Shown here in pieces: positions 1 through 64,000 of a stretch of 64,000 nt of DNA. Both the position numbers and the translations under genes were made by a program. This DNA comes from Chloroflexota bacterium (lineage in GTDB: Bacteria; Chloroflexota; Anaerolineae; Anaerolineales; Villigracilaceae), in contig JACRLB010000047.1 of NCBI GenBank assembly GCA_016235445.1, positions 62,001 to 126,000 on the forward strand. The letters are read 5' to 3'. Under the pieces are notes generated by a model, which was not told where the DNA came from, ran no database searches, and saw only the letters and a program-made list of their open reading frames with translations. Each line of letters starts with the position of its first letter. Position 1 is the stretch's first letter.

Positions 1-153
1 TATGTCGCCGACGATGACTTTGTCTGCGCCAAGAGATTTCATCATCGAAACATGCTCTTCGCGATGGACGAATGCACAGACGCTCTCGACTTTCGAGAGC
101 GTCTTGACCAGAGTCCTGCCTGTTTTGCCGCCAGCGCCTGTGATGAGAATCAT
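1..153 (-). CDS. NAD(P)-binding NmrA/SDR-like protein, 3' end missing
   Basis: Only the first 51 codons are in the window. They begin MILITGAGGKTGRTLV, a beta strand followed by a glycine-rich GxGGxxG nucleotide-binding loop, and continue into a second Rossmann beta-alpha unit (CAFVHREEHVSMMKSLGADKVIVGD). The GADKVIVGD segment is typical of NmrA-like / atypical short-chain dehydrogenases that act as NAD(P)H sensors or quinone/sugar oxidoreductases. Substrate cannot be inferred. It is divergent from the DinB gene at 254; the 100 bp between them hold both promoters. The ATG at 153 is the only sensible start. Confidence 0.75.
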   Translation of the reverse strand, partial: MILITGAGGKTGRTLVKTLSKVESVCAFVHREEHVSMMKSLGADKVIVGDI

Positions 154-253
154 AATTTTGACTATAATCCATTATACAGAATAGTTCTGTACGAATCATG
201 GTTATTCAAATTTGAGGCAGGCTTATCATTTTGCATCAAAAAGGAGTTTCACA

Positions 254-751
254 ATGATCGAGAATTTTCTTGCCAGATTATTCGAGCACAATAACTGGGC
301 AAACGACAAAATTATTCAGGCTTGCGCCGCCCTGACGGACGAACAACTCGACGCCCCGCCTCAATCCGCCACGGAAGGGAGTATTCGCAGTACCTTATCG
401 CATCTCGTCTCAGCTCAATATGGTTATCTGCGAATCCTGACCCTGCCGCTGGAAGAGAGACAAGACCGCGTCACTATGGAGTTTGCTGACTTGGGAGATT
501 CTTTGAAAAGCAGTGGAATAAGGCTGTTGGAACTCGTCAGGGATGAAAGCAAACTTCCCGAAACTCGCATCCAAACCAGGGATGGATTCTATGTGGAGCC
601 GTGGGTTATCATGGTTCAAATTATCAACCATGCCACCGAACACCGCGAGCAGATCAAGAGCATGTTCACCGCGCTGGGAATAACTCCCCCCTCCATTGAT
701 GGATGGGATTATGGAGAGTCTGCCAACGCGCTCGTGCCGATATCAAGGTGA
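254..751 (+). CDS. DinB family protein
   Basis: A 165-residue protein of the DinB/YfiT four-helix-bundle superfamily, whose members are putative metal-dependent (usually Ni/Zn/Fe) enzymes often linked to thiol or stress metabolism; the exact reaction is unknown. It starts MIENFLARLFEHNNWAND, has a conserved His in LSHLVSAQYGYL and the family's C-terminal H-x3-H in NHATEHREQI, giving the expected three-His metal site. The reading frame is open from 212, but the ATG at 254 has a clean AAGGAG at 241-246 with a 7-base spacer, so that start was chosen. It is followed 25 bp later by the MDR oxidoreductase, probably co-transcribed. Confidence 0.85.
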   Translation: MIENFLARLFEHNNWANDKIIQACAALTDEQLDAPPQSATEGSIRSTLSHLVSAQYGYLRILTLPLEERQDRVTMEFADLGDSLKSSGIRLLELVRDESKLPETRIQTRDGFYVEPWVIMVQIINHATEHREQIKSMFTALGITPPSIDGWDYGESANALVPISR

Positions 752-776
752 TTGAGCAATCCTTGGAGGGCTGTAT

Positions 777-1772
777 ATGAAAGCAGTTGTTTGGACGAAA
801 TACGGATCACCGGATGGACTTCAGCTTCAAGAGGTGGAAAAACCGACCCCCAAAGATAATGAGGTACTGATCAAAATACACGCGGCAACCGCCTCCAGAG
901 CCGATACCGAGTTCCGCAGGCTCAAACTCCCATTCCTGTTTGCAATTCCAATTCGAATATATCTTGGTTTCTTCAAACCAACCAGAATAAAGATACTTGG
1001 CACGGAGTTTGCGGGGGAAGTTACCGCCGCTGGCAAAGACGTGACCCAATATCAAACAGGTGACCAGGTCTATGGATATACCGGCCTTGGTATGGGAACA
1101 TATGCGGAATATATCTGTCTGGCTGAAAAACCTTCGGCGTTGCTGGGTGTGATGTCAAAAAGACCGACCAACATAACCTATGAGGAATCCGCCGCTGTTC
1201 CCTTTGGCGGACTCGAAGCCTTGCATTCCCTTGGAAGGGCAAACATCCAGCGCGGACAACAGGTTTTAATCGTCGGCGCGGGCGGAAGTATCGGCACGTA
1301 TTCCGTCCAGCTTGCCAAACATTACGGCGCAGAAGTGACAGGCGTGGACAGCGGCGGCAAATTGGACTTGTTGCGCTCGATTGGCGCAGACCACGTAATT
1401 GATTACACACGGGAGGATTACACAAAAAACGGAAAGAAGTACGATGTCATCATGGACACGATCGGCGGGAGTCCGTTTGCGGGGAGTGTCAGGTCGCTCA
1501 ACGAAAATGGAACTTATCTCAACGTGAATCCAACAATGTTGCACAGGCTTCAAATGGGGTTGGCTGGAAGAAGCAGGAAGAAACTCCTCTTGTGGGAAGG
1601 AGGCTATTCGACCAAAAACCTGCTCAGGCTCAAAGAGTTGATCGAGGCGGGGACGCTAAAACCTGTCATCGATCGGCGCTATCCCTTGGAGCAGATCGCC
1701 GAGGCGCACAGATATGTCGAGACCGATCAGAAAAAAGGGAATGTGGTAGTGAGGATGGAGATTGGGGATTAG
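777..1772 (+). CDS. NAD(P)-dependent alcohol dehydrogenase, quinone-oxidoreductase type (MDR)
   Basis: A 331-residue medium-chain dehydrogenase/reductase. The N-terminal GroES-like domain (about 1-130) contains GTEFAGEVTAAGKDV and GDQVYG; the Rossmann domain (about 140-270) contains LIVGAGGSIGTYSVQLAKHYGAEVTGV. The structural-zinc cysteines and the catalytic Cys of classical alcohol dehydrogenases are absent, so it belongs with the zinc-free quinone oxidoreductase / NADPH:enone reductase branch. The C-terminal PVIDRRYPLEQIAEAHRYVE is typical. The ATG at 777 follows GGAGGG at about 765-770. Substrate unknown. Its 3' end merges into a GAGATTGGGGATT-type repeat that continues into the intergenic region. 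Confidence 0.88.
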   Translation: MKAVVWTKYGSPDGLQLQEVEKPTPKDNEVLIKIHAATASRADTEFRRLKLPFLFAIPIRIYLGFFKPTRIKILGTEFAGEVTAAGKDVTQYQTGDQVYGYTGLGMGTYAEYICLAEKPSALLGVMSKRPTNITYEESAAVPFGGLEALHSLGRANIQRGQQVLIVGAGGSIGTYSVQLAKHYGAEVTGVDSGGKLDLLRSIGADHVIDYTREDYTKNGKKYDVIMDTIGGSPFAGSVRSLNENGTYLNVNPTMLHRLQMGLAGRSRKKLLLWEGGYSTKNLLRLKELIEAGTLKPVIDRRYPLEQIAEAHRYVETDQKKGNVVVRMEIGD

Positions 1773-1812
1773 AGACTGGGATGCTGAGAATTGGGGGATT
1801 GGGAAATTGATT
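1757..1812. repeat. GAGATTGGGGATTAGAGACTGG-like tandem repeat at the 3' end of the MDR gene
   Basis: Degenerate units of GAGATTGG, GATTAGAGACTGG and GAATTGGGGATTGGG. The same units recur at about 2815-2860, 10208-10238 (inside the amidase), 13195-13235 (the 3' end of the XdhC-like gene) and 22027-22100 (inside the copper ATPase). The 177 bp from 1813 to 1989 contain no gene; 1890-1925 shares a TACGACCCAAGCGTGGGA block with 2628-2645. Confidence 0.6.
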
Positions 1813-1989
1813 GGCGAAACGGAAAAGCCGATTGCTCAAGCCAATCGGGCGCCGCACTGACGACCGCAGGGAGTGTCGAAGTGGTGAGGCCTTTTACGAC
1901 CCAAGCGTGGGACAGAGGAAATGCTGGCATACGCTCAAAGCGTTGGGACTGTAAGGGTAGTGGGGTAAAATATAAGCAGGAGTACGAAT

Positions 1990-2220
1990 ATGAGAAACTT
2001 AAAACGCATTACCTTTGATCTCAATATAATGGGCGGCAAGCCCACCATTCGTGGTCTGCGCGTGACGGTGGGGATGATTATCGGTCTCATTGCGGCGGGA
2101 CATGACAACCAAGAGATACTCAAGGCTTATCCATATCTTGAAGCAGAAGATATTCGCGAAGCCCTGACCTATGCCGCATGGCGCGTAGAAGAGATTGAGT
2201 TGCCCCTGATCGGCGCATGA
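1990..2220 (+). CDS. DUF433 antitoxin-like protein
   Basis: A 76-residue DUF433 protein. The sequence ITFDLNIMGGKPTIRGLRVTVGMIIGLIAAGHDNQEILKAYPYL is diagnostic: DUF433 proteins have a helix-turn-helix-like fold and are found as the first gene of two-gene modules with DUF5615 PIN-like proteins. The expected role is to bind and neutralise the downstream toxin and repress the pair. The ATG at 1990 has AGGAG at about 1979-1983. The stop overlaps the next start by 4 bases (ATGA), indicating translational coupling. Confidence 0.9.
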   Translation: MRNLKRITFDLNIMGGKPTIRGLRVTVGMIIGLIAAGHDNQEILKAYPYLEAEDIREALTYAAWRVEEIELPLIGA

Positions 2221-2582
2221 AAATTGTCATTGACATGAACCTTTCGCCTGATTGGGTGAAAGTATTGGATGATGCAGGCTGGGAATCCGTTCACTGGTCA
2301 ACGGTGGGAGATATGCGCGCTACAGATGATGTGATCATGTCGTGGGCGCGCGAGAATGGTTATATCGTTTTCACTCACGATTTGGATTTTGGCGTTTTAC
2401 TGGCATTGACACAGGCGGAAAGCCCGAGTGTGATTCAAGTCCGCACTCAGGATGTATTCCCTGAAGTTTTAGGGAATAGGTTGGTAAAGGTTCTACAGGA
2501 ACATCAGGCGTCTCTCGAAAAAGGCGCGTTGCTGACTGTGGATGAAGCAAAGGCACGAGTTAGAGTCTTGCCGTTTGGATGA
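2217..2582 (+). CDS. DUF5615 PIN-like toxin
   Basis: A 121-residue DUF5615 (PIN-like, Mut7-C-related) protein, the predicted RNase toxin partner of the DUF433 gene it overlaps by 4 bp. Acidic residues in the PIN pattern are visible: MKIVIDMNLSPDW (first Asp), the segment WSTVGDMRATDDVIMSWA, and IVFTHDLDFG (a D-x-D pair), which would form the metal site. Length and order match the common type II-like module. RNA target unknown. The pair sits between repeat-rich stretches, consistent with an acquired module. Confidence 0.88.
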   Translation: MKIVIDMNLSPDWVKVLDDAGWESVHWSTVGDMRATDDVIMSWARENGYIVFTHDLDFGVLLALTQAESPSVIQVRTQDVFPEVLGNRLVKVLQEHQASLEKGALLTVDEAKARVRVLPFG

Positions 2583-2583
2583 G

Positions 2584-2880
2584 CACTTCCCCTCTCCTTT
2601 TAGGAGAGGGGCTAGGGTGAGGTCTCTTACGACCCAAGCGTGGGAGAGGGGAAATACTTGATGGTCAGAATCAACCATCGGCTTAGAACGAGGCGGGGCA
2701 CTTCATCCAATTACTATTTACCAATTACCAATCACGCTTCGTCTTCGTTCGGACGATAACGCCGTCCTCACTCCGCTCACATCGTCCCGATGTCTTTCGG
2801 GAGCGCGAAGAATTCTCCAATCCTCTAATTCTCAATCTCTAATCTCCAGTCTCCAATTACTACTTACCACTTACTAATTC
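2584..2880. repeat. Repeat cluster: GGAGAGGGG palindrome plus ATTACCAATTAC and CTCCAATC tandem units
   Basis: There is no gene in 2583-2859. From 2586 there is a 10-bp stem, CCCCTCTCCT with a TTT loop, followed by GCTAGGGTGAGG: a family seen again at 20036-20092, 47280-47350 and about 62470-62510. Units of ATTACCAATTAC lie at 2697-2735 and again at 2855-2880, overlapping the end of the Mo-hydroxylase gene. Between them, 2812-2855 holds CTCCAATCCTCTAATTCTC units. The palindrome could also act as a terminator for the toxin gene, but it lacks a T-run. Confidence 0.65.
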
Positions 2881-5193
2881 CCAAAGTCTATTTGAATTAA
2901 GGGGAATTTCCAAAATCTCAAAATCCACGTTGTGCAACGCGTCTTCCAATGCCTGTGCAAAAAGCGGACCGACGGGGATCGCGCCCGCTTCGCCCGCGCC
3001 CTTCACGCCCATTGGGTTGAGCGGCGAAAGCGTTACGCCGTGCCCCGTTTCGATGCGCGGCACATCGAGGCTCGTGGGCAGGTGATAATCCATGAACGTG
3101 CCGTTGAGCAGTTGCCCGTTTTCGTCGTAGGCGAGGCGTTCATAAAAGGCGTTGCCGATTCCCTGCGCGACACCGCCGTGAATTTGACCATCGAGAATTA
3201 GCGGATTAATGACCTTGCCGCAATCATGTACGACGAGATATTTTTGGATGTGGATTTGCAAAGTCTCGGGGTTGACCTCCACGATCATGGCGTGGATGCC
3301 GCTGGCAGTGGCGCCTCTTTCTGGACCGAAATAGCTGGTCGCTTCCAACCCAGGCTCTGTCCCAGGCCTGACAGCTCCGCGCATCGGATTGGCCTTGCCC
3401 GCAAGTTCGCCCAGTGAAATGGACATGCGCGGCAGGTCCTGCACTTTGACCATGCCATCGGCGAGTTCGAGTTCATCTTCGGGCGCGTTGAAATGTTCGG
3501 AGGCGAGTTTGAGAATTTTCTTGCGGACAACTTTTGCGGCTTCATTGATGGCATTGCCCGCGACGACTGCGCCGCGGCTGGCGAACGTCCCCGCACCCCA
3601 ATAGAATTGGTCGGTGTCGCCTGTGACGACATCGATCAGATTTACATCCACGCCGAGTTGCTCCGCGACGATCTGCGCGAAACTCGTGAAGTGACCCTGT
3701 CCCTGCGTGCCAACGCCCGTGACGACCGAGACGCGTCCACTGCTCATCACCTGTACCTTCGCGCCTTCGTACGGTCCGATGCCTGTGCCTTCCACGTACG
3801 CGACGATGCCAATGCCCACGTGTTTTCCTTCGGCTCGCAGTTTCGGTTGAATCACATTGATGAAGTTGTGATAGTCCATGCGTTCGAGTGTTTCATCAAG
3901 CAGTGGCTCGTAGTTGCCGCTGTCGTAGACCAATGGGGCGAAGTCTTGATAAATAATTTCGTTGTTATACGGGAATTGATTCGGCTGAATAAAATTGCGG
4001 CGGCGTATTTCTGCGCGGTCGATTTTTAATTCTTTCGCGGCAATATCCAATGCGCGTTCGATGACGAACACGCCATGTTGACGCCCCGCGCCGCGATACG
4101 GCGTAACGATGGTTTTGTTGGTGAAAACGGCAGTAAATTGGGAATAGTAATTAGTAATGTCGTAAGGTCCAAGCAAAGTACATTGGCTGTTTAGAGGAAC
4201 AGTTAAACCGTAAGGGGCATACGCGCCCGCGTCGTGCAGAAAGACATCATGTACGCCGAGAATGCGACCATCCTTATCGAACGCAATCTCCGCATCGTGG
4301 ATTTGTCCGCGCTCGTGCGTGGTGGCGACAAAATTTTCGGCGCGGTCTTCGATCCATTTGACAGGGCGGTTCAACTTCATCGCCGCCCACGGAACAAGCA
4401 CTTCCTCCTGATAGAACATCATGATCTTCGGGCCGAATCCGCCGCCGATGAACGGCGCGATGACGCGCACTTGCCGCTCCGACAACCCAAGCATTCCCGC
4501 CAATCCGTTTCGAATCACGACAGGAGCCTGAGTAGTGTCCCAGACAGTTAATCGTCCCGCACGAGAATCCCACTCCGCGACGATGCCGCGGTTCTCGATG
4601 GCGGCGGCGCATCCGTGCTCGTAAAGAAATCGGCGTTTGACAATTAAGGCGGCATTATCTTTTACGGCTTCATAATCGCCTTTTCTTTGTACAACATTTG
4701 CGGCGACGTTTGAACCGATCTCTTCATGAATCAAAGTGCTGTCAGGTTGTAGCGCTTTTTCGAGATCAACAACGGCTTCCAGAGGTTCGTAGTCAATTTG
4801 AATATCGGCGAGCGCATCTTCGGCAATATAACGACTCTCCGCCAGTACCATCACAATCGGCTCCCCCGCAAACTTGACCTTGTCCTTTGCTAATGGAACT
4901 TGAGTTTTCTCATTGAAAACAATTCCCTCCACAGGCGGCGGCGAAACAAGCAATGGCCCTGGTTTCCAGTAATCGCCCAAGTCGTTCGCGGTATAAACGG
5001 CAATCACACCTTCGCGCTGTAAAGCCTGCGAAACATCAATCCTATTAATTTTCGCATGAGCATACGGACTGCGCACGAAAGCGACATGCAGCATGTTGGG
5101 CAGATCCACATCGTCCACGTACAATCCCTGCCCCGTCAGCAGACGCGGGTCCTCGTTGCGCTTAATTCGTTCGCCGAAGTATCGAGTGGTCAT
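2860..5193 (-). CDS. Molybdopterin-binding (large) subunit of a xanthine dehydrogenase family hydroxylase
   Basis: A 777-residue aldehyde oxidase/xanthine dehydrogenase large subunit that would carry the Mo-cytosine or Mo-pterin dinucleotide and hydroxylate the substrate with water-derived oxygen. It opens with RIKRNEDPRLLTGQGLYVDDV and contains APFIGGGFGPK, the active-site loop TPYRGAGRQ, TGVGTQGQGHFTSFAQIVAEQLG (pterin binding) and VKGAGEAGAIPVGP with the catalytic Glu. The loop is PYRGAGR rather than the AYRCSFR of form-I CO dehydrogenase, so CO oxidation is unlikely. GGAGG five bases before ATG 5193 fixes the start. Its FAD and FeS partners are 6.6 kb upstream on the same strand, an unusual separation. 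Confidence 0.92.
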   Translation of the reverse strand: MTTRYFGERIKRNEDPRLLTGQGLYVDDVDLPNMLHVAFVRSPYAHAKINRIDVSQALQREGVIAVYTANDLGDYWKPGPLLVSPPPVEGIVFNEKTQVPLAKDKVKFAGEPIVMVLAESRYIAEDALADIQIDYEPLEAVVDLEKALQPDSTLIHEEIGSNVAANVVQRKGDYEAVKDNAALIVKRRFLYEHGCAAAIENRGIVAEWDSRAGRLTVWDTTQAPVVIRNGLAGMLGLSERQVRVIAPFIGGGFGPKIMMFYQEEVLVPWAAMKLNRPVKWIEDRAENFVATTHERGQIHDAEIAFDKDGRILGVHDVFLHDAGAYAPYGLTVPLNSQCTLLGPYDITNYYSQFTAVFTNKTIVTPYRGAGRQHGVFVIERALDIAAKELKIDRAEIRRRNFIQPNQFPYNNEIIYQDFAPLVYDSGNYEPLLDETLERMDYHNFINVIQPKLRAEGKHVGIGIVAYVEGTGIGPYEGAKVQVMSSGRVSVVTGVGTQGQGHFTSFAQIVAEQLGVDVNLIDVVTGDTDQFYWGAGTFASRGAVVAGNAINEAAKVVRKKILKLASEHFNAPEDELELADGMVKVQDLPRMSISLGELAGKANPMRGAVRPGTEPGLEATSYFGPERGATASGIHAMIVEVNPETLQIHIQKYLVVHDCGKVINPLILDGQIHGGVAQGIGNAFYERLAYDENGQLLNGTFMDYHLPTSLDVPRIETGHGVTLSPLNPMGVKGAGEAGAIPVGPLFAQALEDALHNVDFEILEIPLNSNRLWELVSGK

Positions 5194-5195
5194 TC

Positions 5196-5277
5196 ACACC
5201 TCCAATTACCAATTACTGATTACGAATTACAGCATAAGCTGGCAATTCAGCGATTGGTAATTTGTAATTGGTAATTA
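5196..5277. repeat. TAATTGGTAATT tandem repeat
   Basis: Degenerate 10-11 bp units of the form TTACCAATTAC/TAATTGGTAA fill the gap between the cyclase and Mo-subunit genes. Near-identical clusters occupy 6081-6116, 6604-6660 and 7912-7953 and enter coding sequence at 8526-8556, 8640-8697, 10845-10866, 22038-22100 and 23394-23422. Here the repeat also supplies the sequence just upstream of the Mo-subunit ribosome binding site. Confidence 0.8.
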
Positions 5278-6057
5278 CGCCCAAGCCACCGCTCTGCAAA
5301 ACGCCGCTTCGCCGCCTTTGAACTTCCACGGGAAGACGCCGAGGGTGATGCGTTTGTTGTGCAATTCCTTCAAGCCAATGTCGCCGCCGAGATTTTCCAC
5401 GTGGATGCAATCGTGCGGGAATAAGGCGTTATGTGTCAATTGATAGGCGGAATCAGGAAACAACACATCCATTTGATCTTCGCCAAATTTTTCCACCGTC
5501 TTCGCGCGGACTCTCTGCCAGTGTTCCAATCCGCCTTTGCCCAGAAAGCGACCGATGGGCAGGTTCATTGGGTGGTCGGTTGAGATCATGTCCACGCCCC
5601 AGATGTGAATCTTCTTTTTGATAAGCCAATCACAAATGCTGAAATGCGGACCTGGATGTCTTTGAATATATCTCTCTTCATCCGCCTCTTCGCTGAAGAA
5701 TGAATATTTATGCCAGCCCGTGTGGATGAACAAAATATCGCCATCCTGCACATCTGCGCGCTTCTCGATATCTTCAGGTGTGAAGAGACCTACATCATCG
5801 AGCATGTCGCTCAAGTCCACGATCACGCCAGGGCCGTAACACCACTCGATGGGAATCTGGTCAATCGTCTTGCCTTTGGTCACAAAGTGACGCGGCGCAT
5901 CCAGATGTGTGCCCATGTGATTCGAAGTCTGGATATATTGCGCATTGACTCCATGCTCCGATTTGCGCTTGATATATTTCACCTCAAACGGCGGGTAGAA
6001 GGGCCAGAACGAGCAGTCTTGGTTGAGGTCTTGGGATAGATCATAAATCTTGGTCAT
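5275..6057 (-). CDS. Cyclase family protein (metal-dependent hydrolase, isatin hydrolase/kynurenine formamidase fold)
   Basis: A 260-residue member of the cyclase family, Mn/Zn-dependent hydrolases that open lactam or amide bonds (kynurenine formamidase, isatin hydrolase). The signature HMGTHLDAPRHF (H-x-G-T-H-x-D-x-P-x-H) is intact, as are IHTGW and the C-terminal HDCIHVENLG. The frame is open to 6264, but the ATG at 6057 has AAAGGAG six bases upstream and starts at the family N-terminus MTKIYDLSQDLN. In this cluster a ring- or amide-opening step after hydroxylation by the Mo enzyme is the natural role (inference). It is flanked by TAATTGG repeats on both sides. Confidence 0.87.
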   Translation of the reverse strand: MTKIYDLSQDLNQDCSFWPFYPPFEVKYIKRKSEHGVNAQYIQTSNHMGTHLDAPRHFVTKGKTIDQIPIEWCYGPGVIVDLSDMLDDVGLFTPEDIEKRADVQDGDILFIHTGWHKYSFFSEEADEERYIQRHPGPHFSICDWLIKKKIHIWGVDMISTDHPMNLPIGRFLGKGGLEHWQRVRAKTVEKFGEDQMDVLFPDSAYQLTHNALFPHDCIHVENLGGDIGLKELHNKRITLGVFPWKFKGGEAAFCRAVAWA

Positions 6058-6080
6058 TTGAGACTCCTTTGGGTGAAATG

Positions 6081-6116
6081 GGTAATTCGGTAATTGGTAA
6101 TTGAGTAATTGGTAAT
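6081..6116. repeat. TAATTGGTAATT tandem repeat between cyclase and four-helix-bundle genes
   Basis: Three to four units of the same family as 5196-5277. The last unit abuts the stop codon of the four-helix-bundle gene. Confidence 0.75.
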
Positions 6117-6598
6117 TATGTCTGAAGCCAGATAATATCGTCTTCGTCAAACAGGTTGCCTGATAAATTCTCCGCGATGTCAATCTGATATTCTGCTCCG
6201 ATCTCGCGCAAGGTTTTGGATTGTTTGGTTTCCTGATTTCGCACAGTCTTGAGACCGCTTGCAAATGTATTTAATTGGTGCGCCAAAGCCGTAATATTCT
6301 CGATATACTTTTGCACCTCAGAGTCTGGCATAAGATTGCGCGCCTTTACCCGATTGAGCCAGTACTTTGTCTCGAACAGACTTCCGCGAGCGTAATACAG
6401 AAATTGAAGCTTCTCACCAAAGTGATAACGTCCGAACGACTCGGAAATATTTGCGCCAATCGAATCTGCGGCACGTGTTATTTGTTTGCCGACAACATCT
6501 TTTGCAAAGTTATCCCATTTAACAACGATTTTCCAAACCGAGTCCGCAATTTCTTCGGCAGATTTCAATACTCGCAAGTCTTCAAACGTAGCTGACAT
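6116..6598 (-). CDS. Four helix bundle protein (S23/IVS-type)
   Basis: A 160-residue protein of the four-helix-bundle family first described from 23S rRNA intervening sequences and related to diversity-generating-retroelement Avd proteins. Diagnostic parts are FEDLRVLKSAEEIADSVW near the start, KQITRAADSIGANISESFGR in the middle and FLYYARGSLFETKYWLNRV. These proteins form basic oligomers that bind nucleic acid; the cellular role of stand-alone copies is not settled. The ATG at 6598 follows GGAGG by 5 bases. The gene sits in the middle of a catabolic operon and is bracketed by TAATTGG repeats, which suggests it was inserted there. Confidence 0.88.
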   Translation of the reverse strand: MSATFEDLRVLKSAEEIADSVWKIVVKWDNFAKDVVGKQITRAADSIGANISESFGRYHFGEKLQFLYYARGSLFETKYWLNRVKARNLMPDSEVQKYIENITALAHQLNTFASGLKTVRNQETKQSKTLREIGAEYQIDIAENLSGNLFDEDDIIWLQT

Positions 6599-6603
6599 CG
6601 CAA

Positions 6604-6660
6604 CCTCCAATTACTATTTACCAATTACGAATTACTCACTTACCAATTACCTAATTACAA
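6604..6660. repeat. TAATTGGTAATT tandem repeat overlapping the DUF1116 3' end
   Basis: Five or so ATTAC/CCAATTAC units. The final unit encodes the last residues of the DUF1116 protein, and the other end supplies the GGAGG of the four-helix-bundle gene. Confidence 0.75.
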
Positions 6661-7899
6661 ATTATATCTTTCCGCAAACGCCACCAACGCATCTTCGAAT
6701 ATCTTCAGCGGCGGCCTCACCAGCCCCGCGCCCACCTGACCCACACCTGCATTCTTGTGCGCGATGCCGGTGTTGATGCGCGGCGTGATTCCCAGTTCAA
6801 CGACTTTGCGAAGATCAATCCCTGTGGGTGTGCCGCGAAAATCAAGTGAAGGCATGGTGAAGAATTTGCTTTCGGCAAATGTGATTTCATACATTTCAAG
6901 CGTCGCGTTCATCGCGTCTTTTGGCGTGCCGCCCACAAATGTGACAATGGCAGGCGCGCTCGCCATCGCAAAGCCGCCGATGCCTGCGGTCTCTGTGATG
7001 GCGCTGTCGCCGATGTCGGGGTTGGCGTCCGCTTGGGAAAAGCCCGAGAAAAACAGACCCACTGGAATTTCAGCAGGAGCCGTGAACCATTGCTGTGCGC
7101 CGAGTCCGCTGACGCGAATCCCAAAGTCTGTGCCGTTGCGCGCCATCGTTGTAACTATCGTACTTCCTTCGATTCCATGCGCGGCATCGGTCATTGCCTT
7201 GCACGCCGCCATCACGGGATTCAAAACGCTCAAGGCGTTATCGCCGATGAATTGCAGAACCTCTGCCATCGCTGAATTATCTTTCATAACTTTTGCGATC
7301 AAAGGCGAGATCAACTTTAGATAAATCAACGAACCCGCTTTGTTGCGGTTATGGCCTTCGTCGCCCATGTGCAAGGCTTCGGCGATCAGCGCGCGCAGGT
7401 CAATGCCGTTTGAACCTGCCAGCGCGTCTGCCAGGGCTGTGCCAAGCACATCATTCATCCAGTGCAACTTCTTCAACACATCATCGCTGTACGCGCCGTA
7501 TCGCAACACTTTTCCATAGCCCTCATTCAAATTTGAAAATGACTTATTTCCATGTTCGGCATTTTCAACAACATAGACTTTCATCGAAGCGGATGTGACT
7601 CCTGCCATCGGCCCGACTGTGCCATGATGGTGACACGAATCAAATTCGACCTCGCCTCTTTCCACCATTGAAGTTGCCTCTGCTTCGTTGACAGCCAACC
7701 CCTCGAAAAGTATCGCCCCAACAATCGCTCCGCGCAATGGCCCCGACATCCGCGCCCACTCGATCGGCGGACCTGCGTGCAGGAACAGGTTATCCTTCAT
7801 CCCAGGGATGACATCCCGCGCGGCGGCGACGGCTTTCAAAATGGGTCGCGCTTCCATGAGGCGGTTGATCGCGGTAGTGTTTGCTTCGTCTATGTTCAT
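6655..7899 (-). CDS. DUF1116 protein, YlbE/AllG-like (oxamate carbamoyltransferase-type subunit)
   Basis: A 414-residue DUF1116 protein, homologous to E. coli YlbE. Conserved parts are RPILKAVAAARDVIPGM and LHAGPPIEWARMSGPLRGA near the N-terminus, CHHHGTVGPMAGVTSASM in the first third and LHMGDEGHNRNKAGS in the middle. In E. coli, FdrA, YlbE and YlbF have been reported to make up the oxamate carbamoyltransferase that releases carbamoyl phosphate (recalled literature); here an FdrA gene lies 51 bp upstream on the same strand, matching that pairing. No YlbF (DUF2877) gene is visible in the window. The ATG at 7899, with GGAG six bases upstream, is preferred over the ATG at 7911. Confidence 0.87.
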   Translation of the reverse strand: MNIDEANTTAINRLMEARPILKAVAAARDVIPGMKDNLFLHAGPPIEWARMSGPLRGAIVGAILFEGLAVNEAEATSMVERGEVEFDSCHHHGTVGPMAGVTSASMKVYVVENAEHGNKSFSNLNEGYGKVLRYGAYSDDVLKKLHWMNDVLGTALADALAGSNGIDLRALIAEALHMGDEGHNRNKAGSLIYLKLISPLIAKVMKDNSAMAEVLQFIGDNALSVLNPVMAACKAMTDAAHGIEGSTIVTTMARNGTDFGIRVSGLGAQQWFTAPAEIPVGLFFSGFSQADANPDIGDSAITETAGIGGFAMASAPAIVTFVGGTPKDAMNATLEMYEITFAESKFFTMPSLDFRGTPTGIDLRKVVELGITPRINTGIAHKNAGVGQVGAGLVRPPLKIFEDALVAFAERYNL

Positions 7900-7911
7900 G
7901 TTTAACTCCAT

Positions 7912-7953
7912 GTAATTTGTAATTGGTAATTACTACTTACCAATTACGATTTA
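7912..7953. repeat. TAATTGGTAATT tandem repeat between fdrA and DUF1116
   Basis: Four units of the TTACCAATTAC family fill the fdrA-DUF1116 gap and touch the fdrA stop codon. Confidence 0.75.
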
Positions 7954-9624
7954 CTTCCTCATCTTCGCCAGCAACGCCGCCATTCTCTCATTCCCCCCCG
8001 CAGGCGGACGCCACTCGACATGCACAGCTTGCGCTCCCTGCGAAATAAGGCTGTCGTAAAATGATTCAAGCCCCACGTTGACGGCGGCAAGTGGTTGTTT
8101 CAATTGTTCGAGATTGACAGGTGGAAACTGGATTGGCTTGTGACTTCCCATTCGCAGGCTGATGTATTCAACGGCTTCCGTCGCGGTTCTAAAAACTGTA
8201 ACACCTGCTTCCTGCAACTGAGAGACTTGAGACTGGAGATTTTGCGGGTCGTCATCTGTGCCAATTACGATGGCAACAATCTCCAATTCTCCAATCCTCT
8301 TTTCTCGAATCTCTTTTATAACTGAAACCAACTCTCCCGCAGGGTCAAGATGCGAACCTTCTCCCAAAACCACATCGAACAGAATCGTCCCAACTTCGGG
8401 GTCATCTGCTTCCTGCTTCATGCGGCGGATGCGCAGGTCGTTATCGATCATCGGGTGCAGGCGGCCAACCATGAAGAATTCATCGCCGAGGTCGATGATG
8501 GTGTGGGCGCGGCTGTGAAGGGTATCTTCGAGTAATTGGTAATTGGTAATTGGGGCATTCGAGTAGATGGGTGATAGTGATGCCTGCAAGCCAATCAAGG
8601 TTTCGTAGGCGAGGGTTCCACCCGAAAACAAACCTCGTACGTAGTAATTGGTAATTGGGAATTGGTTGTCACTTACTAATTCCCAATTACTATTTACCGC
8701 AATTTCCGCCGCTTCACTCAAACTCACCGCAAACTGTAAATTGCCAATCTTCCTCGCAGGCGGGGGATAACCAATGAAATAGATGACAACAGGTTTGCCA
8801 GTTTCCATTGCGGTGGAGATGAGTTGAGTTGCCACATCGGGTGAGGGCGGTTTTGAAATAAGAGCAATTACTTTTGTATCAGGGTCGCGCGCTAAAACGT
8901 CCAATGCCTGATGCGCAGTGATGGCGCCCACATCCGATTTCAGGTCGCGTCCGCCTGTGCCGATGGCGTGGGAAATGCCTCCGCCAAGATTATGAATTTG
9001 CGCCGTGACAGCTTGTGTGCCCGTGCCAGACGCTCCCACTACGCCGATACTGCCGCGGCGGACGCGGTTGGCAAATCCCAGCCCAATGCCGTTGATGATC
9101 GCAGTCCCGCAATCGGGTCCCATCACGAGCAGTCCCTTTTCGCGGGCGGTTTTTTTCAATGCGATTTCGTCTTCGAGCGAGACGTTGTCGCTGTAAAGGA
9201 AAACGTGTTTGCCGAGGTCGAGCGCTTCGCGGGCGACGCCTGCCGCGTAGCGACCGGGAACGGAAATCAATACCCAATTCGCTTCGGGCAATTGTTTGAC
9301 TGCGGCGCTCAAACTGCGCGGGTGAAAATCCTGCGAAAGAGCGGCTGATTTTTTGCGTGTAAGCAATTCGTCAACTTTGCCAATTGCTTCAGTTGCAAAC
9401 TCTTCTGAATTGGCTTTGATAACGATCAGCAAATCATCGGGATTGGCAGTGATGGCTTCGGGTAAAAGACTGTTCGCGGCAAGTAGTTCGCGGTTGGCCT
9501 GGGTTGCCATTACAACGCCTGCATCCACCACGCCGGGCAAACCGAGCAAGCCGCGTTGCAACTGCATCAACACCACCGAGTCGTAATATGCGCCCGCGCG
9601 GACGTTCCATTTTACAACTGTCAT
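7951..9624 (-). CDS. fdrA: FdrA-like acyl-CoA synthetase fold protein (AllF-like)
   Basis: A 557-residue FdrA homologue with the CoA-binding/CoA-ligase folds of succinyl-CoA synthetase. It has VLISVPGRYAAGVAREALD, the family motif GPDCGTAIINGIGLGFAN, GVVGASGTGTQAVTAQI (phosphate loop) and the C-terminal ligase half with TIIDLGDEFFMVGRLHPMID. FdrA with DUF1116 partners has been linked to oxamate carbamoyltransferase in allantoin degradation; the substrate here could differ. The ATG at 9624 overlaps the amidase stop by 4 bases (ATGA), which fixes the start. Two stretches of TAATTGG repeat are read in frame at 8526-8556 and 8640-8697, adding peptides such as FPITNYYV and APITNYQLLE. Confidence 0.88.
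   Translation of the reverse strand: MTVVKWNVRAGAYYDSVVLMQLQRGLLGLPGVVDAGVVMATQANRELLAANSLLPEAITANPDDLLIVIKANSEEFATEAIGKVDELLTRKKSAALSQDFHPRSLSAAVKQLPEANWVLISVPGRYAAGVAREALDLGKHVFLYSDNVSLEDEIALKKTAREKGLLVMGPDCGTAIINGIGLGFANRVRRGSIGVVGASGTGTQAVTAQIHNLGGGISHAIGTGGRDLKSDVGAITAHQALDVLARDPDTKVIALISKPPSPDVATQLISTAMETGKPVVIYFIGYPPPARKIGNLQFAVSLSEAAEIAVNSNWELVSDNQFPITNYYVRGLFSGGTLAYETLIGLQASLSPIYSNAPITNYQLLEDTLHSRAHTIIDLGDEFFMVGRLHPMIDNDLRIRRMKQEADDPEVGTILFDVVLGEGSHLDPAGELVSVIKEIREKRIGELEIVAIVIGTDDDPQNLQSQVSQLQEAGVTVFRTATEAVEYISLRMGSHKPIQFPPVNLEQLKQPLAAVNVGLESFYDSLISQGAQAVHVEWRPPAGGNERMAALLAKMRK
8526..8556. repeat. TAATTGG repeat inside fdrA
   Basis: Three repeat units in frame within fdrA, encoding about SNAPITNYQLLED (residues near 357-367). 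The gene stays open, so the insertion lies in a tolerant linker between the two halves of the protein. Confidence 0.7.
8640..8697. repeat. TAATTGG repeat inside fdrA, second copy
   Basis: Units of GTAATTGGTAATTGGGAATTGG and CTAATTCCCAATTAC in opposite orientations form a partial palindrome; in frame they encode about NSNWELVSDNQFPITNYY (residues near 310-328). Confidence 0.7.
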
Positions 9625-10910
9625 AATTTGCTCACGAATTTCTCGATATCTTCTGCCCATGCCAGCAGGGATTCATCTTTGTGCCAATTGCCAATTATTT
9701 GCAGACCCATCGGCAGTCCATCCTGGTTTTTGCCCGCTGGCAGGTTGATGGCTGGCAAGCCTGCTTGCGTCCACGGAAGATTCATCACGGGGTCGCCTGT
9801 GCTTTCCAGGCCTTTGGGCGCTGGGCCAATTGTGGAAGGGGATAGCCATAGGTCGATGTTGTTGTCGATCATCGCCCGCCTGAGGTCTGCGCGGAAGGTG
9901 TCGCGGGCTTGAAGAGCGCTTTGGTATTGGGACCTGGTAATTTGTTGGCCGCGACGGATCAGATCGGAGAATTTGGCGGAGTAGAGATTTTCATGTTTGG
10001 CGAACCATTCTTTGTGGACCGTTGCCGCATCGTGAGACATGATGACATCGTGACGATTGCGGATTTTTTGATAATCGTCCATGATTGGAACGCGGCACAG
10101 TTCGTATCCTGCATCAGCGAGGGAAATGCAAATTGTGTTGAAGCAGGTTAGGGCGGAGTCTGAAGCGCAGTTCAGGTAGTCGCCTTCCGGGATTCCAAGA
10201 ATCGGATTCCGCTTGCCAGTCTCCAGTCTCCAGTCACTGATCAAAATACTTGCAATTTTTTTTGCCGTCAAAATGTCTGGCGTAAAAAATCCAACATGAT
10301 CAAATGAAGGGGAGAGGGGAATTACGCCGTTGCGAGAAATTCTTTCGTAGGTTGGTTTGAAGCCAACCACGCCGCAAAACGCGGCGGGACGAATGATCGA
10401 GCCAATGGTCTGCGTGCCAAGCGAGAGGTGGCAAAGCCCCGCGCCAACTGCGGCGGCGGAACCACTGCTCGAACCGCCTGGGGTGTGTTCGGGGTTGTGC
10501 GGGTTGCGCGTGGGGCCAGGTGTGAAGTAGGCAAATTCAGTGGTGACGGTTTTGCCGAGAATTAGCGCGCCCGCATTTTTGAGTCTGGCAACGCTTTCGG
10601 CTTCACTGCCTTGAAGCTCGTGCGATGGCAGACGACTGCCTGCCTGTGTGAGGAAACCGTCCACATGAAAAATATCTTTGACGCCGATCAACATTCCAAA
10701 AAGGGCGGGGCGATTGTATGGGTCTGGAAAACGCGAGGCAAGTTCCTCTGCCTCTTTGCGTAATCGCTCGAAACGATTCTCTTCAGGGAGGAAGGCAAGG
10801 ATGGAGGGTTCGCGGGAATCGAAGAGAGACTCGATTTGAGAGATGTAATTAGTAATTAATAATTCACCTGCGCGAAAGGCGCGAGTTATTTCAGATAGGT
10901 TCATCATCAT
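9621..10910 (-). CDS. Amidase (amidase signature family)
   Basis: A Ser-cisSer-Lys amidase of about 430 residues. The catalytic Lys lies in LIGVKDIFHVDGF, and the glycine/serine block TPGGSSSGSAAAVGAGLC holds the cis-Ser and nucleophilic Ser region, followed by GTQTIGSIIRPAAFCGVVGFKP. Family members hydrolyse carboxamides, ureido acids or allophanate. It is translationally coupled to fdrA by a 4-bp ATGA overlap, so it probably supplies or consumes the same ureido/amide intermediate. Start is uncertain: three consecutive ATGs at 10910, 10907 and 10904 precede NLSEITRAFRAGELL, and the frame is open to 10958. GELLITNYISQ is encoded by a TAATTGG-type repeat (10845-10866). Confidence 0.88.
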   Translation of the reverse strand: MMMNLSEITRAFRAGELLITNYISQIESLFDSREPSILAFLPEENRFERLRKEAEELASRFPDPYNRPALFGMLIGVKDIFHVDGFLTQAGSRLPSHELQGSEAESVARLKNAGALILGKTVTTEFAYFTPGPTRNPHNPEHTPGGSSSGSAAAVGAGLCHLSLGTQTIGSIIRPAAFCGVVGFKPTYERISRNGVIPLSPSFDHVGFFTPDILTAKKIASILISDWRLETGKRNPILGIPEGDYLNCASDSALTCFNTICISLADAGYELCRVPIMDDYQKIRNRHDVIMSHDAATVHKEWFAKHENLYSAKFSDLIRRGQQITRSQYQSALQARDTFRADLRRAMIDNNIDLWLSPSTIGPAPKGLESTGDPVMNLPWTQAGLPAINLPAGKNQDGLPMGLQIIGNWHKDESLLAWAEDIEKFVSKL

Positions 10911-10967
10911 TAATCTCAATATTGGTTTAATCGCCTGATGTGTCGGTGCATAAATCAAAAATAAAGC

Positions 10968-11798
10968 TTATTCACGAAAGACCTTCGTCCTGCTGACAAT
11001 GACGGCAACCACCCAGGTAAACCCAGCGTTAAGCAGGGATGTCATCCCAAACTGCGAGCCAATCGCGGATGGAAAGAATGCGGCGGTATTTACGGCGGTG
11101 TGAAATAGGATGGCGATCAACAAGTTGCCGTTTGTGCTCTTATATAGCCAGGTAAAAATGACAGCCAATCCCATTACCCAGATCACAAAGGCGGGAAATA
11201 AGACAAAAAACGATCCGCCTGTTTGGAGTATGTCGTTTTGCCCTGTGCCAGCGATAGCATAAATAGGTGCGTGCCAGATGCCCCAAATTAAACCGAGTAT
11301 CAGGCTGGCTTTCATGGTGTCTTTATTGCTTTGCAAAAGTCGAGGCAATGCAAAGCCGCGCCAGCCGATCTCTTCGCCCAGTGGCCCGCCAACGAAGAAG
11401 ATACGGATCCCCTCCAACAATAAGGGCAGGAGCCAAATGCTTATGTTGAGTTTGGTAGGTATAGGTGAACCCATACCGCTTCCGATTAACAGTGAGGCGA
11501 TAATAATGAGAAAAGGAATAAGCAGAGCAATGCCAATCCAGCTCAACCCTGCACGACCCATAGATACTCGCCCAATCAAATCAGATAATCCCTGTTTGCC
11601 GTTCAACACAACGCTCAAAATGATCCCTGCCAATGTGGGACCAAAGATTGCCAGCGCATTAAGGATGCTCCCAAGCGGATTTTTGATGTCAAGCGATAGC
11701 GCGATCATCACACCCCATAAAATCCATGTGATGGCGTAGGCAAGGCAAAAAAATATAATAAGTGGGCGCTGGCTTACAAATGTAGTTGTTTTCGACAT
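10968..11798 (-). CDS. CPBP family intramembrane metalloprotease
   Basis: A 276-residue protein with about eight membrane segments and the CPBP/Rce1 motifs: GEEIGWRGFALPRLL (EExxxR, glutamates for metal/water activation), LIWGIWHAPIYA (conserved His) and LLIAILFHTAVN (second His). CPBP proteins cleave or chaperone membrane or prenylated substrates, and some give bacteriocin self-immunity. It lies between the FeS subunit and the amidase on the same strand with short gaps, but a link to the catabolic pathway is not obvious. AGAGG precedes the ATG at 11798 by 10 bases. Confidence 0.88.
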   Translation of the reverse strand: MSKTTTFVSQRPLIIFFCLAYAITWILWGVMIALSLDIKNPLGSILNALAIFGPTLAGIILSVVLNGKQGLSDLIGRVSMGRAGLSWIGIALLIPFLIIIASLLIGSGMGSPIPTKLNISIWLLPLLLEGIRIFFVGGPLGEEIGWRGFALPRLLQSNKDTMKASLILGLIWGIWHAPIYAIAGTGQNDILQTGGSFFVLFPAFVIWVMGLAVIFTWLYKSTNGNLLIAILFHTAVNTAAFFPSAIGSQFGMTSLLNAGFTWVVAVIVSRTKVFRE

Positions 11799-11821
11799 GG
11801 AAATATCCTCTCGTAGTAAGT

Positions 11822-12307
11822 CTACTTAACTGCTTTCATCTTCTCACTTGCAAGTTTGACCGCATCCACGATATGTTGATAGCCCGTGCAACGGCAGAGA
11901 TTGCCCGAAAGCGCATGGCGGATTTCATCTTCGGTGGGGTTCGGGTTTTGTTTCAAGAATGGAATCAGTGTCATTAAAATCCCTGGGGTGCAGAAGCCGC
12001 ATTGCAGGCCGTGTGCTTCCCAGAAGGATTGCTGTACCGGGTGCAGGTTGTCTTTGTCTTTTGCGAGGCCTTCAACTGTTGTGATGTTGTGACCGTCCGC
12101 TTGAATGGCAAAAATCAAACACGAGCGCATGGATTCGCCGTCGAACAGAATCGTGCAGGCTCCGCAGACGCCGTGTTCACAGCCGACGTGCGTGCCCGTG
12201 AGCCCAAGTTCGTGGCGCAGGAAATCGCTGAGCAGGAGGCGCGGCTCCACTTCGCGCCTGTAAATTTTTTCGTTGACGGTGATCGTCACAGGGAATGATT
12301 GAGTCAT
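11822..12307 (-). CDS. (2Fe-2S)-binding small subunit of a xanthine dehydrogenase family enzyme
   Basis: A 161-residue small subunit carrying two [2Fe-2S] clusters. The plant-type cluster ligands are in CEHGVCGACTILFDGESMRSC (residues about 43-63), and the second, all-alpha cluster ligands are in LQCGFCTPG and NLCRCTGYQHIVDAV. It passes electrons from the Mo site to the FAD subunit. Its ATG overlaps the stop of the FAD gene by 4 bases (ATGA). Gene order FAD-FeS with the Mo gene distant is unusual, since CoxMSL-type operons normally keep the three together. Confidence 0.94.
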   Translation of the reverse strand: MTQSFPVTITVNEKIYRREVEPRLLLSDFLRHELGLTGTHVGCEHGVCGACTILFDGESMRSCLIFAIQADGHNITTVEGLAKDKDNLHPVQQSFWEAHGLQCGFCTPGILMTLIPFLKQNPNPTEDEIRHALSGNLCRCTGYQHIVDAVKLASEKMKAVK

Positions 12308-13185
12308 TGCAGGCTTTCCTCCGCGCGCTGTGCGGCTTGCTTCAATGCTTTCTTCGTCAACACATTTGCGAGATGACGCTGGAAATCAATCGAAGTATGA
12401 ATATTCCCAAAAGGGTTGATTTCCTTTTCGCTTGCCATCGCCGCCGCAGATTCGATCACCGCATCCTTCAACGCTTCACCCTCCAAAAGTCTGGCGGATT
12501 CTTTTGCATCCACGGGGCCATCGCCCGCATTCAAATAAACCAGCTTTGCGTTTTTGCATTTTCCATTTTCGTCCAGCGTCACCAATGCGGCCACGCCCAT
12601 CAACGCATAATCGCCTGCGCGCGGCGCAACCTCCATAAAAGACCAGCCTGTGCGCGGCGGCATAAATGGCAGTTCGATCTCAACCAGAATTTCATCAGCG
12701 GCAAGCCTGGTGGTGAACATGCCAGCGAAAAAATCATGCGCGTCGATCCAGCGTTCGCCAGATGCATTTTGCGCCTTGAGCCGCGCATCCAACGCCAGCG
12801 CCAGCACAGGCAGTTCCGCGGCTGGGTCGGCGTTGGCAATGCTTCCGCCAAGCGTGCCGCGGTTGCGAATTTGCGGATGCGCAATAAACTGCGCCGCTTC
12901 TGTTAAAAGCGGAATGTGTTTTTCGATGGAAGAGTCGAATTCCAAATGCCGTTCACGCGTCATCGCCCCAACGTGAATCGTTTCACCCTTTCCGCGAATA
13001 AAACTTAATTCACTCACCCGGTTTAGATCGATCAACACACCAGGCTGTGCCACGCGGAAATTCATCGCAGGCACAAGGCTTTGCCCGCCCGCTAAAATTT
13101 TTGCATCGCCTGCATACTGGCGCATCAAGCCCAATGCTTGTTCGAGCGAATCGGGAACGTGATATTCAAAGGGAGCAGGTTTCAT
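12304..13185 (-). CDS. FAD-binding medium subunit of a xanthine dehydrogenase family enzyme
   Basis: A 293-residue CoxM-like subunit. FAD-binding motifs are AKILAGGQSLVPAMNFR and NRGTLGGSIANADPAAELP, followed by the C-terminal CO_deh_flav_C domain. It would transfer electrons from the FeS subunit to an external acceptor. GAGG five bases upstream supports ATG 13185, and the 3' end overlaps the FeS gene by 4 bp. Confidence 0.94.
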   Translation of the reverse strand: MKPAPFEYHVPDSLEQALGLMRQYAGDAKILAGGQSLVPAMNFRVAQPGVLIDLNRVSELSFIRGKGETIHVGAMTRERHLEFDSSIEKHIPLLTEAAQFIAHPQIRNRGTLGGSIANADPAAELPVLALALDARLKAQNASGERWIDAHDFFAGMFTTRLAADEILVEIELPFMPPRTGWSFMEVAPRAGDYALMGVAALVTLDENGKCKNAKLVYLNAGDGPVDAKESARLLEGEALKDAVIESAAAMASEKEINPFGNIHTSIDFQRHLANVLTKKALKQAAQRAEESLQ

Positions 13186-13216
13186 AAAGCCTCAGAGAGA
13201 ATTGGAGAATAAGGGA

Positions 13217-14290
13217 TTAGAGACTGGAGACTGGCTTCGCTTCAAACTTAACTGACAACTGATTCTGTTTCCTGTGAGCTTCCACCACCTCAGACATAAT
13301 CGAGAGCGCGATCTCCTCAGGCGTTTGCGCGCCAATATCCAAGCCGATGGGCGCGCGCAGGCGGGAGAGTTGCGACTCACTCATGCCGTCGTTCAATAAT
13401 CTTGTGCGGCGTTTTGCATGTGTGGATTTGCTCCCCAGCGCGCCGACGTAAAACGCGGGGCTGGGTAGGGCAATCTTCAACGCGGGGTCGTCCAGTTTTG
13501 GGTCGTGTGTGAGCATGGCAATGGCCGTCGAGCGCGTCAACTTGATTTTTCCGAACGCATCGGGAATCCACAATGGAATGAGTTCATCCACATTCGGGAA
13601 ACGCTCTTCGTTTCCCCAAGCCTTGCGCGGGTCAACGAGAATCGTGCGGTAGCCAAGTGTCTTCGCCAGCGCGGCCAATGCAATCGCAATATGCACCCCG
13701 CCGACGATAACCAGCGTTGGGGGCGGCAGAATCACATCCAGAAAAACTTCAAGAGATTCGCTCAATACCGCGCGGTGTGAGAAGACGCCTTGTAAAAGAG
13801 CTTCCTTGCCAGGTTTTAACACCGTGTTGCGCCATTCGTTGCCAGGCGAACCCGCGATAATTCCATCTTCTGAAATCAATAATTCACAACCAAGAATTTC
13901 ATCCGAGCCGCGAATGACGGTTGCATGAACCGCCGGAGTTTCTTCTTTGATGATTGAATGCAGGGCTTGAAAGAAATTTGAATCAAGCAGATTGACGAAA
14001 ATATCTATGCTTCCCCCGCAGGCGAGACCCACCTCCCATGCCGTTTCATCCGCGACGCCAAAATGTAAAAGTTGAGGCCGCTTCGTTTTCAACGATTCAA
14101 CCCCCGCCTCGAAGACCGCATTTTCCACACAGCCACCGCTGACCGAGCCTGTGATTTTGCCGCTCGCTGTCAGCGCCATCTGTGAACCCGCTTTGCGCGG
14201 CGAGGAACCCCAGGTTTGCACCACTGTGGCAAGCGCAATGGACTCCCCCTCCCTTTGCCAGCGTTCCACGTCAGACAAAATATCGCGCAT
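13217..14290 (-). CDS. XdhC/CoxI family molybdenum-cofactor maturation protein
   Basis: A 357-residue XdhC-type chaperone, which inserts sulfurated Mo-cofactor into xanthine dehydrogenase family enzymes. The N-terminal XdhC_CoxI domain has ATVVQTWGSSPRKAGSQM and GSVSGGCVENAVFE with the conserved Cys; the C-terminal Rossmann domain has LVIVGGVHIAIALAALAKTLGYR and FYVGALGSKSTHAKRR. Usual size. The last residues (FEAKPVSSL) are encoded by a GAGACTGGAGACTGG repeat, so the C-terminus has been redrawn by a repeat. It sits 16 bp after the CoxG-like gene and 31 bp before the FAD subunit gene. Confidence 0.93.
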   Translation of the reverse strand: MRDILSDVERWQREGESIALATVVQTWGSSPRKAGSQMALTASGKITGSVSGGCVENAVFEAGVESLKTKRPQLLHFGVADETAWEVGLACGGSIDIFVNLLDSNFFQALHSIIKEETPAVHATVIRGSDEILGCELLISEDGIIAGSPGNEWRNTVLKPGKEALLQGVFSHRAVLSESLEVFLDVILPPPTLVIVGGVHIAIALAALAKTLGYRTILVDPRKAWGNEERFPNVDELIPLWIPDAFGKIKLTRSTAIAMLTHDPKLDDPALKIALPSPAFYVGALGSKSTHAKRRTRLLNDGMSESQLSRLRAPIGLDIGAQTPEEIALSIMSEVVEAHRKQNQLSVKFEAKPVSSL

Positions 14291-14306
14291 GATCTAGTTG
14301 TGCGCC

Positions 14307-14756
14307 TTATTCGTCTTTTTCCAGTCTCTTGCGAACTTCATCATAAAACACCCCCGCCAGTTTTTGCGAGACAGGCGCCATCAAGCGGGAAACCAGGCTT
14401 GCCAGTTGCCCGGAGACATTGATATCCGCTGTCCAATTGACGATGGTCCCGCCGTCCGCTCCATCGCTGAGGATCATTTCGCTGAGCGCGTCCGCCGCAC
14501 TGCCAGTGGCCGTGCCGTGCGCCTTGAGTTTTGCGCGGCTGGGTTCGTCCAGTTCGAGGATGTCTACATCGCCGGAGAAACGCGCCTTCACGGAACCCAA
14601 CCCCACCGAGACGATACCCCGATATTTTTTGAGCGGCTCGATGGTTTCGATTTTTTCCACGCCTGGCACACATTGCCCGATCTGGTTCGGGTCTGTCAGA
14701 AAATCCCATACTTTTTTACGCGGAGCATGAATTACAACATCGCCTTTGAGTTGCAT
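14307..14756 (-). CDS. CoxG-like SRPBCC family protein
   Basis: A 149-residue protein of the SRPBCC/START-like fold, CoxG subfamily, recognisable from VVIHAPRKKVWDFLTDPNQIGQCVPGVEKIE and the C-terminal RLMAPVSQKLAGVFYDEVRKRL. CoxG proteins are found in Mo-hydroxylase operons, where they help membrane attachment or quinone supply for the enzyme. First gene of the minus-strand catabolic operon; its promoter must lie in 14757-15000. Confidence 0.88.
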   Translation of the reverse strand: MQLKGDVVIHAPRKKVWDFLTDPNQIGQCVPGVEKIETIEPLKKYRGIVSVGLGSVKARFSGDVDILELDEPSRAKLKAHGTATGSAADALSEMILSDGADGGTIVNWTADINVSGQLASLVSRLMAPVSQKLAGVFYDEVRKRLEKDE

Positions 14757-14946
14757 GGAGGTTCCTCTTCGGGATATGGTGAATAGCTTCGAGAGTGTAG
14801 CACAGGATAATTGCGAGAGTCAACGGGGAATCGAGTGATGATTACCCACATCTTTTGTGCTCGCCAATTTCATGAAAAAAAACAAAATCTCAGCCGCGAA
14901 TTTCGCGAATTTTCGCGAATCTACCCACCTGACAGTTTTAAAAATC

Positions 14947-15025
14947 GGACGCAGATAAACGCAGATTTTTTGAAAAACAAGAGCAAAACGGTTTGAATCA
15001 GCGTTTTCAGCGTTCATCTGCGTCC
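14947..15025. repeat. Interrupted palindrome, GGACGCAGATAAACGC family
   Basis: GGACGCAGATAAACGCAGATT at the left faces AATCAGCGTT..GCGTTCATCTGCGTCC at the right, giving an imperfect long stem. A relative lies at 36337-36408. It is part of a 910-bp stretch (14757-15666) between the divergent CoxG and permease genes that is otherwise free of convincing genes apart from a possible leader ORF. Confidence 0.7.
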
Positions 15026-15082
15026 AAAAAACAAAGTGTCAGTTGGCTGGTCGCGAATTGGTTTTAAAAATTCGTGTGAATT

Positions 15083-15201
15083 ACTGATGTTACGCAGTTT
15101 ATGCACTCACCTTTCGCAGTCCATAATCCCGAAGGGATGATATTGGTTTTACGAGCGATAACATCCCTTCGGGGTCATAAGGCCTTTTGCGTAACATCAG
15201 T
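15083..15201. repeat. Nested palindrome with ACTGATGTTACGCA ends
   Basis: The 14-bp ends ACTGATGTTACGCA (15083-15096) and TGCGTAACATCAGT (15188-15201) are perfect inverted copies. Inside, CCCGAAGGGATG faces CATCCCTTCGGG. A diverged relative with the same core (CCATAACCCCGAAGGGATGA) lies at 40558-40650. No coding potential; a small non-autonomous mobile element is possible. Confidence 0.75.
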
Positions 15202-15578
15202 GAATTAGCGAAATTCGCGGCAAAATGCTCTGGCTGGGAGGCCTGAAATAACGGATAAAGACTTGTGGATAATCACCAGGGAATCGAATGCGTCCATAAC
15301 GGGAGCAGGCGCGGGCTTCGTGAGAGGCGGGTTTTGAATCCGTAAAAAGATTAAAATTTGCGTATCTCACTCTGAATACGAGGGTTATTTAATGCAACAT
15401 GTGCCATCCCCTGTTTCAGGTAACTGTGTGCGCTGTCAACAAGCTCATTGCCTTTGAGTTTGTTCGGCCATTCCCTTTTTGTCGCCTTGCATAAAATGCC
15501 TGGCGATTTTTTATTCGGAGGTGCCGTTGAAGTCTGATAATTTTATATCACCGCCCCGCATTTTAGTTAGGAAGGAGA

Positions 15579-15674
15579 ATGACAAGGAACGGCAGTAAAA
15601 AAGAAATCCAGCAAGACAAAAGTAAGTCAGGCTGGACCATCTCAATCAATGACAGGAGAAACTGCAATGGCTAA
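15579..15674 (+). CDS. Possible 31-residue leader peptide before the permease
   Basis: A short reading frame starts at ATG 15579, directly behind AGGAAGGAGA, encodes a basic, polar peptide (MTRNGSKKEIQQDKSKSGW...) and stops at 15672-15674, eight bases into the permease gene. The overlap would allow translational coupling. Nothing about the peptide is recognisable, the Shine-Dalgarno spacing is short, and it may be chance. Confidence 0.25.
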   Translation: MTRNGSKKEIQQDKSKSGWTISINDRRNCNG

Positions 15675-17037
15675 AAGTAATTTAATGGGTTACATGCCCA
15701 ACGATTCTCCCCCGATGGGACAAACCATCCTGTTGGGCTTCCAGCATGTGTTGACCATGTTCCCAGCCACTGTGTTTGTGGCTGCGTTCTGTGGTTTCCA
15801 TGTGGGTACGGTGCTCTTTGCCTCCGGCGTTTCGACAATTGTGGCTCTCATTCTTTCCCGCCGAGGTATTGGAACTTTCATCCCCTTGTTCTACGGCTCG
15901 AGCTTCAGCTATATTGCGGCTTATTTGGGAATTATTCAAGCGGCAACCGGCCAGGCATATGTAAATTTCAGTGGCCCAGTGCCAGACCAGGTGCTCAGTT
16001 TGATGCAGGCGGGCATCGTCGTGACTGGCTTGATCAACATCGCGGTTGGTTTCCTCATCCGCGCAGTTGGCAAGGATAATTTGGATAAAGTTTTGCCGCC
16101 CGTGGTAACGGGTTCCGTGGCGGCCATCATCGGCTTCGGCCTTGCATTCGCCGCCGTTGGAAACCTTGCCAGTAATAACTTCCTTGTGGCGCTGATCACA
16201 CTCGTGCTTACGATTTTGTTCTCGGTATATTTGCAGAACAAAGGATTTGTCGGGATGCTGCCCATCCTCCTCGGAGGCGTCGCGGGCTACATTATTTCCG
16301 CCATTATTGCGCCTGGCTCGGTTAGCGCGGCCGGCATTGCCTCTGCTCCCTGGTTCGAGATTCCACACTTTACCTTCCCCTCGTTCAGCGGCGATTTGGT
16401 AGCCACCGCCATTGTAAGCATTTCGATCATGGCTATCGCCACGATCCCCGAATCCACGGCGCACCTGTACCAAATGAGCCTGTACATTGACCGCTTTGCC
16501 GAAGATACCGGCCGCGAGAAAGTTGGCATAGACAAGCACGTTGGGTTCAACTTGATCCTGGACGGTATCGGAGATTTCCTCAACGGCCTCGTTGGCGCAA
16601 CCTCAGGAACAAATTACGGCGAAAACAACTCGCTCATGGCAATCACCCGTAACTACTCCGGCCCGGCATTGATTGCGGCTGGCGTCATTGCCATCCTGCT
16701 TGGGTTCATTGGCAAACTTGCGGCGCTGGTTAATTCTGTCCCGTTGGCGGTCAGCGGCGGGCTGGCAGTATATTTGTTTGGCGTCATTGGAATGCAGGGT
16801 ATCGCGCTGATGCAGGAACATAAGGTCAGCATGTTCGACCCGCGTAACCTGGCAGTCGGCGCTGTGATTATGGTGGTAGGTATTGGCGGCAACATCGGCT
16901 ATCCGGGCGGCTTTATCCCGGTCAGCATCCCTGGCGTTTTTCCAAGCGGCCTGCCCGCCATCGCCACCGCGGCGGTACTTGGCATCCTCATCAACGCCAT
17001 CTTCCTGATCTTTAAACCATCCGCCACCGAAGCCTAA
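15667..17037 (+). CDS. NCS2 family nucleobase permease (xanthine/uracil type)
   Basis: A 456-residue NCS2 (nucleobase/ascorbate) transporter with about 14 membrane segments. It shows the TM1 LLGFQHVLTMFPATV (QH motif), IPESTAHL in the TM8 region and the family signature in TSGTNYGENNSLMAITR (N-x-G-x4-T-R-like). It would import a purine or pyrimidine with H+ or Na+. The sequence leans to the uracil-permease branch, but the substrate cannot be fixed. ATG 15667 follows AGGAG by 9 bases and matches the family start MAKSN. Divergent from the Mo-hydroxylase operon, so it probably imports its substrate. Confidence 0.9.
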   Translation: MAKSNLMGYMPNDSPPMGQTILLGFQHVLTMFPATVFVAAFCGFHVGTVLFASGVSTIVALILSRRGIGTFIPLFYGSSFSYIAAYLGIIQAATGQAYVNFSGPVPDQVLSLMQAGIVVTGLINIAVGFLIRAVGKDNLDKVLPPVVTGSVAAIIGFGLAFAAVGNLASNNFLVALITLVLTILFSVYLQNKGFVGMLPILLGGVAGYIISAIIAPGSVSAAGIASAPWFEIPHFTFPSFSGDLVATAIVSISIMAIATIPESTAHLYQMSLYIDRFAEDTGREKVGIDKHVGFNLILDGIGDFLNGLVGATSGTNYGENNSLMAITRNYSGPALIAAGVIAILLGFIGKLAALVNSVPLAVSGGLAVYLFGVIGMQGIALMQEHKVSMFDPRNLAVGAVIMVVGIGGNIGYPGGFIPVSIPGVFPSGLPAIATAAVLGILINAIFLIFKPSATEA

Positions 17038-17057
17038 GCTCGACATAACTGAATCAA

Positions 17058-17089
17058 AAAAAGGGACAGCCAATCGGCTGTCCCTTTTT
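17058..17089. terminator. Bidirectional intrinsic terminator between permease and purB
   Basis: A perfect 14-bp stem (AAAAAGGGACAGCC / GGCTGTCCCTTTTT) with an AATC loop, giving T-runs on both strands; serves the convergent permease and purB genes. Confidence 0.93.
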
Positions 17090-17102
17090 GATTAACCATG
17101 AA

Positions 17103-18467
17103 TCACCCCGTAACCGAATCCGTCAATTGGATGGCAAGGCCGATATAACTTTCAGGCGAAAGGCTCTGCAAACGCCCGCGCGTTTCACCATCCACCTCGA
17201 GCGCTTCACACCACGATCTATACTCCGCCTCCGTCAGAACGCGTCCGCGTGTTTGTTCTTTGAGCGATTCATACGCATCGGATTTTCCAACCGCGCGCAG
17301 GATGGTTTGCGCGCCCTCGGAGACGACTTCCCAATGGGCATTTAATTCCGCTTTCAGTTTTTCCTCGTCAGGAGCAATGCGCCTCAACCCGCGCTGGAAG
17401 TTGATCCACCCAATCAGGCTGTGACCCAGCCCCGTGCCAAACGTGCGGCGGACCGTGGAATCGGAGAGGTCGCGCTGTAAGCGGGAGACAGTCAACTTTT
17501 GAGCGTAATGGATGAACAGCGAATTAGCCACGCCGAGGTTGCCCTCCGCATTTTCAAAGTCTATCGGGTTCACTTTTTGCGGCATGGTCGAAGACCCCAC
17601 CTCGCCTTCCACCACCGCCTGTTTGAGAGAACTGTCGCTGATATACCGCCAGATGTCCTGCGCGAAATCAATCAAAATGGAATTGGTCAAACGGATGAGA
17701 TCAAAGTAGCGCACCCAGTTATCGTAGGGCAGAATTTGGGTGGTGAGCAGATTGGGTTCGAGATCGAAACTGGAAACGAAATTTTTGCTGAACGAAAGCC
17801 AGTCCACTTGCGGGGCGGCGGCTTGCAGGGCGTTGAAGTTGCCAACGGCCCCCGTCAGCTTGGCTTCAAAACGGTGCATGGATATTTGATCGCGAGTCTT
17901 TTTGAGGCGGGCAATGTAAACGGCGAATTCCTTCCCCAACGTGGTGGGGACGGCGAATTGTCCGTGGGTACGGGCCAGCATGGGAACGGATTTGTAACGG
18001 CGGGCGAGGTTGGAGAGATTGGAGAGTAGTGTATCGAGATTGGGGAGGATGACCCCGTCTCTTGATTCTTTCAAGGCAATGGCCTGGCCGAGGCTGTTGG
18101 TGTCTTCGGAGGTCAGGCCGAAATGAATCCAGGGAATTGAGTCAGCCAGCGAGCTGGCTGACTCAACAAGTTTGCTTTGAATAAAATATTCGATGGCTTT
18201 GACATCGTGGCGGGTCTTGCGTTCGTGTTCGAGAATGGCTTCGGCATCTGCGGCGGAGAAATTCGATTGGATGGCTTCGAGTTGCGCAGATTCTGAATCT
18301 GTCAGCGGGCGGAAAATGCCCGTTTTGGAAAGAGCCGCTAAAAAGTTAAGTTCGACGCGCACTCTGTCACGCAGAAAAGCGAACTCGGAGAAGTGTCCGC
18401 TCAATGGCGCGGTCATTTCTGCGTAGCGTCCATCCAGTGGGGAAAGAGCATGGAGAGGGTCAGTCAT
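17103..18467 (-). CDS. purB: Adenylosuccinate lyase
   Basis: A 454-residue PurB of the fumarase/aspartase superfamily, splitting adenylosuccinate and SAICAR in purine synthesis. It begins DPLHALSPLDGRYAE, and the superfamily signature loop is GEVGSSTMPQKVNPIDFENAEGN, with catalytic residues in HFGLTSEDTN and ARTHGQFA. ATG 18467 follows AGGAA; the frame is open to 18512. A perfect 14-bp palindrome (18137-18166) is read in frame as SASSLADS just before WIHFGLTSEDTN. Being next to a purine/pyrimidine-type permease may be coincidental or reflect nucleobase metabolism. Confidence 0.96.
   Translation of the reverse strand: MTDPLHALSPLDGRYAEMTAPLSGHFSEFAFLRDRVRVELNFLAALSKTGIFRPLTDSESAQLEAIQSNFSAADAEAILEHERKTRHDVKAIEYFIQSKLVESASSLADSIPWIHFGLTSEDTNSLGQAIALKESRDGVILPNLDTLLSNLSNLARRYKSVPMLARTHGQFAVPTTLGKEFAVYIARLKKTRDQISMHRFEAKLTGAVGNFNALQAAAPQVDWLSFSKNFVSSFDLEPNLLTTQILPYDNWVRYFDLIRLTNSILIDFAQDIWRYISDSSLKQAVVEGEVGSSTMPQKVNPIDFENAEGNLGVANSLFIHYAQKLTVSRLQRDLSDSTVRRTFGTGLGHSLIGWINFQRGLRRIAPDEEKLKAELNAHWEVVSEGAQTILRAVGKSDAYESLKEQTRGRVLTEAEYRSWCEALEVDGETRGRLQSLSPESYIGLAIQLTDSVTG
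18137..18166. repeat. Perfect 14-bp palindrome inside purB
   Basis: TTGAGTCAGCCAGC, GA loop, then GCTGGCTGACTCAA, all within the purB frame (residues about 101-110). The encoded segment falls in a region that varies in length among PurB proteins. Confidence 0.85.
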
Positions 18468-18598
18468 TTTTTGGGTTCCTGAAATCATGGCATTGTCAAC
18501 AGACTCTATCACGAACTCTCGAACATAAGTAGACTTCTGTCACAGCATTTCTCCCAACTATCATGTAGAATCCAAACATCTTAGAATGGAGATTGAAC

Positions 18599-19099
18599 AT
18601 GCTCAAAAAATATTTTGCTTTAATACTTGCACTGGGAATGTTGATTCCTGCAACGCTCGTCCTTGCCAAAGGTGAATTTGATTACATCACCATCAAAGGG
18701 CCTGGCATCACGGGAGAGATCGATGTGACCAACCCCGCGCTGACGCAGGATTTCTTTGCCTTTGCCGATTTCTCGAAAGGCGAAGTTCCCGCGCCCGCCG
18801 ACGCGGGGCAGGGCTATCAGATTGTGCGCGTGTACGTGGAGTTTACCGATAGCAAGCCCAAAGACCTGCCGTTCGACCAGCTTCATTATTACCCGTACAC
18901 GGGCTATGTCTATTACGATGGCGTGGTGGAGGGTTCATCGGAATACGATGGCAAATGGTACGCCGCCAATCCCACAGCCGAAGCGCCCGTTCGCAATGTG
19001 CTCGTCCAGCGCGCCCTGCTCGCGTGGATTCCGTTTGGGGTGTTGGTGGTGATTCTGATTGGGTTTTTTATCGCGTACAACAGGAAGCCAAAAGCATAA
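18599..19099 (+). CDS. Predicted membrane-anchored exported protein, unknown function
   Basis: A 166-residue protein with an N-terminal signal peptide (LKKYFALILALGMLIPATLVLA), an exported domain of about 110 residues rich in Tyr, Asp and Gly (FDYITIKGPGITGEIDV, YYPYTGYVYYDG), and a C-terminal membrane helix (LLAWIPFGVLVVILIGFFIA) with a short basic tail. I do not recognise the domain. GGAG eight bases upstream supports ATG 18599; an in-frame TTG at 18593 is less likely. It is convergent with the cytochrome b fusion, so a shared role is possible but unproven. Confidence 0.75.
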   Translation: MLKKYFALILALGMLIPATLVLAKGEFDYITIKGPGITGEIDVTNPALTQDFFAFADFSKGEVPAPADAGQGYQIVRVYVEFTDSKPKDLPFDQLHYYPYTGYVYYDGVVEGSSEYDGKWYAANPTAEAPVRNVLVQRALLAWIPFGVLVVILIGFFIAYNRKPKA

Positions 19100-19110
19100 C
19101 CCCCACCCGT

Positions 19111-19156
19111 CCTCCCCCAAATATGACGGAAGTTCGTCCGTCATATTTGGGGGAGG
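19111..19156. repeat. 20-bp perfect palindrome, CCTCCCCCAAATA family
   Basis: CCTCCCCCAAATATGACGGA faces its exact complement across an AGTTCG loop; G/C-rich flanks pair further out. A relative at 42952-43001 has the same outer arms but a different, equally self-complementary core. It may double as a terminator for the convergent genes at 18599 and 19182. Confidence 0.85.
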
Positions 19157-19181
19157 TGTCCGAAGGACGGAGGGGGCAGGG

Positions 19182-21272
19182 TTATCTCAACACAAACACA
19201 TCCAACTTCTCATCATATGCAAGGATCAACGCCTTGCCTTTCTCAAAATTCACCTCGCCCGAAAACGACAGGCGGTAATCGTCTGAGTCGTCTTTGATCC
19301 ACACTTGCACTTGATGGGCGCCTGGTTCAATTTCCAAAAATTCCAGCGCAGAGATGCGTCCGTTGCCGCTGATGCCGGAGGGCTGGTAGGTCTCGTCCCA
19401 AATCGTTTCACCGTCCACGATCACGCGCAGGCTGATGGGGAAATGCGTGCCGCCGAAAATCTTCACGGGGTCGGCGTCTTCGGGCAGGGTGATGCCTTCG
19501 GGGATGTTCGCCGCTTCGATCCTGCCTTTCGCATCGATTGCGATTCGCAATGCGCTTCCCTCTGCCGCGCTCATTCCAGCGGATACATCCAGCGGCAGGG
19601 CCAGCGCGAACAGCGCAAGCAGGAACACCGTCCCAACCAACCCGCTCACCAGCGACGGAATCAATGTACTGCGTTCCTTCACCACAGGCAAAACAGGCGC
19701 GGATTTTTTCTCCTGCGTTTCGGGCTTGTGCAGATCGTTCAAAAAATTTTCAACCGCTTTTGCATCGCCTGGCGTGGCTTCGAGCCAGTGCAGTTCCTTC
19801 GTCACCAGCGCGGGGCGCATGTGCAGGCGGTTCAAAATCCAATGCGCGTCTTCGCGGTTGAGGCTGTCGTCGTAGGGCTGTGAAAGGATGACGACATCGC
19901 GCGCGCCTTCGTGATGCAGTGACTTGATCCATTCGATATTGACCGCGCTCGCAGACGGTAAAATCGCGGTGACGACGCGCGCCGCTCCTTCTCCGCCCCA
20001 AGCTGATACAACAACTGGAGCATTTTCCTCCCCGAAAGCCCTCATCCCCAGCCCTTCTCCCACAGGGAGAAGGCAGGCAGGCAGGCTTCCCAATGCTTCA
20101 TCGCGCTGACTGGCGAACAGAACAGTCACTTCATGTCCGTCTTTTTTCTCGCGGTGCAACGCGCCTTTTACCACGCTAAAAATCTGCTCGCTGTTGTAGC
20201 CGCCTTGCAAGTCAATCGCATCGGTGGGGCAGGCCCCCACGCAGATGCCGCATCCTGTGCATTGCGCCGTGTTGATGATGGCGAGCTTGTGATATTTCGT
20301 CTCGTCGTGACGTTCCACCATGCCGATGGCATCATACGGACATTCGGCATAGCAGATGTTACAGCCAGTACACTTTGGATCGGTAACGGCAGCAGGCCCC
20401 AGGTCACGTCCTGAGGCGAGCCAGGGGAGCAGGAACAAACTGCCGCCGACGAGAATCGCCAGAGTCCAAAAAATCAAATTGCCCCATGAATCTATCAAGG
20501 GCAGAAAGCCGAGATAATACGCATCCATCGGCACGGATTGGATGAGGGTGGCGAGGTCGGCTTCGGCGAAGGATTGCACAGGTTTGATGAGCGAGAGAAT
20601 GACCAGCCCGATGACTGCCTGAATGCTGACCCAGCGCGGCGACCACCAGCGCGCGCGGGAGAGTTTTAAACCGTGAATGTAAATGCCGAGAAAACCGATC
20701 AGCGGCAGAAAAATATGCAAAAAGATGATAATGACGAAGTTGGAAAACGTGCGCGACTCGATGTCGGTTGCCACGTAGGTCAGCCCCGAGGTTGCTTCCA
20801 GCGTTTGCATCATGTATTCGGTCATCCATTGCGCGCGCAAATCCCAGACCATCCAATAGCCCATCGTGCCTGTCAGCCATGTGCCCGCCAGCATGACCCA
20901 GCCGCTCGTCCACGCCAGCCAGCGCTGTCCCCAAAATTTGTCGCTGAATAGCATTTTGAGAATGTGCAGGATGATGAGCAGGATCATCGCGTCTGATGCG
21001 TAGCGGTGGACACTGCGCATGAGCGAGCCGAACCAGTTCGAGTCGATTTTTTCGACGGTGGCGTAGGCCACGTCCAAACCTGGGCGGTAAATGGCGGTGA
21101 GGTAGACACCCGTTGCGATCAACACGATGAGCATGAAGATGGTCAACGTGCCGAGGTGATACAGCGGGTTGAAATCCGATTTGGTGAATCGGTTGACCAG
21201 GCCTTCGAGGCGTGACCAGAGTTTTTCAAATGCGCGGAGGGTTTTGCGTTCTGCGTAGGGGTTGGAGGTCAT
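19182..21272 (-). CDS. Cytochrome b N-terminal domain / 2x[4Fe-4S] ferredoxin / MvhD-like fusion protein
   Basis: A 696-residue membrane redox protein. Residues about 35-210 are a cytochrome b domain with two His pairs, H89/H103 and H186/H200, both 14 apart, to hold two b hemes. Further helices reach to 285. A cytoplasmic 2x[4Fe-4S] ferredoxin follows (Cys 301/304/307/311 and 338/341/344/348), then a domain resembling hydrogenase/heterodisulfide-reductase delta subunits but with no cluster cysteines, a membrane helix near 565-585 and an exported C-terminal domain. It probably moves electrons between ferredoxin-level donors and quinone (inference). ATG 21272 follows AAGGAAATT. A repeat palindrome is read in frame at 20036-20092. 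Confidence 0.85.
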   Translation of the reverse strand: MTSNPYAERKTLRAFEKLWSRLEGLVNRFTKSDFNPLYHLGTLTIFMLIVLIATGVYLTAIYRPGLDVAYATVEKIDSNWFGSLMRSVHRYASDAMILLIILHILKMLFSDKFWGQRWLAWTSGWVMLAGTWLTGTMGYWMVWDLRAQWMTEYMMQTLEATSGLTYVATDIESRTFSNFVIIIFLHIFLPLIGFLGIYIHGLKLSRARWWSPRWVSIQAVIGLVILSLIKPVQSFAEADLATLIQSVPMDAYYLGFLPLIDSWGNLIFWTLAILVGGSLFLLPWLASGRDLGPAAVTDPKCTGCNICYAECPYDAIGMVERHDETKYHKLAIINTAQCTGCGICVGACPTDAIDLQGGYNSEQIFSVVKGALHREKKDGHEVTVLFASQRDEALGSLPACLLPVGEGLGMRAFGEENAPVVVSAWGGEGAARVVTAILPSASAVNIEWIKSLHHEGARDVVILSQPYDDSLNREDAHWILNRLHMRPALVTKELHWLEATPGDAKAVENFLNDLHKPETQEKKSAPVLPVVKERSTLIPSLVSGLVGTVFLLALFALALPLDVSAGMSAAEGSALRIAIDAKGRIEAANIPEGITLPEDADPVKIFGGTHFPISLRVIVDGETIWDETYQPSGISGNGRISALEFLEIEPGAHQVQVWIKDDSDDYRLSFSGEVNFEKGKALILAYDEKLDVFVLR
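20036..20092. repeat. CTTCTCCC/GGGAGAAGG palindrome inside the cytochrome b fusion gene
   Basis: CCCTCATCCCCAGCCCTTCTCCC, a short loop and GGGAGAAGGCAGGCAGGCAGG, of the same family as 2586-2625, 47280-47350 and 62470-62510. In frame it encodes about SLPACLLPVGEGLGMRAFGE (residues near 396-415), interrupting the MvhD-like domain. Confidence 0.75.
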
Positions 21273-21287
21273 AATTTCCTTTTTAAA

Positions 21288-21350
21288 ACCACAAAGTGTC
21301 ACGAAGGGTCACAAAGGTTTTCCTTCGTGTCCTTTGTGACCCTTCGTGGT
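21288..21350. repeat. ACCACGAAGGGTCACAAAGG palindrome
   Basis: ACGAAGGGTCACAAAGG (21301-21317) faces CCTTTGTGACCCTTCGT (21331-21347) perfectly, with CCACAAAGTG/CGTGG shoulders. A diverged copy lies at 56597-56680. Located between the copper ATPase stop and the cytochrome b fusion RBS. Confidence 0.85.
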
Positions 21351-23746
21351 TAATTTTTTTCTTCATTCAACAACGGAAATTTATTCATCTTCATCGCATT
21401 GCTCGTGACGAAGATACTGCTGGCAATCATCGCAAAAGCGGAGAAGACGGGTTGCAGTAAACCAGCCATCGCCAGCGCAACGCCGATCAAATTGTAAATT
21501 ACAGCCCAGCCTAAATTTTGCCGCACGCGTTTCATCGACTCGCGTGACAAATCAATCAGCCAGGGGATCACATTCAAATCATCGCGCATCAGCACAATGT
21601 CGGCGGCGGTGCGCGCCACGTCGGTGCCGTGATTCATCGCCAGCCCCACCGATGCGGCGGCGAGCGCAGGCCCATCGTTGATTCCATCGCCGACCATCGC
21701 GGCGTTTTCAGCAAGCCGCTTCATCTTTTCATCGGGCGTCAGCGCGGCCTGCACGGGAATGCCCAAAGTTTTTTGCCAGCGTTCGCCCGCGCTGAATTCA
21801 TCGCCCGTCAGCACGCCGAGTTCCAGCCCGCGTGATTGAAGTTGAGTCACAACATCCTTTGCTTCTTTGCGGATGGTTTCTCCCAAACCGATCAGCCCCC
21901 TGACCTTTCCCTCCCACCCAGCATAGACGACGACCCAGCCCGCCTCTTTCCACGCCTCGGCCTGCTCGCTGATATCCTGCGGCATTTCCATCCCCTCGGC
22001 AGACATGAGGCGGGCGGAGCCGATGGTGATTGGAGATTGGTAATTGGATGCTTCGCGTGGAGATTGGACGCTTCGCGTGGAGATTGGTAATTTGCCAATT
22101 ACGCCGAGCGCGGGGAGGGCTTTGAAGGAGGTTGGTTTTATGAGTTCGACTTGATTTTCTTTTGCAAATTCTACAATCGCTTTCGCCAGCGGATGTTCAG
22201 ACTCATTCTCAACCGAAGCAACCATCTGCAAAAATTCTTTCTTCTTTCCTCTTTCTTCTGCAACTCCCTGCACCTTCATCGGCAGTTGACTCAGCGTGCC
22301 TGTTTTGTCGAAGAAGACCTTGTCCACTTTTGCAAGTCGTTCAAGCGCGGCGGTGCTTCGCAAAATTGCGCCTGACTCAGCGGCGCGTTCGAGGGAGAGC
22401 CAAAGGGTGAGGGGAGTGGCAAGCCCCAGCGCGCAGGGGCAGGCGATCAACAAAACAGACAAGGCGACGAGCAAGCCTTGCTCAAACCCAGAGACGTAAT
22501 TCCAAATCAGAAATGCGATTGTTGCCAACGCCAGCGCGGCGGGAGTCATCCATGCAGAGAGTTGATCCACCATGCGTTCGAGCGGGGAGCGCGCCCACAG
22601 GGCTTCGTGCAACAGCCGCCCGATCTGCCCCGCAGTTGTCGATTCACCGACTGCTGTGGCAATGACTTCAAAACTGCCATCGAGATTAATTGTCCCTGCC
22701 TTGACGGCGTCACCTTCGCGGTGTGAGACGGGTTTGGGTTCGCCTGTCAGCAGGGACTCGTCCACGTCGCCTTCGCCGAGGGCGATGAGTCCGTCCACGG
22801 GGAAGCGTTCGCCAGGTCGAATGCGGACGCGCATCCCAGGCTTGAGGTCGGCGACGGTGATGGGTTTATCTTCGTCGGCAGTGACAATGGTTGCGGTGTT
22901 TGGAATCTGTTCGAGCAGTTTCATCACAGCCTTGTTGCTGGATTTATGCGCCTGCATTTCGAGCCAGCGTCCAATCGATACCAGGAAGATGAGCATGGTG
23001 GCGGTGTCGAAATACAACCCGCCATGCCCGACGATCAAATTGCGGACGGATAACCCAAACGCAGAGAATGTGCCGATGGTGATGAGCGTGTGAATGTTGG
23101 GTTGTCCACGCAGGAGGGAGGCAAACCCTGCGCGCAGGATTGGCAGACCGAGCAGGAGCAGAACGGGAATGCTGGTGATCAACATCATCACCTGGAAGAA
23201 GTCCACCAGCGGCTGGGATTCGGGCGTGACCCAGCCAAAAATCTCGCGCGCGTAAATCCCTGTGCCCACGATCATGTCGTGCAAAACCATCACGCCGCCG
23301 ATGAGCAGGCGCATGTAGAATGATTCTTCTTCGTCGCGCGGTTTTTCGTTGGGGAGTGTGGCTTGATAACCGAGAGAACGAACGCGTTTTTTTAGTAATT
23401 GGTAATTGGTAATTGATTTGTCGAATGAGATGTTGGCTTGTTGTTGGATGAAACTGACCTCCGCCGACGCGACTCCCCTCGTGCGTTTCAATTGTTCGCT
23501 CACCAGCCACGCGCAGGAGGAGCACCACATCCCGCCGAGCGCCAGGGTGATGTTCTCGGCATTGGCTTCGTTCGTGAGGACGGTTGGCATTGCGGGAGAT
23601 TCTTCCAGCAGGGCTGAGACTTCCTTGCAGGATGGACAGCAGAATACGTCGCCCCGATCATTGGTGAGGGGGTGGAGAGTCGTGAGTCCGCACAGGGAGC
23701 AGGTGGCGAGGGATTTGGCAGGGGAGATGGAGGCAGTGAGAGTCAT
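21350..23746 (-). CDS. Heavy-metal translocating P-type ATPase, FixI/CcoI-like copper pump
   Basis: A 798-residue P1B ATPase. N-terminal cysteine-rich segment (CSLCGL...FCCPSCKEV), then a heavy-metal-associated domain (GGMWCSSCAWLVSEQ), eight helices with the transmembrane copper motif CPC (LLIACPCALGLATPL), DKTGTLS phosphorylation site and GDGINDGPALAAA hinge. The two N-terminal Cys regions resemble FixI/CcoI, which deliver copper for assembly of heme-copper enzymes; a heme-copper complex lies 2 kb upstream. A repeat at 22027-22100 adds about 20 residues (STRSVQSPREASNYQSPIT) to a nucleotide-domain loop. The ATG at 23746 lacks a clear Shine-Dalgarno. Confidence 0.93.
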   Translation of the reverse strand: MTLTASISPAKSLATCSLCGLTTLHPLTNDRGDVFCCPSCKEVSALLEESPAMPTVLTNEANAENITLALGGMWCSSCAWLVSEQLKRTRGVASAEVSFIQQQANISFDKSITNYQLLKKRVRSLGYQATLPNEKPRDEEESFYMRLLIGGVMVLHDMIVGTGIYAREIFGWVTPESQPLVDFFQVMMLITSIPVLLLLGLPILRAGFASLLRGQPNIHTLITIGTFSAFGLSVRNLIVGHGGLYFDTATMLIFLVSIGRWLEMQAHKSSNKAVMKLLEQIPNTATIVTADEDKPITVADLKPGMRVRIRPGERFPVDGLIALGEGDVDESLLTGEPKPVSHREGDAVKAGTINLDGSFEVIATAVGESTTAGQIGRLLHEALWARSPLERMVDQLSAWMTPAALALATIAFLIWNYVSGFEQGLLVALSVLLIACPCALGLATPLTLWLSLERAAESGAILRSTAALERLAKVDKVFFDKTGTLSQLPMKVQGVAEERGKKKEFLQMVASVENESEHPLAKAIVEFAKENQVELIKPTSFKALPALGVIGKLPISTRSVQSPREASNYQSPITIGSARLMSAEGMEMPQDISEQAEAWKEAGWVVVYAGWEGKVRGLIGLGETIRKEAKDVVTQLQSRGLELGVLTGDEFSAGERWQKTLGIPVQAALTPDEKMKRLAENAAMVGDGINDGPALAAASVGLAMNHGTDVARTAADIVLMRDDLNVIPWLIDLSRESMKRVRQNLGWAVIYNLIGVALAMAGLLQPVFSAFAMIASSIFVTSNAMKMNKFPLLNEEKN
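22027..22100. repeat. Composite repeat inserted in frame in the copper ATPase gene
   Basis: GATTGGAGATTGGTAATTGG units plus two direct copies of GCTTCGCGTGGAGATTGG. The encoded peptide lies between GVIGKLP and IGSARLM, where related P1B ATPases have a short beta-hairpin. Confidence 0.8.
23394..23422. repeat. TAATTGG units in the copper ATPase N-terminal region
   Basis: TAATTGGTAATTGGTAATTG read in frame as about KSITNYQLLKK just after the metal-binding domain; the segment replaces the variable end of an HMA domain. Confidence 0.6.
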
Positions 23747-23761
23747 AATTTCTGTTGGTGT

Positions 23762-24670
23762 TTATTCTTTCTTGTTTGAACTTTTCAATCCATCGCGCAG
23801 TTGTGTTGACAGATTGAACAAATCTTCCAATTCTGATTCGTTCAAACAACTCCACGGAGCAAAGAAGTATTTGTCGGTGAGCGCTTCGGCTTCTTCGCGG
23901 ATGCGTTTGCCTTCGGCGGTCAGTTGATACTCGCCTGATGTTTCTTCGATCCATCCGCGTTCCGCGAGTTCCTGTAAAAATTCGGCGTATTCAGGGCGGG
24001 TGATTCCGCGAAACGACAATTCTTCGAACAGTTTATCAAGCGTATTATTCTTGCCGCCCCATATTTCGGAGAACACTTCCCAGCGATTGCCTTCGATGTT
24101 GTAGTGTTTCCAGGTGGCAAGGTGGGCATTGCCGCGATATTTATCCAGCGTGCCAAAGTAGTGGATGAAGAAGCGAAGCAGGCGTTCACCCTCGCCTGGG
24201 TACATATTCTTGAAATAGTGACTCGCTCCAAATTTGGATGGCGGTTCGGGCGCGGCAAGCGAGGCCTCGGTGATACGCCTGCCATAGTTCACTATTTTTT
24301 GCAGATCGGGGGGCGGAATCGGTTGGAGGTGGGCAATGGAGTTACTGGCCGCCTGGGTCATTTGATTTCTCCAATCCATTCCTTTTTCTGTTGCGTGATA
24401 TTCGTTTTCTCCACTGGCAATCAGAATTCCATGTTTGATTGCTCCTCCAAACCGAGCCTCGAGTACGCGCGCTGAACCGTAGGGGAAGAGGCGCATGAAG
24501 CCCGCGGTTGAGAATGGATCGGAGCCGAAGACAAAGAGCGCCGAGAGCCAGGTGATCCACCCGGGTTCAAACCCCTGTTCGGTGGCGATTTTCTGCCAGA
24601 CGGAATAGGCGTTTTCATTCAGCGGGTCGAAACTCTCGTCGAGAACAGTCCAGATGGAATTCAGGTTCAT
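23762..24670 (-). CDS. Winged-helix-containing protein resembling SCO6745 family
   Basis: A 302-residue soluble protein. The pattern of a helical N-terminal half (SIWTVLDESFDPLNENAYSVWQ, ALFVFGSDPFSTAGFMRLFPYG) and a C-terminal winged-helix-like segment (FLQELAERGWIEETSGEYQLTAEGKRIREEAE) ending in LTDKYFFAPWSCLNESELEDL is typical of the SCO6745/MarR-like proteins annotated as helix-turn-helix containing. Function unknown; the tail resembles MarR regulators. It lies 15 bp before the copper ATPase on the same strand, so it may regulate it, but this is only contextual. Confidence 0.6.
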   Translation of the reverse strand: MNLNSIWTVLDESFDPLNENAYSVWQKIATEQGFEPGWITWLSALFVFGSDPFSTAGFMRLFPYGSARVLEARFGGAIKHGILIASGENEYHATEKGMDWRNQMTQAASNSIAHLQPIPPPDLQKIVNYGRRITEASLAAPEPPSKFGASHYFKNMYPGEGERLLRFFIHYFGTLDKYRGNAHLATWKHYNIEGNRWEVFSEIWGGKNNTLDKLFEELSFRGITRPEYAEFLQELAERGWIEETSGEYQLTAEGKRIREEAEALTDKYFFAPWSCLNESELEDLFNLSTQLRDGLKSSNKKE

Positions 24671-24690
24671 GGGATATCTCCTGATGTTAC

Positions 24691-24843
24691 AGGACTTACG
24701 CAGTTCAAAATCTTTAGCCGCGAATTTACCCTACGGGCACGATGTCGCGAATTCCCGCTAATTTTTTGAATAATTCGTGCGAATTTGCGACATCGTGCCC
24801 GTAGGGTAAATTGGCGGCAGTTCTTGGGGTCTTGCGTAGTCCT
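24691..24843. mobile_element. MITE-like element, copy 1
   Basis: A 153-bp non-coding unit with ends AGGACTTACGCAG and CTTGCGTAGTCCT (imperfect terminal inverted repeats). Inside are two perfectly complementary 24-base arms, 24725-24748 and 24787-24810, built around CCCTACGGGCACGATGTCGC. A second copy with the same ends lies at 53671-53798 and lacks the right inner arm. No transposase is encoded, so mobilisation would need one elsewhere. The remainder of the gap to 24942 holds only a small hairpin (CGCAAGAT/ATCTTGCG) near 24918. Confidence 0.8.
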
Positions 24844-24942
24844 ATTTTATTTGGTTTTGTCAGTACTGCGAACCTTCGGTGAACGCTGGGCGATCATTTG
24901 TGCTGCCTTGCCAACCGCGCAAGATGAATCTTGCGGTACTTT

Positions 24943-25626
24943 CTACCAGAACATGAACGAACCAAGCATGAAGTGGTCAACGATGCCGAGGGAGGCGAAT
25001 CCGCGCATGGCGAATTGGAAGCCGAAGAACATCATGACGAGGGAGGCGAGGGTGCGCGACCAGAGGCGGGGGTTGGTTTTTGTTGCCAGCCATTTGACGG
25101 CGTACAAACTTGGGAGGGTGGCGAGGCCAAAGATGAGCATGGTTAGCGCGCCGTTGATGGCGGATTTGGAGGCGGCGGCGGTGATGAGCGCGGTGAGAAC
25201 CAGGCCGCAGGGGAGGAGACCCCAAAGGAGGCCGAGCAGGTAGGAGGTCCAGAGAGAGGCGGTTTTGAATCTGCGGATGGCGCGCCCCCAGCGTTGAGTC
25301 CATTTTGAAAATAAAAGTTCGGGGGAGGGGGTTAATCCAATAAATGCGGATGCCATGTAGAAGGCGATGATTGCGAAGAGAATCGAGAGGAGGGCTTGCA
25401 GGTTTCCGAACGACCAGAGGGTTTGGCCGAAGATACCGAAGAGGAGACCGAGCAGGGTGTAGGTGGTGACGCGCCCCGCGTGGGCGAGAACCCAGGCGAG
25501 TTTGTTTTGCCCATTGGGCGCTGTGCGGAAGATGGGTTGGCGGTCGAAGAGAATGACGATGGCGCTGCACATCCCCACGCAGTGACCAAGGCTGCCAAGC
25601 AGGCCGAGAAGAAGTGATGCGATCAT
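24943..25626 (-). CDS. DsbD_2 / TauE-like membrane protein (COG2836 type)
   Basis: A 227-residue protein with six or so membrane helices. It starts IASLLLGLLGSLGHCVGMCSAIVI, the GHCxGMC signature of the DsbD_2/UreH-like membrane family (COG2836), whose genes often accompany cytochrome oxidase and copper ATPase (ccoI/fixI) genes. Likely part of copper handling or cytochrome/oxidase maturation. Located 69 bp after heme-copper subunit I and before the FixI-like pump on the same strand, fitting that role. Confidence 0.85.
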   Translation of the reverse strand: MIASLLLGLLGSLGHCVGMCSAIVILFDRQPIFRTAPNGQNKLAWVLAHAGRVTTYTLLGLLFGIFGQTLWSFGNLQALLSILFAIIAFYMASAFIGLTPSPELLFSKWTQRWGRAIRRFKTASLWTSYLLGLLWGLLPCGLVLTALITAAASKSAINGALTMLIFGLATLPSLYAVKWLATKTNPRLWSRTLASLVMMFFGFQFAMRGFASLGIVDHFMLGSFMFW

Positions 25627-25695
25627 TTTTTACCAGTAAGTTGATCCCGCCCGAAGAGGTGGTTCTTCGGGCGGGATATACAAGGAGAGAGTGCG

Positions 25696-27423
25696 TTATT
25701 TAATGAACCAGGTGCGCCCGAGTAGCCACCAGTTGGAGAGGTAGTAGACTGCGAACCAGACGAGGAAGGCGAAGACGAGAACCAGTGTGCCTTTGGGTTG
25801 GTTCTGTTTGTCTTCCATTTGTTCGTCGGTGAGTTTGGTGGATTCGAGCAGGGGGTTGTTAGCGCCGTTGACGAGGAGCAGTCCGCTGGCTTCTTTGCGT
25901 TCGCCCGTGAGAATGGAGGTGAGTACGATGGCGACATACATGATGCCGCCGATGACTGCGATGATCGCGCCGATGCCGAAGATGGCAAGCGTGAGGTTGA
26001 CGGTGCCAGGGATTGCGCCGGAGAAGGTGATGTCCCAGTTGCGGCGGGAGACGCCTTGTAAGCCGCTGGTGATCATACCCAGCGAGACGAGTGCGGAACC
26101 GATGCCGTAAACGTAGGGCTGCCAGACCGCCCATTTTTTGAGTTTGAGTTCTTTGCGGAAGATGAGCGGGATGACGTAATAGGTGAAGCCCATGAAGGCG
26201 GTGGTTGTGCCGCCGACGACGGTGGCGTGGAAGTGACCGGGCAGGCGCAGGGTGTTGTGGGCGAGCATGTTGATCTGTTCGGTGCCGATGGTGACGCCTG
26301 TGACGCCGCCGATCCAGCCGAAGAGAATCATGGAGACGACGAGCGCGCCGAAGCCGGGTTCATTCCAGGGGCCGTTGCGAAGCCAGCCGAACAGGCCGTG
26401 TCGATATCCTTTTGCGCGCAGGGCAATTTCCATGGCGGCGGGGATGGAGAAGGCGTGCATCATCGAACCCAGCACGGCGAGGTACATGGCGTAGGATGTG
26501 TTGACGGCTTTCCATGCGAAGGTGAGGCCAGGGTCAACCAAAAGGTGGTGGGCTGAGCCGAGGTTGATGAAGAAGAGATAGAGGATGAAGGCGAAGCGTG
26601 AGAACTTCTCGTTGACGGGGCGGATGCCAACGGTCATTTGTGCGAGCATGTACCAGATGGAAACCATCGCGGCGAGGTTGACCTGTTGGGCGGGGTGGCC
26701 GAAGCCCCAGAAGAAGTTGCGGTAGATGCCTGGGTCGTAATTGGGAAACACGCCCAGCGACCAGAGGAAGGCGGGCACAATGGCGGCGGCGCCTTCGAGC
26801 AGGGTGTAGACTGCCAGGATGGCGGCGGTCATCAAGCCGAAAACTGCCAGCGGCATGGAACCTGAGAAACGTCCCTCACGTTTGGCGACTACGATATTGA
26901 TGAAGAAGGTAATGGTGGTGATCAACGCGCCGACGGCGAAGAGGATGTAGCTAAGGTAGAAAAGCGGGTGAGCTTTGAGCGGCACATAGGCGGTGAAGGT
27001 GACGATGCTTTTTGGGTCGAACAGTACGACTGCATTCGCCATCAAACCACCGACGGTCATCATGATGAAGCCCGTCCATGCCAGTTTGGGGGCGGCGTGA
27101 CGCGCATTCAACAAGGCGGTGGAGCCGAAGTGCAAGCCTGCCATTTCGAAGAACACGATCCAAGCAACGAGCATATCCACGCCGTGCAGGGTGAGCAGGC
27201 GGTAGAACCAGGTGGCATCGAGCAGGTGGATCGCCTGCCAGCGGGTGAGGGCGATCAATAACGCTGCGATTCCGCCAAGCACGAGGCAGACAACCGCCAT
27301 CACCGCGTTGGCAATGATGAGGCGTTCGGTGTGCATATCCACTTTGAGGGTGGTCACGCCGCAGACGCGGTAATCATCCTTTGCGCCTTTTACCCAGGGA
27401 GTTGTTGGGGCAAGTGTAGCCAT
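25696..27423 (-). CDS. Heme-copper oxidoreductase subunit I, B-family-like, possible NO reductase (eNOR-like)
   Basis: A 575-residue, 12-14-helix catalytic subunit. B-family landmarks are all there: LLTLHGV (low-spin heme His), AHHLLVDPGL (two CuB-type His) and LPGHFHATVVGG (heme ligands). The third CuB-type His is H243 in WGFGHPAQQVNL. In ba3-type oxidases this reads GHPxVY with the Tyr cross-linked to His; here that position is Gln247. No Tyr is available there, so O2 reduction chemistry is doubtful. Loss of this Tyr is a mark of NO-reducing members of the superfamily, including the CuA-containing eNOR type. Third gene of a small subunit/II/I operon; 10 bp after subunit II. Confidence 0.88.
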   Translation of the reverse strand: MATLAPTTPWVKGAKDDYRVCGVTTLKVDMHTERLIIANAVMAVVCLVLGGIAALLIALTRWQAIHLLDATWFYRLLTLHGVDMLVAWIVFFEMAGLHFGSTALLNARHAAPKLAWTGFIMMTVGGLMANAVVLFDPKSIVTFTAYVPLKAHPLFYLSYILFAVGALITTITFFINIVVAKREGRFSGSMPLAVFGLMTAAILAVYTLLEGAAAIVPAFLWSLGVFPNYDPGIYRNFFWGFGHPAQQVNLAAMVSIWYMLAQMTVGIRPVNEKFSRFAFILYLFFINLGSAHHLLVDPGLTFAWKAVNTSYAMYLAVLGSMMHAFSIPAAMEIALRAKGYRHGLFGWLRNGPWNEPGFGALVVSMILFGWIGGVTGVTIGTEQINMLAHNTLRLPGHFHATVVGGTTTAFMGFTYYVIPLIFRKELKLKKWAVWQPYVYGIGSALVSLGMITSGLQGVSRRNWDITFSGAIPGTVNLTLAIFGIGAIIAVIGGIMYVAIVLTSILTGERKEASGLLLVNGANNPLLESTKLTDEQMEDKQNQPKGTLVLVFAFLVWFAVYYLSNWWLLGRTWFIK

Positions 27424-27433
27424 CTTATTTCTC

Positions 27434-27964
27434 CTATTTCACGATAATTTTGCCGATCATGGTGTGATGGCCGAGGGAGCAAAATTCATTGCAGACGATG
27501 GTGAATTCGCCTGTGGTGGTGGGGGTGATGGTCGCCACATAATCGTAGCCGGGCAAAACCTGCAAGTTGATGTTGACAGGCTGAAGCGAGAAGCCGTGCA
27601 GTAGATCCATCGAGGAAATGTGCAGGCGGTATTCCGATCCCTTTTGGAATTGCAGAATGGGGAACCACTGCCATGTGCTGGCACGCAGGTAGACATCGCT
27701 TCCGGCGGGGGCTTCCACAACGGGCAAAGTGACGCCATTGACCGTATCTTCGCCGACTTTATATTGTTCGACGAAAGCGTTGATTTTTTCGTTGAATTGA
27801 GTGGGCGTGGTTCGGTAGGTTTCGGCTGGGACGTTTTGCCTGCCCATAAAGTACCAGAGCGGCATCATGATCGTCAAAAACACACACCAAACAAAAGCCA
27901 CCGTGAGCCAGGTCTTTTCCATGCGGCCCAGGGGTTTCCACCAGATTTTTTCAGGTGCTAACAT
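27434..27964 (-). CDS. Heme-copper oxidoreductase subunit II with CuA site
   Basis: A 176-residue subunit II with one N-terminal helix (TWLTVAFVWCVFLTIMMPLWYFM) and an exported cupredoxin domain. The CuA ligands are complete: His in SMDLLHGFSL, then VCNEFCSLGHHTMIG (C-x3-C-x3-H-x2-M). ASTWQWFP matches the aromatic electron-entry patch. It accepts electrons from a cytochrome c or cupredoxin and passes them to subunit I. A strong AAAAGGAGAATGAATT leader precedes ATG 27964. Confidence 0.95.
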   Translation of the reverse strand: MLAPEKIWWKPLGRMEKTWLTVAFVWCVFLTIMMPLWYFMGRQNVPAETYRTTPTQFNEKINAFVEQYKVGEDTVNGVTLPVVEAPAGSDVYLRASTWQWFPILQFQKGSEYRLHISSMDLLHGFSLQPVNINLQVLPGYDYVATITPTTTGEFTIVCNEFCSLGHHTMIGKIIVK

Positions 27965-27983
27965 AATTCATTCTCCTTTTTGC

Positions 27984-28142
27984 CTATGGGGCGAGTGGAA
28001 CGTGCAACAGATCGTACAATCCCCATGCGTTGTAAATTAACCCACTGATGAGCAGTGAAAGCAGGAACAACAACCAGATGTTGTCGAAAACTTTCTGCCA
28101 CTTGGAGGCGGATTCGTTTTCTTGATTTTCTTTCTTCGCCAT
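27984..28142 (-). CDS. Small one-helix subunit of the heme-copper complex (52 residues)
   Basis: A 52-residue reading frame, MAKKENQENESASKWQKVF followed by one membrane helix (IWLLFLLSLLISGLIY) and a short exported tail. AAAGGAG precedes ATG 28142 and another AAGGAG follows its stop for subunit II 19 bp on, so it is the first gene of the operon. Position and topology match the tiny IIa-type subunits of B-family oxidases. No sequence motif proves the role. Confidence 0.8.
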   Translation of the reverse strand: MAKKENQENESASKWQKVFDNIWLLFLLSLLISGLIYNAWGLYDLLHVPLAP

Positions 28143-28418
28143 GACATTCTCCTTTGTGTAATGTGGTTTTTTTCACAAAATTTATCTGAATTAGATGTAT
28201 CTTACATAATCCCAGCCAGGTTAGCAGTGACTTTTGTTACATTTGAAAGTTTTGCTTTGGAATTTTGTAGAAAACAGGGAAATGACCTGTCCGAAAGACG
28301 GGCTTTTTGCACGTTTGCAGGGGTAAACCCCAACCCAAACCTTCACCTGCTCTTTGCCCTGTCTTTACACGATCTTTAAACATGCCTGTTATTCTTAAAT
28401 CATAAAAAGGAGTACAGC

Positions 28419-28592
28419 ATGTTTCTGATGTGGATCATTCCCCTGCTATTAATTGGATTGGTGGTCTATGGCGTCTCTGCCGGCAACTTTGTCAGTTCTT
28501 TGAAACCCGCCGCCAGCCGCGCCTGCCTGCATTGCAATCAAGCCGTGCAAAACGATTGGAAGAACTGCCCGCACTGTGGACAGACTCTATAA
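28419..28592 (+). CDS. Small membrane protein with C-terminal zinc ribbon (57 residues)
   Basis: One N-terminal membrane helix (LMWIIPLLLIGLVVYGVSA) and a C-terminal double-CxxC zinc ribbon (CLHCNQAVQNDWKNCPHCG). AAAAAGGAG sits before ATG 28419. The tail is clearly paralogous to that of the next gene (CPNCGKGIQADWQNCPYCG), so this pair arose by duplication. Function unknown; the ribbon is of the zinc_ribbon_2/double zinc ribbon type seen in many small bacterial membrane proteins. Confidence 0.8.
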   Translation: MFLMWIIPLLLIGLVVYGVSAGNFVSSLKPAASRACLHCNQAVQNDWKNCPHCGQTL

Positions 28593-28604
28593 AAGGAAAA
28601 CAAA

Positions 28605-28949
28605 ATGAAAAAGATTAACTGGTTGATCGTTGGAATTATTGCCCTGATCGCCCTTCTCTTCCTGTTTGGAGGAGGAATGATGTCAGGCTGGGGCTATCGC
28701 GGCTGGGGCATGATGGGGCCGGGGATGATGGGAAATTGGGGCTACTCTCCCTTCGGCTGGATCGGCATGGCCTTCATGTGGCTGATCCCCGTTGGCTTCA
28801 TTGTATTGACCGTGCTGGGCATTACCTGGCTTGTACAGAATGTCGGAAATTTCAGGATGCCACCCTCTCAGAATCCTTGTCCCAATTGCGGGAAGGGCAT
28901 ACAAGCCGATTGGCAAAATTGTCCGTACTGCGGTACAGCGTTGAAGTAG
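28605..28949 (+). CDS. Membrane protein with Gly/Met-rich loop and zinc ribbon
   Basis: A 114-residue protein: helix 1 (INWLIVGIIALIALLFLFGGG), a loop rich in Gly, Met and Trp (MMSGWGYRGWGMMGPGMMG), helix 2 (WIGMAFMWLIPVGFIVLTVLGITWLV) and a zinc ribbon (CPNCGKGIQADWQNCPYCG). The Met-rich loop could bind copper, which would fit the neighbouring copper ATPase and heme-copper genes, but this is inference. AAAAGGAAAACAAA leader before ATG 28605; co-transcribed with the preceding gene. Confidence 0.8.
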   Translation: MKKINWLIVGIIALIALLFLFGGGMMSGWGYRGWGMMGPGMMGNWGYSPFGWIGMAFMWLIPVGFIVLTVLGITWLVQNVGNFRMPPSQNPCPNCGKGIQADWQNCPYCGTALK

Positions 28950-28992
28950 CGCGAGACATCGTCTCCGAATGGGGATTTATCTACTACCTGAT

Positions 28993-29019
28993 TGGCCTGT
29001 CCAAAAGACAGGCCATTTT
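28993..29019 (+). terminator. Intrinsic terminator after the zinc-ribbon gene pair
   Basis: A 9-bp stem, TGGCCTGTC / GACAGGCCA with a CAAAA loop, followed by TTTT. Confidence 0.7.
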
Positions 29020-29142
29020 GCTTGCATGAAATCAGGCTGAAAACCACTTCCACGCATCATAAAAGGGATGTACACTATTGGCGTATTTTGCAAGCCAGAA
29101 AAGCAGATATTGAAAATATCAAAACAACAAGGATTAATAATC

Positions 29143-29340
29143 GTGGACCAGACCCAAACAAATCTCCCCGCAGAACCTGAATTCAAAACAGCCTGCGGAG
29201 GCAAAATTAAAGACACTTCCAAATTTCCAAGCGCAGATTATCAAGGCGAGCGGATTTATTTCTGCACACAAGCCTGTCTCGAAGTGTTTCTAATGAATCC
29301 CGACCCATTCATGGCAGGTGAAGTCGAACATCCAGAGTGA
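29143..29340 (+). CDS. YHS domain protein
   Basis: A small YHS-domain protein, recognisable from ACGGKIKDTSKFPSADYQGERIYFC, TQACLEVF and PDPFM. YHS domains bind metal (often copper) through such Cys/Tyr residues and occur in copper ATPases and metal chaperones. AAGGA at 29129-29133 sits 9 bases before GTG 29143, giving a 65-residue protein; the ATG at 29068 would add 25 residues but has no ribosome site. Followed by a 235-bp stretch (29341-29575) in which I see only a GC-rich imperfect palindrome near 29440-29475. Confidence 0.8.
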   Translation: MDQTQTNLPAEPEFKTACGGKIKDTSKFPSADYQGERIYFCTQACLEVFLMNPDPFMAGEVEHPE

Positions 29341-29561
29341 TGGTGATAAAAATGAACGGATCAAAACCGCAGTGTATGACCGCGCTCGGTACAGTCAGCC
29401 TGCGTTCGATAGGGGTGAGGCGAAATTCGCCAAATTCGCGCCACACCGCACTGGCGCGCGGCGCAAGTGTTCGCGTCTAAAAAAAACGGTTCGGTTACAG
29501 ATTTGAAAACCACTATCACTTACCAAAGTAGCCACGCCGAATTATGCATCACAAATTACGA

Positions 29562-29567
29562 TATAAT
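29562..29567 (+). promoter_or_regulatory. -10 box TATAAT, leaderless start of kinase gene
   Basis: A consensus TATAAT ends only 8 bases before ATG 29576, so transcription would begin at or just before the start codon. No Shine-Dalgarno is present. The -35 region is weak. Confidence 0.5.
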
Positions 29568-29575
29568 CCCCCTCA

Positions 29576-30718
29576 ATGACCGAAGGCGCGCTCCTCAACG
29601 ACCGTTATCAACTGCTTGAAAAACTTGGCTCCGGGGGCATGGCAGATGTCTATCGTTCCCGCGATCTCATGCTGGATCGCTACGTCGCCATTAAAGTCCT
29701 GCGCAAAGATTTTTCATCCAACCCCGAATTTCAAAATCAATTTCGGCTCGAAGCGCGCTCCGCCGCCAATCTTTCACATCCCAACATCGTCACCGTCCAT
29801 GACTTTGGCTTTGCCGATAACCTGCTCTACATCGTCATGGAATACATCCCTGGCAAAGATCTCAAACAGCTCATCCGTGATCTGGGGCGTTTCTCCGTAC
29901 AGGATGGCATCCCTCTGCTTACTCAGGCATGCGCAGGCATTGGCTACGCCCATCGCGCCGGACTCGTCCACTGCGATGTCAAGCCGCATAACATGCTCGT
30001 CTCGAAAGATGGCCGCCTCAAAGTCACCGACTTCGGCATCGCCCGCGCCCTCGCCAGCATAGCAACCTCCGAACGCACCAACGTTGTCTGGGGTTCGCCG
30101 CTTTATTTCGCGCCCGAGCAAGCCGCAGGCGAGCCACCCTCGCCTTCATCGGATGTCTATTCCCTCGGCGTGGTCATGTACGAATTGCTCAGCGGCACGC
30201 CGCCCTTCACCGCATCCACCGCCGATGAACTCGCGCGCTTGCACATCTCCGCCCGCCCCATTCCCATCCGCGAATACATCCCCGATATTCCCGTTACCCT
30301 CGAAGAAATCATCACGAAAGTACTTTCCAAAGAACCCGCCGCCCGTTATCGCACCGCCGATCAACTTGGCCGCGTGTTACTTAAATTTGGAACACAGCCA
30401 GACCCCGAACCGCAATCAGCAGAAAAAGAACCGCCATCACAGCCTGTCATCACTCTTAAACCAGAAGTTGCAGAGCGACTCGCTGGCAAAGGGCGGACTC
30501 AACCCCCCCAGCAGGAACCTGCTCCCGCGCAGTATTCCCCCCCTCAACAGACGCCTCAATCCGCCCCCGAACCTGCCATTTCAACCGAAACAGATTCCAC
30601 GCTCGAAGAAATTGACTGGGTCTCCGTAGGCCTTGGTTTAATGGCTGTCCTTGCAGTTGGCGGCCTCATCCCATTCTGGCTGATAATCTACCTCACCTAC
30701 AATCCACCGGTTCGATAA
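29576..30718 (+). CDS. Membrane-anchored serine/threonine protein kinase (PknB-like, non-RD)
   Basis: A 380-residue Hanks-type kinase: glycine loop LGSGGMADVYRS, VAIKVLR (catalytic Lys), VHCDVKPHNML (catalytic loop), DFGIARAL and APEQAAGEP. A Pro/Gln-rich linker of about 55 residues leads to a C-terminal helix (VGLGLMAVLAVGGLIPFWLIIYL). There is no exported sensor domain. The catalytic loop reads HCD in place of HRD, so it is a non-RD kinase and may not need activation-loop phosphorylation. Convergent with rpmB. Confidence 0.93.
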   Translation: MTEGALLNDRYQLLEKLGSGGMADVYRSRDLMLDRYVAIKVLRKDFSSNPEFQNQFRLEARSAANLSHPNIVTVHDFGFADNLLYIVMEYIPGKDLKQLIRDLGRFSVQDGIPLLTQACAGIGYAHRAGLVHCDVKPHNMLVSKDGRLKVTDFGIARALASIATSERTNVVWGSPLYFAPEQAAGEPPSPSSDVYSLGVVMYELLSGTPPFTASTADELARLHISARPIPIREYIPDIPVTLEEIITKVLSKEPAARYRTADQLGRVLLKFGTQPDPEPQSAEKEPPSQPVITLKPEVAERLAGKGRTQPPQQEPAPAQYSPPQQTPQSAPEPAISTETDSTLEEIDWVSVGLGLMAVLAVGGLIPFWLIIYLTYNPPVR

Positions 30719-30731
30719 GATGGCATTAAAC

Positions 30732-30764
30732 AAAAATCACGGCGCAAAACGCGCCGTGATTTTT
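30732..30764. terminator. Bidirectional intrinsic terminator between kinase and rpmB
   Basis: A perfect 14-bp stem (AAAAATCACGGCGC / GCGCCGTGATTTTT), loop AAAAC, T-runs on both strands. Confidence 0.92.
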
Positions 30765-30785
30765 GATACGAATGGAAGAACGAAA

Positions 30786-30971
30786 CTACGCCGCAGATTT
30801 ACCGAGCGTCTTGATGCACTTGGCGCACAGCGTCTTCTTGACCAAACGACCCTTCTCCATCACCGAAACCTTTTGGAGGTTGGGTTTGAACGTGCGGTTG
30901 GTTGCACGCAGAGAGAAAGAGCGGTTATGACCGAATGTGGTTGCCTTGCCGCAGTGATTGCACTTAGCCAT
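30786..30971 (-). CDS. rpmB: 50S ribosomal protein L28
   Basis: A 61-residue L28: MAKCNHCGKATTFGHNRSFS near the start, TFKPNLQKV and LCAKCIKTL at the end. The CxxC pairs (CNHC and CAKC) make this the zinc-binding (C+) form. Divergent from the Asp23/DAK2 genes, the same order as rpmB-yloU-yloV in Firmicutes. Confidence 0.97.
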   Translation of the reverse strand: MAKCNHCGKATTFGHNRSFSLRATNRTFKPNLQKVSVMEKGRLVKKTLCAKCIKTLGKSAA

Positions 30972-31004
30972 TTGAAGAGATTCCTTTCCTTACAATGATT
31001 CCAA

Positions 31005-31033
31005 AATTTATCCTGAGCCTGTCGAAGGGTTCA
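31005..31033. repeat. TTTATCCTGAGCCTGTCGAAGGGT dispersed-repeat copy
   Basis: Contains the CTTCGACAGGCTCAGG sequence that recurs widely in many bacterial genomes as an intergenic repeat. Only one copy is present in this window. The rest of 30972-31229 holds the divergent promoters and no gene. Confidence 0.5.
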
Positions 31034-31229
31034 AAGGCAGGGCATTTTACCATACAACGCAACCAACTTCAAGTTAAGATGTTAAAATGGATGTGGTCTA
31101 AAGTTTCGGAAATGTGGCGCAAATCAGAGATTCGTCTCACGCGGAGCGCCGAAAAAATATTCCACACCCTGTTAAAATAGGAACAGGAAGAAGATAAACC
31201 AGATTACGGAAGTCTCTTAAGAGGAACCC

Positions 31230-31586
31230 ATGGGCGAAGAAATTACATCTCTGGGCGGGATTCACATCTCGCCAAATGCAGTGGCGACGATTGCATATCA
31301 TGCCACACTGGAATCATACGGCGTGGTGGGGCTTGCGCCGAAAAACCTGGCGGACGGGATCGTCTCCACCATTACGCGAGAGCCTTCGCGTGGAATTTCC
31401 GTCCATTATAAGGATGACCAGATCAACATCGACATCAACATCATCGTGGAGTACGGCACACGCATCAACTCGGTGGCGGAAAGCGTGGCAAACACCGTGC
31501 GTTTCCACGTGGAAAAAGCGCTGGGGCTGCGCGTAACTTCAGTCAATGTGCATGTGTCTGGCCTGCGCATTAGCGATACTGATTAG
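31230..31586 (+). CDS. Asp23/Gls24 family envelope stress protein
   Basis: A 118-residue Asp23 (DUF322) protein: HISPNAVATIAYHATLESYGVVGL, VHYKDDQINIDINIIVEYGTRI and VNVHVSGLRI. Members bind membranes in many Gram-positives (AmaP/Asp23) or act alongside fatty-acid kinase. It has an AGAGGA leader and is followed 14 bp later by the DAK2 gene; YloU-YloV is the matching pair in Bacillus. Likely membrane-lipid homeostasis. Confidence 0.92.
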   Translation: MGEEITSLGGIHISPNAVATIAYHATLESYGVVGLAPKNLADGIVSTITREPSRGISVHYKDDQINIDINIIVEYGTRINSVAESVANTVRFHVEKALGLRVTSVNVHVSGLRISDTD

Positions 31587-31600
31587 GAGACCAGTGACTC

Positions 31601-33262
31601 ATGGCTATTGATACCGTGCGCGTTGAAACGCTTCGCAAGAAACCCATCGATGGACAGGTGTTTAAACGCCTGGTCGAGGCAGGGGTGATCTGGCTCCGTA
31701 CCAACAAGGATATTGTCAATTCATTGAATGTATTCCCTGTGCCAGACGGGGACACCGGCACGAACATGACCCTGACCCTGCAAGCCGCCTGGAATGAGGT
31801 TAAGGATTTGGGCACACGTAACCTGAGCGAGATGGCGGCGGCGGTTTCCAAAGGCGCGTTGATGGGCGCGCGCGGCAACTCTGGTGTGATTACCAGCCAG
31901 ATCCTGCGCGGGTTTTCACGAGGCGTGCATGAGAAGGGTGTGCTGGATAAAGAGATTCTTGTCAAAGCGTTTGGCGAGGCGCGGGATACAGCTTATAAAG
32001 GAGTCGTGCGTCCGGTCGAGGGTACGATCTTAACCGTCATTAAAGAAGTTGCCATAGCAACAGAATCAGCTCTCGGGTCCGCGAAAGATGCGTTTGATAT
32101 CCTTGAAGTGGCTGTGAAGGCGGCGGATGAAGCGGTCAGGAATACGCCTGAATTACTTCCAGTCCTCAAGCAGGCTGGCGTAGTGGATTCAGGCGGCAAG
32201 GGTTTGTTCTTCATCCTCGAAGGGATGCTGAGGCATGTGTACGGCGAGTCGCTTGAGACGCCGACGATGAAAGTCCAGCCGATGTCTGTGATGGATTTGC
32301 AGGGCGCGATGGAAGAAGTGGAAGAGGGGCAGGATTACGAAGTGGTTGTGGATTTTGTGCCAACGGGCGAGTTGGATTTAAGTTCGTTTTATGGAAGGCT
32401 GGAAGAAATGGGCACGTCCATTCAGGTGGGTGAGGGCGAAGGGATGTATCGGATGCACATCCATGTGCCGACGGAGAACCGCTACGTGCCGATTGATTAC
32501 ATCATGGGCATTGGCACGGTCACGAAGGTGGCAATTGAAAACCTGCTGGCGCAGATGGATGATATTCAAAAGTCATCTCAAATTAATTTTGCGGCGGTGG
32601 AGCCTGGCAATATTGCGGTGGTGGTGGTTTCGCCGGGCGCGGGCTTGAACCGCATTTTTGCCAGTTTGGGCGTTGCGGCGGTGGTGGCTGGCGGGCAGAC
32701 GATGAATCCATCTACGCAGGATATTTTGAGTTCATTCGAAAACCTGCCGACAGACAAAATTATTATTTTGCCGAATAACAAGAACATTATCATGGCGGCG
32801 AATCAGGCGAAGGAAGTGACGGTTAAGCAGGTGCAGGTTGTGCCGACTCGTACCGTGCCACAGGGACTTGCCGCCATGCTCTCGCTCGTTCCCGACGGGG
32901 AAGTTGAATCTGTCGCCGAGAAAATGACCAAAGCGATCAGCAGTGTGAAGACGGGCGAGATCACCATCGCCACCCGCTCTGTGGAAATTGACGGTGTGAC
33001 GGTTAAAGATGGACAGGTGATTGCCCTGCTGGATGGCAAGCTGGTTGTCTCCGCCGAGTCTGTGGAACAGGGCGTGATGGACTTGCTCGAAAAAGCTGAT
33101 GCAGGTGAGCATGAGATCGTCACGCTTTTCTACGGCGAGGGCACAACCCATGCCGAAGCCAACCGCATCGCAGATATGATCGTGACCCAATATGCCTCGC
33201 TGGAAGTGGAAGTGCAGGAAGGCGGACAGCCGCATTATCAGTTTATTATTTCGATAGAGTGA
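31601..33262 (+). CDS. DAK2 domain protein, FakA-like fatty acid kinase
   Basis: A 553-residue FakA/YloV-type protein. The N-terminal DhaL (DAK2) kinase domain shows VFPVPDGDTGTNMTLTL (Mg-binding aspartates) and KGALMGARGNSGVITSQILRGFS (nucleotide). The middle and C-terminal domains include MRMHIHVPTENRYVPIDYIM-type and FYGEGTTHAEANRIADMI motifs. With a FakB (DegV) partner it phosphorylates exogenous fatty acids; no FakB is seen here. Usual length for the family. Confidence 0.93.
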   Translation: MAIDTVRVETLRKKPIDGQVFKRLVEAGVIWLRTNKDIVNSLNVFPVPDGDTGTNMTLTLQAAWNEVKDLGTRNLSEMAAAVSKGALMGARGNSGVITSQILRGFSRGVHEKGVLDKEILVKAFGEARDTAYKGVVRPVEGTILTVIKEVAIATESALGSAKDAFDILEVAVKAADEAVRNTPELLPVLKQAGVVDSGGKGLFFILEGMLRHVYGESLETPTMKVQPMSVMDLQGAMEEVEEGQDYEVVVDFVPTGELDLSSFYGRLEEMGTSIQVGEGEGMYRMHIHVPTENRYVPIDYIMGIGTVTKVAIENLLAQMDDIQKSSQINFAAVEPGNIAVVVVSPGAGLNRIFASLGVAAVVAGGQTMNPSTQDILSSFENLPTDKIIILPNNKNIIMAANQAKEVTVKQVQVVPTRTVPQGLAAMLSLVPDGEVESVAEKMTKAISSVKTGEITIATRSVEIDGVTVKDGQVIALLDGKLVVSAESVEQGVMDLLEKADAGEHEIVTLFYGEGTTHAEANRIADMIVTQYASLEVEVQEGGQPHYQFIISIE

Positions 33263-33316
33263 GGAAAGTAGACAGGTAAATGGGTAGACAAGAAAACAGG
33301 TGCAATCAAGTACTGC

Positions 33317-33354
33317 AAAAAAAAACTGACGCAAATTTTGTGTCAGTTTTTTTT
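33317..33354. terminator. Bidirectional intrinsic terminator after the DAK2 gene
   Basis: CTGACGCAA / TTGTGTCAG stem (one G-U) with A-tract upstream and T8 downstream, serving the convergent DAK2 and HAAS genes. Just upstream, 33269-33300 carries GTAGACAGGTAAATGGG units resembling 45664-45722. Confidence 0.88.
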
Positions 33355-33366
33355 AGATATATCAGT

Positions 33367-34386
33367 TTATCGGGTTTGATACTTGGCTTTGAATAATCGG
33401 TAGACCGCTTTGGCAATTTCAATCCCCTGAACGATGATGACGATGATCAGAATGACGGGGAACATAATCGTGAAGACCGTTGTAAGAGTCTGCGCTGCAT
33501 CCGCGCTGATGGAGGAATTGGCAAAGGACTTACCCGTGAACCCGATGATATTTGGCGTGCGCAGGATGATGACAGCCAGGGCAATGCCCGCCGCTTCGAT
33601 GATGATCTTTGCAACGCGGGTGAGCGGCGTCCACAACGCACTGCGCAGGAGGTAAATATCCAGCAGTATCTCAGCCAGGAAGGTGGCGTTGATCCATGGG
33701 ATGAATGCGAAGAATGCGGCAGAGAACATGGGGATAAAAATCCACTCATCTTCCATAAAGAAGCCCATCCCCAGAATATTCGGGTACAAATTCAGGATGG
33801 CAAGCCCCACGAAGGTGAATACGATTTCAGCAATCAGTTCGCCGCGTTTCACAGAATCAGGATCAGGCTCCGCCGCAAGGGATGCGGGGTTCCAGTCTTC
33901 TTCCATTTTCAAGTCGTCAATTTGCTCATCTGGCAAAACGCGCTCGAGGATGGCAAAGACCAGTGCGATGTTGCCGAATGCCGCAATGGCCGCGGAGAAG
34001 GCTTCGCCCAACCCAGCGCCGACGATGTTGACAAAGTCCGCGCCCATGAAGGGAGTCTCTGTTGCGGCGCGGATTCCCGCCAGCACAAGCAGGACAGTCA
34101 CAACGATTGGAATCACAATCTTCAACACCATCAGGAAGAACGGAAACAGACGCGGGCCGATTAAATACGGCTGTGGGTTGTAGGTTGCCGCCACGGTTTG
34201 GGGCGCGCCATACTCTTTCAGCAACTCGATCTCCAACGCTTCATCGGCTGGACGCCCAGCTTTTTGCGCGCGGTCTTCGAGCATGTCCTCCAGTGTGGAA
34301 CGCAATTCCTTTTCGATATCCTCGCGCCCTTTAAGCAGAGGAAGGCGTTTTCCAACTTCAGTTACATAACGATTTATCAAGTTCAT
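33367..34386 (-). CDS. HAAS-domain membrane protein partnered with PadR
   Basis: A 339-residue protein. The N-terminal 70 residues (LINRYVTEVGKRLPLLKGREDIEKELRSTLEDMLED...PADEALEIELLKEYGAPQTVAATY) are a HAAS (permease-prefix) signalling domain; the rest has six or seven membrane helices. HAAS proteins are coupled genetically with PadR regulators and are thought to be sensors. It follows the PadR gene by 9 bp on the same strand. GGAG precedes ATG 34386. Confidence 0.85.
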   Translation of the reverse strand: MNLINRYVTEVGKRLPLLKGREDIEKELRSTLEDMLEDRAQKAGRPADEALEIELLKEYGAPQTVAATYNPQPYLIGPRLFPFFLMVLKIVIPIVVTVLLVLAGIRAATETPFMGADFVNIVGAGLGEAFSAAIAAFGNIALVFAILERVLPDEQIDDLKMEEDWNPASLAAEPDPDSVKRGELIAEIVFTFVGLAILNLYPNILGMGFFMEDEWIFIPMFSAAFFAFIPWINATFLAEILLDIYLLRSALWTPLTRVAKIIIEAAGIALAVIILRTPNIIGFTGKSFANSSISADAAQTLTTVFTIMFPVILIIVIIVQGIEIAKAVYRLFKAKYQTR

Positions 34387-34395
34387 TCTTTCTCC

Positions 34396-34725
34396 TTACG
34401 CCAGCATCTTGTCCATCACAGATACAATGCCAGCCCATTCCTTTTTCAGTTTCGGCAGGAGTTTCTTTCCCTCCGCACTGATGACGTAATAGCGGCGCGG
34501 ACGCGCCTCTTCCAACTTCCAAACCGACACCAACAACCCCTGCGCCTCCAGCCTGCGCAGCAACGGATACAACGTCCCCTGATCTACTTCCATACCCAGT
34601 TCTGCAAGTTGCTTCAGCAGGGAGTAGCCGTATTGCTCGCTCCCCAACTGGCTTAGCGCCGCAAGAACGATCACCCCGCGCCGCAATTCCAGAACAACAT
34701 TTTCGAGAGATTCAGTGTTTGTCAT
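34396..34725 (-). CDS. PadR family transcriptional regulator
   Basis: A 109-residue PadR-s1 repressor: LRRGVIVLAALSQLGSEQYGYSLLKQLAELGMEVDQGTLYPLLRRLEAQGLLVS, and RPRRYYVISAEGKKLL in the wing. It probably represses itself and the HAAS gene through the palindrome at 34747-34765. Small-molecule ligand unknown. Confidence 0.94.
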   Translation of the reverse strand: MTNTESLENVVLELRRGVIVLAALSQLGSEQYGYSLLKQLAELGMEVDQGTLYPLLRRLEAQGLLVSVWKLEEARPRRYYVISAEGKKLLPKLKKEWAGIVSVMDKMLA

Positions 34726-34746
34726 AGTTCAACCTTTATCGCATTA

Positions 34747-34765
34747 TACTGTGCGAAATACAGTA
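34747..34765. promoter_or_regulatory. Candidate PadR operator, TACTGT-N7-ACAGTA
   Basis: TACTGT GCGAAAT ACAGTA lies 22-40 bases upstream of the padR start, the right place for autorepression. The rest of 34726-35091 (365 bp) holds no gene that I can support. Confidence 0.5.
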
Positions 34766-35091
34766 CGGCAAGGGGGAATATTTGACCCATCCATTGCTCT
34801 GCTACTAGCAGCGGCATGAATTTTTTGTAACAGCTCATGACTTTAATTGAAAAATGGTGTTGTAATGAACATGATAGTAGAAAGACGAAGCTGAAAGAGA
34901 AATTATTAGATGGCAAGTTGGGCGTAGGGGACGCGCAGGCTTACGCTTCTTCGGCGACTGTTTTGAATACTGCCAACAAACGGGATGGGCAAGTGCTTTT
35001 CGAAAATTAGCCCGATTGTCGGTACCCAGTTTTTCCTTTCATGCATTCTCCCGTTTTTGCGTGAACTGTTACAATTTTGTAAGATTAGAAT

Positions 35092-36237
35092 ATGTCCATC
35101 TTTCTTGATTCCATTTTTTCATCCATTGCCCTCAGCCACTTCATGGTGGATACCTTCAACGCCAGCCGCCCCGTGTTGTTGACTTACCTCGGTTTAAGCG
35201 AATGGGAAATTGCCCTGTTCTCCACCATCTACATTTGGACTTCCGCCCTCACACAGCCTTTCTTCGGCTGGCTCTCAGACCGCACTGGTCCGCGCTGGCT
35301 CGCGGCTGGGGGTGTGTTGTGGATGACGGTCTTTTATTCCGCCGCGTTGTTAATTCCTGGCAATGTTGGCCTCGCATGTTTGATCGTCGCCGCGTTGGGG
35401 TCATCCTCTTTTCATCCGGTTGGCGCTGTGCAAGCCACCCTGCGCGGACGCGATCTCTTGAAAGGACGCGAGACCACAGCCGCATCCCTCTTTTTTATGG
35501 CTGGCCAGCTTGGTCATTTTATTGGCCCCATCATTACTGGATTCATTCTCGCTTCCTACAAAATCCCGGGCATGATCATTGTCCCCATTGTTTCCATTCC
35601 AATTGGCTTTGCCCTGCTTAATCAATTGCGCGAAAACCATCCACATCCGAAACCATCGCAAGCCACGCATTCCAACCGCGCCAAAGCGGGCCTGCTGTTC
35701 ATTATTGTGCTGGCCATGGTGGCCGCCATGCAATCCTGGGCGCAGGCAAACATGGTCAACCTCATCCCAAAATACATCAAGGATTTGGGGCAGGGCGCAA
35801 CCATCTATGGCAGCATGGCCGGCCTGTTCATGGGCGGGTCTGCGCTGGGCAATGTGTTTGGCGGCTATCTGGGAGACAGATACCCCAAGCGTTTTGTAGC
35901 GGCAGGCGTTTTGTTTTTTGCCGCTTTTCCGATCTATCTTGTCAGCATAATCGGCTGGTCGTGGTGGCTGTATATTCTCGTCCCCCTCGCAGGCGCATTG
36001 ACCGGGGCCGTGCATAGCATCATGGTCGTCTTCGCCCAGCGCATCATCCCCGGCGGAATGGCTCTGGCCTCCGGGCTGGCCTTGGGATTTATATTTTCAT
36101 CTGGAGCATTGGGATTGTTGTACACCGGTCACCTGGCGGAATTGTACGGCTTTCCATTTGTCTTAACCTTTACCACCATCATGGTGTTGATTGCCGCTCC
36201 GCTGGCATTATTCCTAAAAGAACCCCTTGTGAAATAA
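35092..36237 (+). CDS. MFS transporter, FSR (fosmidomycin resistance)-like
   Basis: A 381-residue major facilitator protein with 11-12 helices. The N-terminus SIALSHFMVDTFNASRPVLLTYLG and the segment GSSSFHPVGAVQATLRGRD (HP motif after helix 4) are typical of the FSR/YfnC-like subfamily of putative drug or metabolite exporters. GWLSDRTGPRW is the MFS loop 2-3 motif. Substrate unknown. No Shine-Dalgarno is evident before ATG 35092; TACAAT and TAGAAT lie within 25 bases upstream, so the transcript leader may be very short. Confidence 0.88.
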   Translation: MSIFLDSIFSSIALSHFMVDTFNASRPVLLTYLGLSEWEIALFSTIYIWTSALTQPFFGWLSDRTGPRWLAAGGVLWMTVFYSAALLIPGNVGLACLIVAALGSSSFHPVGAVQATLRGRDLLKGRETTAASLFFMAGQLGHFIGPIITGFILASYKIPGMIIVPIVSIPIGFALLNQLRENHPHPKPSQATHSNRAKAGLLFIIVLAMVAAMQSWAQANMVNLIPKYIKDLGQGATIYGSMAGLFMGGSALGNVFGGYLGDRYPKRFVAAGVLFFAAFPIYLVSIIGWSWWLYILVPLAGALTGAVHSIMVVFAQRIIPGGMALASGLALGFIFSSGALGLLYTGHLAELYGFPFVLTFTTIMVLIAAPLALFLKEPLVK

Positions 36238-36336
36238 CATAACTGGCTATCTGTTTCACTCTTCAAATTAAAAGAAAGAGACTGCCAATGGAACAGCTTC
36301 TTTCTTTTAATTCTCTATCGTACAGTTTAGAAATCG

Positions 36337-36408
36337 GGACCCTGACCGCGAAGCGCGCAGAAAACGCAGATTTTTTTATCAGCGAAAATCAGCGTTTATC
36401 TCCGTCCA
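36337..36408. repeat. Interrupted palindrome, CGCAGATAAACGC family, copy 2
   Basis: Contains AAACGCAGATTTTTTTATCAGC and AATCAGCGTTTATCTCCGTCC, related to 14947-15025. Part of a 484-bp gap (36238-36721) with no gene. Confidence 0.6.
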
Positions 36409-36534
36409 ACAAGATTTTGTGCAGTAGAGAATCTTTTCATAAGACTTGCAAAAACGATAACCACTGATTGAATACACGTTCAGGGCTGGAAGAACACTGT
36501 CAGGTTTTTTGAACTGGGCAAAAAAACTTTCCAA

Positions 36535-36551
36535 AATGACAAGTTGTCATT
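36535..36551. promoter_or_regulatory. 17-bp perfect palindrome AATGACAA-G-TTGTCATT, candidate operator
   Basis: A perfect odd-length palindrome about 170 bases upstream of the secreted cadherin gene. Symmetry and size suit a dimeric repressor or activator site. The regulator is unknown. Confidence 0.4.
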
Positions 36552-36721
36552 AATGTAGGGTCAACATCGGGGTTTTCAGTACCCAAGTCCTATTCTGCTA
36601 TCCGTGTTCACTGACCATAATGCGTCTATCCGTAAGAGGTGGATCAGGTACGCGCTGTGGAACCAACATCATAAACCCCAAACCAGTCTGATTCGTCTCA
36701 TACAGCTAGAAGGAGCATGTA

Positions 36722-39700
36722 ATGAAAAGCACGCTATATCGATATATAAGTGTAGTTGTGGCAATTGGCCTGGCGTTTGCCAGCTATTTTTCCGTTGCCG
36801 CCAGCGATACCGCGCAAACCTCAAATGCCATTTATGTATCCACAACAGGCAGTGGAACGGTTTGCACTCAAACCGCGCCCTGCTCATTGACCACCGGCAC
36901 TGGAAAACTGGCGGCAGGGTATACCCTGTTTTTATCCCCTGGAAATTACAACACCATTTTGCGAATCACAAAATCAGGCACCGCAAGCCAGCCCATTAAA
37001 GTAACCGGGGCCGCGAAATTTACCTCGGTGGTACTTTCTGGTTCCTATCTTGAAGTATATGGCTTGGAAGTGGCCGGGGCGGTTGAACACGGCGTTCTGA
37101 TTTTAGGTAAACACATCCGTTTTTCAGATTTCTTAGTTCACGACAATGTAACCGAGAATAGAATCGGCACAGCATGTAACAGCTCCACAAGCGGCGGCTG
37201 GGCATCTGGCGTAAAAGTGGAAAGAGGCTCGGAGGATGTCTTCATTAGCAACGGCACAACCTTTCACAATTGCGGCGAAGGACTCGCCGCAACCATGGCT
37301 ATTAATGTTACAGTTTCAAACGTTACATCCTACGACAATTTCGGCGTAAACTTTTATATAGACAACAGCAAACACGTCAGACTGCAGAACAACTTTGCCT
37401 ACTGCACGCCTAACACAAATTACTATCGTTCCGGCCAGCCCGCCGCGGGAATTTCAATCGGTGAGGAATACTACACCGGCTGGGGCGGCCAGCTTGGCGA
37501 CCTTACCATCGTTAATAATATTTTATATGGCTGCCGGGGACTGAACTTCTACGGGGTCGAAGCCGGGGTCACAAACGGCGGTCTCGTCGGCGCATTAATA
37601 GCCCACAATACGATCTGGAACGTCTACGGAGGCGGACGCGCCATCTCCATCAGCGTTCAACCGTACAACCAGGGGATCGTGATCGCAAACAACATCGCTG
37701 GCGGCGTGATTTCCCCAGCCAATGCCACAGTAAAAAACAATCAAAGCACAGCAGTATTCACCAGCGCCCCCACCTATCACCCGGCTTCCTTCAAGACCGC
37801 CTCAAATTCACCGGGCATCAATGCGGGAGCGGCCTCCCTGGGAGTAGCCATTGATTACGGCGGCAAATCACGCGACTCACTGCCAGATGTAGGCGCATGG
37901 GAATTTGCAGGCAACCTGCCAACCGTTACACCTGCTTCCGTTACCCCAACGGCAACGGCCACCTCTATCCCTGCCACATTCACTCCCACCCGCAGTGCCC
38001 CAACGGCCACACGCGCCTCCGTTACTCCCACCGTACTATCTCCGCTTCCCTCTGCAACGCCCACCCAAATCAACCTGCCGCCCTCAGGGCCAAATAGCCT
38101 GAACATCCGCATCGCAACAGGCAAAGATGATGTGGAAGAATATTCAAGCGGCTGGGTCTACCTAAACAGCACCGACCTCGAACTTGTCTACGATATCAAT
38201 TCACAAGTTGTAGGCCTTCGTTTTACAGGAGTGAATATTCCAAAAGGCGCCATCATTACAAACGCATACATCCAATTCAAAGTGGATGAACTCACCTCTG
38301 AAACCATCAGCCTGCAAATCCGCGGCGAGGCAAACGCCAACGCGCCCGCTTTTACCATCAAAACCCGCAATGTCTCTTCACGGCTGAAAACAACGAATGT
38401 CATCAACTGGTCACCGGCCCCCTGGAAAAAAGTTGGAAATAGCGGCCCAGATCAGACAACACCCAACATTGCCCCCGTCATTCAGGAAATCGTCAACCAG
38501 CCCGGCTGGGCAACTGGAAACTCACTCGTCATCCTGATGACAGGAACCACCGGCAAACGAGTTGCAATCGCCTTCGAAAGCAACCCAGCCGGCGCGCCAT
38601 TATTACATGTTGAATTTAATGGCAACGTACCCCCCACAACCGCCGCGACTTTACCCACACAGACGCCAACAACAGCGACAATATTTACACCAACAGCCAC
38701 ACTCCCGCTTCCTTCTGCCACCGTGCCTGTTGCAACAACCCAGGTAGTTGCTTCCCCTGAAACATTAACCCCCACAGAGACGCCCTCCCCAATTCCTCCC
38801 TCACCCACGCCAACTGTAGCGCCTCCTTCCGAAACACCCTCGGCAACTCCCTCCGCCATTCCCACGGCAGCGCCACTCGCTCCCACCGATATTCTCCTCT
38901 CCAACACCGCATTGGATGAGAACCTGCCCTCTGCCCTCATCGGCTCATTGAACGCCACAGACGCCGACCCTGGAGATGCCTTCACCTTTACCCTCGTAGA
39001 CACCCCCGTCTGCGCCGGCCCAAATAATGCCGCATTCCAGATAAACGGCAATACCCTGAATTCAGTCACTTCAATTGATTACGAAACCCAAAACTCCCTT
39101 ACCATCTGCGTTCGCGCAACCGACTCCAGCGCGCTGAGTTTTGACAAACAGTTCATCATCCTCGTCAATAACATCAATGAACTTCCCACCATCACATCCG
39201 ACAGCGGCGGAGATGCGGCCAGCTTCAGCCTCGCAGAAAATGCAGGGAGCGTCACCACCCTCACCGCCACAGACCCGGATGCAGGCACAATCTACACCTA
39301 TTCGATTGCAGGCGGCGCCGACGCGGACGATTTCTCGATGGACGGCTCCAGCGGCGCCCTGACCTTTGCCACTCCGCCTGATTTTGAATCCCCCGCCGAT
39401 GGCGACGCGAACAACGTGTATGAAGTCATCGTCCAGGCCGCGGATGGCGCAGGCGGCACAGACTCCCAAACCATCACCGTCACGGTGAACGCCGCCAACG
39501 ACAATAACCCGGCCATTTCATCCGATGGCGGAGGCGAAACGGCTTCTTTAACCATCGCTGAAAACACCGCCGCTGTAACGGATGTCAATGCAACAGACGC
39601 CGACTTGCCAACTGAAACCCTCACCTATTCGATCTCCAGCGGAGCGGATTCGGGCAAATTCTCGATAGACGGTTCAAGCGGTATGTTGTCCTTCACTGCC

Positions 39701-40522
39701 GCCCCGGACTTTGAATCCCCAGTGGATGCCAATAGTGATAATGTCTACGAGATCGCTGTCCAGGTCTCGGATGGCTCATTCACAGACACGCAAGCCATCA
39801 CGATCTCAGTCACTCCGGTCAATGATAACGACCCAGTCATTGTATACGATGAAAAGAAGGACGATGATGGCAATAAAGAGGATAACGTTCTGAACGTCAG
39901 CGTTGCAGAGAACACAGCCGCAGTCACTGATATCGAAGCAAGCGACGCCGACCTGCCCGCCGAAACCCTCACCTTCTCGATCTCAGGCGGAGCGGACGCC
40001 GCCCTCCTAAAAATTGCGCCTGATACGGGCATCCTGACTTTTATCAACCCTCGTGATTTTGAATCCCCCGCAGATGCCGGCGCAGACAATGAGTACAACA
40101 TCGTCATTCAAGTTACAGATGGTTCGCGTACATCCTCACAGGATGTTGCAATAAAAATTACCCCGGTCAATGACAATACGCCGACAATCACCTCGGATGG
40201 CGGAGGCGGAACGACAGCGTTGAGTATCGCAGAAAATGGCGCGGCTGTAACTGTTGTAAAAGCAAAAGATGCCGACCTGCCTGCCGAAACTCTGACCTTC
40301 TCCATTACCGGCGGAGCCGATGCGGCCTTGTTCACCCTCGCCCCCGCAACAGGCGTTCTGACCTTCATCACCGCCCCAGACTTTGAAACTCCACAGGACG
40401 CTGACTTGAATAATACCTATGAGATTATCGTCCAGGTATCCGATGGCAATGGCCGCACAAATACGCAGACTATTGTCGTTACCATCACCGATATTGACGA
40501 AACCCCTTCACCCTCGCCGTAA
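36722..40522 (+). CDS. Large secreted protein: beta-helix, spore-coat/DNRLRE-like domain, five cadherin-like repeats
   Basis: A 1266-residue exported protein. Signal peptide (YISVVVAIGLAFASYFSVAA), a right-handed beta-helix domain to about residue 395 (parallel beta-helix/pectate-lyase-like repeats), a Thr/Pro linker (about 400-460), a beta-sandwich of about 180 residues (RIATGKDDVEEYSSGWVYL...PLLHVEF), a second Thr/Pro linker (about 640-720), then five cadherin-like repeats of about 105 residues each (DENLPSALIGSLNATDADPGD, FESPADGDANNVYEVIVQAADG). It ends abruptly in PSPSP without a sortase, PEP-CTERM or membrane anchor. Likely a cell-surface adhesin or polysaccharide-binding protein. AAGGAG precedes ATG 36722. 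Confidence 0.85.
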   Translation: MKSTLYRYISVVVAIGLAFASYFSVAASDTAQTSNAIYVSTTGSGTVCTQTAPCSLTTGTGKLAAGYTLFLSPGNYNTILRITKSGTASQPIKVTGAAKFTSVVLSGSYLEVYGLEVAGAVEHGVLILGKHIRFSDFLVHDNVTENRIGTACNSSTSGGWASGVKVERGSEDVFISNGTTFHNCGEGLAATMAINVTVSNVTSYDNFGVNFYIDNSKHVRLQNNFAYCTPNTNYYRSGQPAAGISIGEEYYTGWGGQLGDLTIVNNILYGCRGLNFYGVEAGVTNGGLVGALIAHNTIWNVYGGGRAISISVQPYNQGIVIANNIAGGVISPANATVKNNQSTAVFTSAPTYHPASFKTASNSPGINAGAASLGVAIDYGGKSRDSLPDVGAWEFAGNLPTVTPASVTPTATATSIPATFTPTRSAPTATRASVTPTVLSPLPSATPTQINLPPSGPNSLNIRIATGKDDVEEYSSGWVYLNSTDLELVYDINSQVVGLRFTGVNIPKGAIITNAYIQFKVDELTSETISLQIRGEANANAPAFTIKTRNVSSRLKTTNVINWSPAPWKKVGNSGPDQTTPNIAPVIQEIVNQPGWATGNSLVILMTGTTGKRVAIAFESNPAGAPLLHVEFNGNVPPTTAATLPTQTPTTATIFTPTATLPLPSATVPVATTQVVASPETLTPTETPSPIPPSPTPTVAPPSETPSATPSAIPTAAPLAPTDILLSNTALDENLPSALIGSLNATDADPGDAFTFTLVDTPVCAGPNNAAFQINGNTLNSVTSIDYETQNSLTICVRATDSSALSFDKQFIILVNNINELPTITSDSGGDAASFSLAENAGSVTTLTATDPDAGTIYTYSIAGGADADDFSMDGSSGALTFATPPDFESPADGDANNVYEVIVQAADGAGGTDSQTITVTVNAANDNNPAISSDGGGETASLTIAENTAAVTDVNATDADLPTETLTYSISSGADSGKFSIDGSSGMLSFTAAPDFESPVDANSDNVYEIAVQVSDGSFTDTQAITISVTPVNDNDPVIVYDEKKDDDGNKEDNVLNVSVAENTAAVTDIEASDADLPAETLTFSISGGADAALLKIAPDTGILTFINPRDFESPADAGADNEYNIVIQVTDGSRTSSQDVAIKITPVNDNTPTITSDGGGGTTALSIAENGAAVTVVKAKDADLPAETLTFSITGGADAALFTLAPATGVLTFITAPDFETPQDADLNNTYEIIVQVSDGNGRTNTQTIVVTITDIDETPSPSP

Positions 40523-40557
40523 TCACTTTTGTGATACGAACGCAGGCGTTCAATGTG

Positions 40558-40650
40558 AGTTAATCACTCATCTACGCAGTCCATAACCCCGAAGGGATGA
40601 CAGTGGTCTTATGACTTCGACTTCGGGGTCATAAAACCCTTTATGTAACG
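40558..40650. repeat. CCCGAAGGGATGA palindrome, copy 2
   Basis: Relative of 15083-15201, sharing TACGCAGTCCATAACCCCGAA, CTTCGGGGTCATAA and TATGTAACGCGAG-type ends, but with the core altered to GACTTCGACTTCGGGG. Confidence 0.65.
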
Positions 40651-40656
40651 CGAGTT

Positions 40657-40696
40657 AAACAAACAGCCCCCGTTTATAAACGGGGGCTGTTTGTTT
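40657..40696. terminator. Bidirectional intrinsic terminator, 18-bp stem
   Basis: AAACAAACAGCCCCCGTT / AACGGGGGCTGTTTGTTT with a TATA loop between convergent genes. Confidence 0.92.
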
Positions 40697-40705
40697 TCTC
40701 TATTA

Positions 40706-41767
40706 TTATGAAGCCGGTGGAATCTCATCCACCTGATGCGACCTTGCCCCGGGCGCATTGCGCGTTCCGAACCAGGTCATCCCCACGCCGCCAATGGCGA
40801 TCAACGTAACCAGGAAGGAGGACAGCCAGCCCACGCAGGGGATCAAACCCACCAGACCCACCACCAGCATCAGCAGAAATGTGCCAAAGCCCGTGGAGAG
40901 GACGGGCGCCCAACTCTGGTTGATGGCTTTGGTGAAGCGGTCGCCAACCTCCTGGCCGAGCGCAACCATGCCAAATAACCACACAGATGGCATTACCAGG
41001 AAAATAACCAGCAGAGACACCGGAAAAAGAATAAGCGTAACCGCCATGATTACCGCCGCAACAGGCACAATGATAATTGCCATCAAGCCGTAGCTTCCTG
41101 CAATGAAAGGCTGGCCTGTCATCGCATCCCCTGCGCGTTCCAATTGCGGTTGCAGGAAGAGCGCCAGCAACATGCCGGCCAGCGCCACAAGCAATGCCTG
41201 TCCAAATTTTCCCGCCACATTCCAAAATGGATTGACGTTTACATCTATTTCAGGCGTGGCAGGCACGCCAGGCACTTGCGGTATATTGGGAACGTTTGGC
41301 GCTTGCGGTACATTGATCGTTGGCGGGGCATTGTTCGTGATATTGCCGGTCACTTCTGCGCCGGGTTCCTTTTCCACGTTTCCGCCAATGGTGGAGATAT
41401 CGCCATTTACAACGGCGGTTTTAGTCAGTAACACCTGCCCTCCAACGATGACAATATCGCCATCGATGGCGCCGGAGATGGTCAGGTTGCCGCCAATCAA
41501 AGCCACATCGCCGTCAACATTTCCAATCAACGAAAGGTTTCCCCCGATCAGGGCAACATCCCCATTTACTTTGGCATCCTCCTCGATGTTTACATTCCCA
41601 CCGAAGACCGCCAGACTGCCGTTTAATTCATCGCCGCTTTCCAGCGTGTAATTTTGCCCGAACAACACAACATCCCCGCCCGGGGTTTGCGCGAACGCCG
41701 CGCTGGTTGGCAAAAATAACAGCGTCAGCAAGAGGATGACGCGAACCAGAATCGTTTTTATCTTCAT
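40706..41767 (-). CDS. Bactofilin-like polymer-forming membrane protein
   Basis: A 353-residue protein with a signal peptide (ILVRVILLLTLLFLPTSAAFA) and a beta-helix of about 100 residues built from NGDVALIGGNLSLIG-type repeats like those of bactofilins (polymer-forming DUF583). A Pro/Asn-rich linker leads to four or five membrane helices in the C-terminal half (LLVALAGMLLALFL ... FLVTLIAIGGVGMTWF). The beta-helix is exported, unlike cytoplasmic bactofilins. It overlaps the anti-sigma gene by 4 bp and has AAGGAG before ATG 41767, so it is probably controlled by the same ECF regulon and acts in envelope maintenance. Confidence 0.8.
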   Translation of the reverse strand: MKIKTILVRVILLLTLLFLPTSAAFAQTPGGDVVLFGQNYTLESGDELNGSLAVFGGNVNIEEDAKVNGDVALIGGNLSLIGNVDGDVALIGGNLTISGAIDGDIVIVGGQVLLTKTAVVNGDISTIGGNVEKEPGAEVTGNITNNAPPTINVPQAPNVPNIPQVPGVPATPEIDVNVNPFWNVAGKFGQALLVALAGMLLALFLQPQLERAGDAMTGQPFIAGSYGLMAIIIVPVAAVIMAVTLILFPVSLLVIFLVMPSVWLFGMVALGQEVGDRFTKAINQSWAPVLSTGFGTFLLMLVVGLVGLIPCVGWLSSFLVTLIAIGGVGMTWFGTRNAPGARSHQVDEIPPAS

Positions 41768-42294
41768 ACAGTTACTCCTTGCGGCTTGTGCGAAAACCGC
41801 CAGATGGATACAACCCAGATTAATCCCAAACCTGCCAGCGTGGAAAGCATCACCATCCATGCATACGGCGGGATGAAGTTCGGCGCCATGCGCGCCAGCA
41901 CCTCTACGATTTCACTAAAAGCCTGCACAGAGGTAAACACAAATAGTAAATAGCCGACAGCCGCCGTGAGCCATTCCACAGGCGCGGAGATGAACGCGTA
42001 CACAACCGGGGCGGTAAACCAACTGAGCAAGGCCGCCCCGCTCACGATCAACACGATCAGTCCCCATAACCTGCGGCGGCGTTCCGCCACTTTTTGCACG
42101 GCGAGTTTCTGTTGAAAGCGCAGAGCGAACCCTGCCGCAGGGGAGATCACTCTCGCAGACCGCAGAGCAAGCCCGGTCTCAGAAAGAGCCGAACAGGTTC
42201 TGCAAGTCCGCAGGTGCGAATCAAGCTCGCGCTTCTCGGCTGTGCTCAAATATTTATCGTCCAACAGCCAGGTTTCAAAAGGCTGGTGATTCAT
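41764..42294 (-). CDS. Anti-sigma factor with zinc-finger N-terminus
   Basis: A 176-residue anti-sigma factor. Its N-terminal ZAS-type segment has HLRTCRTC (H-x3-C-x2-C) for binding the ECF sigma, followed by three membrane helices. ATG 42294 lies 20 bases inside the end of the sigma gene; the overlap and gene order are the usual sigma/anti-sigma pair. The frame is open to 42336, but the family start is MNHQPFETWLLDDKYLS. Confidence 0.88.
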   Translation of the reverse strand: MNHQPFETWLLDDKYLSTAEKRELDSHLRTCRTCSALSETGLALRSARVISPAAGFALRFQQKLAVQKVAERRRRLWGLIVLIVSGAALLSWFTAPVVYAFISAPVEWLTAAVGYLLFVFTSVQAFSEIVEVLARMAPNFIPPYAWMVMLSTLAGLGLIWVVSIWRFSHKPQGVTV

Positions 42295-42883
42295 GATGTC
42301 TCCTTTCCATTTCGGCAAGCAAGTCGTCTTCCTCATCCTGCCACATGCCTGCCAGTTCCCTGCGCGCGCGATGCAGGCGGCTCTTCACCGCGCTCACCGT
42401 CAGCCGCAAAGACTCGGCAATTTCCTTTTCTGAATAATCGTACCAATATCGCATAATGATCGCCGCGCGGTCGGTCGTATCCAAATCCTTGAGCATCGCG
42501 TGGATGCGATCCTGCGTCTGCCCTTTGATCGACTCCGCTTCGGGGTTGGGCGCATGAACATCGGGCACCTCAAAAGAGTTGCCGTCTTCATCCTCCGCGT
42601 CCATCGAGAAAGTCGGGAATTTTCTGCGCCGCAATTTGTCGATGCAATAATGCGCCGCAATCGAAAGGAGCCAGGTGGCAAACGGACGTTTCTGATCGTA
42701 GCGGTGCAGGTGCTGGTAGGCACGCAGGAACGTTTCCTGCGCGGCATCTTCTGCCAGCTCAGGCTCGCCCAACATGCGATAGCACAGGTTGAAAACAGGG
42801 GTCTGATACGTTTCGACGAGCCTGGTAAATGCCTCGTCATCGCCTTGTTGCGCCTGGGCAACCCAGGTTTGCTCTTCGTTCAC
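42275..42883 (-). CDS. ECF sigma-70 family RNA polymerase sigma factor
   Basis: A 202-residue group IV sigma factor. Region 2 is VETYQTPVFNLCYRMLGEPELAEDAAQETFLRAYQHLHRY; region 4 is YWYDYSEKEIAESLRLTVSAVKSRLHRARREL, with a linker rich in acidic residues. Start is GTG 42883, supported by AAGGAG. It should direct transcription of this operon in response to the signal relayed by the anti-sigma factor. Confidence 0.95.
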   Translation of the reverse strand: MNEEQTWVAQAQQGDDEAFTRLVETYQTPVFNLCYRMLGEPELAEDAAQETFLRAYQHLHRYDQKRPFATWLLSIAAHYCIDKLRRRKFPTFSMDAEDEDGNSFEVPDVHAPNPEAESIKGQTQDRIHAMLKDLDTTDRAAIIMRYWYDYSEKEIAESLRLTVSAVKSRLHRARRELAGMWQDEEDDLLAEMERRHHESPAF

Positions 42884-42951
42884 GCTGCTCCTTGATAAAA
42901 CTTTCTACATCTTTTACGCAGGAGATGGGAGAAAGGTTGCACCCCACCCTA

Positions 42952-43001
42952 CCCTCCCCAAATACCCTTCGGACAAACATCCGAAGGGTATTTGGGGAGG
43001 G
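42952..43001. repeat. 22-bp perfect palindrome, CCTCCCC-AAATA family, copy 2
   Basis: CCCTCCCCAAATACCCTTCG and its complement flank a CAAACA loop between the YibE/F stop and the sigma factor start. It shares outer arms with 19111-19156 but the core has changed on both sides together. Confidence 0.85.
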
Positions 43002-43023
43002 TGTCCCGAAGGGACGGGAGGGG

Positions 43024-44202
43024 CTAATGATGATGCCCCTCCCCGCTTCCTTCTGGACCGAGAACCTGCTCCCACCTCCCAAGCGACTCGGCCCTTTGAG
43101 CGAGGAAGATGGCAATGGCCGTGGTGAGCGGCACAGCCGCAATCAACCCCAGCGAGCCGACCAACGTTCGCACGATCTCCTCGGCGATAAAAGAAAAATT
43201 TACAAGATAGCCATAATCTCCGCGCCCAAGCGAAAACATCAACAGCATCGGCAGGGATGCCCCAGCGTATGCCAAAACCAGCGTGTTGACCGTGGCCGCC
43301 ACATGGTCCTGCCCGATGCGCATGGCCGAGTTGTACAGCCCGCGAAAGCCGAGGGATGGGTTCGCATGGTTAAGCTCGAACACCGCCGAGGCCTGGGTCG
43401 TCACGAGATCATCCAACACTCCGAGGGCGCCAATGATCATTCCGCCGAGCAGTAGTCCGCGCAGGTTGATCGGGGTTTCCATCAACTGCATTAAGAAAAT
43501 CACGTTTTCATTGCCTGTGCCGTTCAACTTTGCGAAGACCACGAACAACCCTGAAAGCGCGCCTGTCAACAACAAGACCAACGCCATGCTGATGACCGCC
43601 GCGTGTGTTTTCAACGTCCAGCCGTAGGTGAGGTAGAGTGAGACCGCCAACAGAATGATCGAGCCGATGATGCTCACCCGCAGCGGGTCTTCGCCAACCA
43701 GAATGTGCGGGATGATGTAACCGATGATGATGTACAAACTAAAAGCCATGCTCAACAACGCACGGATGCCCTTCCAACTGCTGATGAGGATGATGGCAAT
43801 CGCAAAGATGCCCGTCAGCCAAAGGATCGGCGTGGTGCGGACGTAATCCACAAAATAGGCATTGACCACGTTCTGCGGCGTCTTGCTGATGGAGACCATG
43901 ATCTTATCGCCCGCCTCCAGCAAATAATCATCCGAGCGGATCTGCCGCCTGCCATAATCAATTTCCATTGGGATGCCCGCATACTCGCCTTCCAAAATAT
44001 TCACGCGCGCAATTTGGTAGGTTTGCAAATTTCCGCCCAGGTCAATTTTGCCTTCCTCGATAATTTGCACCACCTCCGCACGGACGGTGTCTGCGCCATA
44101 GGTGGAAAATCCATCTCCTGGAAGTTGTACTTTGGAAAACCCCGCATACACCATTGCCGCAACGAGCAATAGAAAAGGAAAGAGCCATGATTTTGTTTTC
44201 AT
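43024..44202 (-). CDS. YibE/F family membrane protein
   Basis: A 392-residue YibE/F protein: one N-terminal helix, an exported domain (VEIIEEG-like, GIPMEIDYGRRQIRSDDYLLEAGDKIMVSI) and about seven helices with LLGGMIIGALGVLDDLVTTQASAV, the family signature, and IGQDHVAATVNTLVLAYAGASLPMLL. The function is not established. C-terminal GEGHHH could bind metal. ATG 44202 is chosen because it begins a signal-anchor (KTKSWLFPFLLLVAAMVYAGF); an upstream in-frame extension to 44286 is unlikely. Confidence 0.9.
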   Translation of the reverse strand: MKTKSWLFPFLLLVAAMVYAGFSKVQLPGDGFSTYGADTVRAEVVQIIEEGKIDLGGNLQTYQIARVNILEGEYAGIPMEIDYGRRQIRSDDYLLEAGDKIMVSISKTPQNVVNAYFVDYVRTTPILWLTGIFAIAIILISSWKGIRALLSMAFSLYIIIGYIIPHILVGEDPLRVSIIGSIILLAVSLYLTYGWTLKTHAAVISMALVLLLTGALSGLFVVFAKLNGTGNENVIFLMQLMETPINLRGLLLGGMIIGALGVLDDLVTTQASAVFELNHANPSLGFRGLYNSAMRIGQDHVAATVNTLVLAYAGASLPMLLMFSLGRGDYGYLVNFSFIAEEIVRTLVGSLGLIAAVPLTTAIAIFLAQRAESLGRWEQVLGPEGSGEGHHH

Positions 44203-44209
44203 GGCTCTG

Positions 44210-44215
44210 ATTATA
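44210..44215 (-). promoter_or_regulatory. -10 box TATAAT, leaderless start of YibE/F gene
   Basis: TATAAT ends 7 bases before ATG 44202 with no Shine-Dalgarno between, as for the kinase gene at 29576. Confidence 0.45.
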
Positions 44216-44311
44216 ACTTCTTGACCTTGAACAGCGGACAACAGACGATGGTGTTGCGGATAAAAATTCATTCGCGTAAGTCCCACTAAAAAGCGAACCC
44301 CCCCATGTCAG

Positions 44312-45655
44312 TTACCACACCCGTTCCAAATTTTCATTCCCCCCCACCTTGCGGCCCACCTTCGCCATATCCATCCACTCGCCATGGACTTTCACGCGCA
44401 CCACGTCGGCAGTGAAGTCTGTTGTTGTGCCGTTGCCGTTGCTGAACAGATACGAACCGACTGCATAAATATCGGCGGGGACTCCCAGCTTTTCGAACTT
44501 GCGGATTTTTTCTGGATTAAACCCGCCAGAGACAACGATCTTCACACTGCGACAAAATTCCCGCGCCGCTTCCTTCCACGCTTCGGGCAGGCTCCAACGT
44601 TCCCAGGCAGTATCCAACCCCATGCGCACGTTGAACACCAGCCGCGGATTCACGCCGAGGTCCAGGGCAGGCTCACCCAACGGCTGTACTGACACATCGC
44701 GCAGGCTTCCGCTTGTATCCAGACGAATGCCGTAGAGTTTATATTTCCCGGCCTCCTCTTGATCCCCCGCATCCATCAACTCGCGGTACTTCGCAAACAT
44801 CGCATCCAGCGCCCGCAGAGAATCGCGCACCGAATCATTGTTGAAATCCACCAGCGCAATGCGTGGAATTCTGGCGGGCAAAATATGCGAGAACTGCATC
44901 ATCGCCTCCGCTGTGTCGCCGAGGAAAGATGCAATCGCGGCATGGGCAACCGTCCCCCCGCCCGCGCCGCCCCACCAATCCCCCTGCGCATCCGTCGAGA
45001 CAAACGCTCCCAATTCCTGCGCGTGATCTTTGTTGAATCTTTGCAGGGCAATGTTGTAGGCGTAGCCATCCGCGGCCTGCACTTCATGCACATCGAAACG
45101 CGCAGGGAAAAACAGCACAGGCTTGCCTCGTGAAGCCACCAGCGTTTCATACACATTCGTCGCCACACGGCTGGAGCGGGTGAGGATGCCAAGTGTGGGA
45201 GTTTCGAGCAATGCAAAATCGCGGTAGCGCCCGCGCGCTTTGATGACGGGTTGAATCTTCATCGGGTCGCCGTCATATTTGACAATGCTTCCATCCTGCA
45301 CTGCCCACACCTCGAGCTTGTCGGACGTATCGATAAACGTATCGCCCTCGAAATAGCCCGTGCAATGCCTCAGCATCGCCAGCGACTTATCCACACCGAC
45401 CACAGTGGTCTTGCCCATGCGGCGCGTGAACCACTGCATCTCCACTTCGATATCGCCCACCGCAATTTGCTCCGCCGAAACGCCATCAGGCAGGTTGTGA
45501 AACTGGCCTGCATAGCTGTACCCTTCCTTTGAAAGCGCCGTCAACATGCGGTTGATGTTCTCGAAATATTTATCCGAATACCAGCCGCGGCGCATTCGTT
45601 CAATGTCTAATTTAAAAGTTTCGTTCGTCAGTCTTTTACCGTCAAAGATGGACAT
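44312..45655 (-). CDS. Nicotinate phosphoribosyltransferase
   Basis: A 447-residue type II phosphoribosyltransferase of the nicotinate/nicotinamide family. Features include SIFDGKRLTNETFKLDIERMRRGWYSDKYF at the start, the fold's FDVHEVQAADGYAYN, VVSGGFNPEKIRKFEKLGVPADIYAVGSYL (phosphate binding) and DFTADVVRVKVHGEW. It makes nicotinate mononucleotide from nicotinate and PRPP. Next to it is a nicotinamidase-like gene, so together they form the deamidating NAD salvage route. Confidence 0.88.
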   Translation of the reverse strand: MSIFDGKRLTNETFKLDIERMRRGWYSDKYFENINRMLTALSKEGYSYAGQFHNLPDGVSAEQIAVGDIEVEMQWFTRRMGKTTVVGVDKSLAMLRHCTGYFEGDTFIDTSDKLEVWAVQDGSIVKYDGDPMKIQPVIKARGRYRDFALLETPTLGILTRSSRVATNVYETLVASRGKPVLFFPARFDVHEVQAADGYAYNIALQRFNKDHAQELGAFVSTDAQGDWWGGAGGGTVAHAAIASFLGDTAEAMMQFSHILPARIPRIALVDFNNDSVRDSLRALDAMFAKYRELMDAGDQEEAGKYKLYGIRLDTSGSLRDVSVQPLGEPALDLGVNPRLVFNVRMGLDTAWERWSLPEAWKEAAREFCRSVKIVVSGGFNPEKIRKFEKLGVPADIYAVGSYLFSNGNGTTTDFTADVVRVKVHGEWMDMAKVGRKVGGNENLERVW

Positions 45656-45663
45656 GGGCTACC

Positions 45664-45722
45664 TTGTTTACATGTTTACGTGTTTACATGTATACAAGTA
45701 CACAGGTAAACACGTAGACAGA
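45664..45722. repeat. GTTTACATGTTTACGTG tandem repeat
   Basis: About six degenerate 8-9 bp units of GTTTACATG / GTAAACACGTAGACAG in mixed orientation between the two NAD salvage genes. A shorter relative lies at 33269-33300. Confidence 0.7.
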
Positions 45723-45725
45723 GTA

Positions 45726-46730
45726 TCAAATTTCATCTGTGGATTGAACGATCTGCATCCCCGCCCCCGCAAAGCGGACGTACGCTTCATTCGCCGCCTC
45801 GGTATGGTCCACCACCCCAGGCACCACCACCGCTGATGAACAGTCTTCGAGCAGGTACACCTTCTTCGCAAGGTCTGGGTCGGCGGCATTAATATCTTCG
45901 AGCAGATCAGAGATCGTCCACGCAACGCAGTGACTCTTCGCCTGCCCCGCAATGTACAGCCGATCCACCTCTTGCAATTGCTGGATGAATTTCGGGTTGC
46001 GCGCGCCGAGCATCTCGTCCATGGGGCCTGTCAACACCTCGGGGCCGATGACGGAATAATTTTCGGTAAACGGTTTGTCGCCCTTGATTTCAAATTCAGG
46101 CTGGGCGAGCCGCGCAATGGAATGAAAGAAAATGGCTTCCTCCAAAGCTGGCACAAGCGCGTGACCAATGCCGCCGAGCATGGCATGATACGGCCAGATG
46201 GTGAGCGCGTATTTGCCTTTCTTTTCCAACGCTTCGGCGTAATGGATCATCATCTGCTGGCCGTAGGCGGGGGCAATGCCAAAGCGCGGGGCGAGGGCGG
46301 GGTTGAAGGTCCATTTATTTTCGCGCAGGTCTGCGACATGAATGTCTGTGTATGGGGCTGGGTGATTGCCGTCCGCATCCACGAAGAAGATCGGGTGGAA
46401 TATTTGCTGTGCCATGTGCGTATCCATGGTGGCGGTGATGTGGGTGAGACTGCCGAGGTTGCGGTAGATGAATTCGCACAGGCGGGTGTTGTCGTCCACG
46501 GCTCCGCGTCCACTGCGGCCAGAGACGAATAATTCAAAGTTGGGGATGCAGAAGGTATTTTGCGCGTCGATCACTAAAAGGGAGATTCTGTCTTTCGAAA
46601 CAGAAGCAGGCGTCAGGTTGTGTTGAAGCGCGTATTCGCGGGCTTGTTCGGCACGGCTGGCATAATCCACTTTCCAGATTTCGCCGACGCGGGCCGAGTC
46701 AAAAAAAGAGGGGATGGGAAGTTTGTTCAT
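45726..46730 (-). CDS. Isochorismatase-fold hydrolase, nicotinamidase-like
   Basis: A 334-residue isochorismatase-fold protein, about 120 residues longer than PncA. Catalytic features visible are Asp in ISLLVIDAQNTFC and Cys in AGQAKSHCVAWTISDLLED; the third residue (Lys) is plausibly in LRENKWTFNPAL. Metal-binding region is MDTHMAQQIFHPIFF. Together with the phosphoribosyltransferase downstream, nicotinamide deamidation is the likely activity. The frame is open to 46784, but ATG 46730 (MNKLPIPSFFDSARVG) is the natural start. Confidence 0.85.
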   Translation of the reverse strand: MNKLPIPSFFDSARVGEIWKVDYASRAEQAREYALQHNLTPASVSKDRISLLVIDAQNTFCIPNFELFVSGRSGRGAVDDNTRLCEFIYRNLGSLTHITATMDTHMAQQIFHPIFFVDADGNHPAPYTDIHVADLRENKWTFNPALAPRFGIAPAYGQQMMIHYAEALEKKGKYALTIWPYHAMLGGIGHALVPALEEAIFFHSIARLAQPEFEIKGDKPFTENYSVIGPEVLTGPMDEMLGARNPKFIQQLQEVDRLYIAGQAKSHCVAWTISDLLEDINAADPDLAKKVYLLEDCSSAVVVPGVVDHTEAANEAYVRFAGAGMQIVQSTDEI

Positions 46731-46764
46731 AATCCAAGTATACCTTTGCGGGCGTTTTGTAACG

Positions 46765-46806
46765 AAAAAGAGGCTCCGAATCACATTGAACTCGAGGCCT
46801 CTTTTT
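46765..46806 (-). terminator. Intrinsic terminator overlapping the stop of the 46806 gene
   Basis: AAAAAGAGGC / GCCTCTTTTT pair across a 22-base loop; the T-run is on the minus strand. Confidence 0.6.
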
Positions 46807-47234
46807 TATAACGATTCAATTGCGCTGGTCTGGGGTTCCTGTTTCTTTCCCCGTAAAAAGAAGAGTGGAACGATGATGGCGGCCAATGCGCCTGGGATGC
46901 AAAGCGGTAAAAAGCAGGCGAGGTAAAAACCAGCCAATGCGTAGCCGATGGAGGCAAGTGAAATGTCTGTGCGGGTTCCATCCGCTGTGAGGCATTCGAC
47001 GACAAAGCTGTATTCGCCGGGGCGGTTGTAGGATGCCCGGTATTGTTCATATTCCACTGTGCCGTTTGGGCAGGTGAGCGGGGCAACGTATTGAAATGTT
47101 TTTTCGGGCGCGGAGGCCATGGTGACGCCGCCGATGGCGCCGAAGGAAATCAGCGCGATGAAGGAGGATGCGGCGCAGACGATGACAAGACCAATGACTT
47201 GACCAATTACAACACCAGTAAGACGGTTCTTCAT
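46806..47234 (-). CDS. Two-helix membrane protein, unknown function
   Basis: A 142-residue protein with a glycine-rich N-terminal helix (VVIGQVIGLVIVCAASSFIALISFGAIGG), an exported loop of about 60 residues containing one Cys pair (LTCPNG, VECLTADG) and a C-terminal helix pair (LAGFYLACFLPLCIPGALAAIIVPLFFL). No family recognised. AAGGAG before ATG 47234. A short basic tail lies in the cytoplasm. Confidence 0.7.
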   Translation of the reverse strand: MKNRLTGVVIGQVIGLVIVCAASSFIALISFGAIGGVTMASAPEKTFQYVAPLTCPNGTVEYEQYRASYNRPGEYSFVVECLTADGTRTDISLASIGYALAGFYLACFLPLCIPGALAAIIVPLFFLRGKKQEPQTSAIESL

Positions 47235-47279
47235 TTCTACTCCTTTTATTATTAATTCACCTTACGCGGTTTCTCTCCC

Positions 47280-47350
47280 TCATTCCCAACCCTTCCCCCG
47301 AAGGGGAAGGGAGTCCCCTCTCCTTCGGGAGAGGGCTAGGGTGAGGGAGC
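47280..47350. repeat. CCCTCTCC/GGAGAGGG palindrome with CCCTAACCC-type arms
   Basis: Left: CTTCCCCCGAAGGGGAAGG; right: CCCCTCTCCTTCGGGAGAGGGC followed by TAGGGTGAGGGAG. Two adjacent hairpins of the family at 2586, 20036 and 62470. The DnaC-like gene ends 13 bp further on. Confidence 0.75.
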
Positions 47351-47363
47351 GTAATGAGTTGCG

Positions 47364-48851
47364 CTACTTCTTTTTATGCGCCGCCGACTTGCCGCCCTTC
47401 ATCACGCGGCGGTAGGGCGGCATGTTGATTGGCAGTACCTGGCATTTCGTTGGGTCGAGCAGTTTGTTCCACAAATTTGGGTAGCTGAGCGCAAACTCAT
47501 CCGAGCGCAATGTGGAAGTTAAGACGGTGGGCAAATGCGCGTTGTAGCGGTAATTCAAAACGCTGTACAACTTGTCCTCGGCCCAAACGGAGCTTGCGCC
47601 ACTGCCCTTCAAATCATCCAAAATCAATAATGGCGTGGTGCGGATTTCATGGAAGCGCCTGTCAAACGAAACATCCGAATTTGGGCGGAAGGTCTGGCGC
47701 AGGTAATCGAGCAATGCGGTCACTTCCACGAGCAGGGCCTGCCCGCCCAGACCGATGCGATAATTGCCAATTGCGGCGGCGAGATGGGTTTTCCCGCAAA
47801 AGGATTGTCCTAAAAAGACGAGCCAGCCGTTGGGTTCTTCTGAAAAACCCGCCGCCGCGCTGAAGGCATCATGCAGGGTTTTCACATCCTCTTTTGTAAC
47901 CTTGATGCGCGTGATTTCTTTGTCTTTGTATTTGTTCCCAAACTTATCAGATTTTTCCGTGGTGGTTGTGGTGACCGCCTCGTGCCCGATCTCATCCTCG
48001 CGCATTTGGAATGTCTTGAACGTCATTGCTTTCATCTCAGGCAGGGAGAGCATCGAGATGCCGGGGTTGCTGGTCTCTTCGGGGCGGCGATAATCGGGCG
48101 CGGCGATCATCAGGTGATTTACGAATTCTTCATCCTGCAAACGCGAACGGATGCGGCCTTCGATTTCATCCAGCATCAAGTTGGTGGTGATGACTGTATT
48201 AAGTTTGTTGATGTACCGATAATTGATGATCTGAAATAATTTTTCCTGCGCCCAGGCGGTGGCATTCTGTGTTCCGAAATCATCCAAAATCAACAACTCT
48301 GCATTGCGGATCTCTTCAAAGCGCTGTTCAAACGTGGTCTCAGGGTCGGCATACGCAAAGCGCAGTGAATCGAGCAGGTCTGGCACGGTGATGAATAAAG
48401 TGGGCAAACCGTTGTTCACTGCAAAATTTGCAATCGCCGCCGCAAGGTGAGTCTTGCCACAGCCGTACCCGCCTTCGAGCAAGAGCCAGCCTTTGGGGTT
48501 GCGTGCAAAGTCCCCGCAAATTTCAAACGCCCTATGCAAATTCTCGCGATCCTGCGCCGACATGAATTTTGCGCGTTCATTTCCAGAGGCATTAAAGTTT
48601 TCAAAAGTCAAATGACTCAAACGATTCAAATTACTCATCGCGAACAAACGCGCGCGCGCAGATTCAGCCACATCCTTTGCGCGGCAGACGCACGATTCCA
48701 ACTTGCCGAACTTCTCATGCCCCAACGGCACATCGTAGCGCACATAGCCAACTCCGCCGCAATGCGGGCAGTTTGGGTCGCCGAGAGTCTTCACAAGGTT
48801 ACTCTCGGTTGAGGAATTCGGAGAACTCGCTGTCGGTGTATCGTTTTGCAT
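47364..48851 (-). CDS. Tandem DnaC/DnaI-like AAA+ helicase-loader ATPase
   Basis: A protein of about 495 residues with two DnaC/IstB-type ATPase modules. An N-terminal zinc-binding segment (CPHCGGVGYVRYDV...CVCRAKD) leads to module 1 with Walker A GGYGCGKTHLAAAIA and Walker B LLILDDFG, ending with GRIRSRLQDEEF (sensor/Arg-finger region). Module 2 repeats this: GQSFCGKTHLAAAIG and LLILDDLKG, but no Arg-rich motif is evident in the matching FALSYPNLWNKLL. It should load DnaB; the start is uncertain (48851 here; 48884 and a GTG near 48792 are alternatives). It overlaps the DnaD-like gene by 53 bp. Confidence 0.88.
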   Translation of the reverse strand: MQNDTPTASSPNSSTESNLVKTLGDPNCPHCGGVGYVRYDVPLGHEKFGKLESCVCRAKDVAESARARLFAMSNLNRLSHLTFENFNASGNERAKFMSAQDRENLHRAFEICGDFARNPKGWLLLEGGYGCGKTHLAAAIANFAVNNGLPTLFITVPDLLDSLRFAYADPETTFEQRFEEIRNAELLILDDFGTQNATAWAQEKLFQIINYRYINKLNTVITTNLMLDEIEGRIRSRLQDEEFVNHLMIAAPDYRRPEETSNPGISMLSLPEMKAMTFKTFQMREDEIGHEAVTTTTTEKSDKFGNKYKDKEITRIKVTKEDVKTLHDAFSAAAGFSEEPNGWLVFLGQSFCGKTHLAAAIGNYRIGLGGQALLVEVTALLDYLRQTFRPNSDVSFDRRFHEIRTTPLLILDDLKGSGASSVWAEDKLYSVLNYRYNAHLPTVLTSTLRSDEFALSYPNLWNKLLDPTKCQVLPINMPPYRRVMKGGKSAAHKKK

Positions 48852-49461
48852 CTTTGACAGTGTCCGCTCGATCTTTTCTTTCATCTTTCCCATTTTCCTT
48901 CCAGCGCGCCAGGATCGCTTCCACATATTTCCAATTGCGAATGTTGCGGCTCACCGCAATTTCAAACGCCTCTTCAAACCACGCGCTCGGATAATTCTTC
49001 TCCGCTTCCTTCAACATGTCCGACAATAAAGGCGTAAGCGCGCCAATGTTTTCTTCGTACAATTTAAACACATTTGATTTTCGCGAAGCGAAAGGCGCAG
49101 ACATGATCCGCCCAACCTCGCGCCATTGACCTTTTGAAAAAGCCTCCGCCGCGAGACGTCCGCGCGGCGAGTTGAGGAAATAAAAAACGCTCGCCTCATA
49201 CGACGCTTTGAGCAGGGTTCCCCTCTCAAGGCATTCGCCCAGCCCGCGCTGAATCTCATCGAGACTCAACCCAAGCGACTCAGTCTCGAAGTCCGTTTCA
49301 CACAACGCCCGAAAATTCCCCTCGATATGCTCGATCCGCCAGATGGCATACAGAGTCACCTTCAACTCCGCAACGTCCTCGATCTCATTCATCATGCGGA
49401 TGAACGAATCAGGAACCTGCGTAAATGTTTCAGAGGAGGTAAAGCCGTTGAAGTTGGACAT
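48799..49461 (-). CDS. DnaD-like primosomal protein
   Basis: A 220-residue DnaD/DnaB_2 domain protein. N-terminal winged helix (FTQVPDSFIRMMNEIEDVAELKVTLYAIWRIEHIEG) and C-terminal DnaD domain (SNVFKLYEENIGALTPLLSDMLKEAEKNYP, NIRNWKYVEAILARWKENGKDE) are clear. In Gram-positives it helps open DNA at the origin and loads the helicase with DnaI. Order here is DnaD, DnaC-like, DnaB, a complete helicase-loading set. Confidence 0.92.
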   Translation of the reverse strand: MSNFNGFTSSETFTQVPDSFIRMMNEIEDVAELKVTLYAIWRIEHIEGNFRALCETDFETESLGLSLDEIQRGLGECLERGTLLKASYEASVFYFLNSPRGRLAAEAFSKGQWREVGRIMSAPFASRKSNVFKLYEENIGALTPLLSDMLKEAEKNYPSAWFEEAFEIAVSRNIRNWKYVEAILARWKENGKDERKDRADTVKDAKRYTDSEFSEFLNRE

Positions 49462-49535
49462 ACTTTTTTAGATGTCATTTGAAAAAGGATGGAAGTTTTA
49501 TTCATCCTTCACAATTCATCCTTCATCCTTATCTT

Positions 49536-52202
49536 TTATTCATTTGGCCTAAAAACTTTCGTCGCCGCATTTTCGAACTTCGCCAGCGCGCCGCGGAAGA
49601 TGAGTTCCACTTCGCCAACGGGGCCGTTACGATGTTTGGAAACAAGAATCTGCGCCACGTTCTGCTTGTCTGAATCCTTTTCATATTGATCGGGGCGATA
49701 GATGAACATGACGATGTCGGCATCCTGCTCGAGGCTGTTATGAACGATCATATTATTGGCAATAAAGTTATGATGCCCTGGCACTGTCAAATCGTAGACA
49801 GTCTCTTCTCCATCAGGCTCGATGGAAAGAATGCTGTCCCAATAAATGTCGCTGTCGGACAGTTTCTCAAGCGTCGGAGATTGCACAACATTCGCAACCC
49901 TCGCCGCCCGTTCACGGCTGATGTTTTGTTTATACAGGCCGGTTCCGCAATATTGGGTCTCGATCGCAGATTGCATTTGCCGCGCCGTCATTCTCAAATT
50001 TTGCATGGCTGGCACAACATGCAACCGCCAAACATGGTTTGGAATCACATCACGGTTTGTATTTGCCTCTCGTTCTTCAAGATACGTTTGCACCTCTTGC
50101 AAACGTCCCTGTTTGTACATGCCCACTGCGCCAATTTTATTCGCAAAACTTTCCAAATCTGATTTTCCCGTAATAGTCACATTAAATTGATCGCGTCCTT
50201 TTCCATTCTGGGGGACACGTTTCAAAATGCCATTAATCCCCAAACGCAGCAACAAGGTTTGCACATCGCGGGCAAGTTGCTCACTGCTGGAAGCATAATA
50301 GGCAATCGGGCGGGTTTTCTTTCCCTTTACAAGTTGGATGCTTCCATCCGTAGCCCACAAGTGACGCAAAAACAATCCAATGGCATTCTCCGGCTGTTCG
50401 AATACCTGAGCAGGGACTCGTTTTTCATAGGAGCGCAAACCGAAGGCACGTAATTCTTCGAGCCATTCCGTCACCGCGCTGTGAACATTATGTGTGTGAT
50501 GCCGCGTTGAACTTAGATACACCTGATACCATTGTTTTTCAGGAGAAATGCGCGGGGCAATCTCATCTCCAAACACCTTCACAGCAAGCCCAACCACAGT
50601 ATCTGCCAGGTCTTTTTCGCGTGTGGTGTACTGAATAACGTGGCGCGGCAAGGTGCAGCCATCGCCAATTAAATGGCCCAGCAATGCGAGTTTAGCATCG
50701 GACATGGTTTGTTCGTTTTGAGTCATGGGCAAAACCCGAGGCAGGGCAAGGTGATTTCCCACTTTCAATTCATCCAGCCGCTGCCACCCATGAATGGTGA
50801 GGAATTGATGATTCCCCGTTGCGCGAATTTCCCTGCCCAATCGCGTTTTCATTTTGAAAACAGGTTTAACCCCAGTGGAAAAAGCGCGACTCACTGGCAT
50901 GGTTTCCAATTTAAGCGTATCCTGATTCAAGGCCAGAATATTGAAATTGGATTTTCCTACCAAATCTCGAATGTGACTATGCTTACCATTATCCAATGCT
51001 ATTAATGTATCACCTGCAAGACATCCCGATTCTCTCAAATCCGAAAGAACAGGCCGTTTGTCTGTGCGCTGTTCCACGGCGCGGCTTAATTGGGCGGCAG
51101 TGAGAACGGGCACATTCAACTCGCGCGCCAGCACTTTCAAACTGCGCGAAATATGCGAGACTTCCTGCACGCGGTTGTCGTTGCGAGTGTCGCCGCCCAT
51201 CAACTGCAAATAGTCCACGATGACGAGATCAATGCCGAATTCCATGTGCAGGCGGCGGCATTTGGTTCTCAATTGCAGGGGAGTGATGGCGGGCGTATCG
51301 TCGAGATAAATATGGGTGTCGGAGAAGACTTCGATGGCGTGGGTGAACAGCGGCCATTCGTTTTCCTGCAATTTCCCTGTGCGCAGGCGCTGTGAGTCGA
51401 TGCCCGTCTCCTGGGCGATCAAACGTTGAACCACCTGCTCGTTGGACATTTCCAATGAAAAGATGGCGACGTGCTTTTTATGGGTCAACGCCGCATTCTT
51501 GGCAATCGAAAGCAGGAAACCTGTTTTACCCTGGCCAGGACGGCCTGCGATGATCAACAAGTCTGAGGGCTGTAAACCGCCCAGCAATTTATCGAGATCA
51601 TAGAAACCTGTGGGCACACCATGAAAATCACCGGGACGTTTGGACAGGTCATCGATGCGGTCATAGTAGCTGGAGAGGACAGTCCGAATCGGCTGGAGGT
51701 CGTTTCGGACCCGCTTTTCGCTGACGTTGAAAACGGCTTTTTCCGCTTCCCCCATAACCGTGTCAATCGTGTCGCCTTTATAGGCCAGCGACGCAATCTG
51801 ATTCGCCGCATTGATCATCTTACGGCGGATTGAATTTTCCTCCACGATCTTTCCGTACGCTTCCGCATTTAATGAGGTGGGGACTTGGTTGATGAGCGAA
51901 GTGAGATAGGCGGAACCGCCAATTTCGGCCAGTTGCCCGGCGCGCTCCAACTCCTGGGATAGAGTCAGCAGGTCAACGGGGATGCGCTGTTCGTGCAGGC
52001 GGGCAAACGCCTCCCAAATCCATTTGTTGCGGTGGATGTAGAAATCATCCGCGCTCAGGAATTGGGCGACATCGTAATAAATTTCGGAGTTAATCAACAC
52101 CGCCCCTACAACTGCTTCTTCGGCTTCCCGGCTATGCGGGACTACCGTTGACATTGGGCTGGCGGGGGCGGTGGAATCTTCGGGAGGGTGGAAATCTGTC
52201 AT
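49536..52202 (-). CDS. dnaB: Replicative DNA helicase DnaB with intein
   Basis: An 888-residue precursor; after splicing the helicase is 459 residues. N-terminal domain: PHSREAEEAVVGAVLINSEIYYDVAQFL. RecA-type ATPase: GRPGQGKTGFLLSIAKNAAL (Walker A), IDLVIVDYLQLM (Walker B). The C-extein begins SLEQDADIVMFIYRPDQYEKD, the usual DnaB H4 region, with KHRNGPVGEVELIF near the end. An intein of 429 residues interrupts after LRESG. Start at ATG 52202 has no Shine-Dalgarno; the next Met (residue 17) is an alternative. Confidence 0.95.
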   Translation of the reverse strand: MTDFHPPEDSTAPASPMSTVVPHSREAEEAVVGAVLINSEIYYDVAQFLSADDFYIHRNKWIWEAFARLHEQRIPVDLLTLSQELERAGQLAEIGGSAYLTSLINQVPTSLNAEAYGKIVEENSIRRKMINAANQIASLAYKGDTIDTVMGEAEKAVFNVSEKRVRNDLQPIRTVLSSYYDRIDDLSKRPGDFHGVPTGFYDLDKLLGGLQPSDLLIIAGRPGQGKTGFLLSIAKNAALTHKKHVAIFSLEMSNEQVVQRLIAQETGIDSQRLRTGKLQENEWPLFTHAIEVFSDTHIYLDDTPAITPLQLRTKCRRLHMEFGIDLVIVDYLQLMGGDTRNDNRVQEVSHISRSLKVLARELNVPVLTAAQLSRAVEQRTDKRPVLSDLRESGCLAGDTLIALDNGKHSHIRDLVGKSNFNILALNQDTLKLETMPVSRAFSTGVKPVFKMKTRLGREIRATGNHQFLTIHGWQRLDELKVGNHLALPRVLPMTQNEQTMSDAKLALLGHLIGDGCTLPRHVIQYTTREKDLADTVVGLAVKVFGDEIAPRISPEKQWYQVYLSSTRHHTHNVHSAVTEWLEELRAFGLRSYEKRVPAQVFEQPENAIGLFLRHLWATDGSIQLVKGKKTRPIAYYASSSEQLARDVQTLLLRLGINGILKRVPQNGKGRDQFNVTITGKSDLESFANKIGAVGMYKQGRLQEVQTYLEEREANTNRDVIPNHVWRLHVVPAMQNLRMTARQMQSAIETQYCGTGLYKQNISRERAARVANVVQSPTLEKLSDSDIYWDSILSIEPDGEETVYDLTVPGHHNFIANNMIVHNSLEQDADIVMFIYRPDQYEKDSDKQNVAQILVSKHRNGPVGEVELIFRGALAKFENAATKVFRPNE
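49737..51023 (-). other. Intein in DnaB with LAGLIDADG homing endonuclease
   Basis: 429 residues (394-822 of the precursor). Block A: Cys1 followed by LAGDTLIALDNG; block B: TGNHQFLTIHGWQRL with the T-x2-H-like motif; endonuclease motifs LLGHLIGDGC and FLRHLWATDG; block F: YDLTVPGHHNFIANNMIVHN, ending in HN, with Ser as the first C-extein residue. Both LAGLIDADG motifs keep an Asp (GDG, TDG). The insertion is at the site between LRESG and SLEQDAD known for DnaB inteins. Confidence 0.93.
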
Positions 52203-52217
52203 TTGGGGGTATCAGTT

Positions 52218-52781
52218 TCAGGTCGAGTTTGAAGCGGGTTTGTCTTTGTCGGGGCCTTCCATATCCAGCTTGTCAATAAAATCTTTGAACACAGATAACC
52301 TGTCGCTGGCTTCTTCGGATAGGGGCGCGGGCGGTTCTTTTTTGGGAGCGGCGCTCGTTTCAACGATGTCCTGATCGGGGATCATGCCCGCTTCGTCCAT
52401 TACATTTTTGTGGATAAATATAGGCACGTGCGCGCGGACTGCAATGGCGATCGCGTCAGACGGGCGGGAATCAATGTGGATTTCGCGGCCATCCACTTCT
52501 GCAACGATATTTCCGTAAAAAGTATTACCCTGCACGCTGACAACTTCCACACGATGGACGCGCGCATTGAAGGCGCCGAATATATTTTTGATGAGGTCAT
52601 GGGTCAGCGGGCGGCTCATCTCGACTTCATTCAACGCAACAGTGATCGCCTCTGCTTCGTAGGGGCCAACCCAGATGGTGAGATAACGTTCGGTATTGAC
52701 CTGTTTCAATACAACAACACGGTTTGGCGCCATTAAATGCACGCGAATACTATCGATTATGACTTCAACCATATCTGACAT
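52218..52781 (-). CDS. Bifunctional nuclease domain protein (DUF151)
   Basis: A 187-residue protein with an N-terminal DUF151 domain (VIIDSIRVHLMAPNRVVVLKQV, YLTIWVGPYEAEAITVAL, IDSRPSDAIAIAVRAHVPIFIH) followed by an acidic/proline-rich tail. DUF151 proteins are named for a plant nuclease and are common in bacteria; the function in bacteria is unclear. GGAG precedes ATG 52781. It ends 15 bp before dnaB on the same strand and may be co-transcribed. Confidence 0.9.
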   Translation of the reverse strand: MSDMVEVIIDSIRVHLMAPNRVVVLKQVNTERYLTIWVGPYEAEAITVALNEVEMSRPLTHDLIKNIFGAFNARVHRVEVVSVQGNTFYGNIVAEVDGREIHIDSRPSDAIAIAVRAHVPIFIHKNVMDEAGMIPDQDIVETSAAPKKEPPAPLSEEASDRLSVFKDFIDKLDMEGPDKDKPASNST

Positions 52782-52867
52782 AGGGGAACTCCAGTGCTTC
52801 TATTTTAGCATATAAGGTTGGCGGGTGTATCGTATTTTCGGACGGGAAAAGAAAGGGTAAATTCGAT

Positions 52868-52896
52868 TTGCGCGAAAGAGAAATCAAGGCTATAAT
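52868..52896 (+). promoter_or_regulatory. Promoter of tRNA-Pro: TTGCGC-N17-TATAAT
   Basis: TTGCGC at 52868-52873 and TATAAT at 52891-52896, 17 bp apart and 14 bp before the mature tRNA. Confidence 0.8.
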
Positions 52897-52910
52897 CGGC
52901 CTCGCTCAAT

Positions 52911-52989
<79 letters not shown>

Positions 52990-52996
52990 AGTAAGA

Positions 52997-53024
52997 AAAA
53001 TCGTCCTTTCAAAAGGACGATTTT
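52997..53024 (+). terminator. Intrinsic terminator after tRNA-Pro
   Basis: AAAATCGTCCTTT / AAAGGACGATTTT stem, 2-base loop, then GTTTT. Confidence 0.85.
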
Positions 53025-53303
53025 GTTTTAATAGCAGCAGGGGCGACCCATCCATATTCTTGAAAACCTGATTGCGCGAAAGGCGGGTCGCCCTGTTCCC
53101 ACGAGATGCCTGCCTGCACTGGGCAACCCGCCCTTTGAGAATAAGCCTCTTGTAATGCCTGGACGGGTACCACAAGGGTATGATATTACCCTTACGGTAA
53201 ATCGTGTAGGGTGAGTTATTAAAGTATTGCGACATAAATGTCGCCTTCTTTTCTTATTGACAGAACCGCCGCTTGCAAGATAAATCTTGAAGAACAAAAT
53301 ATC

Positions 53304-53663
53304 ATGGAAACAAACGAAGCAACTTCTCCCTCTCCCACCAATAGACATTCCGTCATCAGCCTCGTTCTGGGTATTCTAACCATTGTCACCTTCTGCGGCG
53401 GATTTATTATTCCGATTCCATTTACCAGTTTTGTGTGTGCGCCTGCAAGCCTCCTGCTCGGTGTTCTAGCCCTGATCTATGGAATGATCTCTTTAAATCG
53501 AATCCGAAAGCACAATGAAGCAGGCCGCCCCATGGCGTGGATCGGCATTCTCAGCGGGGGATTGATTTTCCTGTGCATTTTGTGCATGGTCATTGCGTTG
53601 ATCTCGTTATTCATGTTTGCTCCTGAGACACTTCCGCCTTTTCTCCAAAACCATTCAATTTAA
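53304..53663 (+). CDS. DUF4190-like small membrane protein
   Basis: A 119-residue protein with two or three helices (VISLVLGILTIVTFCGGFIIPI, PASLLLGVLALIYGMISLNRI, MAWIGILSGGLIFLCILCMVIALISLFMF). Pattern VLGVLALIYGMISLNRIRKHNEAGRPMAWIGILSGGL is that of DUF4190-type proteins, usually of unknown function. ATG 53304 is preferred to the upstream frame opening at 53238; only a weak GAAGAA precedes it. Confidence 0.7.
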   Translation: METNEATSPSPTNRHSVISLVLGILTIVTFCGGFIIPIPFTSFVCAPASLLLGVLALIYGMISLNRIRKHNEAGRPMAWIGILSGGLIFLCILCMVIALISLFMFAPETLPPFLQNHSI

Positions 53664-53670
53664 GGGATTT

Positions 53671-53798
53671 AGAACTTGCGCAGTTCAAAATCTTTTAGCC
53701 GCGAATTTACCCTACGGGCACGATGTCACGAATTTTCGCTAAATTCTTAAATAATTCGTGTGAATTCGCGGCAGTTCTTGTGGTCTTGCGTAAGTTCT
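53671..53798. mobile_element. MITE-like element, copy 2
   Basis: 128 bp, ends AGAACTTGCGCAG and CTTGCGTAAGTTCT, sharing the interior CAAAATCTTTTAGCCGCGAA and CCCTACGGGCACGATGTC with 24691-24843. The right-hand inner arm of copy 1 is missing. It lies 55 bp before tRNA-Sec. Confidence 0.75.
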
Positions 53799-53853
53799 GG
53801 GATTGTTAACCTGCAACTTGCGAATCCATCTTCTCTCGGTTATCCTTGCGAGC

Positions 53854-53947
53854 GGGAGTGGTTAGGTCCCGGTGGGCTTCCTGGTCTTCAAAACCTGTGG
53901 CGGGTCGCGTTGCGGGCCGCGGTGGGTTCGACTCCCATCCACTCCCG
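53854..53947 (+). tRNA. selC: tRNA-Sec (selenocysteine, anticodon TCA)
   Basis: 94 nt. Acceptor stem of 8 bp (GGGAGTGG / CCACTCCC), extended D stem, anticodon loop CTTCAAA with TCA at 53888-53890, long variable arm (GGCGGGTCGCG...GCGGGCCGCGG) and T arm GTGGG-TTCGACT-CCCAT. The 8-bp acceptor and long variable arm are specific to bacterial tRNA-Sec, and CTTCAAA plus GGTTCGACTCCC match the E. coli gene. One T-T mismatch is present in the anticodon stem (53882 with 53896). CCA is not encoded. No selA, selB or selD is in the window. Confidence 0.93.
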
Positions 53948-53959
53948 CTCAATTTTTGA

Positions 53960-54019
53960 AAACCCTAAAGGTCTGTTTATAAATTGTGCTCTCAAAACCA
54001 CAAATGACCTTTAGGGTTT
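53960..54019. repeat. AAACCCTAAAGGTC palindrome, copy 1
   Basis: AAACCCTAAAGGTC and its complement GACCTTTAGGGTTT are 32 bases apart. Related to 61392-61453. It may end the tRNA-Sec transcript and it directly precedes the protease ribosome binding site. Confidence 0.8.
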
Positions 54020-54034
54020 CTTGCAAGGAGAACA

Positions 54035-55213
54035 ATGTCATTTCCAGAAACCGAAGTATTTACGAGATCCGTCTCACGCACCTTTCGCATCGAGGATGTC
54101 ACCAGCGAAGACCCACGCAAGGGATTCTTCCTGCGCTATCGCGGGGAATTGCTCGGCGAAGATTCTGCCGAAGCCTACGACCAGCTTGCTGAATCGTTGA
54201 GCCAGTACAACGTCACGCCGCTCTTCCGAATGGAAGAGGGACGCCAGATCATTTATCTTGCGCCAAAACAACCCGAACCGCCGAAAGATAAAATTTCCAC
54301 GAACATCATTCTTTTTGTATTAACCATCCTCAGCGTGATGCTCGCAGGCGCGCAACCCGAAGGCCCCCTCCCAAATGACTTTGCGGGGCAGTTGCTGGCG
54401 CTTGCCAAAAGTATTTTTACAGGCTGGCCTTTTGCCCTCAGCCTGCTTGGAATTTTATTGGCGCATGAACTGGGTCACTACTTCATGAGCCGCCATCACA
54501 AAACGCCCGCCACGTTGCCGTACTTTATTCCATTTCCATTAAGCCCGCTGGGCACAATGGGAGCGGCAATCATCATGCGCGGCATTCCAAAGAACAGGCG
54601 CATCTTATTTGACATTGGCATTGCAGGCCCCATTGCTGGCCTTGTCGTTGCCATCCCCGTTTTATTTTTAGGGCTATCGCTTTCCACATTGGGAACCATC
54701 GACCCAAACCCCAACGGGTTCATGGAAGGCAACTCCCTGCTTTACCTCTTTGCAAAATACGTTACCTTCGGCCAATTACTGCCCGCGCCGCTCGAGCCGC
54801 AGGGGTTTTTCTATTGGCTGAAATATTTCTTCACGGGCGGCCCCATTCCCTTCGGCGGCCTGGACGTGTTCATTCATCCCGTGGCATTCGCGGGCTGGGC
54901 GGGCATTCTCGTCACCGCGTTGAATCTCATCCCCGCTGGCACGCTGGATGGCGGGCATGTCATCTACGGTTTGTTTGGGGATAAAGCCCGCAAGGCATTT
55001 CCATTCATCGTCGGATTGTTGATTGTGTTCGGCTTCTACTGGAGCGGATGGTGGTTATGGGCGGCCATCTTATTCTGGCTGGGACGCGTCAACGCGCAAC
55101 CGCTCGACCAGATCACAACGCTCGACCCTACCCGACGGCTGGTCGGCTTTACAATGATCCTCGTCTTCTTTTTGGTTTTCATGCCCGTCCCATTTATGAC
55201 GCTTGCTCCATGA
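54035..55213 (+). CDS. Site-2 protease family membrane metalloprotease
   Basis: A 392-residue M50-type intramembrane protease. HELGHYFMSRHH is the HExxH zinc site, and NLIPAGTLDGGH supplies the third ligand Asp. A soluble N-terminal domain of about 85 residues is present, and six or more helices. Overall layout resembles plant EGY and Chloroflexota/cyanobacterial site-2 proteases. AAGGAG precedes ATG 54035. The stop overlaps the solute-binding protein start by 4 bp (ATGA), suggesting coupling. Confidence 0.92.
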   Translation: MSFPETEVFTRSVSRTFRIEDVTSEDPRKGFFLRYRGELLGEDSAEAYDQLAESLSQYNVTPLFRMEEGRQIIYLAPKQPEPPKDKISTNIILFVLTILSVMLAGAQPEGPLPNDFAGQLLALAKSIFTGWPFALSLLGILLAHELGHYFMSRHHKTPATLPYFIPFPLSPLGTMGAAIIMRGIPKNRRILFDIGIAGPIAGLVVAIPVLFLGLSLSTLGTIDPNPNGFMEGNSLLYLFAKYVTFGQLLPAPLEPQGFFYWLKYFFTGGPIPFGGLDVFIHPVAFAGWAGILVTALNLIPAGTLDGGHVIYGLFGDKARKAFPFIVGLLIVFGFYWSGWWLWAAILFWLGRVNAQPLDQITTLDPTRRLVGFTMILVFFLVFMPVPFMTLAP

Positions 55214-56583
55214 AAAAAATATTCCCGCTATTCTTCATCGCTGTCATCCTCTTAACCGCCTGCAGTGGAGCGAATGTCACAGCCACGGAAAAAGCGTCTG
55301 CAACGCAGAGCGGCGAAAAACCCCCAGCGGTGGAAACTGCCCTCGAAACAGCCAGCAGGATCGAGGTCAAGGAAGAGGCGTTGAACGGGCTGGAGATCAA
55401 CGCCTGGATTCCATGGTATGGAATCGAGTCCGACCTGTTCAATACATTCGTCAACGATTTTAATTCGCAAAACGAGTGGGGCATCAAAGTGGTTGTGGAA
55501 AATCAAATTAATTTTTCGAACCTGTACGATAAAGTGACCACATCTCTGCCGACGGAAAACAAACCGAACCTTGTGATTGCCCTGCCCGAACACGCGCAGG
55601 GCTGGTACGCCGACGGCGCGGTGACCAACCTGACGAATTATGTTGAAGACCCAAAATATGGAATCGACTCGAACGATATTCCGTTTGTATTTTGGAATCA
55701 GGATTTGACGGATGAAGTGCGTGTGGCGTTCCCCGCACAGCGCACTGCGCAATTTTTACTTTGGAATGAAACCTGGGCGGATAAACTTGGTTTTGACTCG
55801 ATGCCTGCTTCATCGGAAAAATTTCGTCAGCAAGCCTGCCGCGCGCAAAGCTCGATGCTCTCCGATGAGTTAGCGGAGAACGATGCGCTGGGCGGCTGGC
55901 TGGTAAACACGGATTCAATGACCGCCTACGCATGGATGCTGGCATTCGGCGGCGGCGTTTTGGAGGAAGGCAATTATCGTTTCCTTGCGCCAAACAATAT
56001 CAAGGCCTTCAAATTTTTGCGCGAACTTTCTGAAACCAATTGCGCGTGGCAAAGCGCTGGCGCAGACCCGATCATTGCATTTGCAAACCGCGAGGCTTTA
56101 TTTATCACCGCAAGTTTGCACGACCTGCCCAGCGTGGCGCGCGCATTCGCCAGCGCAAACAGCACAGACAAGTGGAGTGTGATTCCATTTCCCGCTGAAC
56201 ACAACGGCGCGCTTGCTGTGTTTGGCTCCTCGTATGTGATTTTCGAATCAACCGATGAAGAGCAACTGGCCTCATGGCTTTTTGTGAAATGGCTTTTGGA
56301 TAACAAACAGGATGCCCGCTGGGTGGAGACCACTCATCTCTTCCCGCTTCGCACCTCGACTTTGAGCCTGCTCGGCGATTACGAAAAGACTCACCCCCAA
56401 TGGAAACAAGCCGTAGACCTTTTGCCCGAAGGCGAGTTGCAACCTCAACTGGCTTCGTGGCGTACAATTAAAGTAATGCTCGGTGACGGATTTGCGCACA
56501 TGTACCGCGTCAACGTCCCCAGCGGACAGGTCGCCGCGATCCTCGCGCAGATGGAGACGATGGCGAAAGATTTGAGCAAATAG
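55210..56583 (+). CDS. ABC transporter substrate-binding lipoprotein (family 1, sugar type)
   Basis: A 457-residue extracellular solute-binding protein. The signal ends in the lipobox LLTAC (residue 19 region), followed by a Ser/Thr-rich spacer and bilobed fold: EINAWIPWYGIESDLFNTFVNDFN, LVIALPEHAQGWYADGAVTNLT, and WSVIPFPAEHNGALAVFGSSYVIF. No permease or ATPase gene lies beside it, so it may serve another locus or be orphan. Start overlaps the protease stop by 4 bp. Confidence 0.9.
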   Translation: MKKIFPLFFIAVILLTACSGANVTATEKASATQSGEKPPAVETALETASRIEVKEEALNGLEINAWIPWYGIESDLFNTFVNDFNSQNEWGIKVVVENQINFSNLYDKVTTSLPTENKPNLVIALPEHAQGWYADGAVTNLTNYVEDPKYGIDSNDIPFVFWNQDLTDEVRVAFPAQRTAQFLLWNETWADKLGFDSMPASSEKFRQQACRAQSSMLSDELAENDALGGWLVNTDSMTAYAWMLAFGGGVLEEGNYRFLAPNNIKAFKFLRELSETNCAWQSAGADPIIAFANREALFITASLHDLPSVARAFASANSTDKWSVIPFPAEHNGALAVFGSSYVIFESTDEEQLASWLFVKWLLDNKQDARWVETTHLFPLRTSTLSLLGDYEKTHPQWKQAVDLLPEGELQPQLASWRTIKVMLGDGFAHMYRVNVPSGQVAAILAQMETMAKDLSK

Positions 56584-56596
56584 AAGGAAAACCTTT

Positions 56597-56680
56597 TACC
56601 ACAAAGTTCACAAAGGGGCACAAAGGAGTGCAAAAACAAACCCTTGGTTTTCTTCGTGTTACTTTGTGACCTTCGTGGTC
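56597..56680. repeat. ACCACGAAGGTCACAAAG palindrome, copy 2
   Basis: ACCACAAAGTTCACAAAGG and TTTGTGACCTTCGTGGT with a diverged centre; relative of 21288-21350. Confidence 0.75.
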
Positions 56681-56700
56681 AAAAATAATTAAGGAGAAAA

Positions 56701-57456
56701 ATGCCTCAGTCAGAATACAGAGCGCGGCAAGTCCGCGCGAAAACGCATGAAGTGTTTGAATATGACCATGATGACGAAAAGCCTGGCAAGCCCCTGCACA
56801 TTCTCATCCCTGGTGGATTGATCGCACTGGCAACCCTGGCGTTGATCATTTTCATTGCCTATTTCACCTGGTTCGATGAAAGCCTCTCGCAAGAGCTAGG
56901 AACGGTTTTGTGTTTGATCCTCGCACCGTTTTACGTGGGCGGTGTATTTCTCTTTAGCTATGGCTACGAACTTTACAACATTCCCCGCGCCATTCGTTTG
57001 ACGGTGATCATTGTCTTTGTCACTCTTGCGGCGGTGGTGATTATCGCCGTCCTGTTCTTCGCGCTTGGCAACATGAAAGGCGGGTCGGGTTCATCATCGA
57101 AGTCGTCCAAGTCATCCTCGAAATCATCGGGGTTGGCCAAACCCTCAGCTAATAAAAGCGGATTTGGCGGCGCGGCCATCGGCGGCGCAATTGCAAATAA
57201 ATCATCTTCATCCAGCGGCTCTTCATCACACAATCATTTGGGGGGACCTGTCTTCTTCGGTGGGGGAGGCACTCGTGTGGAAACCCGCGAAGTAACAAAG
57301 GAAGTGGTGAAGGAAGTTCCGAAAGAACCCATGCCCATCACCTGTTCATTTTGTACGAGGTCTTATGTGCCTGTGGAACACAACTATATTTGCCCCAGTT
57401 GCGGCGCGGCCACACCAAAAGATTTGATCGAAGAGTCGCAGATGCCGAAGCCCTAA
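56701..57456 (+). CDS. Membrane protein with Ser/Lys-rich loop and zinc ribbon
   Basis: A 251-residue protein: three helices in the first 120 residues, then a low-complexity Ser/Lys/Gly segment (SSSKSSKSSSKSSGLAKPS, SSSSSGSSSHNH), a KEVVKEVPKE stretch and a C-terminal zinc ribbon (CSFCTRSYVPVEHNYICPSCG). I do not recognise a family. The zinc ribbon recalls the small proteins at 28419 and 28605 only in type, not closely in sequence. Confidence 0.7.
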   Translation: MPQSEYRARQVRAKTHEVFEYDHDDEKPGKPLHILIPGGLIALATLALIIFIAYFTWFDESLSQELGTVLCLILAPFYVGGVFLFSYGYELYNIPRAIRLTVIIVFVTLAAVVIIAVLFFALGNMKGGSGSSSKSSKSSSKSSGLAKPSANKSGFGGAAIGGAIANKSSSSSGSSSHNHLGGPVFFGGGGTRVETREVTKEVVKEVPKEPMPITCSFCTRSYVPVEHNYICPSCGAATPKDLIEESQMPKP

Positions 57457-57565
57457 AAGATTTTTCTTAACTCTTTTTTGGGATACGGACAGCACGGAGT
57501 AGATTGAAGTTCACAGAAAAACCATAAGCAGGCGCTCTTCTTCGTGCGCGAAGCGTCCGTGTACA

Positions 57566-57607
57566 AAAAGAGACAGTCCCGTTGGCGCCAACGGGACTGT
57601 CTCTTTT
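57566..57607. terminator. Bidirectional intrinsic terminator before pstB
   Basis: A perfect 42-base palindrome (AAAAGAGACAGTCCCGTTGG then its complement) that ends within the pstB stop codon at 57606-57608. Confidence 0.93.
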
Positions 57608-58361
57608 AACCGAACCGTCCCATGATGTAATCTTCTGTTTTCTTTTGCTTGGGTGTGGTGAACAGTTTCTTGCCATCGTCGTATTCGATCAACTCGCCTT
57701 GTAAAAAGAAGGCGGCATAATCGGCGGTACGCGCGGCCTGCTGTACGGAGTGCGGGACAAGAATAATGGTGTATTCTTTTTTCAATTCCAACAGCGCCGC
57801 TTCCACTTTGCCAGTGGAGATGGGGTCGAGGCCCGAGGTGGGTTCATCGAGCAGAATAATTTCAGGTTGGAGCGCAATCACGCGCGCAAGGCAGACGCGT
57901 TGCTGTTGTCCGCCGGAGAGGGCAATGGCGGGGTCATTCAATCTATCCTTCACTTCATCCCAAATGGCAGAGAGTTTCAAACTGCGTTCCACTGCCTCGT
58001 CTAATTTGGATTTTCGTTTTTCACCTGCAAGCTCCAGCCCGTAGATCACATTTTCGCGGATGCTCATCGGCAGAGGGACAGGGCGCGCAAAGACCATGCC
58101 CACTTTGCGCCGCAGGGCAATCACGTCTGTTTTTGCGTCGAGGATGTTTTCCTCGTCAATGAGGATGCGCCCCGCGCTGGCTTTGATCTCAGTGAGATCG
58201 TTCAAGCGATTAAGACAGCGCAGCAAGGTGGATTTTCCGCCTCCTGCTGGACCGAAGAGCACGGTCACGGCATTCTGACGAATTCCCATGCTGACGCCGC
58301 GCAGAGACTCGGTGCCGTCAGAGTATTGGAGGGAGAGGTTTTCGATGAGGATTTTGTTCAT
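57606..58361 (-). CDS. pstB: Phosphate ABC transporter ATP-binding protein, Q-loop variant
   Basis: A 251-residue PstB, ATPase of the high-affinity phosphate importer. Walker A FGPAGGGKST, signature ALSGGQQQR (residues 148-152 for LSGGQ), Walker B IILLDEPTSGLDP and switch His204. Ala92 replaces the conserved Q-loop Gln (VGMVFARPVPLP against the usual [12 protein letters not shown]), which normally contacts Mg and water. It is the last gene of pstS-pstC-(ATPase)-pstA-pstB. A second PstB at 62611 has the Q-loop but an altered signature. Confidence 0.94.
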   Translation of the reverse strand: MNKILIENLSLQYSDGTESLRGVSMGIRQNAVTVLFGPAGGGKSTLLRCLNRLNDLTEIKASAGRILIDEENILDAKTDVIALRRKVGMVFARPVPLPMSIRENVIYGLELAGEKRKSKLDEAVERSLKLSAIWDEVKDRLNDPAIALSGGQQQRVCLARVIALQPEIILLDEPTSGLDPISTGKVEAALLELKKEYTIILVPHSVQQAARTADYAAFFLQGELIEYDDGKKLFTTPKQKKTEDYIMGRFG

Positions 58362-58392
58362 TTACGATTTTCGATTGACGATTTTTGATTTG

Positions 58393-59256
58393 TTACCACT
58401 GTCTTCTCGCCCTGGCTCTTGAACGAATCACAGTCGCAATAAGGTTCATGGTTAGAACGAAAACAAGCAGTACAAGCGCCGTACCGTATTGGATTTGGAT
58501 GGGCATTTCAGGCACTTGCGTGGAAATAACAAAAAGATGATACGGCAAAGCCATGGTCGCATCAAAAGGGGATTGGGGCAGGCGTGGGAGGAAGAAAGCC
58601 GCGCCAGTGAAGAGGATGGGCGCTGTCTCCCCTGCGGCGCGTTCGAGGCCGAGGATGACCCCAGTCAGAATGCCAGGCAGGGCTTCCTTCAACACAATTT
58701 TGCGGATGGTCTGCCAGCGCGTGGCGCCGAGGGAGATACTCACCGTGCGGAAGGCTTGCGGCACAGCCCGCAATGATTCTTCCGCGGTGCTGATGATGAC
58801 GGGCAGAGTCATGATCGAAAGCGTGAGGGACGCGGCCAGAATGGATGTGCCAAATTGCAGGAACAACACGAACAGCCCCAACCCGAACAAGCCATACACC
58901 ACCGAGGGAATGCCCGCGAGGTTGATGATCGCGAGGCGGATGAGACGAGTCCACTGGGTATCTTTGGCGTATTCAGAAAGATAAACGGCGGCGGCAATCC
59001 CAAGCGGAACGGAAAAGATGGCTGTGCCAATTGTGAGATACAACGTGCCGATGATGGCGGGCAGGATTCCGCCCGCGCGCATTCCGTCATGCGGAAAGCC
59101 TGAGAGAAAACCCCAAGAAATGGCGGAACCGCCTTGAACCAGAATGTAAATGATCGTGCCGACGATGGGGAGCACGGTCAACACCGCCATGAGGGTGATG
59201 AGGCTGAATCCAATGCGCTGGACAGTGTGGCGATTACGGGAGAGGAATTTGGTCAT
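58393..59256 (-). CDS. pstA: Phosphate ABC transporter permease PstA
   Basis: A 287-residue PstA with six helices. The EAA loop region is FRTVSISLGATRWQTIRKIVLKEALPGILTGVILGLERAAGETAPILF, the coupling helix that contacts PstB. It forms the channel with PstC. It starts only 2 bp after the DUF4143 ATPase stop. Confidence 0.96.
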   Translation of the reverse strand: MTKFLSRNRHTVQRIGFSLITLMAVLTVLPIVGTIIYILVQGGSAISWGFLSGFPHDGMRAGGILPAIIGTLYLTIGTAIFSVPLGIAAAVYLSEYAKDTQWTRLIRLAIINLAGIPSVVYGLFGLGLFVLFLQFGTSILAASLTLSIMTLPVIISTAEESLRAVPQAFRTVSISLGATRWQTIRKIVLKEALPGILTGVILGLERAAGETAPILFTGAAFFLPRLPQSPFDATMALPYHLFVISTQVPEMPIQIQYGTALVLLVFVLTMNLIATVIRSRARARRQW

Positions 59257-59258
59257 GA

Positions 59259-60425
59259 TTATAGGTTGAAGAGGTAAAGTACTTCCTGCATGGGTACATA
59301 TTCACGTCCAATCAAGTGGGCGGATTCCATGCCAAGGTCGCTGGATAAAAGTTTTAGTTTTTGTATATCCTCTTTTTCAGGGTGAATCTTTACTTCGTAG
59401 GCTTGTTTGTTAGCCAGAACAAAATCGATTTCCGCGCCATTTTTACGCTGGTAATAATTAATATTTCCCTTTTGCTGTAAATTCCAATACACGGCGTTTT
59501 CGAACAGTGAGCCTTCATCTACCTGTGAAAACTGGCGGACAAGCCCCGGATCGCAGACGTATAGTTTCCCCGTCTTTCTTATTTCCACATCCCTGCTGGT
59601 TGTAAAGGGCTTGATAATCTTGATGAAATAGGTGCCTTCCAGAAACGCAAGATAATCCATCAAGGTTTGACGGGCAATCCCCAGCGTGCTGGCAAGTTTT
59701 TGCACGTCAAGATGGGAACCCGTGCGTTCCATCAGCAGGAAAAGCAAATCCCTTATTTTGTGACTTTTCCGAAAATCGCTGAATTGCAATACTTCCAATT
59801 GGTAGTATGAGGTGAAGATATCGTCGAGCGCGGCTTGTTTTTCGGAGTCGGATGATTTTAATACGACACCGGGAAAGCCGCCGTATTTCAGATACTCTTC
59901 CATGAATGATTTATAAGTTGTGTAAATTGCCAGTGAGGGTTGCGCCATGCTGTCCGGCAGAGGGGGGGCGTTTCTGATTCGAAGAAACTCGGAAAAACTC
60001 AGAGGATATAGTTCAAAAATATATTTGCGCCCCGCAAGGGATTCGGAAAACTGGTTTTTCAGATAAAAGCTGGATGAACCGCTTAAAATAAATTTGATGG
60101 GATAGGTATCCATCAGGTATTTGACAATGGATGGAAGCTGCTTGATCCATTGTATCTCATCCAAAAACACGTATGCGCGCCCGTCATTCTTCAACCCCAA
60201 TAGTTCCAGGTTTTTCCTGATTGCATCGTAGTCCATTTCTTGAAAATAGATTTGGTTTCGCGGGTTTTCCAGGTCGAGATATATCTTGTTATGCGAGTCT
60301 ATTTGATCGTAAATGTATTTGAGGAGAGTGGTTTTTCCGACTCGTCTCATTCCCGTAATCACAATAGACTCGGGGGAAGGCAGTAAAGGCGTAATGGATT
60401 TGTAGAGTTCTCTTTCAATTAACAT
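59259..60425 (-). CDS. ATP-binding protein with DUF4143 (AAA_14)
   Basis: A 388-residue AAA_14/DUF4143 ATPase. Walker A is TGMRRVGKTTLLKYI; Walker B is AYVFLDEIQWIK; the C-terminal DUF4143 region has a winged helix and a nuclease-like tail (NYYQRKNGAEIDFVLANKQAYEVKI). These proteins are common in genomic islands and are of unclear role, possibly toxin-antitoxin or defence. It is inserted between pstC and pstA and has its own strong promoter at 60432-60460, so it is an added gene in the pst operon rather than a transport component. Confidence 0.9.
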   Translation of the reverse strand: MLIERELYKSITPLLPSPESIVITGMRRVGKTTLLKYIYDQIDSHNKIYLDLENPRNQIYFQEMDYDAIRKNLELLGLKNDGRAYVFLDEIQWIKQLPSIVKYLMDTYPIKFILSGSSSFYLKNQFSESLAGRKYIFELYPLSFSEFLRIRNAPPLPDSMAQPSLAIYTTYKSFMEEYLKYGGFPGVVLKSSDSEKQAALDDIFTSYYQLEVLQFSDFRKSHKIRDLLFLLMERTGSHLDVQKLASTLGIARQTLMDYLAFLEGTYFIKIIKPFTTSRDVEIRKTGKLYVCDPGLVRQFSQVDEGSLFENAVYWNLQQKGNINYYQRKNGAEIDFVLANKQAYEVKIHPEKEDIQKLKLLSSDLGMESAHLIGREYVPMQEVLYLFNL

Positions 60426-60431
60426 AAGTAT

Positions 60432-60460
60432 ACTTTACACAAAGTTGAACCATTTGTCAA
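60432..60460 (-). promoter_or_regulatory. Strong promoter of the DUF4143 ATPase, leaderless
   Basis: On the minus strand TTGACA (60455-60460), 17-bp spacer, TAAAGT (60432-60437), then six bases to the ATG at 60425, so transcription would start in or at the ATG. AGTATGGTTTAC/AGTATACTTTAC half-sites nearby could be an operator. Confidence 0.65.
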
Positions 60461-60481
60461 GTATGGTTTACAAAAAGTATT

Positions 60482-61378
60482 TTATGAGAGAATTCTCTCC
60501 GCTCTCTTCTTGGCGCGGAAGACTACCGAAGAAGCGATGACATTCACGATCAACGAGATCAGGAATAAGACCATGCCGATGAAGAAGAGCACGTGATAGT
60601 GTGTGCTTCCGTTGGCGACCTCGCCCATTTCTGCGGCGATGGTGGCCGTCATGGTGCGGACGGGGGAGAAGAGACTGCCAAGTTTAGTTGCCATGACGGG
60701 CGCGTTACCCGTCACCATCATTACGGTCATGGTTTCGCCGATGGCGCGTCCCACGCCGAGCATGACGGCAGTCAGCACGCCAGACTTTGCGGCAGGCAAT
60801 GTCACGCGCCAGATGGTCTGCCATTTGGTTGCGCCCAGGGCCCATGCGCCTTCACGATACGCGCGCGGGACAGAGTCTAACGCATCCTCTGCCACGGAGA
60901 CGACTGTTGGCACGGCGATGCCACCTAACAGCAAGGATCCTGTAAAAGCGGTCAGACCAGTTGGCAGGTCCAGCAAGATGCGCAGGTATGGCGAGAGCAC
61001 GAGTATGCCAAGAAATCCCAACACTACGGAGGGGAGTCCGCCAAGTAATTCCACCAACGGTTTGAGAATTTCACGCATCCAGCGCGGAGCGATCTCAGAG
61101 ATGTAGACTGCGGTGCCAATTCCAAATGGAACGGCGATGAGCGCCGCGCCGAAGGTGATGATGATAGAGCCTGTGATGAGCGGCAAAATGCCGAAGTGAT
61201 CTTCGATGGGATACCAGCGAATGTTGAGGAGGGAGGAGGCGTCCACTTCGCCGAGGGTGGGCAGGCCTTCGCGCAAGAGAAAAAAGAAAATGAGCAGTAC
61301 AAAGACAACGGCAGAATAGCCGCTGGCTTTGATGGCTCTTGTGATGATGAACTCACGCCAGTTTAAAGATTTTTCCAT
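60482..61378 (-). CDS. pstC: Phosphate ABC transporter permease PstC
   Basis: A 298-residue PstC with six helices. Coupling segment YREGAWALGATKWQTIWRVTLPAAKSGVLTAVMLGVGRAIGETMTV and FGIGTAVYISEIAP are typical. ATG 61378 (MEKSLNWREF) is the preferred start; the frame is open to a GTG at 61390. Partner of PstA. A 16-bp palindrome lies between it and pstS. Confidence 0.95.
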   Translation of the reverse strand: MEKSLNWREFIITRAIKASGYSAVVFVLLIFFFLLREGLPTLGEVDASSLLNIRWYPIEDHFGILPLITGSIIITFGAALIAVPFGIGTAVYISEIAPRWMREILKPLVELLGGLPSVVLGFLGILVLSPYLRILLDLPTGLTAFTGSLLLGGIAVPTVVSVAEDALDSVPRAYREGAWALGATKWQTIWRVTLPAAKSGVLTAVMLGVGRAIGETMTVMMVTGNAPVMATKLGSLFSPVRTMTATIAAEMGEVANGSTHYHVLFFIGMVLFLISLIVNVIASSVVFRAKKRAERILS

Positions 61379-61391
61379 AACTCTCCACACA

Positions 61392-61453
61392 AGACCCTAA
61401 AGGTTTTTCTGTTAAACATTGTTTTCAATTTATCAAGAAAACCTTTAGGGTCT
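61392..61453. repeat. AGACCCTAAAGGTTTT palindrome between pstS and pstC
   Basis: AGACCCTAAAGGTTTT (61392-61407) and AAAACCTTTAGGGTCT (61438-61453) are exact complements across 30 bases. Same family as 53960-54019. In this position it could reduce read-through from pstS to pstC, as processing hairpins do in other pst operons. Confidence 0.8.
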
Positions 61454-61456
61454 GTT

Positions 61457-62329
61457 TTACTTGGCAGGTACAAAGCCCAACTCTGCAACGATCTGCTGTG
61501 CTTCATCGGAAAGAATCCAATCGAGATATTCTTTCACGATTCCAGCAGGCTCGCCGTTGGTGTACATATATAAGTCGCGCGCGATGGCATACGTTTTATC
61601 GTTCACGGTTTCAATCGAAGGCAGAACATATTCGCCGCCCGCTTCCTTGGCAATTGCGATCATCTTCAAATCATCGGGCACATAGCCGAGGCCGTCATAT
61701 CCAATGGCGTTTGGGTTCTGGCGCACTTCCGAAATGATGCCTTCGGAGGATGGCAGTAATAATGTGTCCATTGAAAATAGAGTTTTATCTTCCTTGCTTC
61801 CCAACCTCAAAACGGTTTCCAGAAAATAAACATGCGTGCCAGAATTGGTCTCGCGCGAAAGCTTGACGATGGGTCGGTCTTCGCCGCCCACTTCGCTCCA
61901 GTTGGTGATCTTGCCGCTGTAAATATCCGAAATCTGTTGCAGGGTCAATTCGCTGACGGGGTTTTTCGCATTCACGATCACGGCAATCGCATCCCGCGCA
62001 ATGATGTGCTCCACAGGCTCCACCCCTTTGGCTTTTGCTTCTTCGATTTCCTCGGCTTTGATCTGGCGCGAAGCATTTGCCAAATCCACCGTGTTGTTGA
62101 TCAGCGCGGCGATACCCGTCCCTGAGCCGCCGCCCGTCACCGAGATGCGCACATCAGGGTGTTCAGCCTGGTAGGTCTCAGCCCATGCCAATGCCAGATT
62201 AACAATCGTGTCTGAGCCTTTGTTTTCGATGTATTGGGCGGATGAATCAGAAGTAGATGAATTGGTTGAAGAACCGCAGGAGGTCAGAAGGAAAGAAGCA
62301 AGAAGAAAGATGAGGGTGATGCGTTTCAT
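61457..62329 (-). CDS. pstS: Phosphate-binding lipoprotein PstS
   Basis: A 290-residue PstS. Lipobox LLTSC (residue 18), a Ser/Thr spacer, then the binding fold: IENKGSDTIVNLALAWAETY, SVTGGGSGTGIAALINNTVDLANASRQI and IVKLSRETNSGTHVYF. GSDT, GSGTG and SGTH loops form the phosphate site. First gene of the minus-strand pst operon. Confidence 0.95.
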   Translation of the reverse strand: MKRITLIFLLASFLLTSCGSSTNSSTSDSSAQYIENKGSDTIVNLALAWAETYQAEHPDVRISVTGGGSGTGIAALINNTVDLANASRQIKAEEIEEAKAKGVEPVEHIIARDAIAVIVNAKNPVSELTLQQISDIYSGKITNWSEVGGEDRPIVKLSRETNSGTHVYFLETVLRLGSKEDKTLFSMDTLLLPSSEGIISEVRQNPNAIGYDGLGYVPDDLKMIAIAKEAGGEYVLPSIETVNDKTYAIARDLYMYTNGEPAGIVKEYLDWILSDEAQQIVAELGFVPAK

Positions 62330-62400
62330 TGACGCAAATTATACCGCCTCAGACTTGCTGAAAACTGATTCTGTTTCGATTTGCATTCATTTCTCTTTGA

Positions 62401-62558
62401 GTGCAAGCAAAGGTTGTCAGGATTCCCCTTTTCCCTCACCCCAAGTATGAAGACTTTTCGCCGTGTCGACTCCCCCCTCTCCCTGAGGGAGAGGGCAGGG
62501 TGAGGGGTTTGCACAGCCCAGCGAACAATCTACCTCTCCTGACAACCTTTGCTTGCAC
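62401..62558. mobile_element. 158-bp element with perfect 22-bp terminal inverted repeats
   Basis: GTGCAAGCAAAGGTTGTCAG... (62401-62422) and its exact complement (62537-62558) bound a non-coding unit with a CCCTCTCCCTGAGGGAGAGGG hairpin inside, of the family seen at 2586, 20036 and 47280. It sits between the divergent pstS and pstB2 genes, so its presence could affect their promoters. Confidence 0.8.
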
Positions 62559-62610
62559 ATTTCTCTTTCATCTTTCTTTTGCAACCCATCCTTTCTGATA
62601 AAATCACCCC

Positions 62611-63369
62611 ATGAACACAATGCAACCTGCCTTCTCCGTCCAGCAGTTGGACTTTTACTATGGGAATTCCAAAGCCCTTTCAGGGATTAATCTCGAAATC
62701 CAGCCGCAAAAAGTGACCGCGCTCATTGGCCCGTCAGGCTGTGGAAAGTCCACTTTTTTGCGCTGTTTAAACCGCATGAACGATACGATTACAGGAACAC
62801 GAGTGGAAGGGAATATCCTGCTCAAAGGCGAAGACATCTACGGCGAAAACATGGATGTGGTCAACCTGCGCCAGCGCGTGGGCATGGTCTTCCAAAAGCC
62901 AAACCCGTTCCCGCAATCCATTTACGACAACGTGGCCTTCGGTCCGCGTGTGATGGGCATGGATGTGAATCTCAACGAAGTGGTGGAAAAAAGCCTGGTC
63001 GCCGCCGCGCTGTGGGATGAAGTGAAAGACGATTTGAAATCAGATGCGCTGGGCCTGTCCCTCGGCCAACAGCAGAGACTGTGCATTGCCCGCGTGATCG
63101 CCGTCCAACCCGAAGTCATCCTCATGGACGAGTCCACCTCCGCACTCGACCCCATCGCCACCCTGCGCGTGGAAGAGTTGATCGCAGACCTGAAAAAAGA
63201 TTACACCATTGTCATTGTCACTCACAATATGCAACAGGCCGCGCGCGTCTCTGATCACACGGGTCTGTTCTGGCTGGGTGAGTTGGTCGAGTTTTCCCCC
63301 ACCACCCAAATGTTCACCACCCCAAAAGAAGAATTGACCGAAGCCTATATCACGGGGCGGATGGGGTAG
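62611..63369 (+). CDS. pstB: Phosphate ABC transporter ATP-binding protein PstB, signature variant
   Basis: A 252-residue second PstB. Walker [12 protein letters not shown]-loop [12 protein letters not shown] (Gln95) and switch H are canonical. The signature reads LSLGQ (149-153) for LSGGQ, and the D-loop region reads MDESTSALD for MDEPTSALD. About half identical to the PstB at 57606 by eye. A TAAAAT box ends six bases before ATG 62611, so the transcript may be leaderless. Divergent from the pst operon. Confidence 0.95.
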
Positions 63370-63386
63370 TAGTATTACCTCTCATC

Positions 63387-63442
63387 GGAGCGCGGACTTC
63401 AGTCCGCATATTACACAAAAAACGGACTAAAGTCCGCGCTCC
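63387..63442. repeat. GGAGCGCGGACTTCAGTCCG palindrome
   Basis: A 20-bp arm and its near-exact complement (one mismatch) 16 bases apart, between the convergent pstB and phoU genes. Confidence 0.8.
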
Positions 63443-63448
63443 AACAAA

Positions 63449-63477
63449 AAGTGGATGCAGGAAACCTGCATCCACTT
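63449..63477 (-). terminator. Intrinsic terminator of phoU
   Basis: AAGTGGATGCAGG / CCTGCATCCACTT stem with an AAA loop; T5 follows on the minus strand. Confidence 0.8.
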
Positions 63478-63499
63478 GTAACTTGTAACTCGTACCTCG

Positions 63500-64000
63500 T
63501 CACTTCTGCCCCTTCCAAAATTCGTCGTCGCTGGATTTGATCTCATCGAACGAACCCGTTGCAATGAAAATTGTGCGCTCGCAGATATTGGTCACGCGGT
63601 CTGCCACGCGCTCGAGGTTGTGCGCCACCCATAACAGCCAGTTCGCGCGCTCGATGGATTTGGGGTCCTGAATGATGATCAACATCAACTCGCGATAAAT
63701 TTGGTTGTAAAGCGCATCCACTTCATCGTCTTCGACAGGGATGGCTTTCGCAACCTCCACATCTTCGTTGATGAAAGCGCTCAATGAGCGATGCAACATG
63801 CTCGCCCCGATCTGAGCCATGCGCGGGATGTCGATCAGCGGCTTGAGCAAAGCCTCTTCGCCCATGCGAATGTTGATATTGGCGATGCCTTTGGCGTAAT
63901 CGCCCATGCGTTCCAACTCGGAAATAATCTCCATGGTGGAGGCCAGCAGGCGCAGGTCATGCGCCATGGGTTGCTGGGTGGCGATCAGGATCATCAACTG
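63500..64000 (-). CDS. phoU: Phosphate-specific transport regulator PhoU, 5' end missing
   Basis: The last 166 residues of PhoU. The first visible residues are QLMILIATQQPMAHDLRLLASTM, the end of the first three-helix repeat; the second repeat has ELERMGDYAKGIANI and HNLERVADRVTNICERTIF, with the E/D-x3-D metal-binding motif. PhoU couples PstSCAB to the PhoR kinase. The gene continues beyond 64000. Confidence 0.95.
   Translation of the reverse strand, partial: QLMILIATQQPMAHDLRLLASTMEIISELERMGDYAKGIANINIRMGEEALLKPLIDIPRMAQIGASMLHRSLSAFINEDVEVAKAIPVEDDEVDALYNQIYRELMLIIIQDPKSIERANWLLWVAHNLERVADRVTNICERTIFIATGSFDEIKSSDDEFWKGQK

Follow-up and report, generated by a model that had tools for sequence, protein, structure and literature searches.

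The cited source for the eNOR family of nitric oxide (NO) reductases is reportedly Hemp and Gennis (2008), and the primary paper on the family is said to be Murali et al. (2024). In passages of PMC8756737, a Gln at the position of the crosslinked Tyr is the published criterion for eNOR, and members are reported from Anaerolineales and other Chloroflexi. Table A4 of the same source, in which nNOR does not appear, gives this active-site residue as Q for eNOR alone, as N for sNOR and CuANor, and as D for gNOR; cNOR and qNOR are tabulated with Glu. A passage of PMC11388526 counts eNOR among the biochemically characterized NO reductases and another describes bNOR (qCuANOR) as found only in Bacillota to date. 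For Ardenticatena maritima, an operon of eNOR with NirK has been described (PMC4653789). The eNOR family and its presence in Chloroflexota are already in print, and the gene described here is a further member.

We analyzed a window of 64,000 nt (the whole stretch of DNA under study) from a Chloroflexota genome, in which a first-pass annotation, made from the letters alone, had recognized a heme-copper subunit I with Gln in place of the crosslinked Tyr. The reading frame is real, complete and starts with ATG; its strand, which had been left unstated, is the minus strand, and a plus-strand reading of the same interval was rejected because it is interrupted by stop codons (Table 1). The numbering of H243 and Q247 is right (YRNFFWGFGHPAQQVNLAAMVSIWY), and the metal-ligand histidines are kept as claimed (H80, H243, H292/H293, H397, and H399). 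Alignment with the ba3-type motif GHPxVYFWLLPAY places Gln247, four residues after H243 (GFGHPAQQVN), at the position of the crosslinked Tyr. Thus, the crosslinked Tyr that marks the B-family O2 reductases, placed four residues beyond the first CuB His, has given way to Gln here, and neither the Asn or Asp of bNOR, sNOR, and gNOR nor the Glu of cNOR and qNOR is present at this site. Judged from these and the following sequence comparisons, the gene very probably encodes an eNOR-type NO reductase.

Table 1. Features of the putative eNOR locus, in window coordinates
Feature	Coordinates	Strand	Remarks
Putative eNOR subunit II with CuA site, 176 aa	27434..27964	-	10 bp upstream of subunit I
Putative eNOR subunit I, heme-copper subunit I	25696..27423	-	575 aa; PF00115 210 bits
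H80, helix II low-spin heme ligand	27184..27186	-	100/100 eNOR rows; coordinates by arithmetic
GHPAQQVN motif, residues 242-249; H243 = CuB ligand	26677..26700	-	coordinates by ORF arithmetic
H292-H293, remaining CuB ligands	26545..26550	-	100/100 eNOR rows; coordinates by arithmetic
H397-F-H399, high-spin and low-spin heme ligands	26227..26235	-	100/100 and 99/100 eNOR rows; coordinates by arithmetic
DsbD_2-family membrane protein, 227 aa	24943..25626	-	PF13386 147 bits; 24/80 best named loci
Winged-helix (HTH_67) protein, between DsbD_2 and ATPase genes	23762..24670	-	2/80 best named loci (L034, L038)
Heavy-metal P1B-type ATPase, 798 aa	21350..23746	-	N-terminal Cys-rich stretch and HMA domain; 24/80 best named loci
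Partner protein: cytochrome b6-like, 2x[4Fe-4S], FlpD-like, TM helix, C-terminal beta domain	19182..21302	-	706 aa from GTG

The subunit I alignment comprised 138 rows, namely the window protein and 137 loci; three of the 140 loci (L059, L062, and L065) were left out because their longest frame was shorter than 450 aa, and L144–L153 are duplicate genes of L024–L033. Gln was found in 100 rows, all scoring at least 300 bits against the window protein, and Tyr in the other 38, a clean split at 300 bits; 99 of the Gln rows and 28 of the Tyr rows were distinct core sequences. A smaller alignment, restricted to loci of the phylum, showed the same division, with Gln in the group close to the window protein and Tyr in the B-family relatives. 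The six heme and copper histidines were kept in all 100 eNOR rows, apart from a single Lys replacing the low-spin His of helix X. The eNOR motif turned out to be wider than first described, with Q246, Q247, and N249 in 100 of 100 eNOR rows versus V, Y, and W in 37 B-family rows. Residues present in all 100 eNOR rows and in fewer than 10% of the B-family rows include C21, E93, Q246, Q247, N249, Y282, N308, Y311, H323, and P328. In a collection of species genomes, at least 551 stretches encoded a relative, the best 80 of which are called named loci here; the closest of these (L034) was 96% identical to the window protein, which suggests an Anaerolineales-like member of the Chloroflexota as the host. 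The motif GHxxQQxN was present in 79 of these best 80, and the remaining one (L065) ends inside the motif. Because Gln occurs in all 100 rows of at least 300 bits and the motif in 79 of the best 80 named loci, Gln247 is not the result of chance or of a sequencing error.

Two trees were computed with the motif columns removed. In the first, with 65 rows and an A-family outgroup, the Gln rows fell on one side of a branch with an SH-aLRT value of 99. As the branch to this outgroup was very long, the analysis was repeated without it and without seven duplicate or near rows (57 rows), and here the Gln rows were on one side of a branch with 100/100 support. The phylogeny that had been proposed as a check thus puts the protein outside the Tyr-bearing B-family rows, in trees without bNOR, sNOR, and gNOR references. 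All eight non-eNOR proteins among the 14 plasmid records examined (40 listed of 59 matched) have Tyr, so that none of them could serve as such a reference, and bNOR, sNOR, and gNOR are therefore excluded by the diagnostic residue (Q versus N, N, and D). Among 301 genomes of the phylum, 41 had a match at 1e-20, 20 of them at 45% identity or more, and nothing lay between 45% and 33%.

Subunit II, which the first-pass annotation had called intact, can indeed be aligned across its CuA domain (LHGF...CNEFCSLGHHTM) with the ba3 subunit II 1ehk_B (E 8e-16), and its CuA ligands match those of ba3; the Pfam COX2 score is just below the cut-off (21.4 versus 22 bits). The ligand pattern C-x3-C-x3-H-x2-M was found in 75 of the 76 loci having subunit II among the best 80 named loci; in the one deviating locus, L066, an insertion interrupts the motif, and no subunit II was obtained for the other four of the 80. 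Gln247, the tree placement, and the intact CuA subunit support the proposal of an NO reductase of the eNOR kind and argue against an oxidase. The locus shares with the described eNOR family the Gln at the Tyr position, the six histidines, the CuA subunit II directly upstream, and the reported occurrence in Anaerolineales; nothing diagnostic differs, and the window cluster has in addition genes for DsbD_2, a copper ATPase, and a cytochrome b-FeS protein.

The expectation that automatic annotation would call such a protein an oxidase was borne out. The Thermus, Thermomicrobium, and Defluviimonas plasmid orthologues are labelled 'cbb3-type' or 'b(o/a)3-type cytochrome-c oxidase', and the best NCBIfam match of the window subunit I is the oxidase model CtaD_CoxA (83 bits, cut-off 671). 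Misannotation of eNOR genes as cytochrome oxidases is also stated in a passage of PMC8756737. Because eNOR tends to be annotated as oxidase, the capacity to convert NO to N2O is probably undercounted in Chloroflexota and other phyla. As a separate observation, four of four Thermus thermophilus plasmid eNORs examined (L157, L168, L169, and L170; 11 Thermus records matched, and three of these four proteins resemble each other in the compared stretches) have GHFK and not GHFH, with Lys at the expected helix X low-spin heme His, and keep the helix II His.

The host genome (4.13 Mb, 98% complete) encodes three PF00115 proteins, an A-family protein (HPAVY), a ba3-like protein (HPLVY), and the window eNOR, none of which is a cbb3 subunit by its motifs. 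It also encodes NarG (1484 bits), NrfA (439 bits), and NirK (331 bits, cut-off 296); the NirK frame has a CxxCH motif near its N-terminus and no Pfam cytochrome c domain, and it lies on contig C11, with eNOR on C39. No match to NirS was found in the genome, and no NosZ over the cut-off; five matches below it cover the C-terminal cupredoxin end. Because genes for the path from nitrate to N2O are present and no NosZ exceeds the cut-off, the host is likely to be a source of N2O, a greenhouse gas. Across the phylum, NirK over the cut-off or NirS was found in 13 of 20 eNOR-positive versus 30 of 281 eNOR-negative genomes (odds ratio 15.5, p 6.7e-8; the draws are not independent, and relatedness within the phylum inflates these values), which leaves seven eNOR-positive genomes with neither over the cut-off. 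In one genome (G080), NirK is about 0.9 kb from eNOR, and nirK- or nirS-like genes lie inside 16 of the best 80 named loci (11 of them with at least 300 bits, among these the locus of the query itself). On contig C11 of the host (L138:9333-15647), a copper-type P-type ATPase and a DsbD_2-cupredoxin fusion are encoded divergently from NirK. The FNR/DNR box TTGATN4ATCAA had 50 matches in the window versus a mean of 39.2 in shuffled sequences, which is not significant (5 of 100 shuffles were as high), and scanning 24500-28700 for promoters and terminators brought no decisive result.

The AlphaFold model of subunit I (pLDDT 82.8) has an ordinary fold, with a ba3 oxidase as the best PDB match (TM 0.78). 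The sequence identity is 22-24% to ba3 chains by structural alignment and 29-33% to the B-family relatives in the phylum. The window protein has the fold, the ligands, and the short CuA subunit II in common with the ba3 oxidase of Thermus thermophilus, but differs from it at three positions (Y237 to Q247, Y244 to V254, and T312 to H323). We take the K-channel of ba3 to comprise Y237, Y244, Y248, S309, and T312, with an offset of 10 in helix VI. S309 is kept as S320 and Y248 as Y258 in the window protein; both are found in 100 of 100 eNOR rows, together with Ser or Thr at position 326 in 91 of 100, whereas V/I254 and H323 are unlike the B-family rows. Because S320 and Y258 are kept while Q247, V254, and H323 differ, a K-like proton path may persist in altered form.

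The enzyme could still be an oxygen reductase of a divergent clade if another Tyr replaced the lost one, as in cbb3, in which the substitute is presumably the helix VII residue six positions ahead of the HH pair. At the outset, a Tyr contributed by a different helix had been named as a finding that would speak against an NO reductase. At the cbb3-equivalent position, thus located, none was found, with Ile or Leu in all 100 eNOR rows; however, helices VII and VIII do carry eNOR-specific tyrosines, namely Y282 and Y311 in 100 of 100 and Y314 in 97 of 100 eNOR rows, and Tyr in 0 of 37 B-family rows at these positions, any of which might take over the role. We nevertheless consider oxygen reduction very unlikely and rejected this reading on the tree, the residue, and the two other oxidases of the host, one from each of the A- and B-families; the enrichment of nir genes in eNOR-positive genomes and the report of eNOR as a characterized NO reductase (PMC11388526, in the passage mentioned above) point in the same direction.

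Still less probable is an NO reductase of another non-canonical family, i.e., bNOR, sNOR, gNOR, or nNOR. According to a passage of PMC11388526, these families are B-family-related as well, and none of them is represented in the trees. Like the window protein, bNOR (qCuANOR) of Bacillus azotoformans is a B-family-related NO reductase with CuA, but it has N at the active site, as tabulated in PMC8756737; the residues listed there are N for sNOR and CuANor and D for gNOR, with Q in eNOR alone among the families of that table, which omits nNOR. In addition, GHxxQQxN is common to all 79 readable loci of the best 80. An isolated loss of the catalytic Tyr in a dead or scavenged oxidase pseudogene would look alike, but this was rejected as next to impossible given the full-length frame, the six histidines, the Q/Q/N motif across many phyla, and the intact CuA partner 10 bp away.

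As an eNOR, the enzyme would work as follows. The CuA site of subunit II would take up electrons and pass them to the low-spin heme (H80/H399), from which they would reach the binuclear site formed by the high-spin heme (H397) and CuB (H243, H292, and H293), where NO would be reduced to N2O. With the redox-active, crosslinked Tyr lost in favor of Gln247 (and its invariant neighbors Q246 and N249), this site would be deprived of the residue that normally donates an electron and a proton for O–O cleavage. We infer NO as substrate, N2O as product, and any energy conservation from the residues and the genome content. In the host, nitrate would be reduced to nitrite by NarG, nitrite to NO by NirK, and the chain would end at N2O, with eNOR removing the NO made by NirK.

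The genes downstream of subunit I would form a probable accessory set, in which the DsbD_2 protein, the copper P-type ATPase, and the cytochrome b-FeS protein serve either copper delivery and reduction during assembly or the electron feed. The DsbD_2 protein is a probable maturation factor, and the ATPase appears to be CopA2/CcoI-like. The winged-helix gene is probably an optional passenger or regulator because so few of the best named loci have a homologue. SCO (38 of 80) and heme O synthase (39 of 80 best named loci) are common neighbors in other phyla; no SCO was found by Pfam among the scanned genes of the window cluster. A 168-aa protein without a Pfam match (18593-19099) is convergent with the cluster, and it is kept at the far end in 11 of the best 80 named loci.

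The cytochrome b-FeS gene, called the partner gene below, may alternatively start at an ATG at 21272, resulting in 696 aa; in this numbering, the bis-His pairs are H89/H103 and H186/H200. The core is complex III-like by Foldseek. The FlpD part has a Pfam match in relatives and none in the window protein, in which, as judged by eye, this region is degenerate and misses Cys residues conserved elsewhere; the alignment profile matches MvhD-type chains. A PADL...DWxY stretch resembles the PEWY loop of cytochrome b by eye only and was not used as evidence. A combination of cytochrome b6, DMSOR beta-like, and FlpD domains is listed for RME88945.1 in an appendix table of PMC8756737.

The partner gene was found in 60 of the best 80 named eNOR loci, versus 3 of 19 B-family oxidase loci (p 2.9e-6), all three from the window genome's own family; the control stems from one phylum, includes several short contigs, and was retrieved with queries taken from eNOR loci (20 regions fetched, minus a NirK region). 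Among the 56 named eNOR loci of the best 80 with at least 6 kb downstream, 52 have it: 22 of 22 in Pseudomonadota, 18 of 21 in Chloroflexota, the one unassigned locus, not the one from Fraseribacteriota, and all loci of seven further named phyla with one to three each. Within the window genome's family, a near full-length match at 1e-20 was present in 8 of 8 eNOR-positive versus 0 of 9 eNOR-negative genomes; across the whole phylum, the window query matched in 9 of 20 eNOR-positive genomes (three candidates scored per genome). The annotated region of the Defluviimonas plasmid includes the gene, and those of a Thermus and the Thermomicrobium plasmid do not list it. In the titles and abstracts searched, a set outside which the primary eNOR paper lies, no description of a link between eNOR and this gene was found.

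A paralogue in the same genome, which adjoins the ba3-like oxidase, has a cytochrome c domain at its C-terminus (25 bits versus a cut-off of 21). It is a cytochrome b-2[4Fe-4S]-FlpD-cytochrome c fusion on contig C11 (L137:8945-11293), and in two other genomes of the family (L139 and L140) the oxidase likewise has a homologue as its neighbor. No CcoG-type entry was found for the partner among all 13 Pfam matches, the best 25 of 78 NCBIfam matches, the best 60 of 234 PDB sequences, and the best 50 of 1174 PDB folds. The locus resembles the ccoGHIS assembly genes of cbb3 in combining a copper ATPase with a membrane ferredoxin-type protein, but the window partner has a bis-heme cytochrome b core and another domain order.

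The association of this gene with most eNOR loci and few of the oxidase loci examined raises the question of how eNOR is supplied with electrons or copper, and two roles fit the partner. Electron delivery fits because of the complex III-like core and the cytochrome c domain of the paralogue. Reduction of a copper center during assembly fits because of neighboring SCO, copper ATPase, and DsbD_2 genes and the analogy to CcoG/CcoI, CcoG being a cupric reductase according to a passage of PMC8475189. We lean slightly toward electron delivery. A more specific proposal, which we regard as tentative and rather unlikely in full, is that eNOR does not act alone and that, across phyla, the operon encodes a Rieske-less, complex III-like cytochrome b with a cytosolic 2[4Fe-4S] part (plus a FlpD/MvhD-like part in relatives). 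Spanning the membrane, this protein would conduct electrons to eNOR from quinol or from an iron-sulfur donor; it might even divide the electrons of quinol, one share going to NO reduction and the other to a low-potential iron-sulfur acceptor, and the cytochrome c paralogue of the same genome would serve the ba3-type oxidase.

Elsewhere in the window, a tRNA-Sec gene (anticodon tca, 53854-53948) lies near a tRNA-Pro gene (52911-52986) and is followed by two open reading frames (54035-56583) without an NCBIfam match at 1e-30. The region 2860-14290 harbors molybdenum hydroxylase-type genes. One encodes a large subunit that scores 932 bits against an aerobic CO dehydrogenase group model and so narrowly misses its cut-off of 950; others encode an FdrA-type protein (530 bits versus a cut-off of 433) and an XdhC-type maturation factor (217 of 350 bits). 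An NCS2-like nucleobase permease is encoded at 15649-17037.
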